NCBI GenBank assembly: GCA_015179025.1
Contig: WHUX01000032.1
Span: 186,001 to 250,000, forward strand
Direction: 5' to 3'
Origin: Terfezia claveryi
Lineage: Eukaryota; Ascomycota; Pezizomycetes; Pezizales; Pezizaceae
DNA: 64,000 bases
Below, piece after piece: positions 1 through 64,000 of this stretch. A program made the translations under genes and the position numbers. The notes below the pieces were generated by a model. The model was given only the letters and a program-made list of their open reading frames with translations. It was not told the DNA's origin and did not search any database. Every line of letters starts with the position of its first letter. The stretch's first letter is position 1.

Positions 1-669
1 ACCTTACTCCGCTTTCGCTCCCCTTCCTGAAATGATTCACCAGACTCCAGTTCTTCGTCTAGCATAACTTCATCAAATACGTCTCCTGGTGTGAAAGAAT
101 GTGATAAGTGGGAACCACCCCTTCGCTGGAATCCCAAAGGTGCTCGTTCTCGGCCATGTTTCCGTTGGGGACGAAGGCCAGACTCTGGTGGAATTGAGCC
201 CGCTCTATTTAATACAGACCGTATAACTCTTACGACAGACGAGCTTTTGTCCTTCGATTTGTCTGAGAAGACATCACCGACTGTATATTCGAGGTCAAGG
301 TCATTGGAGTCGGCATCCTGGAGTTTATGTATTATCAACTGCCTAAGTACAAGATTGGGAGAGTTAGCAGTCACCCAATAGATGTCTTGATTGCTTGAGT
401 CTGTAGGCGAATTTGCATGAAAGTACATACGGTTGATGAGGATACAGTCTTGTGTGCCTGGCCTCGATCGACGCCGCCAATTCTTCGAGCGTAAATGTTG
501 GTTGTGTGATCTCCAAGAAGGAGTATTCTGCAGGCCCTTGGGCCGTGGGGCATATCAGCACCTGGAGACGCATTTGGAGCGGATAATTGGGTAATCGGGC
601 ATGGTACGTTTGCGAGCTCGAGAGTTTGACCTCCGAAAAGTGACGGTTACGCGATCGCCAAGATTGCAC
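1..669 (-). CDS. Dnt1/Net1-like N-terminal domain protein, partial, two exons
   Basis: A split gene runs leftward off the window. Exon 1 is open from about 669 to 431; an 88-nt intron (430-343) has a GTATGT donor, a GCTAAC branch and a CTTAG acceptor; exon 2 runs from 342 to position 1 without a stop. Spliced, the protein has a ubiquitin-like beta-grasp pattern: LPNYPL, then PTAQGP, TFTLEELAASIEARHTRLYP, and across the junction LQDADSNDLEYTVGDVF. This order resembles the fungal domain at the N-terminus of the nucleolar proteins Dnt1/Net1 (from memory of the family). Downstream residues are polar and acidic (RPQRKHGRERAP, LDEELESGES). No in-frame ATG suits exon 1, so a further 5' exon is likely; a GTAAGT donor on the minus strand at 723-718 is a candidate. 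The plus-strand reading frame at 91-381 is its antisense shadow. Confidence 0.5.
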
Positions 670-1537
670 GCATCACGTTACCTACTGTAGACCTCGAGCA
701 AAGGAAAATATATAAAGACTTACTGTTACCAGCCTATACTCACTGCTACTCCCCCGAATGTTCAATCTCCTTAGTCTGGCCACCTTCACGGCCTGAGGAG
801 GCGTAAACTCTTCGTTTTCTCCTGCTCATACACTCTCCACATTCTGAAAGACTTGAATGAGTATCTGCCAGGGCTCTCCATATGGTTATTGCATTATATA
901 CCGACTAATATGAAGCCTTCCGGTCAATTGTGCCAGTAATGGTAAGTTGCAATCGAATCACAAGCCTCATCCGTGTAGAGCATAATTTTAGTTATTCTCC
1001 CATCTATCGAGCTCCACATATGTATAGCATTGGGTTGTTCTATATCATCTGCTGCTCACATATGCACATAACTAGGCATCAGTAATAGCTTTCTCCATGG
1101 GGATGTCAAACCTCTTGAGCAACGTCATTCCATACGGGTAACTCACGAGTACTGCGGATCAATCGGTGAGTGGGCGTCGACAAGAGAGGGCTCCTAATAC
1201 TGTACATCCCAGGGATTAGGCAGGTACGTTTCACCTCGGCTCTCCATTAACTACGGCATGAACTTCAAGCCTTCCGATAGGTTGTCCAATGAATTTATCA
1301 TCAGAAGTTTGGGGCGGTATTACAGATGCGTAACACTTCAGGGATCTCTGAAACTTATGGTTATCAATCTGGGAAATCTAGCGGAGACGGAGAGATCGAG
1401 CCCCGGCTGCGGGTGTTGTGCTGAGAAATAGGATGCTCAATCAGAAGATGGGAGGTACCCCGGGCCTGTATTGCAAAAAAACCGGAAGAGAGTTCAATTG
1501 ACCCAGCTTTTCAAATACGCCTTTTCCGGGGCATACA
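670..1537. other. Intergenic region between divergent genes
   Basis: No convincing coding frame on either strand. It should hold the 5' leader and promoter of the leftward gene (TATA-like tract near 706-716, possible leader intron 685-723) and the upstream region of the rightward gene. No repeat or transposon signature is visible. Confidence 0.5.
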
Positions 1538-1693
1538 CGGAATATATATAGGGAAGCTGATGTCTAACCTAGTAACTAACAGTAACATAGAAGCCTCTTT
1601 TTTCTTGGACAGAAGCGCGGCGCAAAGATTTTTCATTCTCTTTCATATACCCAAACGGCAATATCACCTTCTTTGGAGCTCGTTTCTCACAAC
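1538..1693 (+). promoter_or_regulatory. Core promoter and 5' leader of the GGCT-like gene
   Basis: A TATA box (AATATATATA, 1541-1550) lies about 145 bp upstream of the ATG at 1694. A pyrimidine-rich tract (about 1627-1652) sits before the start codon, a common arrangement near fungal transcription starts. Confidence 0.5.
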
Positions 1694-2806
1694 ATGACGA
1701 TAGAAGAAAAGCCAGTATCAGAGCAGTCAATACTCATAGTGAAGCTATGGGATTTGTTGACCGCTGAAAAACGCAAACCTGATGAAACCACACCTTTGCT
1801 ACAAAAGAGTGAGGGGCAAAAAACAATCTACTACCTTGCTTACGGCTCCAACCTCTCCGCATCTATATTCAAGGACCGCCGGGGCATAAAACCCCTGTCA
1901 GCCACCAATGTTCTTTGTCCAGGACAGGTCTTAGTATTCGACCTTGACGGGATACCCTACTGGGAGCCATGTTTTGCGAACATCCGGGAGGTGGCCCTAG
2001 AGGAGCAATTGAACCTGCAGAGAAGGTTTACAACCGCGGGGACACCTGAGAATGTTGTGAAGGAGTATATTTCCGAGCTAGAACAGCTTCTAGCGAGCGG
2101 CAGCGGGGAAGTCTGGAAGAATGCCCTAATTGGTGTGGTCTATGAGGTTACTGAGGAGGACTACGCAAAAATCATCAAAACCGAGGGTGGGGGAGCTGGA
2201 TACAAGGACATCGAGGTAGATTGCTATGTGCTTCCCAAAGTGGATGGGCAAGGTATTTCTGGCCCAGTTACTACCATCAAAGCACATACTCTGTGCGCCC
2301 CACCAAACAAGACAAACCCAACTTCTATCTCACAGCCGTCTCCACGGTACCTGGGCCTCTTGGTCACTGGAGCGAAAGAGAATTCTCTCCCGCAGGCGTA
2401 TATTAATTATCTTTTCTCACTACATGGATACTGCCGCACTACACGGCCACAGAAAGTCGGGGCTTTCCTGTTCCTGGCGCAGTGGATCTTACCGATAGCT
2501 GCATTCCTCAGTTTTAAGAATTTTTTCTCGGATAAGAAGACTGGGGAAAGCCCAGGGTGGATACAGAAAATGGAAGGTGGCATGTGGGCGGCGATTTGGT
2601 TTACTTACAGGACGATGTACAAGCCCATTTGGGGAGATGGACAGAGGACGATTAGAGATGAGGTGGATATGTGCGGGAGAGTTTTGGGAGAGGCTAATGA
2701 CCATACAGTTGATATGGGAGTTGACACGGTGGATCTGGCTGATGCCTTGGTGGATGCAGAGGAGGCGGTGGTGAATGTAGTGAGGAGGGGAAGTATTAGT
2801 ACATAG
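1694..2806 (+). CDS. Gamma-glutamylcyclotransferase-like protein with C-terminal hydrophobic segment
   Basis: Single-exon gene of 370 residues. The first ATG in frame is at 1694; the frame is open 7 codons further upstream, but only from a TTG. The substrate-binding loop YLAYGSNLS (about residues 48-56) is the hallmark of the GGCT/AIG2-like fold, and the TEGGGAGY segment (about 163-170) supplies the expected catalytic glutamate. Such enzymes release 5-oxoproline from gamma-glutamyl amino acids or glutathione-derived peptides; the exact substrate is not readable here. Residues about 256-274 are hydrophobic and could anchor it in a membrane, followed by a WAAIWFTYRTMYKPIWGDG block and an acidic tail. 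This layout is familiar in ascomycete GGCT-like proteins. It is the only clearly intact host gene fully inside the window. No frame break or RIP signature is seen. Confidence 0.88.
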   Translation: MTIEEKPVSEQSILIVKLWDLLTAEKRKPDETTPLLQKSEGQKTIYYLAYGSNLSASIFKDRRGIKPLSATNVLCPGQVLVFDLDGIPYWEPCFANIREVALEEQLNLQRRFTTAGTPENVVKEYISELEQLLASGSGEVWKNALIGVVYEVTEEDYAKIIKTEGGGAGYKDIEVDCYVLPKVDGQGISGPVTTIKAHTLCAPPNKTNPTSISQPSPRYLGLLVTGAKENSLPQAYINYLFSLHGYCRTTRPQKVGAFLFLAQWILPIAAFLSFKNFFSDKKTGESPGWIQKMEGGMWAAIWFTYRTMYKPIWGDGQRTIRDEVDMCGRVLGEANDHTVDMGVDTVDLADALVDAEEAVVNVVRRGSIST

Positions 2807-3249
2807 GGATTTGATGCTTTTGTTTGCTTATCAAGATTTCGGTTATGTATATCTTGTAATTGTGTCCTGCCAATTTATCTCATCTTATCAGATCCGGGCA
2901 GTCTACACTAAAAGTCTTTTACCCTTTCCGGTTTGGGAATCTTACATATGCAATGCCTATGCACCGCATGCTGCTTGGCATAATTCAGTTCCAAAACAGG
3001 TTTCAATGACAATATATTTTATGCCAATCATATAGCAATTTATTTTGTCTTTGATGTTGCTTGCCTCCTACCCTGAGGAGCTTCTCACTATTCATCTCTT
3101 CACTATGCCCTCGACTTTTATCCAATATTTACATCTTCTTTCTCTATTGGACCTTTGGCTCTCGCTACATACCTATTTCTATATGTATCCCTAATTGTAG
3201 AAATCAATCCCTACTCAACAATCTCTACCTCATCTGACTCTTTAGTAAT
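2807..3249. other. 3' flank of the GGCT-like gene, AT-rich
   Basis: No gene supported. The short frame at 2811-3035 is hydrophobic, lacks codon structure and lies where the 3' UTR should be. The left end of the copia element must lie near its right limit, but no clear TSD was found. Confidence 0.4.
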
Positions 3250-3394
3250 CTTACAGGCCCCTATAATAATGTCAATCTCTACTAGTGAGTCTGAGTTATG
3301 ATTAATGATAGTTGCTAGTTATTAGATAGTCTGGTTATTAGATAGGACAAAAACCTTTCATTTTAACTAGTCTGGTTGGCACCATATTTCAACA
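3250..3394 (-). repeat. Copia 3' LTR, outer limit unresolved
   Basis: On the minus strand an LTR-like start, TGTTGAAATATGG, begins at 3394, directly after a polypurine tract (minus strand of 3395-3406, AGAGTAGGAGGT). This is the expected 3' LTR position for the leftward copia element. The other copy is outside the window, so the distal boundary is a guess. Confidence 0.35.
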
Positions 3395-5693
3395 ACCTCC
3401 TACTCTATGTACTTTTTTCCTCCATTATGCAACTGTTAATAAACCTTGAAGATCTGTATCTACCAAGCCTCAAACTATTGTAATAACTACCTCAGGCCTC
3501 ATCCCCAATCTATTTTGAAAATCTCCAATGTCTTTAATGCCTTCCTACTCCCATTTCATTATAATAGCATTAACAATACAATTCTCCATAGCCTAAGACA
3601 AATTATACTTTAGACCGAAGTGCTAAGTATATTCCTTCTTATCCTTATCATCCTTAGTGATTATTTTATTATTATTTGAGAAGTTTTGGAGCTGGCGGCT
3701 CAATTTGATGCTCAGTGCTGACATGTTTGGTTATTGTATTTGCCTTGGATTTTAGTCTGGTAAAGATTTGATTTTTTCTTTAAAATCTATGTAGAGCTGT
3801 CTGAATGTAGTGGAAGTAATATGTTTGTAGTAGTTGTGCCATTTAACTCAGTTATATGTATATCTTTTATAGGGCCATATCCGTAGCCAGGTTGGCTCTG
3901 AATATAAGATTATAAGGTTATGCAGCGAAGGAATCGTGAAGATAATTGATCGTGTATATTCAGAAGAGGAGAGATATCTAGATATCACTATAGACTTATT
4001 GCTATGGTTCCAGTGCTCTACCATTTATCCTGCAACAGATTTTAGCCCTTTTTATCTTTTCTCAAAATATCCTAATTAGCCATATTAGGATGACTGGTTT
4101 CATACCATGAACATCTTAATTAGCCATTCTCAGCTACCTGCATTTCCCGTGATCTTGTACCACGTGAGAGTGTTTCCTACACCCCCCTTCACTCGAACAT
4201 CCACACTGGCATTCCTATTTCTTGCAGTTACGCTTCTGTCATATCGAGAATTGGAATGTCATTTAGGTCGATGCTTTGGAGGTACTCATCCATAATTTCT
4301 TCCATCCATTCACTGTAAGCAATTTGGTGAATAGATCTACTGGATTGTCCTTTCCAAGTATCATGACTATCTTCAACTTCTCAGCTCATTATTGTTGGTG
4401 GAGATAATGATACCAATGCTCGATATAGCCGCTTCTCCTCGCAAACTTAGAGGCCTTGCTAAGATTGTATGCCCCCTCACTGTCCGTATACAATATCAGT
4501 GTAGTTGTTATTTCTAGTTCTGCAAGGAATTGCTATATCCAGGCGGCGTCCTTCACTCCCTTATAGTCCGCTATGTATTCTGCTTCTGTTACTGAGAGCG
4601 ATACCACGTCCTGCCTTTGCAAATACCACTCTACTAACTAGTTTCCTAGGGTCAGCATTGTACCCATCTGAGATCGAGATTTTTCCCCTCCGTATGCTGT
4701 GTTCATATATATTCGTACATCCAGGTCACTGGCTTTCTTTAAGATAAGTCTATCGTTTCTTGTCGAGCGTAAATATCTCAATACTACTAGTACTATTTTC
4801 CAGTTTTCTAGTCCCGCATTTTTCGTTCATCAGCCTAAGAGGTTCATATAGACTAATATTTCTGGTCGGGTCATTCTTGCTATAAATAGTAGTGATCCGA
4901 CTAGTGCCTGATACTTTGGAGGTTTCTCTGTGTCGTTTTGGGGCTTTGCATAGGACTACAGATTTAGTGGTAGAGAGGATTGACCTCTAGGTCTCTCATT
5001 CATCTCGAGGTATTAGGTGCTTGTAGAGTCTATTAAGTGAGTTTGTGTTAGTATCACTTGTCCCTTGCTCCAATGCAGCTCTATCTCTAGCATATTTGCT
5101 AGTTTTCCTCGCTTATCCAATTCTACCCTGTCCTCGATTTATTTTTCGGCATTATCCAGATCCTCTTCAGTAGGTGCAATCCCAATGAGGTCATTAATGT
5201 GAGTGCCGATTATAGTGTTGTGGCTTTGGGTAGTATAGGTTCCTTCGTCTCCTATACACTAGTATATCCCGAGTGTGGAGAGAATATCGCAGAAGGTTTT
5301 AAACTATTCATGTCCTGCTTGCTTTAAGCTATAGAGGGCTTTATCGAGCTTCTAGTATTCGACCTCTCCTTCTTCATTCACATCTGGGATGTAGACATTA
5401 TGTTTAAGGAGAGCTTGCAAGTATGTGGCTATAACATCCTATTAGCGGATTACCCAATCTCAGTGAAGGGCAATGACCAGGAGGATTTTGAATGTTTCAG
5501 GGCATATCATTTGTGTATAGGTTTCGTCGTAGTTAACACCTGCTTCTTGGGTAAATCCTCTCCTAACCTTGCGAGCTTTGTATTTTTCAATACTTCCATT
5601 TACTTTTCTTTTGACTAGGTATACCCATTTAGTATCAACAATCCATATTTCTTCGGGGATTTCAGATTTATTAATCTTGGTGTATACCCTATA
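3395..5693 (-). mobile_element. Ty1/copia retrotransposon, 3' piece (RT-RNase H side)
   Basis: Left-hand piece of a copia element cut by Gypsy A; the break lies in the sequence before the RT motif VDTKWVYLVKRKV. Gypsy A left a 5-bp TSD CTATA at 5689-5693 and 32218-32222, and the copia frame resumes at 32218. It contains the polypurine tract, decayed RNase H and decayed RT. The ~850 bp between RNase H and the polypurine tract show no recognisable coding content. Confidence 0.8.
4300..5693 (-). pseudogene. Copia reverse transcriptase and RNase H, decayed
   Basis: On the minus strand 5693-5460 reads through the start of a copia RT (VDTKWVYLVKRKV, YKARKVRRGFTQEAGVNYDET). Further left come LYSLKQAG and, where the catalytic YVDD box should be, THINDLIG: the first aspartate and neighbours are altered. 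RNase H is recognisable near 4390-4600 (LSVTEAEYIA, then TDSEGAYNLSKASKFARRS). Many tryptophan positions have become TAG, the change expected from G-to-A on the coding strand by RIP. The copy cannot encode active enzyme. Confidence 0.85.
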
Positions 5694-6317
5694 TGTTACA
5701 GGCGGGCTGTAACTACGGATATACAAGTTGGCGGGAAGGGGACAAGGGGTTATTTGGTGATAAGTGCAAGTATAAATGCAGTAACAACTCGGGTGTATTG
5801 CGGACTCGATAAGAGTAAAGCTATATGAGACTTAGAACACTGCTTGGGTCTTATTGTATTAACTATGTAAAAGCAGTAGCTTATATAGAAGCGTTGATCT
5901 GATAAGTTGTTATCAGATCTGACGACACTTCCTATAACGGCTTGGTAGCACTGACGCCAGGTGGTTGCCTAAAATAGGAAGACACTTCCTATTTAGGAAC
6001 CCTGCAGTCTGACATACATTGATTAGGCAGCCTGAACTTCAACGCATTGCAGTCAGGCTGTCATATAGAAGATAAGCTTGCATGCAACGAATAACAACAT
6101 AAGAATAACGAACATAAGAACTTAATGGATATCTATAGAAGAGAGTACATATATGAGAACGCATTCAGAGGTCACACGCTTCCTTGCTCCAATACCTGTC
6201 CATCCTGGACACATTACCCGTATCTGTATGGTTGATCAGGCCATAACAGTTAGCAGCCATAATTAGGTATTGGGATATTCCCAGTTTATGGGTAGGCCTC
6301 TTACCTGAGCCGTAACA
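5694..6317 (-). repeat. Gypsy A LTR (3' LTR in element orientation)
   Basis: 624-bp repeat that starts TGTTACAGG and ends CCGTAACA on the plus strand. It matches 31595-32217 almost base for base and, with more transitions, the Gypsy C LTRs at 32401 and 62084. Confidence 0.93.
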
Positions 6318-6331
6318 TTACTCCCCGTTCC
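6318..6331 (-). promoter_or_regulatory. Gypsy A polypurine tract
   Basis: On the minus strand GGAACGGGGAGTAA lies directly before the 3' LTR, the expected plus-strand primer site of an LTR retrotransposon. The same tract flanks the Gypsy C LTR at 39137. Confidence 0.7.
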
Positions 6332-6607
6332 GAGGCAGCTGTCCTCAGCTGAATACAAGTCTTTCTGACCCTGGAGAAGACAAGTATTAGTAATAACTCA
6401 GGTAACCATGGTGACATAGGTACTGACTATCCCGACCAATACCCCTATCCCATTCAAGGGTGCCACAAGACCGGTGTGCCTACACATACATGCCATGGCC
6501 GTTAAAAACCAAACCTCTCGCCAAAAAACCCACAGGGAAAAGGCAACAAGTAGGAGGGTAAAAGGTACCATGTCTTCATCCATGAAACACTGGACCTAAG
6601 TCCAAAC

Positions 6608-7235
6608 TTAGAGGTCTCTTTCATCACGTGGCTTATTGGGGAACTTCTCTCGATACTCTCTGAGCTTCTCTGGGCAGTTATCCAACTTATCAAAGGTCTC
6701 CCAAGTGTCTTCAAACTCTGTATATCCTTCCCAACACACCCTGTACTTGACTATTCCTCTATTCTTGCGGGAGTCCATGATGGATTCGACTTCAAAGATA
6801 TCTAGTTCATCTTTATCCATATCTTGTGGCTCGTCTTGTTGTCTGAATGGCTTCAGGAGGGTAACATGAACAACATTGTGCCATCGTGTGCCTTGTGGAA
6901 CTTCGAGCCTGTATGCGTGTGAACCAATAGCTTCAATGACCTTGTAGGGCCCTATCCACTTGCTGGTAAGGGAACGGTTGTTCCCAGCTCGTATCTGTAG
7001 GTTCCGGCAGTCAACCAATACCCAGTCGTCAATAGCAAACCTTCGTGCCTTCTCAAGGTGTATAGCACTTCTTTTGTGGTTGATTTGCTTGAGGGTATCA
7101 TGAATTTGGTTGTGTACAGTTGTCATTCAGTCTAGCCATTCTTCTGCGGCGGGAGAGGAGAATTCGTAGTCATCTGAAAGGTGAATGGTACGAGGGTCGA
7201 AGCCATACAAACTTCGGTAAGGGGAGTACTTATGA
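6608..7235 (-). pseudogene. Gypsy A integrase C-terminal region with chromodomain, cut off by P1
   Basis: The frame reads from the P1 insertion site leftward. It gives the integrase end-module GPYKVIEAIGSHAYRLEVP with VVHVTLLKPF, then a chromodomain (VESIMDSRKNRGIVKYRVCW, EGYTEFEDTWE) and a basic tail. Chromodomains in this clade steer integration to modified histone H3 in heterochromatin. P1 separates it from the integrase core at 10031-10860. About 275 bp of non-coding tail (6332-6607) lies between the stop and the polypurine tract. Confidence 0.85.
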
Positions 7236-10028
7236 CATCAGCAAAAATAATATTTTCGTCCTGTGCGTCAGACGCATGTAACGCACGGGACGATAACTCA
7301 AAATCAGGATACGAACGCTTGTTGCGCCAGCGTCCTGACGCACTGGGACGTTGCTCACACGCCTGGGACGCAACACCAATTCTTGGCAGTTGCGCTCGCG
7401 TCTAGGATGCACTGTGACGTTGCTCACACGCCTGGGACGCAACACCAATGCTGGGCAGTTGCTCTCGCATCTGGGACGCACTGGGACTTTGCCACCGCGC
7501 TTGGGACGCACTGGAACGTTGCCCCCTCGCCTGGGACGCAACACCAATGCTGGGCAGTTGCTCTCGCATCTGGGATGCACTGGGATGTTGCCCCCATGCC
7601 TGGGACGCAAGCATACATGCAACCTTTGTCCCAACGCACTTGGTGGGTAAACACAACCTGCTTACAGCTTGCATCTGCTACGTTCTTACACCAGCCAGCT
7701 ATGTAGCCGGGTTTGCAACCTTTGAATATGCATGCAGCAGAAATCTTCATTGTATTCGCCAATTATTATATACACAGAGAGGTATTTAGCAATAGATATG
7801 TACACGGAACATGTGTGCAGCAACACTCGCTCTAACCCTTGGCCTAGGCTTTGCTCTAACTCTCGTTGTATCAATCGCTCTAACTCTCGCTCTACCAACC
7901 AGACTACTCTCGCTCTAATGCTCGCTCTAATGCTCTCTCTAATACTCGCTGTAATATGCTGGGAATAATGAGCAAAGGGAAAAAGCGCAGGGAAGGGAAG
8001 TATATATACAGGGAAACCATAGTTGCCAAGGCCGACTGCTAAGGCCGACAATTTAGACTTTCCGAAGACAATGAGATAGGGGATAATAAGAGAAGTGGCA
8101 TGACAGTGATCAACGGCGCTCAGCCCCCCTTTCGCACGTGGGTGCCGTACTACTCAATGCCTGGCCTGGTAATAGTCATATTGGGAAATCGTAGTCATGG
8201 TACTGCGAACGAGACAAGTACTGCGATATGTGCGGAGTTCACGCTTTGTGATATATCCCGTAGGAATTCATGCATGCGCGGGCTCATATAAGTATATATA
8301 TGCGAGAAACCCATGTGCTCGCTGCTTATATATATATATGCGAGAAATCCATGCATTCGCGGGCTTACATATATATATATGCGAGAAACTCGTGCTTTTG
8401 GAGACTTATTTATATATGTGCGAGACACTCGTGCTTTTGGAGACTTATATATATATGTGCGAGAAACTCGTGCTTTTGGAGACATATATATATATATGCG
8501 AGAAATCCATGCATTCGCAGACTTATATATATATATGTGAGAAATCCATACATTCGCAGGCTTATATATATATATATACGAGAAACTCGTGCTTTTTGAG
8601 ACATATATATATATGTGCGAGAAACTCGCGCTTTTGGAGACATATATATATATGTGGGAGAAACTCGTGCTTTTGGAGACATATATATATATATGCGAGA
8701 AATCCATGCATTCGCAGACTTATATATATGTATGCGAGAAATCCATACATTCGCAGGCTTATATATATATGCGAGAAACTCGTGCTTTTGGGACATATAT
8801 ATATATATATGTGAGAAATCCATACATTCGCAGGCTTATATATATATATGTGAGAAATCCATACATTCGCAGGCTTATATATATATATGCGAGAAACTCG
8901 TGCTTTTGGAGACTTATATATATATATGCGAGAAATCCATACATTCGTAGGCTTATATATATATGCGAGAAACTCGTGCTTTTGGGACATATATATATAT
9001 ATATATGTGAGAAATCCATACATTCGCAGGCTTATATATATATATGCGAGAAACTCGTGCTTTTGGAGACTTATATATATATGCGAGAAACTCGTGCTTT
9101 CGGATACTTATATATATATGCCCGTGAATGCATGAATTCCTACGGGATATATCACAAAGCGTGAACTCCGCACATATCGCAGTACTTGTCTCGTTCGCAG
9201 TACCACGACTACGATTTCCCAATATGACTATTACCAGGCCAGGCATTGAGTAGTACGGCACCCGCGTGCGAAAGGGGGGCTGAGCGCTGTTGATCACTGT
9301 CGTGCCACTTCTCTTATTATCCCCTATCTCATTGTCTTCGGAAAGTCTAAATTGTCGGCCTTAGCAGTCGGCCTTGGCAACTATGGTTTTCCTGTATATA
9401 TACTTCCCTTCCCCGTTATTCCCAGCATATTACAGCGAGTATTAAAGAGAGCTTAGAGCGAGCATTAGAGCGAGAGTAGTCTGGTTGGTAGAGCAAGAGT
9501 TAGAGCAATTGATACAACGAGAGTTAGAGCGAAGCCTAGGCCAAGGGTTAGAGCGAGTGTTGCTGCACACATGTTCCGTGTACATATCTATTGCTAAATA
9601 CCTCTCTGTGTATATAATAATTGGCGAATACAATGAAGATTTCTGCTGCATGCATATTCAAAGGTTGCAAACCCGGCTACATAGCTGGCTGGTGTAAGAA
9701 CGTAGCAGATGCAAGCTGTAAGCGGGTTGTGTTTACCCACCAAGTGCGTCGGGACAAAGGTTGCATGTATGCTTGCGTCCCAGGCACGGGGGCAACATCC
9801 CAGTGCATCCCAGATGCAAGAGCAACTGCCCAGCATTGGTGTTGCATCCCAGGCGAGGGGGCAACGTTCCAGTGCGTCCAGATGCGAGAGCAACTGCCCA
9901 GCATTGGTGTTGCGTCACAGGCGAGGGGGCAACCTTCTAGTGCGTCCAGACGCACAGGACGCACAGGACGCAAACTCGCGTCCGGACGCTTGGTGGTACG
10001 TCCTGACGCACATTTTTTTTTGCTGATG
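7236..10028. mobile_element. P1: fold-back element with CATCAG termini
   Basis: Ends are CATCAGCAAAAA and its inverse, with a 2-bp TSD GA (7234-7235, 10029-10030). Gypsy C carries the same integrase site uninterrupted (about 40046-40060), which proves the empty site. The element is a near-perfect inverted repeat: 7680-8290 pairs with 9120-9720, including gene-free single-copy stretches (about 7960-8280 and 9130-9420). Outer arms hold repeats containing TGGGACGCAACACC; middle arms hold 12-bp GCTCTAATACTC-type arrays (7840-7960, 9425-9560); the loop is an AT-rich tandem array. There is no transposase: open frames in it are repeat artefacts. Confidence 0.9.
8280..9125. repeat. P1 loop array
   Basis: About twenty tandem units of roughly 35 bp, each a TATATATATATGCGAGAAA tract followed by either CTCGTGCTTTTGGAGAC or TCCATGCATTCGCAGGC. 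Long frames on both strands (CIYIYKPAN-type peptides) are by-products of stop-free repeats. Related arrays form the loops of P0, P2 and P3. Confidence 0.9.
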
Positions 10029-11427
10029 GAGTAGAGTGGGCGGCAGTATTATAGGCAAACTCAGCTAGAGGTAGCCATCGTTTCCAACGAGCTTGCCTAT
10101 CATGACAGTAGATGCGGAGGTACTGCTTAAGTGTTTGGACTGCTCATTCAGCAAGTCCATCAGTCTGAGGGTGATAGGCAGTAGAGAGGCGGAGGGTTAT
10201 GTTGAGCTTTTGGTTGAGCTCCTTGAGGAATCTAGAGGCGAATTGTGGACCACGGTCGGAGGTGATGTGTCTGGGAAGGCCATAAAGTCTCTATATCTCG
10301 TTAATATAGGTATCAGCAACATCGGATGCTGTCCATGTAGTCTTTGCCTGAATATAGTGTTGTACTTTCGTAAACCGGTCTGTGATAACGAGTATTGCAT
10401 TAAAACCTTCTGACTCTGGTAGCTCACCAACGAAGTCCATAGCTATTTCCTCAAATGGTCGTTCTCCAGTTAGCATTGGTACCAACTTCGTTTGCCTGCT
10501 ATGCCTATCTGCTTTTGCTTTCTGACACTTAGTACATCCTGCCACATAGTTCGCTATATCTTCCTGCCACTTATCCCATGTAAAATTTCTTGACACTAGC
10601 TCTTGAGTACGATGTCTTCCCCAATGTCCTACCACTTGACTATCATGGTGCTGTCTTAGCACTTCCAGCTTGAACTCAGAGGGTACCACCCATAGTCCAT
10701 CCTTCTTCTGCCATCCGACCACATCTATTCCTTCCACTTCAACATCTTCGGCTTCTTCTTCATCCTCTTCCCCTAGTACCATTAGTTGTCCATCTTTGAA
10801 AAATCTAGCATCCATGCCTGATTTCTCTTCCCCTGAATGTCTAGACAGGCCATCAGGCTTGCCCATCTTCGAACTGGGTCTGTAGTGAATATTGTAGATG
10901 AACTCGGACATGCGGAGGTACCAGGTAGCTTGACGGGAGTTGAGCTTCTGTTTGGTGTTGAAATATTATAACCCTTGGTGGTCTGTATAGACGTTCACTG
11001 GAATGCCAACCAACCAATCTCGCCACTTCCGGAAGCAATCCACGATTGCAAACAACTCTTTATTATGGATGGGCCAGTTGCGTTGAGCTGTGGAGAGGGT
11101 TTTTGCATGGTATTCAACGGGGTGAAGCTGCTTTCCTCCATTGACAACATGGTATTGAGAGAGGATACCAGCAATAGCTTGGTTACTAGCATCAGTCTCT
11201 ATAATTGTCTCGAGTTGTCTGTCAAACTGTGTAAGGATAGGAGCGGTGAGGAATCGTTCTCGGAGGTCATCAAAGGCTTGCTGTTGTTCGTGTCCCCAAC
11301 TGAAAGGAACATCCTTTGTCAAGTCGATTAAGGGGCGTGCCTTTGCACTATAGTTGACAATGAATCGACGGTAGTAATTAGCGAAGCCTAGGAATGCTTG
11401 AACCTCTTTCTTCTTCGTAGGAATAGG
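10029..11427 (-). pseudogene. Gypsy A integrase core, RNase H and end of RT
   Basis: On the minus strand from 11427: the RT end ([18 protein letters not shown]), RNase H (ETDASNQAIAGILSQY, VYTDHQGL), then the integrase zinc-binding module (HHDSQVVGHWG, CTKCQKAK) and core ([25 protein letters not shown]) up to AEFAYNTAAHST where P1 enters. One stop replaces the tryptophan seen in Gypsy C (INKIWRHYG), and a second stop lies after HQGL. The right limit is the hAT TSD at 11420-11427. Confidence 0.88.
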
Positions 11428-11577
11428 TAGTGTGCGCCACGGGGCGAGTACAACTCGGACCTGGTCGCCAAGACCCGCCTCGGCGAGTGAGTTTTGGAAT
11501 TTCAACAACTCGCCGAGTCGGCTTTCCTGTCCTACAACTCGACTCACGATTAATCGGTGATCTACAGATTACTCGCC
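11428..11577. repeat. hAT left terminal and subterminal inverted repeat
   Basis: Starts TAGTGTGCGCCACGGGGCGA and continues with several GGCGAGT/ACTCGCC motifs in both orientations, ending near GATCTACAGATTACTCGCC. The right end carries an imperfect inverse copy over ~145 bp. Clustered subterminal motifs are typical binding sites for hAT transposases. Confidence 0.85.
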
Positions 11578-11699
11578 AAGCCTACCCTGTTTCCTTTTTT
11601 TTTTTTATTGTTTTGTCCCGACTCTTCTATAATCTCATCACGTTTAACACCCTCATTCCATTCTCCTATATCTTGGTTGTCTTTGTATGACCGATTCTT

Positions 11700-11935
11700 T
11701 CTACCTTTACGGGTTGCTTGCACGGTGCCAGATTGCTTGTCTCGTATTCCTTGCACTATCACGGATTGTATGCACTATGCCCAATTGCCTGTCACGGATT
11801 CCTTGCACTATCACGGATTCCTTGCTTCTTTCACTATGCCAGATTGCCTGTCACGGATTGCTTGCACTGTCACGGATTGCTTGCACTGTCACGGATTGCT
11901 TGCACTGTCACGGATTGCTCCCACCCGCTGACGAA
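11700..11935. repeat. TCACGGATT minisatellite
   Basis: Tandem and degenerate copies of an approximately 19-20-bp unit, TCACGGATTGCTTGCACTG, some with intervening CCAGATTGCCTG. All carry the element-specific TCACGGA core. Confidence 0.9.
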
Positions 11936-12493
11936 CAATACTAGCAATCTGTACTACACGGCCAAACAAAATCCTTACCCAAATATCGGTTAAGAAATAT
12001 ATTAATATACCTTAAATAAATCACAAGACCCGTCACCATAACTATAACAAAAATCCTTCCCACATCCTACAAAACCTGAAAAATCCTTCCTAACCTCACT
12101 TGAGTTTACCAATAATCCCCCGTAAATCAATTCATACAACTATACAACATAGAAAGAAAAAAAAAAAACTCTTCAAAGCAAAACCAAATGCCCTAAACGT
12201 TCCCTAAAAAAAGCACTTGGCTGGTGGGATGGTGTTCAACTGGTAGGAAGTCGGGTACCGGAACCTAATTCGCCAAAGATTCCAATATTTACCTTGGCTG
12301 TCAGGCGTTCGGGTATCTGTGTTCCTTGGTAATTGACATCTAAACCGGAATCGTATAACATCAGGGCGGTCCCTCTTCGACCGTTGATGTAAACCTCCCC
12401 ACGTTGTGGTCGTTCTTGTAACTATATATTTCATCCTCAGTAACAGTGAACCTTCTGCTAGGTGATGTACGGTATGCTAACACAAGGGAATGA
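11936..12493. other. Spacer between the left hAT end and the H3-like gene
   Basis: AT-rich, with an A-run near 12152-12168. No gene seen; it probably contains the 3' UTR of the leftward H3-like gene. Confidence 0.4.
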
Positions 12494-13431
12494 TTATTGG
12501 ATACCTGCGCCTCCTCCTCCTGCTGCCCCTCCGCCTGCTACTGCCCCTACCGTTGCTGCTGCTTCTCCTCCTCCTCCTGCCCCTGGTCCTGCTCCGGCTG
12601 CTGCTGCTGCTGCTACCACCACCCCTGGTCCTCCCCCTGCTCCTGGTCCTACTCCTGCTGCTGCTGCTGCTGCTGCTCCTCCTCCTCCTGCCCCTGCTGC
12701 TGCTGCTGGCCCTCCTCCTCCGGCTGGTCTCGGTACTGCACGGCGTCCTCTTTTTGCTTTTTGGGGCATTCGTCGGCTCACAAGAGGTACATGTGGAAAT
12801 GCCCCCGGCATATTACCCCCGGCCAATATATTCTCCTGAATTTTATGCCATAGTCTAACATCCCGCTGTAGGATTGTTTGTCTATTGTGTGTTTCACCGC
12901 CTTGTGTTGCAATTAGGTTCACCGCTTTTTCCGTATTCGTGATTAGTCATATTTGTCCGTGACAGCATCTGTGACAGCATCCGTGACATATTTTGACTTA
13001 CTGGTGAAATACTCATGCATATATGCTTCCGCCACCTCCTGTATGGCATCTGTTACCCTCACTTGGATATGCTCTACATTATTCCAATCTATGAACTGCG
13101 AGTATTTGTCGTTATTATCCCTATTCACGTCTTGTACAATCTCCCTGCACAGCCTGCGAAATGCAATCTTCGGAAATATTAGGTCAACGCTTCTCTGTTG
13201 ATTCCTAATCTGACATACGAGGCTGACTGATAATACAGTTAGATTAGTCCTTTTTACTTCATGGAATGGAATGCTTCATGGAATGGAATGCTAACGTCCT
13301 TGTGACCACTTTCTTATGGTTTTTGGTGCCACCGCTTTTTGGGGGGGCACGACTGATTTTATATTCCTAGGGACTTGTGACCTCGCTGGTTGCCCGGGGT
13401 TTTTCTTCGGAACCTGCTTTGTTCTTGCCAT
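12494..13431 (-). CDS. Divergent histone H3 (H3-like/CenH3-like) with Gly/Ala-rich tail, three exons
   Basis: Exons: 13431-13296, 13226-13002, 12924-12494. Intron 1 (69 nt) has donor GTTAGC, branch CTAATCTAAC and acceptor ATCAG; intron 2 (77 nt) has donor GTAAGT, branch GACTAAT and acceptor AAAAG. Product 263 residues. The N-tail starts MARTKQ and aligns without gaps to H3 through Gly44, keeping K4, K9 and K36 but not K14 or K27. Then come alphaN (QIRNQQRS), alpha1 (KIAFRRLCREIVQD), a loop 1 about 14 residues longer than canonical H3, alpha2 (AIQEVAEAYMHEYF, then NLIAT across intron 2) and alpha3 (RQTILQRDVRLWHKI), keeping the Arg and Asp equivalent to R116 and D123. After about residue 150 follows a basic patch (RRMPQKAKRGRR) and ~100 residues of Gly/Ala. 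A long loop 1 recalls CenH3, but the function is unknown. No frame damage is seen. Confidence 0.82.
12513..12730. repeat. GCTGCT/CCTCCT simple repeat coding the H3-like C-tail
   Basis: Triplet-rich tract, mainly GCT, CCT and CTG on the plus strand. In the minus-strand gene frame it encodes Gly/Ala; other frames give Gln/Glu or Pro/Ala. The plus-strand frames here are shadows. Confidence 0.85.
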
Positions 13432-13552
13432 TCTTATATGTTAGCTGGTTAAAGGAGGCGATGAACTTGGTGACCCAGGGGCGATAGTGATGATCTTATA
13501 CGAGACGAAGCAACACAGAGCGTTGTGGGGATCCAGACCTAACTATCAAACA
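13432..13552 (-). promoter_or_regulatory. Remaining proximal promoter of the H3-like gene
   Basis: Only 121 bp separate the ATG from the P0 fold-back element, so P0 has split the upstream region; the displaced distal part should start at 18056. A TATA-like TATAAGA (minus strand) lies directly before the ATG. No other element is certain. Confidence 0.4.
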
Positions 13553-14321
13553 CATCAGGAAAGAAATTTTGGCGTCTGGACGCCCTGCAGAGGCGTCTGG
13601 ACGCCACCGTTTTTTACTCTGCCCCATGTGGCGTCCCGGGCACCCCGAACATGCCCTTCCGCCTAGTTGCCTCCCAGGGCAACCTGTATATGAGCAAGAA
13701 ATACATAGCATCCTGATGCCAACCTGCTCCACCTCGCTTCCCCCGACACCAGGTGTTCAGCTCCTCTGCGTCAGGACGCCCGGCACCCGCTACCCTGCCT
13801 CTGGAGGCCAGCTGCCCACCTTCCCTGCCTCGGGGCACCAGGTGTCTAACTTCCTTGCCTCCGGGCGCCAGGCGTCCACCTTCCCTGCCTCTGTTGGCCA
13901 GGCCAAATATGCCCCACGGGCCGAACCCGGCTCGGGAATACCCGCTGCGGTGGGCAGGTTCAACCCCACCCATTGCGAGTTCCCTGGGTCCCCAACCATG
14001 CCTTAGTTATTGTGTTTAGAACGGGTTGGCCTTTAGCTTCCCTAAAATACAGGCCAGCCCTGTGCTATCAAGCGTACACATAACTGAAGGCGCACTTGCA
14101 AACAAGGATAATAAATGACAATTGTATTTGAAAATCTTTATATACATAAACACGCATCCCATCCACCTCCCCATGTGACTCGTCAACCCTAGCCCATACC
14201 ACCTGCCCCCGACGTAGACCCGCGGAGATAATTCAACAATGCCCTAGACTTACTTCGCTCCTGGCAAATACGGCTAATACTGCGCATGGCGGTATATCGA
14301 AGCGAAGGGATGGTAGAGTTG

Positions 14322-14996
14322 ATATCGGAGGCAAGGCATTGGCGAGTTCATTGGCGAGTTCGGAGGCAAGGCATTGGCGAGTTCGGAGGCAAGGCATTGG
14401 CGACTTCGGAGGTAAGGCATTGGCGACTTGGGAGGCAAGGCATTGGCGAGTTCGGAGGCAAGGCATTGGCGACTTCGGGGGCAAGGCATTGGCGACTCTG
14501 GAGGCAAGGCATTGGCGACTTCGCAGGCAAGGCATTGGGGACTTCGCAGGCAAGGCATTGGCGAGTTCGGAGGTAAGGCATTGTCGAGTTCGGAGGCAAG
14601 GCATTGGCGACTCCGGAGGCAAGGCATTGGCGACTTCGCAGGCAAGGCATTGGGGACTTCGCAGGCAAGGCATTGGCGACTTCGGAGGCAAGGCATTGGC
14701 GAGTTCGGAGGCAAGGCATTGTCGAGTTCGGAGGCAAGGCATTGGCGACTCCGGAGGCAAGGCATTGGCGACTTCAGAGCCAAGGCATTGGCGACTCCGG
14801 AGGCAAGGCATTGGCGACTTCGGAGGCAAGGCATTGGCGACTTCGCAGGCAAGGTATTGGGGACTTCGCAGGCAAGGCATTGGCAACTTCGGAGGCAAGG
14901 CATTGGCGAGTTCGGAGGCAAGGCATTGGCAAGTTCGGAGGCAAGGCATTGGCGAGTTCGGAGGCAAGGCATTGGCGACTTCGGAGGCAAGGCAGT
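14322..14996. repeat. P0 left arm, 23-bp tandem array
   Basis: Nearly thirty copies of a 23-bp unit, GGCAAGGCATTGGCGACTT plus CGGA, with variants GAGTT, GACTC and GGGAC. Because 23 is not a multiple of three, the array cycles through all frames. It carries no stop in any of the six, so long false proteins appear on both strands. Confidence 0.95.
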
Positions 14997-15611
14997 CCTC
15001 ATATTTGCTGTATAGCCTAGATAATCCCGTCAAACTTGTCAGTTATGCTCGCACATCTCGGAGGCCTGCCAATGCTCTCACCTATATCAGCTGAACTTAC
15101 GCGCTCGTTGGAAGAACCCTATGAGCTCGGTTAGCTGTGCGTACACATATCGGAGGCCTGGCAATGCTCTCACCTTTAACAACTGAACTTGCTTACTAGT
15201 AGAAGAACCATATTAGCTAGGTCAGCTATGCGTGTATATATCGGAGGCCTGGCAGAGTGCTCTCATCTCGCTCGTAGTTCTAGAGGTTTGTAGACTTGTG
15301 TTGGGGATAAAATCCGAATGCCCTTGGGAATATTGAGAAGTGTGCCCGCGCCAGCCGCCATATTATTGTAGTTGGGATGGCCGGGAAACTTGGCGTATGC
15401 TGATCCACTCGACTGGGTATGATCAACCCCTCTTGGCAGCCCGCGGCTCGGGAATGCCTGGTAACTCGAGCTAGTGTTGTCTCGCAGCCAACCCGGCGCT
15501 ATGCCTGTACAGGCAATAGTCATATTTGGCTTCGTTGTTCCAAAGCCTACGTACTTTGGTAGGGACGGAGCTCCTCCATTCGCCAGCTCCACATACTATG
15601 TCATGTATTCG

Positions 15612-16045
15612 CCGCGAGAAACCCATGCTTTTGAGGCACATATATATATATATATATATGTGAGAAACGCAGGTTGTTGATGCTTATATGTATATATGCG
15701 AGAAACTCATGCTTTAGAGGCTTCTATATATATGCGAGAAACTCATGCTTTAGAGGCTTCTTTATATATGCGAGAAACTCATGCTTTTGAAGCACATATA
15801 TATGTATATAAGTATATATGAGAAACTCATGCTTTAGAGGCTTCTTTATATATGCGAGAAACTCGTGCTTTAGAGGCTTCTTTATATCTTCGAGAAACTC
15901 ATGCTTTTGAGGTACACATATATATATATCTATATATGCGAGAAACGCAGGTTGTTGATGCTTATATATATATATGCGAGAAACTCATGCTTTAGAGGCT
16001 TCTTTATATATCCGAGAAACTCATGCTTTTGAGACACATATATAT
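15612..16045. repeat. P0 loop array
   Basis: Tandem units of about 35-40 bp with TATATGCGAGAAACTCATGC followed by TTTAGAGGCTTC or TTTTGAGGCACA. It is related to the loops of P1, P2 and P3 (shared GCGAGAAACTC core). Confidence 0.9.
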
Positions 16046-16694
16046 ATATATGTTTACAGCATGCCTTCCTACAATATATACCAGCGGCGTATACATGGAC
16101 GCATAGCGAGGTTGCGACTGGATCCGTCCCTACCAAAGTACGCAGGCTTTGGGACAACGAAGCCAAATATGACTATTGCCTGCACAGGCATAGCGCTGGG
16201 TTGGCTGCGAGACAACACTAGCTCGAGTTACCAGGCATTCCCGAGCCGCGGGCTGCCAAGAGGGGTTGATCATACCCAGTCGAGTGGATCAGCATATGCC
16301 AAGTTTCCCGGCCATCCCAACTACAATAATACGGCGGCTGGCGCGGGCACACTTCTCAATATTCCCAAGGGCATTCAGATTTTATCCCCAACACAAGTCT
16401 ACAAACCTCTAGAACTACGAGCGAGATGAGAGCACTCTGCCAGGCCTCCGATATATACACGCATAGCTGACCTAGCTAATATGGTTCTTCTACCAGCAAG
16501 CAAGTTCAGTTGTTAAAGGTGAGAGCATTGCCAGGCCTCCGATATATGTATGCACAGCTAACCGAGCTCATAGGGTTCTTCCAACGAGCGCGTAAGTTCA
16601 GCTGATATAGGTGAGAGCATTGGCAGGCCTCCGAGATGTGCGAGTATAACTGACAGGTTTGACGGGATTATCTAGGCTATACAGCAAATATGAG

Positions 16695-17325
16695 GACTGC
16701 CTTGCCTCCGAAGTCGCCAATGCCTTGCCTCCGAACTCGCCAATGCCTTGCCTCCGAACTCGCCAATGCCTTGCCTCCGAACTCGCCAATGCCTTGCCTC
16801 CGAACTCGCCAATGCCTTGCCTCCGAAGTCGCCAATGCCTTGCCTACGAAGTCCCCAATACCTTGCCTGCGAAGTCGCCAATGCCTTGCCTCCGAAGTCG
16901 CCAATGCCTTGCCTCCGGAGTCGCCAATGCCTTGCCTCCGAAGTCGCCAATGCCTTGCCTCCGGAGTCGCCAATGCCTTGCCTCCGAACTCGACAATGCC
17001 TTGCCTCCGAACTCGCCAATGCCTTGCCCCCGAAGTCGCCAATGCCTTGCCTCCGAACTCGCCAATGCCTTGCCTCCCAAGTCGCCAATGCCATGCCTCC
17101 GAACTCGCCAATGCCTTGCCTCCCAAGTCGCCAATGCCTTGCCTCCCAAGTCGCCAATGCCTTGCCTCCCAAGTCGCCAATGCCTTGCCTCCCAAGTCGC
17201 CAATGCCTTGCCTCCGAAGTCGCCAATGCCTTGCCTCCGAACTCGCCAATGCCTTGCCTCCGAACTCGCCAATGCCTTGCCTCCGAAGTCGCCAATGAAC
17301 TCGCCAATGCCTTGCCTCCGATATC
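16695..17325. repeat. P0 right arm, 23-bp tandem array (inverse)
   Basis: About 27 units, the inverse complement of the left array (CCAATGCCTTGCCTCCGAAGT core). Unit number and variant order differ slightly from the left arm, so the arms have drifted since duplication. Confidence 0.95.
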
Positions 17326-18053
17326 AACTCTACCATCCCTTCGCTTCGATATACCGCCATGCGCAGTATTAGCCGTATTTGCCAGGAGCGAAGTAAGTCT
17401 AGGGCATCGTTGAATTATCTCCGCGGGTCTACGTCGGGGGCAGGTGGTATGGGCTGGGGTTGACGAGTCACATGGGGAGGTGGATGGGATGCGTGTTTAT
17501 GTATATAAAGATTTTCAAATACAATTGTCATTTATTATCCTTGTTTGCAGGTGCGCCCTCAGTTATGTGTACACTTAATAGCACAGGGCTGGCCTGTATT
17601 TTAGGGAAGCTAAAGGCCAACCCGTTCTAAACACAATAACTAAGGCGTGGTTGGGGACCCAGGGAACTCGCAATGGGTAGGGTTGAACCTGCCCACCACA
17701 GCGGGTATTCCCGAGCCGGGTTCGGCCCGTGGGGCATATTTGGCCTGGCCAACAGAGGCAGGGAAGGTGGACGCCTGGCGCCCGGAGGCAAGGAAGTTAG
17801 ACACCTGGTGCCCCGAGGCAGGGAAGGTGGGCAGCTGGCCTCCAGAGGCAGGGTAGCGGGTGCCGGGCGTCCTGACGTAGAGGAGCTGAACACCTGGTGC
17901 CTAGAGGCAGCGAAGGCATCAGGGCGCAAGGACTCGGGAGGTACGGCGTCAGGAGGACGGGTGTCCCGACGGTGGCCCACCAGCTTGTCAGTTTGCCTTT
18001 TGGGCGCCTGTGGCGTCAGCGGCACGAAAGGCAAACTATTTTCTTTTCTGATG

Positions 18054-18737
18054 CAATGAATCCAAGTTTGCCTGCACGTTCCCTCAAGTTAGCTTAGATA
18101 CATCGATAAAGGAAACCCGACAAAGGAAACGCGACAAATGAAACCCAACAAAGGATATCGACAACTAGCTGTTAGGCTGTTAGTCGTGTACACAATTAAG
18201 CTGAACAAGCATCGTCGTGGCAGATTAACTCGCCTTTTGCCAAATTCCTTTTGGGGACTGACTCATTTTGGCCCCCTTAACGGGGCTGCATATGGGTTAC
18301 TTTTGCCTGCAGGTGGGCTGGGATTACCGGAGGAGACCAGACAAGCTGGGAGGCGATATATACTAGAGTATATATATATACCTATCTATCTCATATGCAA
18401 CCTTAGAACACCGAGGGACTAGTGCAAGCTGACTCATGAGTTGTACCCCAGTCTAAGCCTGCACCACTAGCCTAATATACCGGGCTTGTGCCAACCAGAC
18501 TATACCTTAAGTACTCTATTGTCTACCTAGCGACTAGTCTATACTAACCTATTGCTGTATCCAAAAGAATAATAAATCAACAATCCTGACCCACAATGAT
18601 ATATCAAACAACCAATACCAAACATTCCATCAGATGACAAGGAAATAGAGAAATAATTGCTGGACAACATAGGGATCTGTGACAAAATATAAATTCCGTG
18701 ACAAAGTATAAGCTCTGTGACACCCCATACGTGGTCG
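18054..18737. other. Spacer between P0 and the acidic-tail gene
   Basis: Starts with the right P0 TSD and the displaced upstream region of the H3-like gene. Near 18490 is GTGCCAACCAGACTAT, similar to the start of the copia LTR (3370s), perhaps an LTR scrap. CTGTGACA/CCGTGACA copies occur at 18678-18725. No gene seen. Confidence 0.4.
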
Positions 18738-20095
18738 TTATTCATCTTGTTCTTCTCCCTCGACATCATCCTCTCCTTCACCCTCTTCATCCTCTTCATC
18801 CTCTTTATCCTCTTCATCCTCTTCATCTTCTTCATCCTCTTCATCCTCTTCACCCTCTTCATCTTCTTCATCCTCTTCATCCTCTTCACCTTCTTCATCC
18901 TCTTCACCCTCTTCACCCTCTTCATTCTCTTCATCCCCTTCTTCCACTTCATTCTCCTCAATCCCCTCCACATCCTCGTAATCATCATCATCTGTGTCAC
19001 TCGGGGTAAGTCCTGGGGGTGAATCGCCACCAAGATGAGGCAATCCTTTTTGACGTAGCCTCGATGCTGGCCATAATGAAGTTTCGATTACGCTATCCTT
19101 TACCGAATATACCTTGGCATCATCGTTGGAATCAGTAAGCTCGGCCTCAGTGTCAGATGATGAAAGGTCGTCCTCTAGAACCTGGCCATCGCTTTCATCC
19201 TCGGAGTCCTATGCTATGGTGAATAATATATCACACTTCTGAAGGGAGAGATACATACGGGTTCAATATCCTCAACTGCATCACTTAAACAATCTTCCGC
19301 ACCCCCTTCAGCTATTTCCATTTCCTGTATGATCCGATCAGCTATGGCAATTGCATCGTCCTGTGCATGTGGCTGTTCAATTGGGCCCTCGAACCGTGCG
19401 TATGCTTGGCGTAAAATGGGCTCAACACTAACAACGACGCTAAACTCATTTACTGGCTTTGTTCCCGTTTCTTCCAAATCACCTTCTGGAATTGTAAATG
19501 CCGGTATATTATCACCTTCGCCTAGCTCAAGATAAAACCTCTTCTGCGCTTGGGAGAGCCCATACCAGCAATATAAAATATACACCTTCTTCCGAACTAA
19601 CATTACCTCCCAGGTCTTTTGGACAAGTCGTTCGAACTTGCCGCATTGCACATCACTGAGCTGATTCCTCTTCGTCCCAATTGGTGCACCGGTAACAGTG
19701 GCATGCTCACTCTCCGCCACGCCAGCTTTGAGAGCCCTGTTAACTTTTTGGCGCTTCCAGTCTTTGGCTCGTTCGAACGCTAGAAGTGGACCCAGCAATC
19801 TTTTCTGAGTTTCCCGGATTTTTCTGGTGTGTGGATTGGTTGATGTTCCCCAAACTTTACGACCCCCACTAAACTCTTTGTCTGGGTCGAATTCTTTTGA
19901 GCCTCAAGGAAATTCCGCATACTTCTCATATGGGTTTACTGGCGTAACTGGGGCTAGGGCAGGCGTGGCTAGGATAGGCGTGACTGGCACAGTTGTTACA
20001 GAAGTCTTTCTCCGTTTGCATTTATCTGTTGTTCGATTCCCGGATGTTGTGTTCCTCTTCGATGGCATCTTCTTTTTCTGTACGGGGCCTACCAT
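18738..20095 (-). CDS. Unknown cargo protein with long Glu/Asp-rich C-terminus, two exons
   Basis: Exon 1 is taken from the ATG at 20095 (a second ATG is at 20068) to 19259. A 50-nt intron (19258-19209, GTATGT...CATAG) leads to exon 2, 19208-18738, in phase 0; about 435 residues if one in-frame TGA (19906-19904) is bypassed. The N-terminus is basic (MPSKRN, KCKRRK). The middle has no recognised family (motifs VWGTSTNPHTRKIRETQKRL, CGKFERLVQKTWEV, LSQAQKRFYLELG). Exon 2 begins DSEDESDGQVLEDD and ends with about 75 residues of nearly pure Glu/Asp. Such tails occur in histone chaperones and other nuclear proteins, but nothing else supports that role. The frame is open further upstream to 20332 through VTDG repeats, possibly non-coding. 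The TGA may be a RIP-type change or part of an unrecognised intron. Confidence 0.6.
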
Positions 20096-20165
20096 TGTGA
20101 TCCCTTGCTTTGATAGTCTGTTTTTTTGGCTACACGCTTTCTTGTCAGATCTATGGACGTCCTGG

Positions 20166-20290
20166 ACACCATCCGTGACACCGTCCGTGACACCGTCCGT
20201 GACACCGTCCGTGACACCGTCCGTGACACCATCCGTGACACCGTCCGTGACACCGTCCGTGACACCGTCCGTGACACCGTCCGTGACACA
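20166..20290. repeat. 12-bp CCGTGACA minisatellite
   Basis: About ten copies of GTGACACCGTCC (or CCATCC). Each contains the element motif CCGTGACA. On the minus strand it reads VTDG repeats in frame with the acidic-tail gene. Confidence 0.95.
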
Positions 20291-20332
20291 GCCCTTGGAG
20301 CACTTTGGATCATGCATGACCTTGGAGCACAT

Positions 20333-20883
20333 ACCTGCAGAAATGAGGCCTTCTAACCGGCGCTGGCGATAGCCAATAGTGGGTATTATACTGGACGCAG
20401 CATGAGACTTCTACAATTCAGCGAATTACACTATCTTTCCAATTCAGGCAACCCGCAAGGACACAACCTTTGAATATTCTGAGGCCAAGTTATGTGGGTT
20501 AAAATGTCTGTGATGTCTCTGTCAGTAATCTTTCCACCCGCGACTTGCATAGCTGGTCTCCGGTTACAGAACTTAAAGCACTTACCCCTGAATTATCGTG
20601 AGCACAATTTATGTAGGTTGAACTGTCAATGTTTGTTGTGAGAAATGAATGAGATTCTCAGATGCCTCACAAGTTACAGCGAGTTGAAGTGAACAAAGGG
20701 GCAAATTGAACAAAGGGGGAAATTGAACAAAGGCATGCATTCATTCTTTGTATGCAAGCAAACGATCGAGACTACAAGCAAACTTGGATGTTACAAACCG
20801 AAAAAGGAAAATGTGACTTGTATTACTACTAAGCGAGCATATGTCACTAAGCGCATAGATGCATTCCAAATAAACCAGATTTA
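20333..20883. other. Spacer
   Basis: No convincing gene. It includes the upstream region of the acidic-tail gene and the 3' side of the next leftward gene. Confidence 0.4.
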
Positions 20884-21786
20884 TTATTTCTTAAAATTCA
20901 TGGTTATAGGGCCAATATGGGCAATATGGATATTTGAACAGCTAGGCCCGATAAGATGCCCTTCCATTGAGCTGACCATCTCAGGCTGTCTACCTAGACC
21001 TACCCTCCTTTTTTCCCTCCGCTTCCGATCGCGAGCCCTTCGTTGCTTGCGGAGGAGCCACTGTTTAGCGTCCATAGTCCTGAGGGGAGCAACCTCATCC
21101 CCATCCTCATCAGGCAAATGACTTATTACTCGCAATGGGGAACGGGGCTTCACTGGGCAGAAACCAGAAGGGGCGGGGTCTAAAATCATGGGACGTTCTT
21201 GGAAGGCAGAAGCAGATGTAATAAATTGGGATAATTCATATTGCGTGCTTGGGACGGGCTTCTCATTCTCCTTGTTCTCCGGCTGCTCGCTAGGAAAATC
21301 GTCTTCAACTTCCTCACCATCTGTAGGTGCTTCGCTTGGGGTGGCAGGGACTTCTACTGGCCTGCGAGACTGGTAGCGCCGCAGATATCGGTTCCTAAGA
21401 TCACTAGAGTAAAATTCGGATTAGCCGCAGGCTTATAACAAGGTCCTGTTGTTTTCAAGTGATGTGCCCACCACACCGCTATAGCGCCTATTTCTGTCCA
21501 CTGGAGCCTTAACTATTTTCTACCACTACAAGCCGCGGTGCTTTTGGCACGTGCAGTTGCCTATGGCTTCCAAAAGCTCAGTCCCCAGGGAGCAATGAAA
21601 ATACGATCAGAATCTATCCAGTGCAACCGGTCAATTGGGCAAGCCCATTAAGCCCAGAATCGCAAATACCAAGATTACGCGGGATAACTGCAAAACGATG
21701 ATATTGGGCAAGAAACTAAGTATGAGAAGTTCATACCTTGGGGCCATGCTTTGCTCTGGGATTCCTGTGCTCGAGTTGGTATGCAT
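20884..21786 (-). CDS. Unknown basic cargo protein, two exons
   Basis: Exon 1 is 21786-21737 (ATG, MHTNSSTGIPEQSMAP). A 333-nt intron (21736-21404) has donor GTATGA, branch GGCTAATCC and acceptor CTCTAG. Exon 2, 21403-20884, is in register; product 189 residues. It contains LRNRYLRRYQSRRP, an acidic stretch (DGEEVEDDFP, ENKENEK) and a strongly basic segment WLLRKQRRARDRKRREKRR that would act as a nuclear signal or bind nucleic acid. No known family recognised. The frame is intact. It lies in the same orientation as the H3-like and acidic-tail genes, forming a leftward cargo block. Confidence 0.6.
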
Positions 21787-22124
21787 AGTATTGTTCAGTG
21801 TGTGAGATCTTGAGGATGAGGATTATGGTAGTTGAAGAAGTAGCGTAGTGATTGCTGTTACTGTAGTTGAAGGAGCAGCGAGGACATGCGGATTTTATCT
21901 ACCATTGCTATGGCCACTAGCTGGCTATGGTCCACCCTCCAGCCCCTTGATGTCTCTATTGCTAAAGTAAAGGAGTCTCAGAAACGAGATAAGACTATGC
22001 AACTTAGAGCGAAGAAAAAAAGCCAATACCCGATCGGTATGTGGCTGGTCATTACATGTGGAGGTATCTTCTACACGATTGGGAGTTTGATATGGTTGGA
22101 ATCACCCGGCGGTTAGTTGGTTGT
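21787..22124. other. Spacer upstream of the basic-protein gene
   Basis: Promoter side of the leftward gene. A plus-strand frame at 21886-22116 has no supporting features. Confidence 0.35.
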
Positions 22125-22535
22125 CTTGTCATGGATTGTTTGTCTTGTCACAGACTAGTTGACTTATTACTTTGTTGTCTTGTCACGGATTGACTGTCTT
22201 GTCACGGATTGGATTGTCTTGTCACGTACTTGTTGACTTGTTAGTCGGTTAGCACTTGACTTGTCACAGACTGATCGTCTTGTCACGGACTTATCACTGA
22301 GTGATTGTGTTGGTACGTACTGGTTGACTAGTCTGGTTGCACTACCCCTCATAGTTGTCACGGACTAGTTGACTTGTTAGTCTCGATCAGACCCTCGTAG
22401 AGGTTGACTTGTGAGGAGGGTGTTGTGCCAACTAGACTATTGACTTGTCACGGACTAGTTGACTTGTCACGGACTAGTTGACTTGTCACGGAATAGTTGA
22501 CTTGTCACGGACTAGTTGACTTGTCACAGACTGGT
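22125..22535. repeat. TGTCACGGA minisatellite
   Basis: Irregular array of GACTTGTCACGGACTAGTT-type units (about 19 bp), with a break (22320-22440) holding GTTGTGCCAACTAGACTA, similar to the copia LTR start. All array units carry TCACGGA or TCACAGA. Confidence 0.9.
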
Positions 22536-22840
22536 CACTGCTGAGCAGTTTGGTACTTGCGGTTATCCCAAGCAGGCGTAGGTATTTCGTAGCATTACCG
22601 AATATGGTCACATACCGTAGAGCTCCAGTTATTCGGTAGTGTAATTTCAAATTGGGCAGCATACTTAAGTAGTGTTTCTGTTGAGGCTTAACTAAGCAAC
22701 TTTACCCAGCAGGTATAGATTTCATAAGCTAAGTAACCAGATCTTAGCACACTACTAGGTATGTAGGCCAGATTGAAATAAGGCTACTGAGTAACTAGTA
22801 TGTACCGATCTAAAGTAGAATAAAGAGGTACGTAAACAGG

Positions 22841-23029
22841 ATACTGTATCCACTGGCGAACAACGATCCTTGTCAGTTTAATGACATAGGCCGAGCTTAT
22901 GCAGTAAAGGTGATGTCCGAGTACAAAACAGGTGGTGGTAACATGCTCACTGACTTGCTAATAATGATGTCTGCAGCGAAAGTCAGAGAACTAACAAGGA
23001 TCATTATTCGCCAGTAGATGCAGTATTAC
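22841..23029. repeat. MITE-like inverted repeat
   Basis: Left arm 22841-22873 (ATACTGTATCCACTGGCGAA then CAACGATCCTTGT) pairs with the right arm 22995-23027 with four mismatches, all transitions. A ~120-bp non-coding centre lies between. No clear TSD. Confidence 0.65.
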
Positions 23030-23133
23030 AATATCCAGATAATTCCTAGAATAGGCAATAGTCATTGAATATGAGCAACGAGTTTTTTCTTTTTTAAAAA
23101 TGAAAAATAAAAAATAAAATAAATGAATAAAAC

Positions 23134-23184
23134 TATATATATATATAGCATGTAGGTATTGCCATTTCATATTAGCCTAACAAT
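23134..23184 (+). promoter_or_regulatory. TATA box and leader of the 23.2-kb gene
   Basis: A TATATATATATATA tract (23134-23147) lies about 40-50 bp upstream of the ATG at 23185, which has the context CAATATGG. The leader would be short. Confidence 0.5.
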
Positions 23185-24230
23185 ATGGCGGAGAACTATT
23201 ACAACCCGGATGATGAAGAGTCGTTTGAACGCTTCAGAGTGTTGTGGGAGCAGGACAATAGACTACAATATTTCCTGAGCCTGGGTAGCAGTGAATTGGT
23301 AAAATTTAAGGCTACGCTGTTGGTTATGGAACGATTCGACCCAAGCAGGATTGAGTCTCGAGTAGCAGCCCAAGTACTCCTTGAGCTGATCTGGATAGGT
23401 CGGTACCACTTACGCCCTGGGACCACGTCTACTTGGGATCCATTTTACTTAGACGACTATACTCTTTACGATTTATTGTGGGTTACTCTTTTCAACTTTT
23501 ACCTGACTCTCTGCCGACCAACTACCAATGGCATGGGTGCGTTATCCTGGGGTATATGCGAAAATTGTCAATTTCTATCTGTAAGTTGACACTGGGCCGA
23601 AGAACATCTGAGCCGTAACTTACCTTATTCTAGGTGCTTTCCGAGACCCATCGAATACCAGACGCCTTGGTGTCTCGACGTCATGTATTTGTGCCCCAAC
23701 CATGGCACCCATCGCCCAGAATAATAGTACAATGTTGTGGGGAGCGCATCTCGCTTCTACCTTCCCGAAGGCATGTTCTTGATGTTGCATCTAATCACAA
23801 TGTCAGACTAACTCCATGTAGACCTCCAGAGATTATCAACTTCTACGCAATGCCCGACTGGACTTGGAGATGCTCTTTACTACAATGGAACACTCTCACA
23901 TCTAGCGAGAGTGATACGGACGTGGAAGTGGATATGATTGTGGACAATGTTGAAGAGTGTGCAGTGGATTCGGAGTATAGTGGTTCCTCAGGTGCATCCT
24001 GCTCAACCAATAGTGAAAGCTTTGGCTCTCCAAGCGAGCTCTGGGGGTCGTCTTCTAGTTTGGAAAGCTTACAAGCTTCAGAAGCGTCAGAAGCGTCAGA
24101 AGCCTCAGAAGCCTCAGAAGCATTGGAAAATGACGATTGGAGTACGCATTGGCCTGTGCGGAGGATTGCGGCTTTGGATTGGAATTGGGTTTGGTGTGCA
24201 GTAGATGCGCAAGGGTCGGCCAATAACTGA
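23185..24230 (+). CDS. Unknown cargo protein, two exons, 330 residues
   Basis: Exon 1 is 23185-23580; a 53-nt intron (23581-23633) has donor GTAAGT and acceptor TTCTAG; exon 2 is 23634-24230, in phase 0. The first half is rich in aromatic residues (DPFYLDDYTLYDLLWVTLFN) with a CENC pair at the exon end. Exon 2 continues with VSRRHVFVPQPWHPSPRI, QCCGER and FYAMPDWTWRC, then a Ser/Glu-rich acidic part with SEA repeats, ending in a tryptophan-rich segment (DWNWVWC). No known family recognised. Intact, on the same strand and just upstream of the transposase, so it could be an accessory protein of the element or captured cargo. Confidence 0.7.
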
Positions 24231-24350
24231 CATTTCTTTCCTACTGTATCCTTACTTGTGTAACCTTGTATACAACGTTGAGTTTTTGAATTGAAGAGGC
24301 ACTACAAGTACCTATGGCATTGGATATGCGCCTCTCGAAGCCACCCACTT

Positions 24351-24470
24351 TTCCGTGACAGAAGTGGTTTTCCGTGACAGAAGTGGTTTTCCATGACAGA
24401 AGTGGTTTTCCATGACAGTAGCGGATTTCCGTGACAGAAGTAGTTTTCCGTGACAGAAGTCCGTGATACT
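24351..24470. repeat. CCGTGACAGAAGTGGTTTT minisatellite
   Basis: About six copies of a 19-20-bp unit with the CCGTGACA (or CCATGACA) core, between the 23.2-kb gene and the transposase. Confidence 0.92.
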
Positions 24471-24583
24471 GTCCCCTCTATCCTAGAGAGTTAATAAATA
24501 TGTTCAATTCCCTGATGTATTGCTTGACCAGTTCACCAACTACAACAGCCTGAAAGTATCAACCGCCAACCCCTTTTACCAAT

Positions 24584-27531
24584 ATGTCTATCTCTCCAAA
24601 CGTCCTGGTCCCTTCATTTGCGATAGATTCGTCCCTCACCAGGATTCTAGGGGGTACTGCGTTCAAGTGGGAGGCTGAGAAGTCTGCCTGTTTTACAGAA
24701 TGGTGGGAGACGACCGAATGGGCTGGCAAAGTCCGTGACAATCTTGCCAAGGACATGCTGAATCGAAACAATATTAGCCCACCACGATGGGATTCCAAAC
24801 TGCGAATGGCAATGCACTGGGCTCAATTCGGTCAAGGCGCAAAGGTCAGTAGTGGAGAACCTTTCATATATTGCTTGGGTTGCAACAGTTCGTTACAGCA
24901 CCCGAGTGCATTCAACTTGGGTACGATACATATGAAATCACACCTGAGCTCTGGGAGATGCCGCGCCGCAACTGGGCGAAAGAAGGAGGATATTGCCAAC
25001 ATGTTTGTGAGGGTAATTATATAATCCGTGCCAATGCAGAATACGCAGACTGATATTATCCGTAGGCTGCAACTACTACTGCTATACAAGTTCCTCAATT
25101 TAGTGATGATGTATTTCAATATGAACTGATGAAAACGGTCATTGCATCCAACCTACCTTTCCGGACAATCGAGTATCCACAATTCCACCACCTCCTAAAC
25201 CTTCTCAGGCCTCGAATAAATATCCCCAGTGCAACTATACTTCGGCGTAGTATACATCATTATGCAGCGGAAATTCAAGCGAAGCTCAAGAAAAGCCTTC
25301 CAGACAATACATTGCTTCACCTCGCCACTGACTGTTGGACCTCACCTAATAAATTAGTATTTATGGGTACAACACTCCACTACATAGACAAAGAATGGCA
25401 AGTGCATCAACATACTATCGGATTCCAATTCCTTGGAGGGGAATCTCATAATGCAGTACAACTGGCCAATAAGCTAAGCCAAATAATCCGGGACTTGGGT
25501 ATCACTAGCCGGGTCTTAGCTATTGTCTCAGACAATGCTAGTGTCAACATAGCACTGGCCAAGCATTTACAGGCAAATGTATTCTGTCCAAAGTGGAATG
25601 CGGAGCAATATAGACTTCCCTGCCTTGCACATGTTATCACGTTGGTGAGCAACCAGTTTATGAAAGAACTTAAGTCAAGCCCAGATAATGATGACACTAT
25701 CTCATCCGCTCCTCAAGTGGAGACTTCAATCAAAGCACTGCAAGGGTATACGCCAGGTACATTTGCGCGATCAGTATGCAAGGTTAGTCATATTTGCTCT
25801 GCAATAACCCCGTCACAGAATTCCACATGTCATGGAATTACACAATGTCACAGAATTCCATATGTCACGGAATTCCACAATGTCACGGAATTCTATCCCC
25901 CAATCCCATGTGCTAACAGTTTTCCAGGTTCGGGAGCTGTGTAAAGCTATAGTGGCTAGTCCTCAACGGTTGGCACAATTCAAAGAACTCCAAAATGACA
26001 CTCCTGTGCCAATGGGCCTCATACAGGACGTCAGAACTCGGTGGAACTCCACCTTTGACATGCTTACGCGAGCATTGCGACTACAGTATACATTGAACAA
26101 TGGATCAGTCTGACTACAACTGAAGGAAAGTATAGCCTATTGTGGCTGAGTAAAGAAGAATGGGCCCAAGTTCAGGAGGCTATAATTTTTCTGAAACCGC
26201 TCTCTGATTATACACATGCTATTTCCACAGGCCAGCATGCGACTATACACAACGCGTTATTCATCTACAACGACATTTTCGACCACATCGAAAAACAACG
26301 CAAACGTATACGCAAACTTCCAGCCAGCGCGACGTGGGCACCAGGATTTTTGTGCGCAACGAAAGGCTGTCACCTCATATTGCAGAAGTATTATTCGAGA
26401 ACGGAAAAACAATCACTTATCTACAATCTAGCGACTATCCTGGATCCATCTAAGAAGTTATCCTTGTACGCGGATTGGGGAAATGTCTCGGTACAGGATC
26501 CTACCATGAATTAGGAGGCTGTTGACTGCATACCATACACAGAATATTACCAGTAAGTATCAATTCTATGAACGTTATGGAGTACATTCCGTGACAACAG
26601 ATGTATCCGTGACATTATGAAACGAATGAGAATCTGACCTTATTGGGTACTTAGAGTACAGTTTGAGGAATATTTTGATATCAACTACGCCAGGTACGCA
26701 CTGGAGCCCCAGGCTCAGAAGAGTCGCCTCGACGATTCAGAGCAATCCTACATCATGCGTCGACTACAAGAGTGGACAGTGACCAAATCAGAGAATATTC
26801 CGGAGGTCAAGAGATACTTAACTAGTAGTCTGGCCATACTAGATGGGCAGTGTCCCCTATTCTGGTGGAAGGTTCATGCCATTGAATACCCGACGCTAGC
26901 ACGAATGGCAAGGGACATATTGAGTATTCCATTGACATCTGTGGCTGTTGAGCGTATATTCAGCGGTACTCGAGATATTTTGCCTTACCACCGGAACCGA
27001 ATGGGTCACTAGATGATCACAGCGCTAATGTTGACGAAATCTTGGGACTCGATACACACAAAATATACAGAACCAGACCCTGAGAACACTCCTGCACATG
27101 TGGAAGAAGGATTAGCTGATCATGATGAAATTGATGTGAGCCAGGAGAGACAGGCTCTCAGATATGACGCAGAATTCCTCTGCCGCATGATGCCAGTCAC
27201 TCTAGATGGACCATCAGGAAATGGTGATACGGTGTCAGAGTATGAGAGTAGCGTGGAGGGAGAGGAAGAGTTTGAGGGAGATGATCTTGATGTGGGAGAT
27301 ACAACTTCTCAGATTTCTAGCCCATTCAACAATTTCAGTGCGCAGTCAGCGGGAGGAATTGGCTTATTCCAAGGCAGCCTATTGAGGGAGGAAAGAGGGA
27401 CCCCAACACCCTGCACCCCACATCGCGGGACTAAGCGCCCTGCCTCTCCATCCGTCAACCTGACGCCTTCAATGGCAACGAGGCTTCAGAAAAAGTTACG
27501 GCCCACTCAGCGTAGGAATTACAAAGTGTGA
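24584..27531 (+). pseudogene. hAT transposase, four exons, recently inactivated
   Basis: Exons 24584-25006, 25066-25782, 25928-26552 and 26655-27531, with GT-AG introns of 59, 145 and 102 nt. Summed length minus a 2-nt insertion gives 879 codons. N-terminal zinc finger: CLGCNSSLQHPSAFNLGTIH then MKSHLSSGRC (BED-like). The core has LHLATDCWTS and VLAIVSDNASVN, then DVRTRWNSTFDML. The C-terminal hAT dimerisation domain reads FWWKVHAIEYPTLARMARDI, SVAVERIFSGTRD and LPYHRNRMG. Damage: a 2-nt frameshift near 26085-26095 and TAG stops at 26512-26514 and 27010-27012. An acidic, Ser/Thr-rich tail follows (to 27531). Introns 2 and 3 contain TGTCACGGA/CCGTGACA copies. Confidence 0.9.
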
Positions 27532-28364
27532 GCCTGCATACTTGAGGGGGTGCAAACCGAGGTAGGTATGGTCAATTATCCTTTGTTCATTGTTTTTTTC
27601 CTTTGTCCTTTGTACCTGAGTTTTGCTTTTTCCTATTAGCTTCCCTTGTATGGGTGAGTTTCTTTTTGTGCGTGGGTTTCCTTAATGTGTTGTTTTTTTG
27701 GTTGAATTGTGATTATTATGACGAGCGACACCAGGGTGGATTAGTTCTCATAATGAATCCACGGTTGATACTCTTTTTTATTTTTTTTATTTTGGTCATT
27801 GATTACTTACGGGATGTAAATTGAGTTTGGGGAGAATGGGAATAATTCATGATGTGGAACTGTGGGCACTTCTTGGGTGGACGTAGGAATCTTGAGAGCA
27901 TTTATGTATGAATTATTATTAAGATAGGGCGGATGGAGGGTTTAGGGATTAGAAGCAAATGTGAGAAATTTGGTTGCAAGGAAAAGGATAACATGAGGAC
28001 GAGTAGGTAGGACGTTTGATATAGAATGTGTGGACGTATGGCAGTACAAACAGAGCATAGAGAACGTGAGAGGGAAATTTGAAAGAATGGTTGTAGAAAT
28101 CGTGACAGCAGAAGCAATCCGTGACTAAGAATGGTGACATTGGCAAAAACCATACAAAGGGACAGGAACAGGGTTTGGTGGGATCGGTGCCATGCTAGAA
28201 GATGAAACGAGCGATCCGTGACAAGACTGGCAATCCGTGACAAGAGTGGCAATCCGTGACAAGACGGGCAATCCGTGACAAGCCATATGCACGGACGAAT
28301 AGGGGAAAGAACGGAAAACCCTGGACTTGGCAAATGCACAAGTATGAACGAGGTTAGTAAGGGA
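27532..28364. other. Spacer between transposase and right hAT end
   Basis: T-rich downstream region with no gene. At 28205-28280 four tandem copies of CAATCCGTGACAAGA carry the element motif. A minus-strand frame running from the RT through here (to 27902) is read-through of the gypsy frame into the hAT end, not a protein. Confidence 0.5.
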
Positions 28365-28508
28365 TCTTGATGAGTAATCTGTAGATCATCGATTAATCGG
28401 CGAAGTGGTCCGAGGCGAGTTGCAGTAGGCAGAGACCAAGGCGAGTCGATAGCCGAACAAGTTGTAAGGGCCAGAAACTCGGACCGACTCGCCCCGTGGT
28501 GCACACTA
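28365..28508. repeat. hAT right terminal and subterminal inverted repeat
   Basis: Inverse of 11428-11577: GAGTAATCTGTAGATC, then CGATTAATCGGCG, several GGCGAGT/ACTCGCC motifs, and the terminus CCCCGTGGTGCACACTA. It is directly followed by the TSD GGAATAGG. Confidence 0.85.
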
Positions 28509-29281
28509 GGAATAGGCCACTTGGACATGGTTTCGAGCTTGGAGGGATCCATTTGGACGTGTTGGCCATTGATAATATGACCGAGGAATAAGGTCTCTTG
28601 GACATGGAATTCGGACTTCATGAGGTTAATAGCTAACCCATGTTGGATGCATTGCTGAAGAACTTTTTCGACTATTTGTTGATGTTCTTCCTCTGTCTCA
28701 CCTCCGTAGATAAGTATGTCGTCCAAGTACCAGATACATCCTTCCATATCCTTGAAGATTGTATCCATTATCTCTTGAAATGTAGCGGGGGCATTGGTCA
28801 ACCCAAATGGCATTACGGTATACTCGAATAGTCCCTTTTTCGTCCTGAATGCTGTCTTCCATTCGTCTCCTGGTGCAATCCTGATGAGATTATACCCATT
28901 TTTGAGGTCCAATCGTATGAACCATTTACCTCCACGAGTTCTATCAAGCAACTCGGAGATGAGAGGGAGTGGGTATTTGTTTGGTATTGTGAGACGGTTA
29001 AGGGATTGGTAATCGACACATAGCCTTAAAGATCCGTCTTTCTTTCGAACAAATAGGATGGGAGTACCAGCGGAGGAGCGTGAGTGTCGGACTTTGGTAG
29101 TGGGGAGGTTCTCATCAAGGTACTTAAGAAGGGCTTCGTCTTCCTCCTATGTGGTCTTGTAGATAGCCCCGAATGGTATCTTTGCGGTTGGGTCTTGGAG
29201 AGGGATTTCGTGGTCCCACAGCTTGTATTCAGGGAGTCTAGCTGCCTGTTCTGCGGTAAAGCAATGTGTGTAACGAGAGTA
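28509..29281 (-). pseudogene. Gypsy A reverse transcriptase, N-terminal part
   Basis: Minus-strand frame with [18 protein letters not shown], then [33 protein letters not shown] and the catalytic [10 protein letters not shown], up to [10 protein letters not shown] where the hAT enters. It continues at 11419. The catalytic aspartates are intact here. One stop (CTA on the plus strand near 29147) breaks the upstream linker. Confidence 0.88.
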
Positions 29282-29740
29282 TCATTCGCTTGCGTCAATA
29301 ATAAGCACTATCTCGCCATCCTCTAGTGGCTCTTCAACTTCCAGAACGGAAAAAGTAGGAATCCATCTAACAGAACACGGAATAATCAAACCTGTAGAGA
29401 CCTGTCTCAGGCACCTGTCCTGAGTATCCACTGAAAATCCATTTTCTGTTAACCAAGATAAACCCAAAATAACATCCTTCTTCCCAATATCCAAAACTTC
29501 CGCATCCATCTTGAACTTACCCAAAAAATGAGAAGAGGAATCCAACATATCAAGCCTAGTATTAACCACATATTTCCCTCCAGAAATTCGAGATCCATCT
29601 CCCTGCCTAACCCTAACTTCCCTAGCTCTCTTCCAAATTCCCAACTTAACTGCCAATCTTTTCCCAACAACTGGAGCACTAGCTCTACAGTCTACCACTG
29701 CTTCAACTTCTTCCCCAGCAATGAGAATCCGGACCGTCAA
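29282..29740 (-). pseudogene. Gypsy A aspartic protease segment
   Basis: TVRILIAGEEVEAVVDCRAS corresponds to the retropepsin active-site region (usually DSGAS); the aspartate is kept but the glycine is replaced by Arg. ILGLSWL is the conserved second motif. It is separated from gag (ending 29788) and RT by stops. Confidence 0.75.
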
Positions 29741-29787
29741 GAGAGGAGAATGTCTAGGAGTACGTCCGACGGTAGGTGAGGTACTCT

Positions 29788-31536
29788 TTACTCATTTCCT
29801 AATTCTTCTTCCTTAGAGCCAAGCTCTGTAATCCGAAGCTGTCCTTTATCAGTTCGAGCCTTTTTGTTGGTAGGTACTAGTGCCTGACTAGTATTGGTGG
29901 TATTTCTCGGCTTAGTGGTAGGTTCAGTAGCGACTTTTTCATGCCTACACTCAGCCGTTCGATGGCCAGTATATCCACAAGACAAGCATCTTCCTTCTCG
30001 CATTCTTGCATCTCGGATTGCTTCTGGGATTTGTATATCTCTTGTATTTGTTCTGGTGGTAGAGGGTACTCCACTTCGAGGTTGTATCCGTTCCTCGAAT
30101 GTACGCTTCTTTGATGCTAGTTGGGTTGGAGGAGGATGACGGTTTCGGCTTTGAAACTCGGTAGAAATGATATCCATTTCGATAAGCTTCTGTCTCCATT
30201 GGTAAGGGAAGGTGCGGAGGTTTTCGTAGTGGGCTATTGATTTGCGGAGATCATGGGGAAGGTTGGAGATTATAATATTGATGACCTACATCTCGGATAG
30301 TTTGGCATAATTGTTAAGCCTATCTACCTCCGTTAGATAATCTAAGATAGAACTAGTCTTTTTTAATGCCGCTAGGTTATGATATGCTCGATCTGACTGG
30401 TAGTGGTCCCCATAATACAGTACCATGGCTTCCTTAACCTCCTTCCAAGTATGATACTTAACTCGGTTAGCCTTCTACCAATCCAATGCTTTTCCATCCA
30501 TTGATAACCCAACATATACTAGCTTCTGGTCTTCATTTTGGGTGAGAGTGATGAGAAAGTAATCGTCCATTTAAAGGATCCAGCCTTCAAGGTGTGTTCG
30601 GTCCCCTTTGAATTTATTCGGGGGGGGTGCTTTGCCTGCTATCTGCTTATCTTCGAAGATCCCAATTCCTACTGGAGGTGGTAGTAGAGGAGTGGGGTCT
30701 CTGGGTCGTCTTTGTTTAACTGGTGGTGGAGGAGGTGGTAGTATACCTCCTGCTGCTTGCTCGAGTCTTTGTGCTGTATTTGCTGGAGGATGCATAGGCT
30801 GAGGAGCCTGTACTCGTCGTTCTACCCTCTCAAGTCGATCTTGAAAGCTAGTAAATTGTCCTTTCATCCCAGTAAATTGTCCTTCAATACTAGCAAACCT
30901 TTGCTGATATTGGTCATGGTAGAAGTCAGCTTGTCCTTTAAGATATCGAAGGTTGTGGTGAATTGTCTGAAACTCCTTTGTTTGGTTCTCTTGTCCAGAA
31001 ATAATAAGGTTCTGGATCTGTGACAGGGCGCTTTGTGTATCATTCGATAATTGTGCATATTTGTTAGCAGCAGCATTAGCTGTGTTCTGGATATCTGCTG
31101 CACTTCGCTGAATGAATTCGGTATGTGCTGTCTGTGTCTATTATAGCTGTTGTACCTGTGCAAGTGCAGCTTGCTTTTCTGCCTCTAAACGCTAAACTTG
31201 TGCCTTCATGGCAGCATATCCAGGATCAACGGGAGTCTGGTGGCAAGCTGCCGGTCACTTGCCCTTAGTGGAGGGTCCTGGATTATTAGATGGAGCTACT
31301 GATGGGGCAACTGATCGTATGATAAGTTCAGGAGAGGAGGAGGATATTGATCCGAGTCCTATTTGTTGACGGGGGGTGCTCCAGCGTTCCTGAAATTGTG
31401 GAATCTGAGAAGAGGGAGCATAGTATTGCTCAATGAATTGTTTAGCTCGTTGTTGTGCCTGGACAATACTATCATTGTCAGTGTCAGCCATAGGCTCATC
31501 AGAGGCTTCACCAAGTAATCCTCTCAACATTGACAT
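29788..31536 (-). pseudogene. Gypsy A gag, interrupted
   Basis: From 31536 (MSMLRGLLGEASDEPMADTD) a long coiled-coil region, a Pro-rich linker (GILPPPPPPVKQRRPRDPTP), the capsid-like core (PNKFKGDRTHLEGWIL, then YLTEVDRLNNYAKLSEM) and a zinc knuckle CLSCGYTGHRTAEC. At least five TAG/TAA stops, mostly at expected tryptophans, break it. Confidence 0.82.
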
Positions 31537-31594
31537 AATTGTAGGGGATCGTGGGGTGTTGGTGTCTATAGAGGTATATAGACAAGCGGTGTAA

Positions 31595-32217
31595 TGTTAC
31601 AGGCGGGCTGTAACTATGGATATACAAGTTGGCGGAAGGGGACAAGGGGTTATTTGGTGATAAGTACAAGTATAAACGCAGTAACAACTCGGGTGTATTG
31701 CGGACTCGATAAGAGTAAAGCTATATGAGACTTAGAACACCGCTTGGGTCTTATTGTATTAACTATGTAAAAGCGGTAGCTTATATAGAAGCGTTGATTT
31801 GATAAGTTGTTATCAGATCTGACGACACTTCCTATAACGGCTTGGTAGCACTGACGCCAGGTGGTTGCCTAGAATAGGAAGACGCTTCCTATTTAGGAAC
31901 GCTGCAGTCTGACATACATTGATTAGGCAGCCTGAACTTCAACGCATTGTAGTCAGGCTGTCATACAGAAGATAAGCTTGCATGCAACGAATAACAACAT
32001 AAGAATAACGAACATATGAACTTAATGGATATCTATAGAAGAGAGTACATGTATGAGAACGCATTCAGAGGTCACACGCTTCCTTGCTCCAATACCCGTC
32101 CATCCTGGACACATTACCCGTATCTGTATGGTTGATCAGGCCATAACAGTTAGCAGCTATAATTAGGTATTGGGATATTCCCAGTTTGTGGGTAGGCCTC
32201 TTACCTGAGCCGTAACA
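31595..32217 (-). repeat. Gypsy A LTR (5' LTR in element orientation)
   Basis: TGTTACAGG...CCGTAACA, the partner of 5694-6317; only scattered differences by eye. Flanked on the right by the TSD CTATA (32218-32222). Confidence 0.93.
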
Positions 32218-32400
32218 CTATATCAATTCAATTGCTCTCATTCTTTAGCTCAAGCTTTAGCCTATTCTAAGGCTTGTGAAGAGTTGCAGGCTTGCTCATC
32301 AGTTGGGTGATCTGGGTTGGCTCCTACTGGGAATATCTTCCTTTGAACTAGCTGTCGCTCTGATTTCCTAGTACCAACCATACTTTCCCAATCTCAAGTA
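32218..32400 (-). mobile_element. Copia element, middle piece
   Basis: 183 bp of copia coding sequence between two gypsy insertions. On the minus strand a frame gives TRKSERQLVQRKIFPVGANP, then DHPTDEQACNSSQALE, and (past stops at tryptophan positions) leads into RVYTKINKSEIPEE at 5688. It joins the right-hand piece at 62708 when Gypsy C is taken out. Confidence 0.8.
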
Positions 32401-32761
32401 TATTACAGGTGGGCTGTAACTACGAATATACAAGTTGGCGGTGGGGGTACAAAGAGGTTATCGGTAATAAGTATAAGTATAAATGCAGTAACAACTCAGG
32501 TGTAAAGCAGACTCGATAAGAGTAAAGCTATATGTAGACTTAGAATACCACTTGGGTCTTATTGTATTAACTATGTAAAAGCGGTAGCTTATATAGAAGT
32601 GTTGATCTGATAACTCGTTATCAGATCTAACGACACTTCCTATAATGGCTTAGTAGAACTGACATCAGATGGTTGCCTAGAATAGGAAGACGCTTCCTAT
32701 TTAGGAACCCTGCAGTCTGACATACATTGATTAGGCAGCCTGAACTTCAATGCATTGTAGT
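32401..32761 (-). repeat. Gypsy C LTR, left portion
   Basis: TATTACAGG start (TGTTACAGG with one G-to-A). It is split by Gypsy B at the GTAGT TSD (32757-32761) and continues at 38874-39136. The 5 bp left of it (AAGTA) resemble GAGTA right of the partner LTR at 62708, the probable TSD with one transition. Confidence 0.85.
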
Positions 32762-33261
32762 TGTAATGACAGCTCTGGGGGCAAGGCGACCAAGGGGTAC
32801 ACCAGGGCAAGGGCAAGGCTAGGATGACACACACGTAGGAACGCTACGTATGTGACTAGGGGGAGGCTATGATGGGAGGCAAGGGCAAGAGGCAAGAGGG
32901 ACCGAGGGCAAGGGACACGAGACACGCGGAAGCAGTTTGCCGCGTGTGTCAAGGTGGGCAGCAGGGCTGCAGAGTCGAGGCAAGACAAGGAGGTGCACAA
33001 GGGAGATGCACCAACGTGGAGAGAAGCAAGGCCCTGTATTGGATATACAAGACGTTAGATGGGGATCCAACGAGAGGGCAGAGAGAGCAAGCTATATATA
33101 CAGGATTCCTTCCTAGCTGGCCAAGGCCACCAGAAGGAATAAGGTTCCCGAGACCCCTTATCTCGGGAACAGAGATAACAACGATATCAATCAACAATAA
33201 TGAAAGTCGGACGGAATCCCGTCTGACTCTCAAACCCGGCTAGGAAAGGACGGTTGTGACA
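32762..33261 (-). repeat. Gypsy B LTR (3' LTR)
   Basis: TGTAATGACAGC...GGTTGTGACA, 500 bp, near-identical to 38369-38868. It contains a TATATATA tract and CTTATCTCGGGAACAGAGAT. A related fragment lies at 51522-51881. Confidence 0.93.
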
Positions 33262-33635
33262 CTATCCCCCCTTTAGGCTCGGAGCCCCAGCGACACAAGG
33301 CAAGGTGAAAGAACAAACAAACAAGATAGGCGAATAACCAATAACCTATAACACAACCCCAACGCCGGGCAATCCTGACAACAACAGAAACAACAATCAT
33401 AATTACAACTCCAAATCAACAAAGACAAGACAAATATATCATTCAGCTAGGCGAGGCTTGAGAGGGTAACGCTAGTGGAATAGGGTGACCAGGTCAGGGG
33501 CGTTTTCCAGATCCTCTGCTGGTTGCCAGGTGGTCTCCTCGTCTCCTAACCATTTGACCTTGTACTGAACTCGTCCATAGCGCTTCCTGGAGTCCAGTAC
33601 CTCCTCAACCTCCCACTCCTCTTCACCTGCAATCA

Positions 33636-35009
33636 TCACGGAAGGAGGGGGGGGTGCTTTTGCCCTGGAAGGGGATCGTCGGCGGCTGGCTCGATCTCCG
33701 AGACATGAATGACCGGATGGCGCTTAATCTCCCTGGGAAACCTCAGTCGGTAAGCATGAGTGCCCACAGCCGCTAACACCTCGTAGGGACCTAGAAACTT
33801 GTGATCCAGCTTACGCGAGGGCCGTTCTGTCCGGAAGTGTCTGCTAGAAAGCCATACCTTGTCTCCAGGCTGGTACCTTGGGGCTGGCAACCATGAGCCG
33901 TTGGCATATTCAGCTTGCCTGGCTTGCGCATACCTCAGCTCTGCCTTCAGGGTCGAGTGGAGCTCAGTGATTCCGGTTGCGAATTCCTTGGCTGGGGGTT
34001 GGGCTTTCTGCAGGGGAGCTAGAGTGTCCACGAATCGGGGGTGCCAACCGTAATTGGCCAGGAAAGGAGAGGTTTTGGAGGATTCCGAGAACTGGTTGTT
34101 CGCGGCGAATTCGCAGGTGGCCAGCAGCGAAACCCAGTTATCCTGCTGGTAGTTACCAAAGGCCCGCAGATATTGCTCCATAATGGCGTTCATCCTCTCT
34201 GATTGGCCGTCCGTCTGGGGGTGATATGCTGTTGACAGCCACACTTTGATCCCTAGAAGTTTGCAGAAGGCTTGCCAGAATTTTGAGGTAAACTGGGGGC
34301 CACGGTCGGATACGATCGATTCAGGGAGGCCATGGTATCGGAATACATTATTGAGGTAGAGATTGACTAACTCTGGGGTAGAGCAGGTATCCCAGCAAGG
34401 TATAACATGCCTCATTTTTGTCAACCGATCTACTACCATCAAGATGGCGTTAAATCCCAAGTCTTCTGGCAATCCTGTCACGAAATCCATGGTCAGATGC
34501 AGCCACGGCCGATCCGGGATATCCAGGGGCTTCAGAGTGCCATATGGGGCGTGGCGGACAGGCTTAGCATGCTTGCAAACATGGCAGTTCCGTACGTACC
34601 GCTCCACTTCCTTCCACTGGTCAATCCATGTATATTCCCTGGCCAGAAGCTCTAACGTTTTGGCCACTCCAGGGTGACCTGCAACCAGGCTGTCATGGTG
34701 TTCCTTGATCAATCGAAGGCGCAGCTCTCCTTCCGGTACATACAGCCGTTCAAGGTGGTAGAGGAGGCCTTCTTGGACGGTATACTCGGCTAGGGAGATC
34801 TTGGGGTGGTGGCGCTGGCCAGAATCCACTGCGGTGATAATTTCCTTGGCCAGGGGGTCGTCCTCATATGCCTGTCTCACTAGTTGTCGGAGGTCAGCCT
34901 CAGCTTCTGCATCAGCCTCAGCCTCAGCTTCAGCTTCCGCATCAGCCTCAGCCTCAGCTTCCGCAAGGGTATTGGCCGCCAGGTCGAGATTTTCAGGTTT
35001 CAGTACCAC
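33636..35009 (-). pseudogene. Gypsy B integrase
   Basis: About 457 codons open. The frame opens with an Ala/Glu/Asp simple repeat (AEAEADAEAEAEAEAD; 34895-34965) in the linker after RNase H. Then follow the HHCC zinc module (HHDSLVAGHPG, CHVCKHAK), core (TMDFVTGLP, VSDRGPQF, YHPQTDGQSERMN) and C-terminal module (LGPYEVLAAVGTHAYRLRFP). Catalytic Asp, Asp and Glu are present. It is out of frame with the RNase H segment because of a base change in a C-run at 35036-35043. Confidence 0.85.
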
Positions 35010-35023
35010 CTGATTCTGGTACT

Positions 35024-37097
35024 TCAGCCTTTCATCCCCCCCTTTAGGAAGATCCCTGATCTCCTGGTCAGTGTATCCGGCTTACCTCCAGCCTTTCCCA
35101 GCCGATACCTTATCTTGAAGTTAAACCGAGAGAGGAATTCCGACCACCTAGTCTGTTGGCGATTTAGTAATTTGGTGGTTGTGAAGTACTCTAGGTTCTT
35201 ATGGTCAGAGAGGACCTCGATAACCCCCTTTGCCGATTCCAGGTGTGGTCTCCATTCCTCGAATACTCGCACAATGGCCATTAACTCCTTATCATAGATT
35301 TCGTAATTACACTCCGCCGGGGAGTGCTTTTTGGAGAAATAGGCCACTGGGTGGAGGACTCCATCGACATACTGGGACAGGATTCCAGTGGAGACATAGT
35401 CGGAGGCATCGGTTTCGACGACACATTCTTGGTCAGGGTCGAAATGTGCTAGGATCGGTGCTGAGCAGAAGGCTTCCTTGAGGTTCTGGAAGGTGGATTG
35501 GGCTTCTGGATTCCAGTTGAAGCGCCGGTCTTTTTTGGTCAGTGCGGTGAGGGGGGCTACGATCCTTGAATACCCTAGAATGAACCGTCGGTAGAAGTTA
35601 GCGAATCCCAGAAAGGCTTGGACATCCTTGAGATTTGCTGGGATTTACCATTCCTGGACAGCAGTAACCTTGGCAGGGTCCATTCTGAGGCCCTCCGTGG
35701 TGATGATCAGTTCCAGATACTTGACCTCCTGCACATGAAACTCGCATTTCTTGGGCTTGAGGTACAATCCGGCTTGCTCCAGTTTTTCTAACACCTGCGG
35801 ACATGAATCTTGTGTTCTGCTAGGGTATCCGAATAAATCAAGATATCGTCGAGGTAAGCCGTGCAGAACACATCCAAGAAGTCTCGCAGGGTGTCATTAA
35901 TGAAGTGTTGGAAAGAGGCCGGGGCGTTGGTTAAGCCGAAGGGCATGACATTGTACTCGAAATGGCCATATCATGTCCGGAAGGCAGTTTTCCACTCCTC
36001 CCCCTCAGCAATTCGTACCAGGTTGTATGCTCCTCTGAGATCCAATTTGGTGAACTATTTCACCTTGGAAAGCCTAGCTAATGTCTCCTGGATTAGAGGC
36101 AAGGATACCTGTTCTTGACCGTTATCTCGTTCAGGCCACGATAATCAACACATAACCGGAGGGAGCCATCCGATTTCTTGACGAATAGCATAGGGGCACC
36201 CGCCGGGGAAGAGCTGTGCCGAATGAAGCTCTTATTGAGATTCTCCTCCAAGTACTTCTTCAGAGCCTCCAGTTCCAGCCGAGACATTCCATAGAGCGGA
36301 CCGTATGGGGGCGTCTTTCCTTCCACCAGGGGGATTGTATGATCGTAAGGTCGATGTGGTGCCAGCTTCTCCGCGGCTTTCTCAGAGAACAAGTCAATGA
36401 ATTCGTGGTATTCACCCGGCACCATGGACTTCCATTCTTCCTTGGACCATAGCTTATTGATTTCTAGGTTAACTTCGCAGATTGATAGAGTATGGGCTTT
36501 CAGCTTGTGCCTTCTGGTAAGGTAAGCAAAGGCCTCTGCTCCAATGAAGTTGATATCGAGGGGTTTTAGTGGGGGGGTTTCTGCCATCACCTGGCTAGGA
36601 TCCTCTATCGGGGGTGGTAGGGCACATAATCCTTTAACGGCAGTCTGTGGGGCACCGCAGTGCTTCTCGCAATACCCGCTGTTAAAGTTCAAGGTGTAAG
36701 AGCCAAAGTTAATGGAGACATCATGCATTCGGAGCCAGGGGATCCCCAGGACAATGGGGTATTTGAGCTTGGTTACAAACATGGGGAGGCTTTCCGAATG
36801 GTCTCCAATAGCACTAGGTAGGCATGCGAGGTCGGTAATAGCCCCGGAAGAGATAGGTCGGCCATCAATGACATCAAGAAGGCGGGGGGTCTTTAGCTTG
36901 GCTGTTGGTATCGAATTTTTACTGACAAAGGTCTGATCAATGAAGGCTATTCCTGAAGCACCGCAATCTATGAGAGCTGATGTTACTACTGTTTTACCAT
37001 TGAATTTAACAGTTATTGGTACTACAAAATGCTCGCCAAACAAGCGAGATTCGTCAACAGACATAGATGCAGGAACAGAGAAAGACGACAAAGACAA
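35024..37097 (-). pseudogene. Gypsy B protease, reverse transcriptase and RNase H
   Basis: Protease: [77 protein letters not shown]. RNase [48 protein letters not shown] one-base deletion near 35800 (in the codons after KIHVR) and several TAG/TAA/TGA stops at tryptophan or arginine positions inactivate it. Confidence 0.88.
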
Positions 37098-37132
37098 ATG
37101 ACCCAGAATAGGTCCCTTGCTAGTGTCAGCGA

Positions 37133-38191
37133 CTATGCAAGGGACAGGGCTTTTCCCAACTCATCCACCTCTTTGATCCTGGACTCGGAGATGGCATGGG
37201 TGGCCATCGAGCGGTTCTTGCGGAGGGGACATGCCGCAATGAAGTGGTCTCCCTTGCCGCAGGTGATGCATAGCCCATTGTTGCGGTGGCGATCCCTTTC
37301 CCCCTGAGTGAGCCGAGGTCTTCCCGAAGATAGGTCCATTGGGGTGGTTCCCCCAGCTACCATGGAAGGGTGTGCTGCCTTAACTGGGTCAGGTTGATTC
37401 TGGGGGCAGGGTTGCAATGGGTTCAGGAGGTGCTGATTCTGGAGGCGGGGTTGCGATGGGTTCTGGGGGGGATGGATCCGGGCCTGTTGCATCCCCAACC
37501 TGGCCGTCCTTTGTTCCACCTGTGAGGCCAGGTCGATGAGCTCCTCAAGAGTTTTGGCTAGAGACAGAATAAGGTGCTTTTTGATCTCGACACTAAGGCC
37601 CTCTTCGAACTGTTCCAGTTTTACCTGGTCGTTCCATATTACCTCTGCCGCTAGCTTCGAGAATTCGGCTACATATGTCGAGAGGTCATTGCCTCGTTGT
37701 CTTAGGGCCCGAAGGGCTCTGGTTGCTGTTCCTGCCGGGTCTGGATCTCCAAACGCCCGATCGAGGATAGCGAATAATGCAGGAATGTCTGCTAGTTTGA
37801 TACCCGAGTCTTGGACGTATGGTTGGACTTGATCCAAGGCTTTATCCTCCAATAGGCCGTACATGTAGGCCAAGCAGTGTTGGACGGTGGGGAACTTTGC
37901 AGCGTCCCCATTTAGCTTGATATTGATTGAATTTTTCCAAGGTTTGAGGCGGGACCTTTCGCCCTTGAATTTCGGTGGAGTGGGGAGGTCCTGTGTTTTG
38001 GGGGCCTGAGGTGCCTGATTACCAGAGTTTATGGTGTCCAGGGCCCTAGTCAGGGTTTGGACAGTCCTCTTTTCATTGGCCAAGTCCTTCTGGCAGGATG
38101 TAAGGTCCTCTGTAAGTATTGTGATTTCGTCTTCGGCTCTGGCCAGTTTCTGTTGGGCTTCACGCATGGCTGCTTCTAGTTGCAAACCCAT
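37133..38191 (-). CDS. Gypsy B Gag, intact frame
   Basis: 352 residues from ATG. N-terminal coiled coil (about 5-55), capsid-like domain ([40 protein letters not shown]), then a Gln/Pro-rich linker with repeated [16 protein letters not shown] units and one zinc knuckle [14 protein letters not shown]. It ends 35 bp before the pol frame, which is in another phase, so pol expression would need frameshifting or reinitiation. Confidence 0.85.
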
Positions 38192-38368
38192 GGTGTCCGC
38201 AGCAAGGTAAATGTCGATGATGGTGTTGCAATAGTTGTCGAAGTCGGTCTGATTTTTTGGGATTGGCAGTGCTTGCCAGGCTTGGAACCTAGCTCCTGGG
38301 AGCGTAGGAGTGGTTTCTTGAGTTGCTATAATGTGGACGTACCAGTTGGTCAGGGCGATCCAACGTAG

Positions 38369-38868
38369 TGTAATGACGGCTCTGGGGGCAAGGCGACCAA
38401 GAGGTATGCCGGGGCAAGGGCAAGGCTAGGATGACACACATGTAGGAACGCTACGTGTGTGACCAGGGGGAGGCTGTGACGGGAGGCAAGGGCAAGAGGC
38501 AAGAGGGACCAAAGGCAAGGGACACGAGACACGTGGAAGCAGTTTGCCACGTGTGTCAAGGTGGGCAGCAGGGCTGCAGAGTCGAGGCAAGACAAGGAGG
38601 TGCACAAGGGAGATGCACTAACGTGGAGAGAAGCAAGGCCCTGTATTGGATATACAAGACGTTGGATGGGGATCCAACGAGAGGGCGGAGAGAGCAAGCT
38701 ATATATACAGGATTCCTTCCTGGCTGGCCAAGGCCACCAGAAGGAATAAGGTTCCCGAGACCCCTTATCTCGGGAACAGAGATAACAACGATATCAATCA
38801 ACAATAACGAAAGTCGGACGGAATCCCGTCTGACTCTCAAACCCGGCTAGGAAAGGACGGTTGTGACA
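38369..38868 (-). repeat. Gypsy B LTR (5' LTR)
   Basis: Partner of 32762-33261, bounded by GTAGT on the outer side. No tRNA primer site was recognised next to it (38350-38368). Confidence 0.9.
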
Positions 38869-39136
38869 GTAGTCAGGCTGTTATACAGAAGATAAGCTTG
38901 TATACAACAAATAACAACATAAGAATAACGAACATAAGAACTTAATGGATATCTATAGAAGAGAGTACATATATGAGAACGCATTCAGAGGTCACATGCT
39001 TCCTTGCTCCAATACTTATCCATTCTGGATACATTACCCACATCTATATGGTTGATCAGGCCATAGCAGTTAGCAGCCATAATTAGGTATTGGGATATTC
39101 CCTGTCGAGGGTAGGCCTCTTACCTGAGCCATAATA
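38869..39136 (-). repeat. Gypsy C LTR, right portion
   Basis: Continues 32401-32761 after the Gypsy B insertion; ends ...CATAATA where Gypsy A has CGTAACA, i.e. three transitions. Joined length is 624 bp, equal to the Gypsy A LTR. Confidence 0.88.
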
Positions 39137-41043
39137 TTACTCCCCGTTCTGAGGCAGCTGTCCTCAGCTGAATACAAGTCTTTCTGACCCTGGAGAAGAC
39201 AAGTATTAGTAATAACTCAGGTAACCATGGTGGTATAGGTACTGACCATCCAACCAATACCTCTATCCCATTTAAGGGTACCATAAGACTGGTGTGCCTG
39301 CACATACATGCCATAGCTGTTAAAAACCAAACCTCTTGCCAAAAAACCCAAAGGGAAAAGGCAATGAGTAGGAGGGTAAAAGGTACCATATCTTCATCCA
39401 TGAAACACTGGACACAAGTCCAAACTTTAGACATCTCTTTTATCATGTGGCTTATTGGGGAACTTCTCTCGATACTCTTTGAGCTTCTCTGGACAGTTAT
39501 CCAACTTGTCGAAAGTCTCCCAAGTGTCTTCAAACTCTATATATCCTTCCCAACACACCTTATACTTGACTACTCCTCGATTCTTGTGGGAGTCTACAAT
39601 GGACTCGACTTCGAAGATATCCGGTTCATCTTTGTCTATATCTTATGGCTCATTCTGTTGTCTGAATGGCTTTAGGAGGGTAACATAAACAACATTGTGC
39701 TATCGGGTGCCTTGTAGAACTTCGAGCTTGTATGCATATAAACCAATAGCTTAAATGACCTTGTAGGGTCCTATCCACTTATTGGTAAGGGAACGGTTGT
39801 TCCTAGCTCGTATCTGTAGGTTCCGGCAGTCAACCAATACCCAATCATCAATAGCAAACCTGTGTGCCTTTTCGAAGTATATAGCACTTCTTTTGTAGTT
39901 GATTTGCTTGAGGGTATCGTGAATTTGGTTGTACACAGTTGTCATTCAGTCTAGCCATTCTTCTGCAGTGGGAGAGGAGAATTTGTGGTCATTTGAGAGG
40001 TAGATAGTATAAGAGTTGAAGCCATACAGACTTCGGTAAGGGGAGTATTTATGAGTGGAGTGGGCAGTAGTATTATAGGCAAACTCAGCTAAGGGTAGCC
40101 ATTGTTTCCAATGAGCTTGCCTATCATGACAGTAGATATGGAGGTACTGCTTAAGTGTTTGGACTGCTCATTCAGCAAGTCTATCGGTCTGAGAGTAATA
40201 GGCAGTGGAGAGGCGGAGGCTTATGTTGAGCTTTTGGTTGAGCTACTTGAGGAATTTAGAAGTGAATTGTGGACCATGGTCGGAGGTGATATGTCTGGGA
40301 AAGCCATAATGTCTCCATATCTTGTTAATATAAATATCAGCAATATCGGATACTGTCCATGTAGTCTTTGCCAGAATATAGTATTGTACTTTCATAAACC
40401 GGTCCATAATAACGAGTATTGCATTGAAACCTTTTGACTCTGGTAATTCACCAACAAAGTCTATAGCTATTTCCTCAAATGGTCGTTCTCCAGTTGGCAT
40501 CGGTACCAACTTCGTTTACCTACTATGCCTATCTGCCTTTGCTTTCTGACACTTAGTACATCCTGCCACATAGTTCGCTATATCTTCCTGCTATTTATCC
40601 TACATAAAGTTCCTTGACACTAGCTCTTGAGTACGATGTCTTTCCCAATGTCCTGCCACTTGACTATCATAGTGCTGTCTTAGTACTATTAACTTAAACT
40701 CGGAGGGTAGTACCTATAGTCCATCCTTCTTTTGCCATCTGGCCATATCTATTCCTTCCACTTCAACATCTTCAGCTTCCTCTTAATCTTCTTCTCCAAG
40801 TACCATTAGTTGTCCATCTTCGAAAAATCTAGCATCCATGCCTGATTTCTCTTCCTCTGAACATCTAGACAAGCTATCAGGCTTACCCATCTTTGAACTA
40901 GGTCTGTAGTAAATATTGTAGATGAACTCGAACATGCGGAGGTACCAGGTAGCTTGACAAGAGTTAAGCTTCTGCTTGGTGTTGAAATATTGTAAACCTT
41001 GGTGGTCTATATAGATGTTTACTGGAACGCCAACTAACCAATC
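39137..41043 (-). pseudogene. Gypsy C integrase-chromodomain region, RIP-degraded
   Basis: Homologous to Gypsy A 6318-11025 without P1: polypurine tract, chromodomain, integrase end-module (39751-39945, RFAIDDWVLVDCRNLQIRAR), core (40243-40509, ERPFEEIAIDFVGELP, TSDHGPQFTSKF) and the start of RNase H. It has more stops and transitions than Gypsy A. It carries the empty site for P1 (TTATGAGTGGAGTGGGC near 40048). It is cut at 41043 by element D; the RNase H/RT/protease part is not found in the window. Confidence 0.85.
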
Positions 41044-41723
41044 TGTAATGGAGAACGTTATCTCATTGCTTATATAATTGATTATATACTTCTGTATTTC
41101 CTATATTACTACTATGTTATGTAACTAAGCCTCTCGGTTGAAGGACTAGCCTTCTACCACCCCATACTGTTTTATAAGCGTCCATAGCATGCGGAATCTG
41201 CCATGGGAAGTTCCATGGCACTTGCCATATGAAGACACCCTCATTATGGCCGCGTGACCTCTGTTTAAGGCGTGTGACTCATTACTATGGCTACATGACC
41301 ATCGTTTATAGTGTGTGACTCATTACTATGGCCACATGACCCCTTTTGTACAGCGCACCACCTTCTGGTGTGCCACCCTTTATTGTATTTATTTCCTTAG
41401 TCATCAGATCTCAGAGGAGTATAAATAGGCTGCTGGATTCCCTCTGGAATCCACAAGAAAGACAAGAATCAACCAAGCAAGCCTTCAGAGCAAGCAAGCC
41501 TATATTCCGATCAGATCAAGATCATATAGCTTAGATAGCACAAATCATATAAGATAGATTACACCAGTTAATTACTGTTCCCTTCGGGAACGTCCCACAT
41601 AGTAATCTCCCTACCCTTCTGAGGTCTTACCTCAGCAGAACCGAAATACACAAACGTCCATGCCTACGGATATAGATTGTATAAACGGTACCGAATGAAT
41701 ACTGTCTAGTACCATTCATTACA
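41044..41723 (+). repeat. Element D 5' LTR
   Basis: TGTAATGGAGAACG...CATTCATTACA, 680 bp with mirrored TGTAATG/CATTACA ends. TATA box TATAAATA near 41420 and internal GTGTGACTCATTACTATGGC repeats. The matching 3' LTR is not present in the window. Confidence 0.75.
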
Positions 41724-41952
41724 TTTTTTTTAACTTACTTACCTAATCTTTACTCTTAAATCCAAGGCCTGATCAACCTTCGGATACCTTTATTACACTC
41801 ACGCAAGTGTATACAATTCGACACCCAAGTGCACATATAAAATCGATATCGTTATTCAACTAGCTAGCCAACAAAAAAATCCAACAAACGAGACATCAGA
41901 CTCTCAACTGCAGTACATCAACAAAAGACTTAGAAGCAAGCTAAGCAGAGCT

Positions 41953-42555
41953 CTAACGGGCAATGGTATCCCACATTAAACAATCCCACCCTCGTTCACA
42001 ACACTTTTCCCAATAAGATCGACAACTCATCTTACACTTCTGGCAACCGCCATTACATCTGTACCTGTAAATCCAGTACACCATTGAAAAACCGGCCCCC
42101 CAGGTCCCAGGAATAATTGGTCTAAACAACCAAGCGTCACAATCCCAAGGCTCAAATCTCGCTGCCTCCACTGCAGCCATTTCCTCCAGAAAAGAATTAC
42201 CTCCATCAGAACCTTCCTTAGGCCCAGATATCTCTACCAATACCTCTGCGCCCCCAACGTCTACCTCAACACACCAATCAGAAAACGTGACACTCTTGCC
42301 GGAAGAACTAGAACTAGATTCTAGACCAGTAGACGAAGAAAAACTAGGACCATAAGAAACATCAGGATCCTGACATCCAGCCTCACCAGCCTCATGAGCC
42401 ACCAAGCCAACAGAACCGTCAGTCGAATGGAGATCATAAGGATCATCAGCCACCACACTATCAGCACAGAAAGGTGCTAAAGAAGAAAAGTAACTCGACG
42501 ATCGTATCGCATAACCAGCTGCATTTGGTTGCGGACAGACAACGAAATCAGACAT
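41953..42555 (-). CDS. Antisense Cys-rich ORF divergent from element D gag
   Basis: 200 codons from ATG (42555) to stop. Its start codon is one base away from the gag start codon on the other strand (42557). The middle is Ser/Glu-rich (SSSTGLESSSSSSGKSVTFS); the C-terminus is Cys- and Trp-rich: YRCNGGCQKCKMSCRSYWEK then CCERGWDCLMW. The ordered composition and full-length frame in an otherwise non-coding leader favour a real gene, but no family is recognised. It could be a shadow of the leader, although that strand shows no comparable frame. Confidence 0.45.
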   Translation of the reverse strand: MSDFVVCPQPNAAGYAIRSSSYFSSLAPFCADSVVADDPYDLHSTDGSVGLVAHEAGEAGCQDPDVSYGPSFSSSTGLESSSSSSGKSVTFSDWCVEVDVGGAEVLVEISGPKEGSDGGNSFLEEMAAVEAARFEPWDCDAWLFRPIIPGTWGAGFSMVYWIYRYRCNGGCQKCKMSCRSYWEKCCERGWDCLMWDTIAR

Positions 42556-42556
42556 A

Positions 42557-44539
42557 ATGGTATCTGAACTTAGTAAGAAGACTAAGAGGTCGAGACGGTT
42601 AACTATGTTACCCGAAGATATTAAGAAATTAGTAGAAGAAACTCCCAGAAAGACCAGATTTATAATTCCTAACACAGAAGGGGAAATAAATCTGCCCATC
42701 GATATAGAAATAGGAGAACCAGGTGGAGCAGGAACCAAACTATATTTTAGTATGGCTTTACCTCTCGCACCAGAAGAATTTTGGGATAGACATCTTCCAA
42801 CAATTGAGGAGATTTTGAAATATACTCGCTCAATGGGACATGCCCAACAGTATCATCCTGATGATACTCGACTCTTAATGGAAGCCGTAGCAAAACACTA
42901 CTTATGGCTAACACCTTACCCATTCAAAGAAGAAGACTTAGAAATGAACGCATTTTTAAGTAAAGAATTAAGGAAACCTGTTGTTCCACTTTTAAGGAAA
43001 CCGAATTGGGTAATAAATAACTGGGAAGAAATAATGGCATTCATGATGAGCGGCACTCATCTAGAAGAATCAGCACATACCGCGGAGAATTTTTTCAATC
43101 CTAGCAAAGAACTTCCAGGAGCGTTCCTGAGAACACCAAAAGATCAATCGAAAGGCAAAGGTCGAGCACCTGAGACACCAGAAAGGAGGACTGGGTCAGC
43201 CAAAGAACCAGACAACAAAGACCAACCACCAGAAGATATAGAATTACCAGAAGACGATGATGATCTAGATACAGGACTAGACCAACAGCAGCAGAAAATA
43301 CAAGGAGGAGGACGAGACCCCGATGATAGCGGAGATGATAGCTCGGACTCTGATAAGGCATCGTCAGTTGCAAGTCAAACTCTTAAAAAAAAACCCAAAC
43401 GAGGAAAATCAGTTGAACATCAACAATGGGAATCTACAACAGGAATGGTTACAACGGGTAACCATAAAGCAACGAATGCTTTAAAAGGAATAAAGATTGA
43501 TATGCCAGAAAAATTAAGAGGAGAAGACAAAAAATGGCAAGACTCACAATATTTTGACTCTTGGGCCACAGCAATGCAACGTTGGTTTGTTCTCAAAAGA
43601 ATAGATTTAGAAGGCGCTTCAGCTCTGGAAATTGTTGGATTCAGAATGGAAGGAAGCGTGCTCACTACTTATAATCAATTCCTAAGAGAAAAAGGAAAGA
43701 ATGCGACATTCTTTGGATTCATACTAGCGCTAAGGGATTTTCTGATACCCTCTACTAGTAAGGACATTTTGTGGAAACGATGGGAGACAGCCATACCATA
43801 CAAGGACGGACGTCACATGGGAATCAAACAGTTTGCCAACTGGCTTACTGAAATGCAAATCAAATTGATTGACAAGGATGGCAAACAATCAATATCACAG
43901 GAAGTAAAAAGAAGAAAGTTTCTTAATCACCTGCCGCCATATATGTCAGCTACATTAATTCCTTTAATCAAAGAAGAATGGTCACATGATCAGCTCGTAC
44001 ATCAAGCGGAGTCATATGAAGCTTCCAAAAAGGATATTGCCCCACCACCCACAACAAATACATCCCGACAACAACACCCTCGGAATGAAAACAGAAGTCA
44101 TGGTCCACGCAGGGACCAGAATCAACGACAAAAAATAGTATTTAATCCTAGCAGCAATCCCAACACCAAACCCAACACAGAAAATCGGAAGGACTCAGAT
44201 TGGGACACCATCACAAAAAAATTGGATCAGAAGACGAAGATGCAATTAATTAAAGACAAGAAATGTCTATGGTGTTGGAACCCTGGACACTCCTACAAGG
44301 ACTGTAGGAAACGAAAAAATAAGGTACCCATGCGTACAGCCGCACAAGATTTAGCTATGCCGATAGCCACCAAGGATAAAAACAACAAGGATAAAATCAA
44401 GGAACGACCCTTGTCAAGACAGGTACCAGATTTTAGCAAGGTATTCGTTAAAGCTAACGAACACCCCGCACTAGCTTTAATTAATCTCCAAACGAAGGGA
44501 GGAGACTTAATCAATTCTCAATTTGTATACCTATACAAA
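42557..44539 (+). CDS. Element D Gag and start of protease region
   Basis: Open from ATG for about 661 codons to the P2 insertion. N-terminal domain (LPEDIKKLVEETPRKTRFII), an acidic linker (PPEDIELPEDDDDLDTGLDQ), capsid-like core (FDSWATAMQRWFVLKRIDLE, KQFANWLTEMQIKLIDKDGK, NHLPPYMSATLIPLIKEEW) and a zinc knuckle CLWCWNPGHSYKDC. It then enters a protease-like stretch (ALINLQTKGGDLINSQFV) in which Asn stands where the catalytic Asp would be expected. The last ~20 codons before the stop at 44602 belong to P2. Confidence 0.82.
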
Positions 44540-47097
44540 CATCAGCAAAAAAAATATTCGCGTCATGTGTCTTCCTGTGCGTCGGACGCACAGGACGCAT
44601 GAGACAGGAACTTACAATCAGGATGCCAAACACTTGGTGCGCCAGCGTCGGGACGCAACACTCGTGCGCACCAGCATCAGGATGCAACACTCGTGCGCAC
44701 CAGCGCCCAGGATGCAACACAAGTGTGCTCCCACGCCTGGGATGCAACAGAAGCATGCTACCACGTCTTGGACGCAACATGAGACGGGCTGCTCGTCCCC
44801 AACGCTATAGGTTCCACGTCTGGCATTGCTGAACCAGGGCCCCAAATCGCTCTCTTCTATAATGCACACCCGCTCACCGCTTGCATCTACGACGCTCTAA
44901 CATCAGCCAGCTACGTACCACTATTGCAGCCATTGAATATGCATGGAGCAGAAATATCCATTGTATTCACTAAAATTATATACACAGAAGTATTGAGCAA
45001 TAGATATATATATAGAACATGCAATCGCTGCTTCAATCGCTTTAACACTCACTCTAATACTCGCTCTAACACTTGCTCTAATACTCGCTCTAACACTCGC
45101 TCTAATACTCGCTCCAATACTCGCTCTAATACTCACTCTAACACTCGCTCTAATACTCGCTCCAATACTCGCTCTAATACTCGCTCTAATACTCGCTCCA
45201 ATACTCGCTCTAATACTCGCTTTAATACTTGCCATAATACTCGCTCCAATAGTCACTCTAATGCTAGCTGTAATGTGCTGGGATAGAGAGCGAAGGGAAA
45301 CTGCACGGGCAAGGGAGGTATATATACAGGAAAACGATAGTTGCCAAGGCCGACTGCTAAGGCCGACAATTTAGACTTTCCGAACACAATGAGATAAGGG
45401 ATAACAAGAGAAGTGGCATGACAGTGATCAATAGCGCTCAGCCCCCTTTCGCCCGCGAGTGCCGTACTATTCAATGCCTGGCCTGGAAATAGTCATATTG
45501 GGCAATCGTAGTCGTGGTATTGCGATATGTGCGGAGTTCACGCTTTGTTATATGTTTCGTAGGAATTCATGCATTCATGGGCTTATATATATATATGTGC
45601 GAGAAACTCGTGCTTTTGGAGACTTATATATATATATGCGAGAAACTCATGCTTTTGGAGACATATAAGCCCGCGAATGCATGGATTTCTCGCATATATA
45701 TATATATGTCCCCAAAAGCATGAGTTTCTCGCACATATATATAAAAGTCTCCAAAAGCACGAGTTTCTCGCACATATATATATATATATGCACGCGAATG
45801 CATGGATTTCTCGCATATATATATATATGTCCCCAAAAGCACTCGCACATATATATATATATATGCACGCGAATGCATGGATTTCTCGCATATATATATA
45901 TATGTCCCCAAAAGCATGAGTTTCTCGCATATATATATATATGTCCCCAAGAGCATGAGTTTCTCGCACATATATATATAAGTCTCCAAAAGCACGAGTT
46001 TCTCGCGCATATATATATATATGTCCCCAAAAGCATGAGTTTCTCGCACATATATATATAAGTCTCCAAAAGCACGAGTTTCTCGCACATATATATATAT
46101 AAGCCCACGAATGCATGAATTCCTACGAAACATATAACAAAGCGTGAACTCCGCACATATCGCAATACCACGACTACGATTGCCCAATATGACTATTTCC
46201 AGGCCAGGCATTGAATAGTACGGCACCCGCGGGCGAAAGGGGGCTGAGCGCCATTGATCACTGTCATGCCACTTCTCTTGTTATCCCTTATCTCATTGTC
46301 TTCGGAAAGTCTAAATTGTCGGCCTTACCAGTCGGCCTTGGAAACTATGGTTTTCCTGTATCTATACCACCCTTCCCCGCGCATTTTCCCTTCGCTGTCT
46401 ATCCCAGTGCATTACGGCTAGCATTAGAGCGACTATTGGAGCGAGTATTACGGCGTGTATTAGAGCGAGTATTAGAGCGAGTATTAGAGCGAGTATTGGA
46501 GCGAGTATTAGAGCGAGTATTAGAGCGAGTATTAGAGCGAGTATTGGAGCGAGTATTAGAGCGAGTATTGGAGCGAGTGTTAGAGCGAGTATTAGAGCGA
46601 GTGTTAGAGCGATTGGAGCAGCGATTACATGCTCTATATATATATCTATTAATCAATACTTCTGTGTATATAATTATTAGCGAATACAAGAGATATTTCC
46701 GCTGCGTGCATATTCAATGGCTGCAATAGTAGCTACGTACCTGGCCGATGTTAGAGCGTCGTAGATGCAAGCTGGTAGCGGGTGTGCATTGTAGAAGAGA
46801 GTGATTTGGGGCCCTGGTTCAGCAACGCCAGACGTGGAACCTATAGCGTTAACAACCTCAATTGAGTTGAGGACGCGATGATAATGAGCTCTGACATCCA
46901 GACGTTGAGCTTATGTCAACCACCGTCCGGACGGCTTTTGGGGCCCCAATGGCGTCAGGACGCAGCGCGGGGCCCGTTGTTGCGTCCGGATTGTAATGCA
47001 ATACCCCGGGGCATTCGGACGCACAGGACGCACAGGACGCAAAATCGCGTCCGGACGCTTGGTGGTGCGTCCTGACGCATATTTCTTTTTGCTGATG
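44540..47097. mobile_element. P2: fold-back element in the element D protease region
   Basis: CATCAGCAAAAA termini with 2-bp TSD AA (44538-44539, 47098-47099). Removing element plus one AA rejoins the D frame (LYK then IPTRS), confirming the boundaries. Arms: outer GACGC-rich repeats, 12-bp GCTCTAATACTC arrays (45030-45270 inverse to 46410-46620), single-copy stretches (45275-45575 inverse to 46110-46400) and an AT-rich array loop. Confidence 0.9.
45580..46110. repeat. P2 loop array
   Basis: Same family as the P1 loop; two units on the plus orientation (45580-45665), then about twelve in inverse orientation, so the palindrome axis lies near 45665. Frames with YIYICARNS-type peptides are artefacts. 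Confidence 0.9.
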
Positions 47098-49334
47098 AAA
47101 TACCAACTAGAAGTATCGAGAAGAAATCATTAAGTACTGCAATTAAAGGCTCAAAAGGAACGATAGACAAAGCTTGTACTATCAAACTTGATTGGATAGG
47201 TTATGTAGAAGAATGAACGTTCTATGTAGCTCATTTGACTGGATGGGACATGATACTAGGAGAACCTGCTCTCAGTAAAGTGCGAGCAATAATTCCTGCC
47301 CATCAGGAACCAGTTACTATCCAACCGGAAAACATTCCACGATTCCAGCTAAGCGTATGGAAGGGATCTAGAACCATGGCGAATGGTATAAGATCAGCGT
47401 ATACACAGGTCAGCTGCGAATCAGTCACAGATTATAGTGAACCGGATAATTGGGAAAATATTAGTGACGCAGACGAAACCGATTCAGAAAGAGAACTCGT
47501 GACAGCTGTTTCTACGGTACAGAAACAATTCAACCCTGTAACGGAGTTTCCCTTATTATTTCCCAAGACAATTCCACGGGAATTACCGCCACTAAGAAAA
47601 ATTAATCACTCTATCAAACCAAAAGCAGGAGCTACTTGGATACCAAAATGGCGACCCTCAGGACATCGATTTAGACAACAAATCCATGACAAATTAGTCG
47701 AAGAAGAAGCATCAGGTCGCATATATAGAGTAGAAAATGACACAAATGCTGTAGTCATGTTCACTATCCCTAACCGAGATAAACCGGAAGAAGCCCGACA
47801 TGTAAATGACTGTCGAGACCGCAATTTAGCCATAGAACCGGACCACACCCCATTGCCAGATATTAATGAAGCAATTGAACTAGTAGCGGAGAATCCCATT
47901 TGGACTAAGGTCGACTTAGCCGACGGATTTTTTAATATCAGGAATGATGAAGAATCTGAGCAACACTCTACCTTTTTATGTCACATGGGATATTTCAGAA
48001 GTAGAGTTATGCAACAAGGGGATCGTAACGCACCAGCTACCATGGTTCGCGTTATGCATGAAATTTTTAAGGACATGGTCTATAAAAATTTAATCATCTA
48101 TATTGATGATATTATTATATTCTCTAAAACGTATGAAGAACATATAGAATTATTGAAGAAAGTACTTCAACGTCTACAGGATGAGAAATTCTATCTCAAA
48201 GAAAGCAAATGCCAGTTCTTTACTCCAAGATTGGAAATCTTAGGATACGTTTTGACATCAGATAGATTACATGTAGACCCGAAGAAGAGGACTACTATAT
48301 TAACATTTCCGACTCCTACAAGAAAAAAGGATCTTAGAGGATTCTTTGGAATAGTTAATTATCTCAGCAGATTTATTCCTGACTTGGCATCGTATGCAAG
48401 CACCCTGTCAGAACTGCAAGGAGAAACAAAGAAATGGGAATGGACAGATACTCATAACGCAGCGTTTGAAAAACTCAAAGAACTCGTGAATTCCCCACAT
48501 GTTTTAAAACCCTAGAATAATGAATCTACTGAACCCAAATATTTAGTCTGTGATGCTAGTGATGTAGGACTAGGATCTTGGATAGGTCAAGGACTGTTGA
48601 CGCACATCAGACCATCATGCTTCCACTCTAGAAAATTTAATCCAGCACAACTCAATTATCCTACCTTTCAAAAGGAATTATTAGCGATTATTGACTCATT
48701 AAAATTTTTTGAAGCACAATTGAGAGGTCACAAGTTCACTATCCTTACCAACCACAAACCGTTAGTAACCTTCCATACTCAAATGCCTGCAAGTCAAAAA
48801 TTGAGGCGATGGCAAGATTACCTAATGGAATTTGATACAGACATACAGCATACCGCAGGAAAGGAAAATTTGATAGCAGATACTCTATCAAGAAAGCATA
48901 AATACTTGAATACTCCCACCACCGAGGACGATTATATCTCCAACAGCATCGATCCTCCTAACCATACCTACAACCGCAACATCTCTACTAACGCTTTAAG
49001 AACTTTCCACTCACCAGAAACTCCTACTCAGAACAATATGGTTTCTCGCGGAGCTATCAATTTCAAGCATGTCGACTGCGACTTCAACAAATGTCGTGGA
49101 AGAGCCGAAGAACTTAGACACCATATCTTCTGTCCATACTTCGAGGGCATCCAAGATGAAGAAAGCGAATATGACATGATGAAGGAAGAAGAGTCCTCAG
49201 ATGACGAGACTCTATCTACTATACCAGAAGAAGTTTTCAGCGGGTATGATCGTGTACCCAATATAAACAAGAACAAACCCTTAACAGTTCTTGGACTAAG
49301 ATATAGGCCTCCATCTTCTGAAAACGCACAATAA
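47098..49334 (+). pseudogene. Element D protease end, reverse transcriptase, RNase H
   Basis: After the P2 TSD: IEKKSLSTAIKGSKGTIDKA, a TGA stop (47215-47217), then HLTGWDMILGEPALS. RT 47235-48515: PKWRPSGHRFRQQ, HVNDCRDRN, KVDLADGFFNIRNDEESEQ, MQQGDRNAPATMVRVMHEIF, YIDDIIIFS. A TAG at 48513-48515 separates RNase H: VCDASDVGLGSWIGQG, YPTFQKELLAIIDSLKFFEA, TILTNHKPL, RRWQDYLMEFDTDIQHTAGK, ADTLSRKHKYL. Then HVDCDFNKCRGRAEELRHHI with FCPYFEG, a possible metal-binding module. No integrase motifs. Confidence 0.88.
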
Positions 49335-50239
49335 AATACCCTCGCTCCTGAAGAAGCGAAAGAAATTGCTATCGACCTGGCTCATAGCAATTGGCAACAA
49401 CACAAAAGGATGCACTAGTCCTTTTGCCGTGATTTTTACTGTCCAGTTCATGGCAGCTCCCACGCCATGAACAACCGCATGTTCACCGTCGAAACATGTG
49501 CAATCTGCAACCACTACGGACATGGCAGTTTGAACTGTGACCTAACAGCCTCAGTTCTTAAGAAGGAGAAGGAATTCCTTACGACTCGTATTGCGCATAT
49601 CCTAGCTGCAAATGAGCCTCAAAAGGAACTAGCACCAGTACAACAAATGCCAGCTTATCCACCTCCACCAGCTCTCAGCCGAGAAGAAGCTATCCAGGAA
49701 ATCGGAGAATGGGCAAAAAGATGGATTGCCAACAAGCCGACACAACCCACTCTCCAACCCAGCATTCAGTTCAGTAACTCTACCGAACAGATGACCAACC
49801 GACAAATGGAACAGGAGATCATGAATACTCCTGTTGCCCCGCAACAACCATGGAATGCACCTCAACAACCAGCTGCAACCGCTAGCAGCAGTAATGCGAT
49901 TCCAATCAACACCGCCGCCGTCACCACTCGTTCTAAAAAGCGAGTAGCCATTGACGAAGATCTACCCTCTTTCATTCAAGATACCAAGACCTCCAGACAG
50001 CGTTGTGATTTCTGTAAGTTCTCAGGACATAATGCTTCTACATGCAAGGAGAAGAAACCCACCATCAATGACTTCAACGCAAGGATCGAACCAACCCTAA
50101 ACAAGCTCATTGAAGAAAAGCACATCAGCGACGGATGGGAAGACGACAAGGACTACTTCATCACACACTGGCTTGACCAAGGAACAGGTATGAAAGCCGC
50201 GTATCAATCATGTATGAGAGTATGTCCTATCTGGAAGAA
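49335..50239 (+). pseudogene. Element D C-terminal Cys/His-rich region
   Basis: Beyond the TAA at 49332 the frame context continues (APEEAKEIAIDLAHSNWQQH) with a TAG in place of Trp, then CRDFYCPVHGSSHAMNNRM. From ATG 49467 it is open with two zinc knuckles: CAICNHYGHGSLNC and CDFCKFSGHNASTC, separated by a Gln/Pro-rich linker. It ends by running into P3 (stop at 50250-50252). Function is probably nucleic-acid binding in the retroelement; whether it is a separate protein or the decayed polyprotein end is unclear. Confidence 0.65.
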
Positions 50240-51521
50240 CTATGTCTTGTAGAAATTCATGCATTTGCTGGCTTATATATAAAGTATTTGTGAGAAACTC
50301 GTGCTTTTGGAGACTTATATATATATATACGAGAAAGTCGTTCTTTTGGAGACATATATATATATATGCGAGAAATCCATGCATTCGCGAGCTTATATAT
50401 ATATATGCGAGAATTCCATGCATTTGCGAGCTTATATATATATATGCGAGAAATCCATGCATTCGCGGGCTTATATATATATGTCTCCAAAAGCACGAGT
50501 TTCTCACATATATATATAAGCCCGCGAATGCATGAATTTCTACAAGACATATCACAAAGCGTGAACTCTGCACATATCTCAATACTGGTGCCGAGACTAT
50601 CTCAATACCATGACTACGATTTCCCAATATGACTATTACCAGGCCAGGCATAGAATAGTACGGCACCCGCGGATGAAAGGGGGCTGAGCGCCATTGATCA
50701 CTGTCATGCCACTTCTCTTGTTATTCCTTATCTCATTGTCTTCAGAAAGTCTAAATTGTCGGCCTTAGCAGTCGGCCTTGGCAACTATGGTTTTCCTATA
50801 TATATACCTCCCTTCCCCGCGCATTTTCCCTTCGCTCTAGATCCCAGCACATTATGGCGAGCATTAGAGTGAGTAATAGAGTGAGAATGAGAGCAAGTAT
50901 TGGAGCGAGCATTAGGGCGAGTAGTAGAGCGAGTATTAGAGCGAGTATTAGAGCGAGTATTGGAGGGAGTATTAGAGCGACTATTGGAGCAAGTATTAGA
51001 GCGAGTGTTAGAGCGATTGAAGCAGCAAGTGCATGTTCTATATATATATCTATTACTCAATACTTCTGTGTATTTAAGTATTAGCGAATACAATGGATAT
51101 TTTCACTGCGTGCATATAGAATGGCTGCAATAGCGGCTACGCACCTGGCTGGTATTAGAGTATGTGTGCATTGTACGAGAGCGATTTGGGGCCCGAAGCT
51201 ATAGCATTAACAACATCAATTGAGTTGATGATGCCAAGGGAAGCAACTCTAATATCTAGACATTGAAATATGCCAACCAGCGTCCGGACGGCTTTGGTTG
51301 CCCCAATGGCGTCCAGATTGTGTTACAACTCAGCCGGGCGTCCAGATTGTATTGCAACTCAGCCGGGCATCCAGATTGTGTTACAACTCAGCCAGGCGTC
51401 CTGATTGTGTTGCAATGCAGCCAGGCGTCCAGACGCATAAGACGCACAGGACGCATTTGCGCGAGCTCTCACGTCCGGACGCTGGGCGGTGCGTCTGGAC
51501 GCCACTTTTTTCTTGCTGATG
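50240..51521. mobile_element. P3: fold-back element lacking its left outer arm
   Basis: The right end is intact (CACTTTTTTCTTGCTGATG, ending 51521) with the usual right arm (12-bp arrays 50850-51030, GACGC and CCAGATTGTGTTGCAACTC repeats 51300-51440). The loop array is at 50270-50510. The left side begins inside the loop flank (CTTGTAGAAATTCATGC), so the whole left outer arm is gone. The right flank TACGTGTGTGA matches the interior of the Gypsy B LTR, so P3 originally sat in such an LTR. Confidence 0.8.
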
Positions 51522-51881
51522 TACGTGTGTGATCTGGGGAAAGGCTAGGACGGGGGCAAGGGCGAGGGCGAGAGAGGCAGTGCGCAAGGGACACGAGACA
51601 TGCAGAGGCAGTTGCCGCGTTTGTCGGAGGGAGGCAGCTGTGCTGTAGAGCTGTTCACGAGACAAGGGGGTGCATAAGGGAGGTGCACAAGCGCTGGGAG
51701 AGGCAAGGTCCTGTATTGGATATACAAGACGTTGGATGGGGATCCAACAAGAGTGCAAGAGCCAGGGTCTATATATACATAGTGACCTAATAGACTTTCC
51801 AATGATAACGACAATGAAAAACGCTAGACAACGACAACCCAACAACAGCAATCCGAAGGTAAAAGGAAGACGGTTGTGACA
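51522..51881 (-). repeat. Gypsy B-family LTR fragment
   Basis: Matches the Gypsy B LTR from TACGTGTGTGA to the end GGTTGTGACA, with a divergent stretch around 51770-51850 (no CTTATCTCGGGAACA block). Probably a solo LTR whose other part was lost with the P3 left arm. Confidence 0.75.
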
Positions 51882-52412
51882 TTGTGTTTCTATCTTCTCT
51901 ATCCTACATTCGTCTTTCTGATGTTTCTTAGCCAAACCCCCATGTTTCTAATTTCCCCATCCTATAATAGCCCTTCAGATATTTTTAATTCGACACTTCA
52001 CGTTCATAACTTGCCCTATCCAATAATTGCCCTTTAGATATTTCTATTCCTACTCGTCACGTTCTTTACTTGACCATTATACTCTCTGCATGTGCAAATG
52101 TTCTCCTTTTAATCTGCGTTCCATTTACTAATTACTAAACATATCTTCCATAAACAAAAAAAAACCTCATTCACAGCAGAAGTTCCTTACGACCTCCAAC
52201 ACCAAGAAATGAAATCCAACGCAATACATACTCTTTCCTCCCACCAAATTACATCTACCAACCTTCCCCGTCCCAGCTTCCAGTGAATACGTTTATGAAA
52301 AAGAAACACACAACCATACGCAAGCAAAAGAAATATAGCTAACGAGATAATATAACCAGAATAGCCTTGAAACTGACATAGAAAAACCCATTCCCTCAAA
52401 CATTCGACTTCT
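51882..52412. other. AT-rich spacer
   Basis: No gene. Repeated CCCTTTAGATATTT/CCCTTCAGATATTT and CGACACTTCACGTTC-like stretches suggest a short degenerate duplication (51960-52060). Confidence 0.4.
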
Positions 52413-53840
52413 TTAGTCACTTTCTATGTCCTCTTTGTCTATATCCCCTGTCCCTGTTAGTGCATCATCAACCTCCAGGTTTAATAGTCCAGCCAATTCT
52501 ACTGATGAATCTCTCAGTAGACTCCCTTCGCGACAGCACTTCTCCGCTGGCACCTCTAATCTTTCATACGAGTGCTCTAGCTCCTTTTTCAATTCCGCCT
52601 CATATCGTACTTCATCTTCGACTTGTGGTACGTCAACTGGTTCTACTTCTACCATCTTTACCTGAGCTGCAATCCGACGCGCCAAGTCAGCCTTGATGTT
52701 ATTCACCATGAGGTCCTTTATTGCTTTTGGATGAATCTTCTATGTATTCATCAGCCTCTCATATGTGCTTGTTTTGCATTAGTCCCTTGTCCAACATTGT
52801 ACATCCATTTGTTGCTCTTCATTGGTTATTCTCAACTTACACTAGGCGGTTTTGTATTTGAACTCCTACATGACTGGATTACAATCTCCTGTCTTCCATA
52901 CTTTCAAACTGTGACATATTACTGAGGCCACAAAGCATATGAAGACACTATTGATTCTATCCAGAAAGCCCAGGTCCCTATTCCCCTTTATTTTTGGGCC
53001 TTGGAAATACCATTGATATATTATATTAACGATCTCCTCCGCATGGAACTGTCCCCTAAACTCCTTTTTGGACATCAATATTAGCGTCAGATATTGGACT
53101 GGTGGTGTTTGCCATCCGACCAACTTATATCCCGACTGCTTTGTCTGCAGATAAATCGATCTCCATCCAGCAAGTACTCAACCTTTGTCTTCATACATTC
53201 CTTTAGTAACTAGCTAATACCATACACCCTCGTGATGCTTGCCCGACATTCATATATTAGATGTGCCCTTGTTCGGGAATAAATGCTTTTGAGCTGTTTC
53301 GAATCAGCAATCCAACGCCCCAAATCGGATTGGATGTCATACAAATGTATCAACCGCTCTTACTCGTTCTATCTGGTGAGGCCCCATTTGTGCCTTATCT
53401 CAGGCATGCTGTATGAGCAGGAGTAATTCACCCAGTGTTAGCAGAGGTTTCCTATAATATATATAGTTGGTCACAATCTTTTGTGCGGTACTCGCAAAAG
53501 GTTGTAAAATGTCAGGAATAGCTGAAAAGGATTGTGTTCCTCTTCCAATGCCCGGCGCGAGCACAGCAGTGTCAACGAAAGTTTCCACTTCTGATTCAGA
53601 ATCACTTCTGCCATCCTATGTCAGAATTAGCTTACAATCTGACCAAAATATCACCTTCCTTATACAAACCTTATTATCGAATGTGATGTTATTTGTGAAT
53701 GCCGCCGCAGTTTCAACTGTTGGTTGTGGTTGAATCACAGTTGCTACAATTTGAGAGACCTTACGTTTACGGCTTGCCTGCCCAGTTAACGCAGTAGCTT
53801 GCTGAGAGGTAGCTTGCTAGGAAGATGTTTTGCGAGGCAT
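52413..53840 (-). pseudogene. Decayed unknown gene
   Basis: From an ATG at 53840 (MPRKTSS) the minus strand gives a protein-like sequence broken by about a dozen stops, most at positions suiting Trp. It has a basic Ala/Ser/Thr-rich start (LTGQASRKRKVSQ), a middle with FSAIPDILQPFASTAQKIVT, then GYKLVGWQTPPVQYLTLILM, ASVICHSLKVWKTGDCNPVM and an open acidic end (52709-52413). The order ends in a block faintly like fungal DUF6532 proteins; this is a weak impression only. It is most likely a RIP-damaged repeat or accessory gene. Confidence 0.45.
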
Positions 53841-53944
53841 TGCGGATGAAAAAGACTTGCGTAGGAGATTTGTATAGAAATATTCCAACGCAAAGCATCT
53901 AATCCATTTCTTTGAGCATACAACTTACTAATTAAATCTCCCTC

Positions 53945-54125
53945 TAAAAAAAATTTAAAAATCCACCCCCCTTCCAAAAAAAAAAAAAAGGAAAAAAAAA
54001 CAACAAATATAGATCATCTAAACAAAAAAAAAGGAGAAAAAAACAACGAACACAGATCACCTAGACAAAAAAAAAGGAGAAAAAACAATGAACGCAGATC
54101 ACCTAAAAAAAAAAAAAAAAAAAGA
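53945..54125. repeat. A-rich tandem repeat
   Basis: Poly-A runs alternating with GAACGCAGATCACCTA-type units of about 45 bp (roughly three copies from 53993 to 54110). Confidence 0.8.
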
Positions 54126-54299
54126 ATAGTCTTCTGACACAGACCCTCTCCTTCCAATGCATACCATCCTTAGATTAGATCCATCCAAGCCAAATTGGCT
54201 ACATTTACTCCTGCCTCATGCATGGCTTGTTCTCTCGCCCTGTGTGCAGCTGGTGGAGCTCCCAGATTTGTCCGGCTCTAGCTCATGCCACCGCTGAAG

Positions 54300-55445
54300 T
54301 ACCTGCAGCGATCGGTTCCCTTGCTAGGAGCATTTCCCTGCCATTTTGTGGCTGGGGATCTAGTTCTTGCATGATGTTCCATACTGGAGAATCTGAAACA
54401 TAAATTTCCTCAGCTGGGAACCTTTCCCTCTGCTTCTACTTCATCTGATGCAAAGCCCTCTGCTGCCTCTTAATTCGCTTGCGGAGCTTTAGCTTCCGCT
54501 CCTCAAATGCTTCCATTGTCTGTGGGAAGGTACGTTTAGCAAAGCTAGCAAGATTTCGACTCAATGAGTCGGAATCGTCAGCAGTGTCCATGTACTCCTC
54601 AGCTGCATCCAGGAAGTCAGCTGCAAAGTATGCACCATCATTGGGGGGTGGGCTGTCTGCCACCACAGGCTCTAAAGCTGGATCCCTATACAGGATAACT
54701 TGTATCCTAATTGGTTTGGAGGAGCTTAGCTCCAAAAATGCCTGCACCTCCTCGTCAGTTTGCAGACGCATGGTGGGAGGGATTGTATTGGGTGGGTTGG
54801 GGTTTTCTAGTGCTCCATAGACAGCCCGCACTTTTCTCTCAGCTAGGATCCTTTCCCGAATCTTATCCACAATCTCCAAAAGGGATGCCAACTTCAGAAT
54901 TGCAACACAGTTGTTTGGTGCTTCATCCCACTTATATTGGCCATTTGCGTCTTATATCTCAGCTCCCCAGGTTGGATCAATGAGGAATAACCTCACAGGC
55001 TTTCGGAAACCCTCCTCAACGTTCTAGTCTGCATTCCGCCCCGATATATTGGCCACCCCTCCTGCATTGGCCCCCCCCCCAAACTGGACATCTGGAGCAT
55101 TCACAGCTAGGTTTGCTACTTGTGCTAATGCGTGCCCGCGCTCTGTGTCTCTTGCCTTTTTAAGGACGTCTTGCAAAATCTTGTCAAGAGCAGTCTCGGC
55201 TGCTCTTTTGATTGGTGCTGCCCCATTTTGGATGAGCGCAATTCCAGATGCAGGGAGCCCAGTCTCCTGCTGGGCATAGGTTTTGAATTGACCCCAAGGG
55301 CATTCCCGGCCTACCGTTTCCCCGTTATCCCCTGTGTTCGTACCCACTCCTTGACCCCATTCCTCCAGTTTGAGTACCAGGGATCATTCTCCCCTCATCC
55401 CAATAGTGCCTTTGCTTGGCTAACTTCTTGCGCTGCAGATGGCAT
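54300..55445 (-). pseudogene. Decayed unknown gene with two long open segments
   Basis: The minus-strand frame runs from about 55350 ([20 protein letters not shown]) through two TAG stops (near 55025 and 54956) to 54436, and on past a TAG. Recognisable blocks: [56 protein letters not shown], then [20 protein letters not shown] and a basic end ([17 protein letters not shown]). Stops again fall on Trp positions. No family recognised. Neighbouring a Plavaka transposase, it may be an accessory gene of that element. Confidence 0.45.
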
Positions 55446-55857
55446 TTGGACGATCTACGTTGGAAATTTAGATACCCCCATTAGAAACTATGCTTTAGAG
55501 ATACTTACGTTATGTATGTTAGGTGTTATTCAAATAGAAAGTTGTGATGGCAGGAAGGTATTGTGATGATGGCGGGAGGTATTGTGAATAGCTGCTGAGA
55601 ATAATTGATTCACAGATCTATGGGGGTATTTATGGACTCTACGAAGTTGGACATAAGAGTAGGCCATGTTTGCTTGGTCGGCAATCAACATGGCCAGTCA
55701 CTCCAGTTCTGTATGGCCTGCATAAGGCCATGACCTTTATATTAATTATTGGACATGTTTGCTTCAAGTGGTCGGCAATCCACATAGCTATCTATACCTG
55801 TATAAGACTATGACCTTTGTGTTAATATCTAGCTCTGTGTAAACGACTTTCAAAAGC

Positions 55858-56010
55858 CCTCCAACCTTGTAAGTTGGAATCTGAGTGTACTACATACTTT
55901 CTGTTGTTTGTGGATGTTGTTGTGACAAGTACAATAGCGAAATACAAATAATCACGGTATAATAGAAAGTATGCAATACATACAATTCCAACTTACAGGT
56001 TAGGTCGAGT
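55858..56010. repeat. Imperfect inverted repeat
   Basis: CTTGTAAGTTGGAATCTGAG then TGTACTACATACTTTCTGTT (55864-55903) pairs with the inverse of 55963-56003. A third copy of AAGTTGGAATCTAAGTGTGC occurs at 56187. Probably a MITE or LTR remnant. Confidence 0.55.
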
Positions 56011-56530
56011 TATTTGGTAGTACTATCCCAAATCTAAGCCTGTTTGGAAAGCAGCTTGTACCCCTTCTAGTAAATTACCTAAGTCAGAAAGACCTAGAAC
56101 ATTGCATATGTATGTGATAGTGCTAAATATTAATAACTTATTTAGAGCCACTATATCAAGCCCCTAATACAGAAGTCATCTGACCACTTAAGTTGGAATC
56201 TAAGTGTGCTGCAAATATGCTGTTGTCCCGTAGATCTTTGTAATACTTAGCGGTATATGCTACTCACATCAATTCCTTCCTAATTGGGTATGAACTAGCA
56301 GCATACATATTAGACCATAGCACTAACACAGGTTTGATTTGCTCCCCCCCTCCAAATCTCTTAATACATATAAACCTCAATATCTGTACTACATTAATTG
56401 CTATTATTGACTATTAGCTATTCTGCCACTACTATCATTATGCCTTACGTCAACCTCACCAGAAACTGATGTTCCCACTACCAGAACTATCTCCAAAAGA
56501 TAGTATAAATAGGTATGTTCTACTTAGCTT

Positions 56531-56770
56531 AGCAAAGAAACCCCCTTTGGTTGAGAAAGCCCCCCTTTAGTTGAGAAAGCCCCCATTTGGTCGAGAAAGC
56601 CCCCCTTTGGTTAGAAAGCCCCCCTTTGGTTGAGAGCCCCCTTAGGAGACCCCTTTGGAGTGAGAGCCCTCCCATTAGAGTGAGAGTCCTCCCATTAGAG
56701 TGAGAGCCCTCCCATTTAAGTGAGAGCCCTCCCATAATTAGAGTGAGAGCCCTCCTATAATTGGAGCGAG
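56531..56770. repeat. Two-part minisatellite
   Basis: First about six copies of a ~20-bp unit (CCCCCTTTGGTTGAGAAAG), then about six copies of an 18-21-bp unit (GAGTGAGAGCCCTCCCATTA). The sharp unit change near 56650 suggests stepwise amplification. Confidence 0.9.
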
Positions 56771-56811
56771 AGTCTTAGTCCTAGCTAATATTTTCTTAGT
56801 ATTAATGAAGA

Positions 56812-57205
56812 CCCAACGAAGACATTATATAGAACACGAAGCCGGTGTAAGCAGATAGCTCCTCCTCCAAGTGCCCTATTGGAATTAACCACCGATATTG
56901 AGGATATAGAGGAGGATATGGAAGTACCACCCATGTTGCCATCACCACATAGTAAGTGAGTAAAGAAACGTTTGGAGTCAGATTATCTAGGGTTATCTAT
57001 AACTAGCAATGAATTAGAGAATCAAGAAAATATGCCACTCGCAGTCCTATTTCCACCCCCTCTCGTACCTCCGCCGACCCCAATCCCTCCCCTAACTCCG
57101 GAGGCTCCTCCAAATCTAGCGCCTCCACTATCCGCAAAGTCAAATCAGAGGCAGCGGATAAGACAACGGCATGCCTATCATAAACGTCTACGGAAATGTA
57201 GTTAG
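56812..57205 (+). pseudogene. Short Pro-rich ORF with one stop
   Basis: The frame gives RTRSRCKQIAPPPSALLELT, DIEDIEEDMEVPPMLPSP, a TGA, then ESDYLGLSITSNELENQENM, a Pro-rich stretch (PPPLVPPPTPIPPLTPEAPP) and a basic end (RQRIRQRHAYHKRLRKC). No ATG was identified. Family unknown. Confidence 0.35.
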
Positions 57206-57828
57206 AGGGGAAGGATGAGGCAGGAAAGGATTGATGATTTGGAGGATGGAAGAGTCAATATCAGGGTTCATGTAGGAAGTGATTCTTTTGTTCAGGTTGG
57301 AAATTGTAGTTTTATTAAAGGGGAAGAGCAAACATAATAAACTACGAGAGTGTTCCAACCAGTGAAGTCGAAACTTATGTCTAATAGATAGGACCTTAAC
57401 AAAGGATAGAAAGCACCCCAGCCTCATCTTGTTGTTCTTGCCAGCATGATCATAGTGGCTTTAGTTGGCTGATTGTGGCATTGAATTTAGACGTAACAAG
57501 ATGAAGGTAAAGACTCTCCCGACTCCAGAGGTAGAAAGCAGTCTCCATAGTAGAGGGAAGTAAGGAAGGATGCGAAGGTTGTGTATTTAGTGTTGGGTAG
57601 AAGAAAGAAAGTAAGTAGAGAGAAGATTAGGAAGGGGGGTGGGGCCAAGGGTATTGTGCGCAGTCGGTCTTGGCAAAATCCAATGCATTACATTAGATAG
57701 AATTCCTTATTTAGTATGATCGGAGCCTTGGCGCTTATGAAGCTTATTCTCTGAGATTCTGTTAATGAAAATATTACACTACAAAATCTGTCTTTTACAA
57801 CATTTTACAACCTCCGTGACGTTTCAAA
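57206..57828. other. Region upstream of the Plavaka transposase
   Basis: No gene. It should contain the promoter of the rightward transposase; no left terminal CATCAG repeat was found here. Confidence 0.4.
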
Positions 57829-60424
57829 ATGAACAGATACAAAACCCTATGCCAATGGTGCTCACGATTCTATACTTCAGCTGGAGCATATTCAAATCAT
57901 CTGGCGAAGGTTCATCCTGAAAAAAACATGAAGGATCTTAATGGGCCACTGCCACCATCTCGAAAGCATCGGTTCTTCAACACCAGAGATACTGTTGATT
58001 TAGATTATGATATAGATGAAGTCAATTTCACTGATATTATATCTACCGATATTGATTACTACTCTGATTCATGCCATAGTGAGGGATCTGATAGGGAGGC
58101 TTGAACTTTTTGTGTTGAACCAAAATCTGACGAGGGAAGTCAGTATGCAATCACCTATCCACGTGCAGGCAACCCAATATGTTAACATGTATTTCCGAAG
58201 GAAGACCGAAACTTCAATTTGTTTGCTCCATTCTGCACCCCAATTGATTATCGACTGGCATGCTTCTTCAATTCTACAAAGACCTCACAGTCAAAGATCA
58301 ACCAGTTTTTCAAAGATAACCTCTTAAAAGGCCTCAATCCAACGCATGAGGTTCAATTTCGGTCAGCGTATACAATGTATAAGCTTATCGACGTGGCGGC
58401 AAATGAACCTTCCTGGCACTCAAGAACAGTGAACTACCTATTACTCAAGGGGGTGGCCTTTTATTATTGGAATATTATTGCAGCAGTGAAGTACCTTCTA
58501 CGCTAAAAGGTTTATGCCAGCGAGATGGCCTGGGGCCCACGGCAAGAATACGACAATGAAGGAAACAGGGTATATAGTGAAATCCATACTGCAAAGTGGT
58601 AGGAAGATACTCAGGTGAGCAATTTCTGTATGCTATGTTAGATATCCAACTAACTGAAACGGATAGGCTTTGCTACCCAAAGGCGGGACACTTGTTCCAA
58701 TTTTACTAGCATCAGATGAAACTCACCTAACGAATTTCTCTGGAGACAAAAAGTTATGGCCTGTTTATATGAGTATCGGCAATATCGGAAGCTCCATACA
58801 CAATACACATATGATGCATGCCTAGATACCAATTGCACTACTACCGATTGGGCCGAAACGAATCAACAAAATACCTAGGTATTCGGTAGAAATGCAGGAA
58901 ATTCAGGTATTGCAAACCATGTACGATGTTTTGGCGTATTTGCTGAAACCGCTATCTGACACGAGATGTCAGAAAGGCTACGAGATGGTTTGTGCTGATG
59001 GGAACATACGCTTATGCTTTCCTAAGCTCTTTTGTTGGCTCGCTGACCATATGGAAAATGCTACAATCCATAGTATTGCAAACAACTACTGCCCTTCTTG
59101 CACAATCCCTGTCGAGAAGCTTGGTAAGTATTCAGGAAGTGGTTATCCAGCTCACTCACATCAAAATTATGCCGCAGCGTACAACAATTCCGACGCTATC
59201 AGTTTGAAAGCAAACGGCGTTAAAAACATTAAAAACGCCTTGTGGTCAGTCCCAAATATAAATCCGCCTGAGCTTGTTCAAGTAAATGTTTTGCACAATA
59301 TCCTCCTAGGAGTGTTAAATCATTTAATGGATTGGATTCAAGGTTTTCTAGAATACTATGAGCAGATTAATGCGTTTGACTATGTCTGGCATCAGTTGCC
59401 CCCCTATCCTGGATTTTCAGTTCTAACCAAGGGATACTGAGTGGTTTCACAATGGTCAGGAAAGGAAATACGGAACTTTGGTAAAGTCATTCTTAGAACA
59501 TTTACTGTGGCGTTGCGTCGGAAGGCCAACCAACCACGGCCTACCGGAGGTCAGGTACAGGAGTTCAATCGAGCAATTCGCTGCGTATGTAGCATCACTG
59601 ACTTCTATCTCATGACTCAGTATCCTAATCATACGGATAAGACAATTTCTTATTTACAAGAATATTTGCGTGTGTTTCATGAAACTAAAGCTGTATTCTT
59701 AAGGTTCCGTGCTAATAAGAAAACAAGAAAGGCTGCTGCAGAAGCACATAAGGATTTATTGAAGGAACAAGCGGGATCGTTGGTTGAAGACCTCACAGCA
59801 TCGGAAAAGGTTAGGATGCATCAAGAGAATACCTTGCACCATCGGGAATTGGTGAATGACATTTTACAAGAAGGGGCACACTTCAATTTCCCAAAAGTCC
59901 ATTTAATTTCCCATTATGCCGAACAGATTCCGAAGTTTAGGGCTCTAGCTCAATATTCTACAGATATCAGTAAAGCCATGCATAAAGGCCTTAAGGATGC
60001 TTACCGTCGAAGTAATAGGGTTAATGCAACACCACAAATAGTTACTACCTACACGAGGGATCATACTTTTGCTATGAAGGACTTGACACTTAATCTATGG
60101 AACCAGGTTAGGCAAAACGGAGATGTGACGCCAGGTGTCAGACAGGTCTACTTGAAGTTGCGGGTGAAAATTGAGTTGGGATTAATACCTAGCCTTGAGG
60201 ATCTGGAGCGTGTAACCGGCTTACCAGATCTAGTGCTGACAATGCAAGCGTTTTTAAGGCAGGAAGTTAGAAGCATAGATTCCGACCCTACCGGGCTGTT
60301 AGTTCAGGAAATTCGTTCATATGGGATGCTTCAAATTCCAGTACCAAAATTCAATGGAGAAGGGTTCATTTTGCACAATGCTAGATGCACTGAGAAGTTT
60401 CGCAGGAAGGAAAGACACAATTGA
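57829..60424 (+). pseudogene. Plavaka (CACTA-related) transposase, inactivated
   Basis: ATG at 57829 begins a C2H2-like finger (CQWCSRFYTSAGAYSNHLAK). Past a TGA (58102) and a TAA come FCTPIDYRLACFF, EMAWGPRQEYDNEGNRVYSE, IHTAKW, a 52-nt GT-AG intron (58615-58666), VPILLASDETHLTNFSGDKK, LWPVYMSIGNI, CADGNIRLCFPKLFCWLADH and CPSCTIPVEKLG. Then VLHNILLGVLNHLMDW, and after a TGA (59438) QWSGKEIRNFGKV, FNFPKVHLISHYAEQIPKF and DAYRRSNRVNATPQIVTTY. This order is characteristic of fungal Plavaka transposases. At least five stops; the last 327 codons (59441-60424) are open. Confidence 0.85.
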
Positions 60425-61043
60425 ATATGGGTAAGGAGATAGCGTGTATTGGATGAGGCACCAGTAAGGACGCTGAATGGATGAATACTAGGACGAATCA
60501 ATATATTGTTTAAAGTAATAACTATGGCAGGAATAGTGCACTGGTTGGTGCATGTGAATCTGCTTCAATGCATCGGGGGAAATGCTGTGCAGGGTACAAA
60601 AGGGATGGTTCGCATTGGATTGCTGATGAGTGGGGAAGAGGTTATAGTTAAGATATCACAAATAGAAGAGATTGCGCATTTGATACCATTAGAGCCGGGG
60701 GAAAGTTGGTTGGTAAATAATAGAATAGACTTAGAGACATAGAATACAATTTATGATTAGAGAAGTGGAATATAATTTATGATTAGGAAATAATAAACTT
60801 GTAACTACAGTTGGGGGAAGAGCCACAAAGAACGTGAAGTATCGGATATAAAACAGGTGCTAGGCGAATGTTAGGAGGCTATGTGTGGGGGTGTATGGAG
60901 GTAAGCAGAAAATTGTAATACATGGGATAGTATAAAAATAGTTGATGCGTCCTGACACAGATTTGTATCTGCAGTTGTGTTAGGATGCACATCGGATGTA
61001 AAGAAGGTAAAAAGGTTGTTCTGACGCATAGGACGGAGAAAAC
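60425..61043. other. Plavaka 3' internal region
   Basis: Contains a 78-codon plus-strand frame (60506-60742: VHWLVHVNLLQCIGGNAVQG, ending DLET) of unknown meaning. It is downstream of the transposase and inside the element, so possibly the transposase 3' end after an intron. Confidence 0.35.
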
Positions 61044-61083
61044 GTAGAAAGTGTGTCCTGACACAGAATTTTTTCTGCTGATG
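61044..61083. repeat. Plavaka right terminus
   Basis: AGTGTGTCCTGACACAGAAT then TTTTTCTGCTGATG. The last bases and the preceding GTCCTGAC motif match the ends of P1 and P2 (GCGTCCTGACGCATATTTCT, TTTTGCTGATG), linking the fold-back elements to Plavaka. The left end was not found. Confidence 0.7.
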
Positions 61084-61318
61084 ATATCGATATATAGAGT
61101 GCATGAAGGCATAATTACTTGCTCGGGCCTAACTGGGTGTACAGTACAAAGAATAGTAGCTTCATTCAAAGTAACCCAGCGATACAAAACTTCACTCGAG
61201 TCTTAGAGAGCAATAGCTAGATACAAGAAGTGGGCATATATATAGGAAAGCGGGGTTGATACTTGGCCACCCACCATCGGGTGGCGCCGGCCCAGTCTGC
61301 ATAATCTCAGCCGTAACA
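61084..61318. repeat. LTR remnant (element E)
   Basis: Ends ...TCTCAGCCGTAACA directly before Gypsy C sequence resumes. It has a TATATATAGG tract (61233-61242) and the short palindrome GCCACCCACCATCGGGTGGC. It looks like the last part of an LTR into which the Plavaka element inserted; its start is missing. Confidence 0.5.
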
Positions 61319-62083
61319 TACTTACTGTTCTACCTTAGCCAATCTTTTCTCGATACTAGTGAAACGTCCTTCGATACTAGTAAATTGTTATTGGTATTGA
61401 TCATTATAGTAATCTGCCTGTCCTTTAAGATATCGAAGGTTGTGGTAGATCGTCTGAAATTCTTTTGTCTAGTTTGTTTGTCCAGAAATGATAAGGTTCT
61501 GGATCTAAGTGAGTACATCTTGAGTATCATTCAATAGTTGTGCATGTTTACTGGCAGCAGCATTTGCCGTGTTCTGAATATCTGCTGCACTTTGCTGAAT
61601 GAATTCCATATATGCTGATTGTGTCTGTTGTAGTTACTATACTTGTGCTAGTGTAGCTTGCTTTTCTGCTTCTAGTCGCTGAACTTAGGCCTTCATGGCA
61701 GCATATCCAGGATCTACTGGAGTTTGGTGACGAGCTGCTGGTTACTTGCCTTTAGTAGAGGGTCCTGAATTAGTAGATGGAGCTACTGATGGAGCGACTG
61801 ATCGTATGATAGGTTCTGGAGAGGAGGAGGATATTGATCCGAGTTCTATTTGTTGACGAGGAGTGCTCCAGTGTTCCTGAAACTGTGGAATTTAGGATGA
61901 GGGAGTATAGTATTGCTCAATAAATTATTCAGCTCGTTGTTGTACTTGGACAACACTATCATTATTAGTGTCAGCCATAGGCTCATCAGTGGCTTCACCA
62001 AGTAATCCTCTCAATATCGATATAGTTGTAGGGGATTATAGGGTGTTGGTGTCTATAAAGGTATATATAGACAAGCGGTATAA
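61319..62083 (-). mobile_element. Gypsy C gag 5' region, RIP-degraded
   Basis: Aligns with Gypsy A 30815-31594 (coiled-coil half of gag and leader), with many transitions and stops. It resumes Gypsy C beyond the nested block; the gag 3' half, protease, RT and most RNase H are missing between 41043 and 61319, so a deletion accompanied the insertions. Confidence 0.85.
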
Positions 62084-62707
62084 TATTACAGGCGGGCTGT
62101 AACTATGAATATACAAGTCGGCGGTAGGGGTACAAAGAGGTTATTGGTGATAAGTATAAGTATAAACGCAGTAACAACTCAGGTGTAAAGTGGACTCAAT
62201 AAGAGTAAAGCTATATGTAGACTTAGAATACCGCTTGAGTCTTATTGTATTAATTATGTAAAAGTGGTAGCTTATATAGAAGCGTTGATCTGATAACTCA
62301 TTATCAGATCTAACGACACTTCCTATAATGGCTTAGTAGAACTAACATCAGATGGTTGCCTAGAATAGGAAGACGCTTCCTATTTAGGAACCCTGCAGTC
62401 TGACATACATTGATTAGGTAGCCTGAACTTCAACGCATTGCAGTCAGGCTGTCATACAGAAGATAAGCTTACATACAATAAATAATAACATAAGAATAAC
62501 AAACATAAGAACTTAATGGATATCTATAGAAGAGAGTACATGTATGAGAATGCATTTAGAGGTCACACACTTCCTTACTCTAATACCTGTCCATTCTGGA
62601 TATATTACTCACATCTGTATGGTTGATCAGGCCATAGCAGTTAGCAGCCATAATTAGGTATTGGAATATTCCCTATCGAGGGTAGGCCTCTTACTTGAGC
62701 TATAATA
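62084..62707 (-). repeat. Gypsy C LTR (5' LTR in element orientation)
   Basis: TATTACAGG...CTATAATA, 624 bp, partner of 32401-32761 + 38874-39136. Followed by GAGTA, probably the TSD matching AAGTA at 32396-32400. Confidence 0.88.
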
Positions 62708-64000
62708 GAGTAGTCTTTCTAGACTTCTTTATTGGAGGTGGTGCCATGGACTGAGGAATATCAGTTTCCCTAGGCCCTTCACTAGAGGCTTTATCTGGAG
62801 ATTCTGAGCTGCTAGTCTCCGAATTTCTTATAGAGACTGGTCGGAGGGCGAGCTTAATCTAGCTAGTATCTGTTCGCACTTAGTAGCTCTCAAAGCTTTC
62901 TGTATAACTAATTATATTAGCTTCATAGCTTCTTGGAGAGAGCTTATCGGAGATATTGTAATTAAAGCAGAGGACTCGCTGTCCAAATGGTCTTAGCTTT
63001 GTTCGCTCAGCCTCTGAATCTTTTTTGAGTATAATTTCGATAGGGGTTTTTCCTTGAAGAGTTTTATAGGGAATCCGATTCTTCATATAGGCTACCCAGC
63101 TCAAAGCTTTGTCCCACAGGCCTTTAGGTAGAGTTGACCCTATTAGAGCAGTCCTACTCATAGTAAGGATCATTCGATTTGCTCGTTTGATTATAGTATT
63201 TGTTTCACTATGCTTCAGGATAGTTTCTTTAGAGGCTATACTTTATTGCTTTAGTTCTTCTTGAAGCTCATTATTGCGAAATTCTCCTCCCCAGTCTGCT
63301 TAGATTTGGCTGACTTATAGGGTTGTTGCTGCTTCCAGTTTATTGATTATTTCGATTAACACTTTTCCAGTCTCGCTCTTTTTTCAAAAGGGCTGTACAG
63401 CTATATACTGGCTAAAGTCATCCATAATTACTAGCAGATATTGATATTGTTTGCTAGGTGTGGGAGGTTCAATTAGTCCAACAAGGTCTGCATGGACCCA
63501 TTCTAGAAGTCAGTTTGTCCTGATCTGTAGATCTTTGGGCTGTTTAGGTGTAGCTGGTTTGGTAGCCTTCCCTTGTTCACAAGCCTTATATCGGATCTTC
63601 TCTTTCTGATCCTTCGGGTATTCGGGGAGAGTCTTGAGGGTATTATAGGAAATATGTCTATACCTTTCATGTAGGCTGATTGTAGTTTCCTTACTAGTTC
63701 CCTCGATTCTTTTGATTTCTGCTCTTTTCTAGTTTCCGACTACATTTTTGGGCCTAATCTATAATCTATCGAGATCTTGTTCCATTTTGTAGAGTACTTT
63801 TCTGCCCGTCTTTAGCTCTACTTTACCTTTTTTTCCTTACATAGTAAAATCTTCTGGCATCCGTAGGCTACTGATAATATTACTATAGCTAGAGTCATAT
63901 AGGCATTACTCATAATGAATATTTCGCCCATTATACTTAAAGACAAGAGTCCCTATAATTCGGCAAATGGAGGTAGATTGATCATGTACCTCTACTTCGA
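62708..64000 (-). pseudogene. Copia element, integrase-side piece, decayed
   Basis: On the minus strand from the right edge: a GAG-pre-integrase zinc region (WHERYRHISYNTLKTLPEYP, then CEQGKATK), integrase core (WVHADLVGLIEPPTPSKQYQ, IMDDFSQYIAVQPF, ADWGGEFRNNELQEELKQ) and the end (DKALSWVAYMKNRIPYKTLQ, then GKTPIEIILKK). In the third catalytic motif NTIIKRANR, Lys stands where Glu is expected, a G-to-A change. The frame ends PPPIKKSRKT and continues at 32400. Many Trp-to-TAG stops. The element extends beyond the window. Confidence 0.88.

Follow-up and report, generated by a model that had tools for sequence, protein, structure and literature searches.

A divergent histone H3-like gene carried by a hAT transposon lineage of Terfezia claveryi may be a resident gene of the element

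The window, that is, the whole 64,000-nucleotide stretch of Terfezia claveryi DNA analysed here (contig WHUX01000032.1, positions 186,001 to 250,000), contains a hAT DNA transposon with a divergent histone H3-like gene inside it. The initial annotation, made from the sequence alone, had described this gene as a divergent three-exon minus-strand gene with two GT-AG introns and a 263-residue product, and had placed it within the TIR/TSD limits of the hAT. The coordinates, the introns and the product length were all borne out, and the 22-bp TIRs, the 8-bp TSD and the transposase were all found. The features of the locus are the following.

11420..11427 (no strand): TSD, 8 bp, GGAATAGG
11428..28508 (no strand): hAT DNA transposon of family A, 17.1 kb including a nested 4.5-kb insertion, recognised by its TIR pair, TSD and transposase
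11428..11449 (plus strand): left TIR, 22 bp, TAGTGTGCGCCACGGGGCGAGT
13431..12494 (minus strand): divergent H3-like gene, three exons, 263 amino acids, ATG at 13431
13296..13431 (minus strand): exon 1, N-terminal tail, without detectable similarity to H3 past ARTKQ
13227..13295 (minus strand): intron 1, 69 nt, GTTAGC...CAG, with a branch-like CTAAC
13002..13226 (minus strand): exon 2, alpha-N, alpha1, loop 1 (14 additional residues) and alpha2; Pfam PF00125
12925..13001 (minus strand): intron 2, 77 nt, GTAAGT...AG, with a branch-like TGACTAATC about 18-19 nt from the acceptor
12494..12924 (minus strand): exon 3, end of alpha2, loop 2 (about 5 additional residues), alpha3, a GGNMP motif and a Gly/Ala-rich extension
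13553..18053 (no strand): nested insertion, not part of the hAT, with inverted-repeat arms of about 1.9 kb, tandem repeats and CATCAG...CTGATG ends
18738..20410 (minus strand): gene Y, upstream of the H3-like gene, whose basic stretch and Glu/Asp-rich C-terminal part lie in different frames owing to an intron or a frameshift
23176..24230 (plus strand): gene X, no Pfam match
24554..27531 (plus strand): hAT transposase gene, Dimer_Tnp_hAT above the cut-off and a weak DUF659 match below it
28487..28508 (minus strand): right TIR, the inverse of TAGTGTGCGCCACGGGGCGAGT with one mismatch in 22 (21/22 equal)
28509..28516 (no strand): second copy of the TSD, 8 bp, GGAATAGG, identical to the first

A comparison of the 263-residue product with histone models, which had been proposed as a check, gave a match to Pfam Histone (PF00125) of 38.4 bits over residues 1-186 of the joined product, above the cut-off of 26.4. 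The 110-residue frame that holds exon 2 scored 25.1 bits, just below that cut-off. The match is thus better once the exons are joined at these sites. A histone H3 is the top match among solved structures (E = 2e-10). The fold core keeps R69, L70, R72, E73, I74, Q76 and D77, and also N108, L109, R116, T118, I119, D123 and L126; H113, which belongs to the H3-H3′ interface, is replaced. In the alignment, loop 1 has 14 residues more than in H3, in agreement with the initial estimate of about 14. The fold motifs had also been said to stand at the expected spacing, and this fails at loop 2, which has about 5 residues more than in H3. Both introns begin with GT and end with AG, although the intron 1 donor, GTTAGC, is not a strong site. 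An acceptor of intron 2 at 12901, tried by hand, was dropped for that at 12925, which retains the end of alpha2 (VNL) and the 263-residue product.

The tail had been described as aligning to H3 ungapped as far as Gly44, with K4, K9 and K36 kept. Only the MARTKQ start stood, and the K4 end is kept in the tail of the hAT-borne protein; the similarity does not go beyond ARTKQ. Residues 6-44 have 5 identities to H3 in 39 positions, which was equalled by 25,824 of 100,000 shuffles. Since they do no better than shuffles, the kept K9 and K36 are no evidence of a conserved tail, and homology to H3 over the full tail was rejected on this shuffle test.

The element has four genes. In the transposase, the hAT dimerisation domain (PF05699) was found with an E-value of 8.2e-17; the frame that holds it is 124 amino acids long in the window copy versus 297-301 in several other family A copies. 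Pfam gave nothing significant for genes X and Y. Acidic tails like that of Y are common in histone chaperones, and the tail of Y is only suggestive of such a role. A 178-aa ORF upstream of Y (20884-21420, minus strand), open in copy L018 too, could belong to Y as its first exon or represent a fifth gene. The hAT sits in an ORF with a retrotransposon RNase H domain. All 16 other family A copies inspected for it, of 19, have the same left end, and family A copies without interruption are about 12.6 kb long (TIR pairs on contigs C21 and C773 span 12,574 and 12,596 bp).

Is the H3-like gene found in other copies of the element, as had been suggested for a check? A DNA search of the 72.6-Mb assembly gave 47 matching rows, 38 gene copies were extracted, and related families were found as well. 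The TIR pattern, with up to 2 mismatches, matched 66 times in forward and 48 times in reverse orientation genome-wide, and a control pattern gave 0 matches. The pairing of TIRs is based on 100 of these 114 matches. Among the matches listed, at least 23 facing TIR pairs were found; all six pairs of 12.6-19.5 kb enclose a family A H3 gene together with a transposase match, and none of the 17 shorter pairs (16 of 2.6-3.6 kb and one of 9.0 kb) contains a family A H3 gene. The H3-like gene is therefore not needed in cis. Short pairs without it occur on contigs C31, C190, C198, C277, C104, C511 and others, and the pairs of 2.6-3.6 kb are probably non-autonomous derivatives. A TIR pair of the B/C type (C45:106594-124454) encloses matches to the transposase, Y and H3. 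About 20 genome matches were seen for a TIR variant, TAGCGTGCGCACCGAGGCGAGT, two mismatches from the query, which may belong to another family of the hAT lineage.

With the family B exon, 111 rows at E ≤ 0.01 came from a protein search, including the host H3 and CenH3 and fragments of the same locus. In total, the genome has about 100 loci of the H3-like kind, which belong to at least three families related to one another (A, B and C); the proteins of these three are 53-77% identical over the fold. As read by eye, intron 2 has the same position and phase in all three families and intron 1 in A and B; the family C copy is uncertain for intron 1 as its exon 1 is not clean. The ARKS motifs of K9 and K27 were found in none of the family A, B and C tails read. 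The Gly/Ala-rich C-terminal extension of the initial annotation is present in the window copy but is not a common feature. The low-complexity extension is His/Pro-rich in L053 and L054 of family B and cut by an early stop in L057, and the single family C copy (L056) is short and ends soon after GGNMP. A remote family D (contig C27) is H3-like by Pfam with 32.3 bits. Its loci are at C27:9895-17189, C143:32887-39737, C245, C90:350443-356068 and C572, with about 44-49% identity in the transposase and about 27-34% in Y. In those on C27, C143 and C245, an H3-like match lies beside Y (E-values of 0.001-0.007 with the family B exon as the query).

The order of the four genes is kept: the transposase and X share one strand, and Y and H3 share the opposite one. 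X lies about 3 kb, Y 6.2-6.9 kb and H3 8.2-9.0 kb from the transposase in many copies of families A, B and C. The counts of gene order cover 105 transposase rows (of 150) and 93 Y rows (of 118), without further pieces of a copy already counted and without weakly matching, distant hATs; the X and H3 rows were thinned in the same way. An H3-like match lies within 30 kb, on the side and strand expected, for 47 of the 105 transposase matches, while such a match is on the wrong side in 6 and on the wrong strand in 5. The neighbourhood of Y is tighter: H3 lies downstream on the same strand within 10 kb in 68 of 93 Y matches, 58 of them at a distance of 1.36-1.83 kb, and any other arrangement was found in only 4. 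No H3-like match is in place for 58 of the 105 transposase matches (25/42 in A, 25/52 in B/C and 8/11 in D), which may be explained by truncation, contig ends and decay.

Exon 2 was compared between families over 73 codons with one copy per family. A versus B gave a pN of 0.307 and a pS of 0.822, A versus C a pN of 0.340 and a pS of 0.879, and B versus C a dN of 0.175 and a dS of 0.925, a ratio of 0.19. As judged from these sequences, one copy per family, the H3-like protein appears to have been conserved between families while silent sites diverged or became saturated. Within family A, the window copy was compared with 14 chosen of 34 copies, and dN/dS is about 0.3-0.63 in 13 of them and 1.0 in one, as expected if decay after insertion is mixed in. 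The family A alignment has 35 rows (the 38 extracted copies minus L044, L045 and L046; a broken copy on contig C253 was excluded), and 33 of them are disrupted somewhere. The start, every splice site and the full-length frame are undamaged only in the window copy and L011, and five of the 35 have an open histone fold with the start and splice sites intact. L010, L012 and L019 are broken only in the extension; L016 has an open frame with a changed donor. Neutral decay of the copies had been named in advance as evidence against a gene owned by the element. Decay is indeed seen within family A, but the constraint between families remains, and hence the decay within A can be a matter of what follows insertion. 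Summed over 34 copies, the differences from the window copy are 1700 transitions and 195 transversions, and those of the C-to-T type are commonest at CpG and CpA. The pattern resembles RIP or the loss of methylated cytosines. From this bias, the host appears to attack the element.

The initial annotation knew of no described transposon with an H3 gene. This was wrong, since hAT-borne H3-like genes are described in two papers on Dothideomycetes (PMC3538342, PMC6710886), both of which, in their available text, interpret the genes as products of transduplication. Manning et al. 2013 (PMC3538342) described a Pyrenophora tritici-repentis hAT with an H3L gene; according to the available part of the paper, their alignment sets H3L apart from both H3 and CenH3, ESTs were reported, drift was suggested, and altered chromatin was raised as a possibility. 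As described there, that element has in common with the present one the TIRs, the transposase, a further ORF (central there) and a divergent H3-like gene. Compared by description, it is 5.6 kb long and forms one nearly uniform family read as recently expanded (PMC3538342, available part), whereas the element described here is about 12.6 kb with four genes and exists in several families that are 53-77% identical in the fold and show signs of long constraint. An H3-carrying hAT was also reported from Pseudocercospora fijiensis and five other Mycosphaerellaceae by Dhillon et al. 2019 (PMC6710886). In the text available, this element is about 9.5 kb long and has an 8-bp TSD, a 20-bp TIR, DUF659 and one or two H3-like copies, and C-to-T decay by RIP is described for it, a C-to-T-type bias being present here as well. 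The P. fijiensis copies are presented there as captured from the housekeeping H3, without introns and all of them inactivated. In contrast, the gene described here has two introns, seen from the alignment and the conservation of splice sites, an intact window copy and constraint between families. A 16-aa insertion in the second P. fijiensis H3 copy (PMC6710886, available part) might match the long loop 1 found here. In the available portions of the two papers (PMC3538342, PMC6710886), no statement was found on conservation across transposon families or on constraint on transposon copies. Thus, a transposon-borne H3 is already known as a kind, and what is new is that the gene looks like a resident rather than a passenger.

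Could the present gene be a passenger too? A hAT may have captured a host H3 (transcript) and spread it unused, its divergence resulting from drift and decay. Such passive transduplication is the published reading of similar elements, as for P. fijiensis (PMC3538342, PMC6710886, in their available parts), and would agree with the disruption of 33 of 35 family A copies, with the absence of the H3 gene from 17 of the 23 TIR pairs among the matches listed, and with the many transposase matches that have no H3 beside them. I consider it improbable nonetheless. The exon 2 comparisons, with one copy per family, indicate constraint between families, introns are common to A and B at two positions and to C at one, the gene recurs beside Y in each of the families A to D, and the proteins form one clade that includes metagenomic relatives. 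In addition, an identity of about 34% to the host H3 with an intact frame is unexpected for an unused capture.

Is the protein a centromeric variant instead? Like CenH3 (CENP-A, Cse4), it has the H3 fold, a long loop 1 and a poorly conserved tail, so that a CenH3 captured from the host was considered. By profile search, the host has its own CenH3-like gene at C773:158053 (L047) and its own H3, of ascomycete appearance, at C153:8707 (L048); additional H3-like loci that do not belong to family A were picked up by the same search. Identity of the window protein to CenH3 (33.0%) does not exceed that to H3 (34.3%). CenH3 is not mobile and, in the host and human rows, does not have the additional loop 2 residues. 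In the tree, the A, B and C proteins and the metagenomic P0001 and P0002 group together in a single clade (97/98), separate from the rows of H3 and CenH3, so that the phylogeny proposed earlier with the host H3 and CenH3 places the hAT-borne proteins apart from both. The tree outside this clade, including the H3 and CenH3 rows, is not resolved. Family D sits on a very long branch that does not join this clade, with an unsure placement. Capture of CenH3 was rejected on this tree, as the clade contains no CenH3 row, and I regard it as extremely improbable.

A search with the exon-2 alignment gave 9 proteins at E ≤ 0.001 out of 12 candidates. P0001-P0005, all from metagenomes, are read as relatives and P0006-P0009 as other H3-like proteins; the tree labels of P0006, P0007 and P0009 as H3 and of P0008 as CenH3 are guesses. 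The exon-2 block is present in the five metagenomic proteins too. As seen from amino acids only, each of their frames continues into GK, SK or CK at the point where the GTAAG of intron 2 is expected to begin. Eighteen relatives of the transposase were found, 15 of them 60-80% identical. On the other side, a protein search with residues 1-165 of the 263-aa product gave 39 candidates, none of them at E ≤ 1e-4, and a scan of viral contigs gave 30 pattern matches, none of which was confirmed.

The initial suggestion that the element carries its own H3 variant is supported by the other copies, by the related families with common introns and gene order, and by the constraint between families. I therefore favour, with a probability of about one half, the reading that the H3-like gene is a resident, selected gene of a four-gene hAT lineage and that its protein is used in chromatin or in transposition. 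The parts of this reading are not equally firm. From the sequences, the gene is very probably a selected element gene, and the protein is rather likely to act in chromatin with H4. An anti-silencing role is put forward tentatively, and a role in helping transposition more hesitantly still.

How might such a protein work? The element would express it, and the short copies that lack the gene suggest that it acts in trans. It would pair with the host H4 via the kept histone-fold core, a pairing favoured by the kept fold residues. Variant nucleosomes or tetramers might be assembled on transposon DNA, perhaps with the help of the acidic-tailed protein Y. Since ARKS is the usual context of K9 and K27 methylation, particles with a tail that lacks ARKS would be unable to receive the usual heterochromatin marks, and, with both DNA-contacting loops enlarged, they might wrap DNA less tightly. 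Such unmarked or looser particles would allow the element to escape silencing, or would expose its ends to the transposase. The GRKT motif in the tail of family D counts against a general loss of ARKS. Furthermore, tetramers or octamers may not form, because H113 is replaced and loop 2 is enlarged.

These same changes could instead point to a non-nucleosomal role, in which the protein is a DNA-binding part of the transposition complex and its fold and enlarged loops bend or hold the transposon ends. The 14 additional residues in loop 1 and the roughly 5 in loop 2, the altered H113 and the non-H3 tail would fit this, as would the presence of the gene, also with transposase matches, in all six long TIR pairs among the matches listed. 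However, the fold-core residues named above are kept, and the short copies that consist only of ends suggest that the ends suffice in cis. This alternative is possible but rather doubtful. A dominant-negative histone is less likely again. It would compete for H4 and chaperones with the H3 or CenH3 of the host, and a genome-wide weakening of heterochromatin would help all copies. The kept histone-fold core with a changed tail is consistent with it, and the short copies that lack the gene would agree with action in trans. Strong toxicity would nevertheless hurt a host with about 100 such loci, though 33 of the 35 family A copies are disrupted.

The reading of the gene as a resident, selected part of the element has a parallel in fungal DNA transposons that repeatedly carry TET/JBP genes, which were argued to be anti-silencing genes (PMC12730594, available part). 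In both cases, a DNA transposon carries an epigenetic gene and an escape from silencing has been proposed. TET/JBP, unlike the histone here, is an enzyme acting on DNA methylation; in the available text of that paper, the word "histone" is used four times and histone genes do not appear (PMC12730594). More speculatively, and I would sooner doubt than accept this, an old hAT lineage in several fungi may carry an "escape histone" with an acidic partner, which would replace the host H3 on transposon DNA with a form not open to H3K9 or H3K27 methylation; the H3 "captures" of Dothideomycetes hATs would then be mostly decayed members of the same kind. If this is true, the element changes the substrate of silencing and does not erase marks. 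Enzymes that counter silencing are known from transposons, whereas a selected histone of their own would hit silencing at its substrate. With these data, a published curiosity, the hAT-borne H3 as an accident, becomes a testable claim that the element has this gene as a conserved component. A natural divergent H3 in which both DNA-binding loops are enlarged also lends itself to the question of which parts of H3 are required.

The nested 4.5-kb insertion at 13553-18053, next to the H3-like gene, is a fold-back element, perhaps with a 2-bp CA duplication. It is absent from 17 of the 19 other fetched copies, which read straight through this site (with a 300-bp filter). A second inverted-repeat structure lies outside the hAT at 7398-10031, of which 7398-9413 pairs with itself; it is rich in tandem repeats coding for YIYIYAR, and pieces of it were also seen in L015 and L019.
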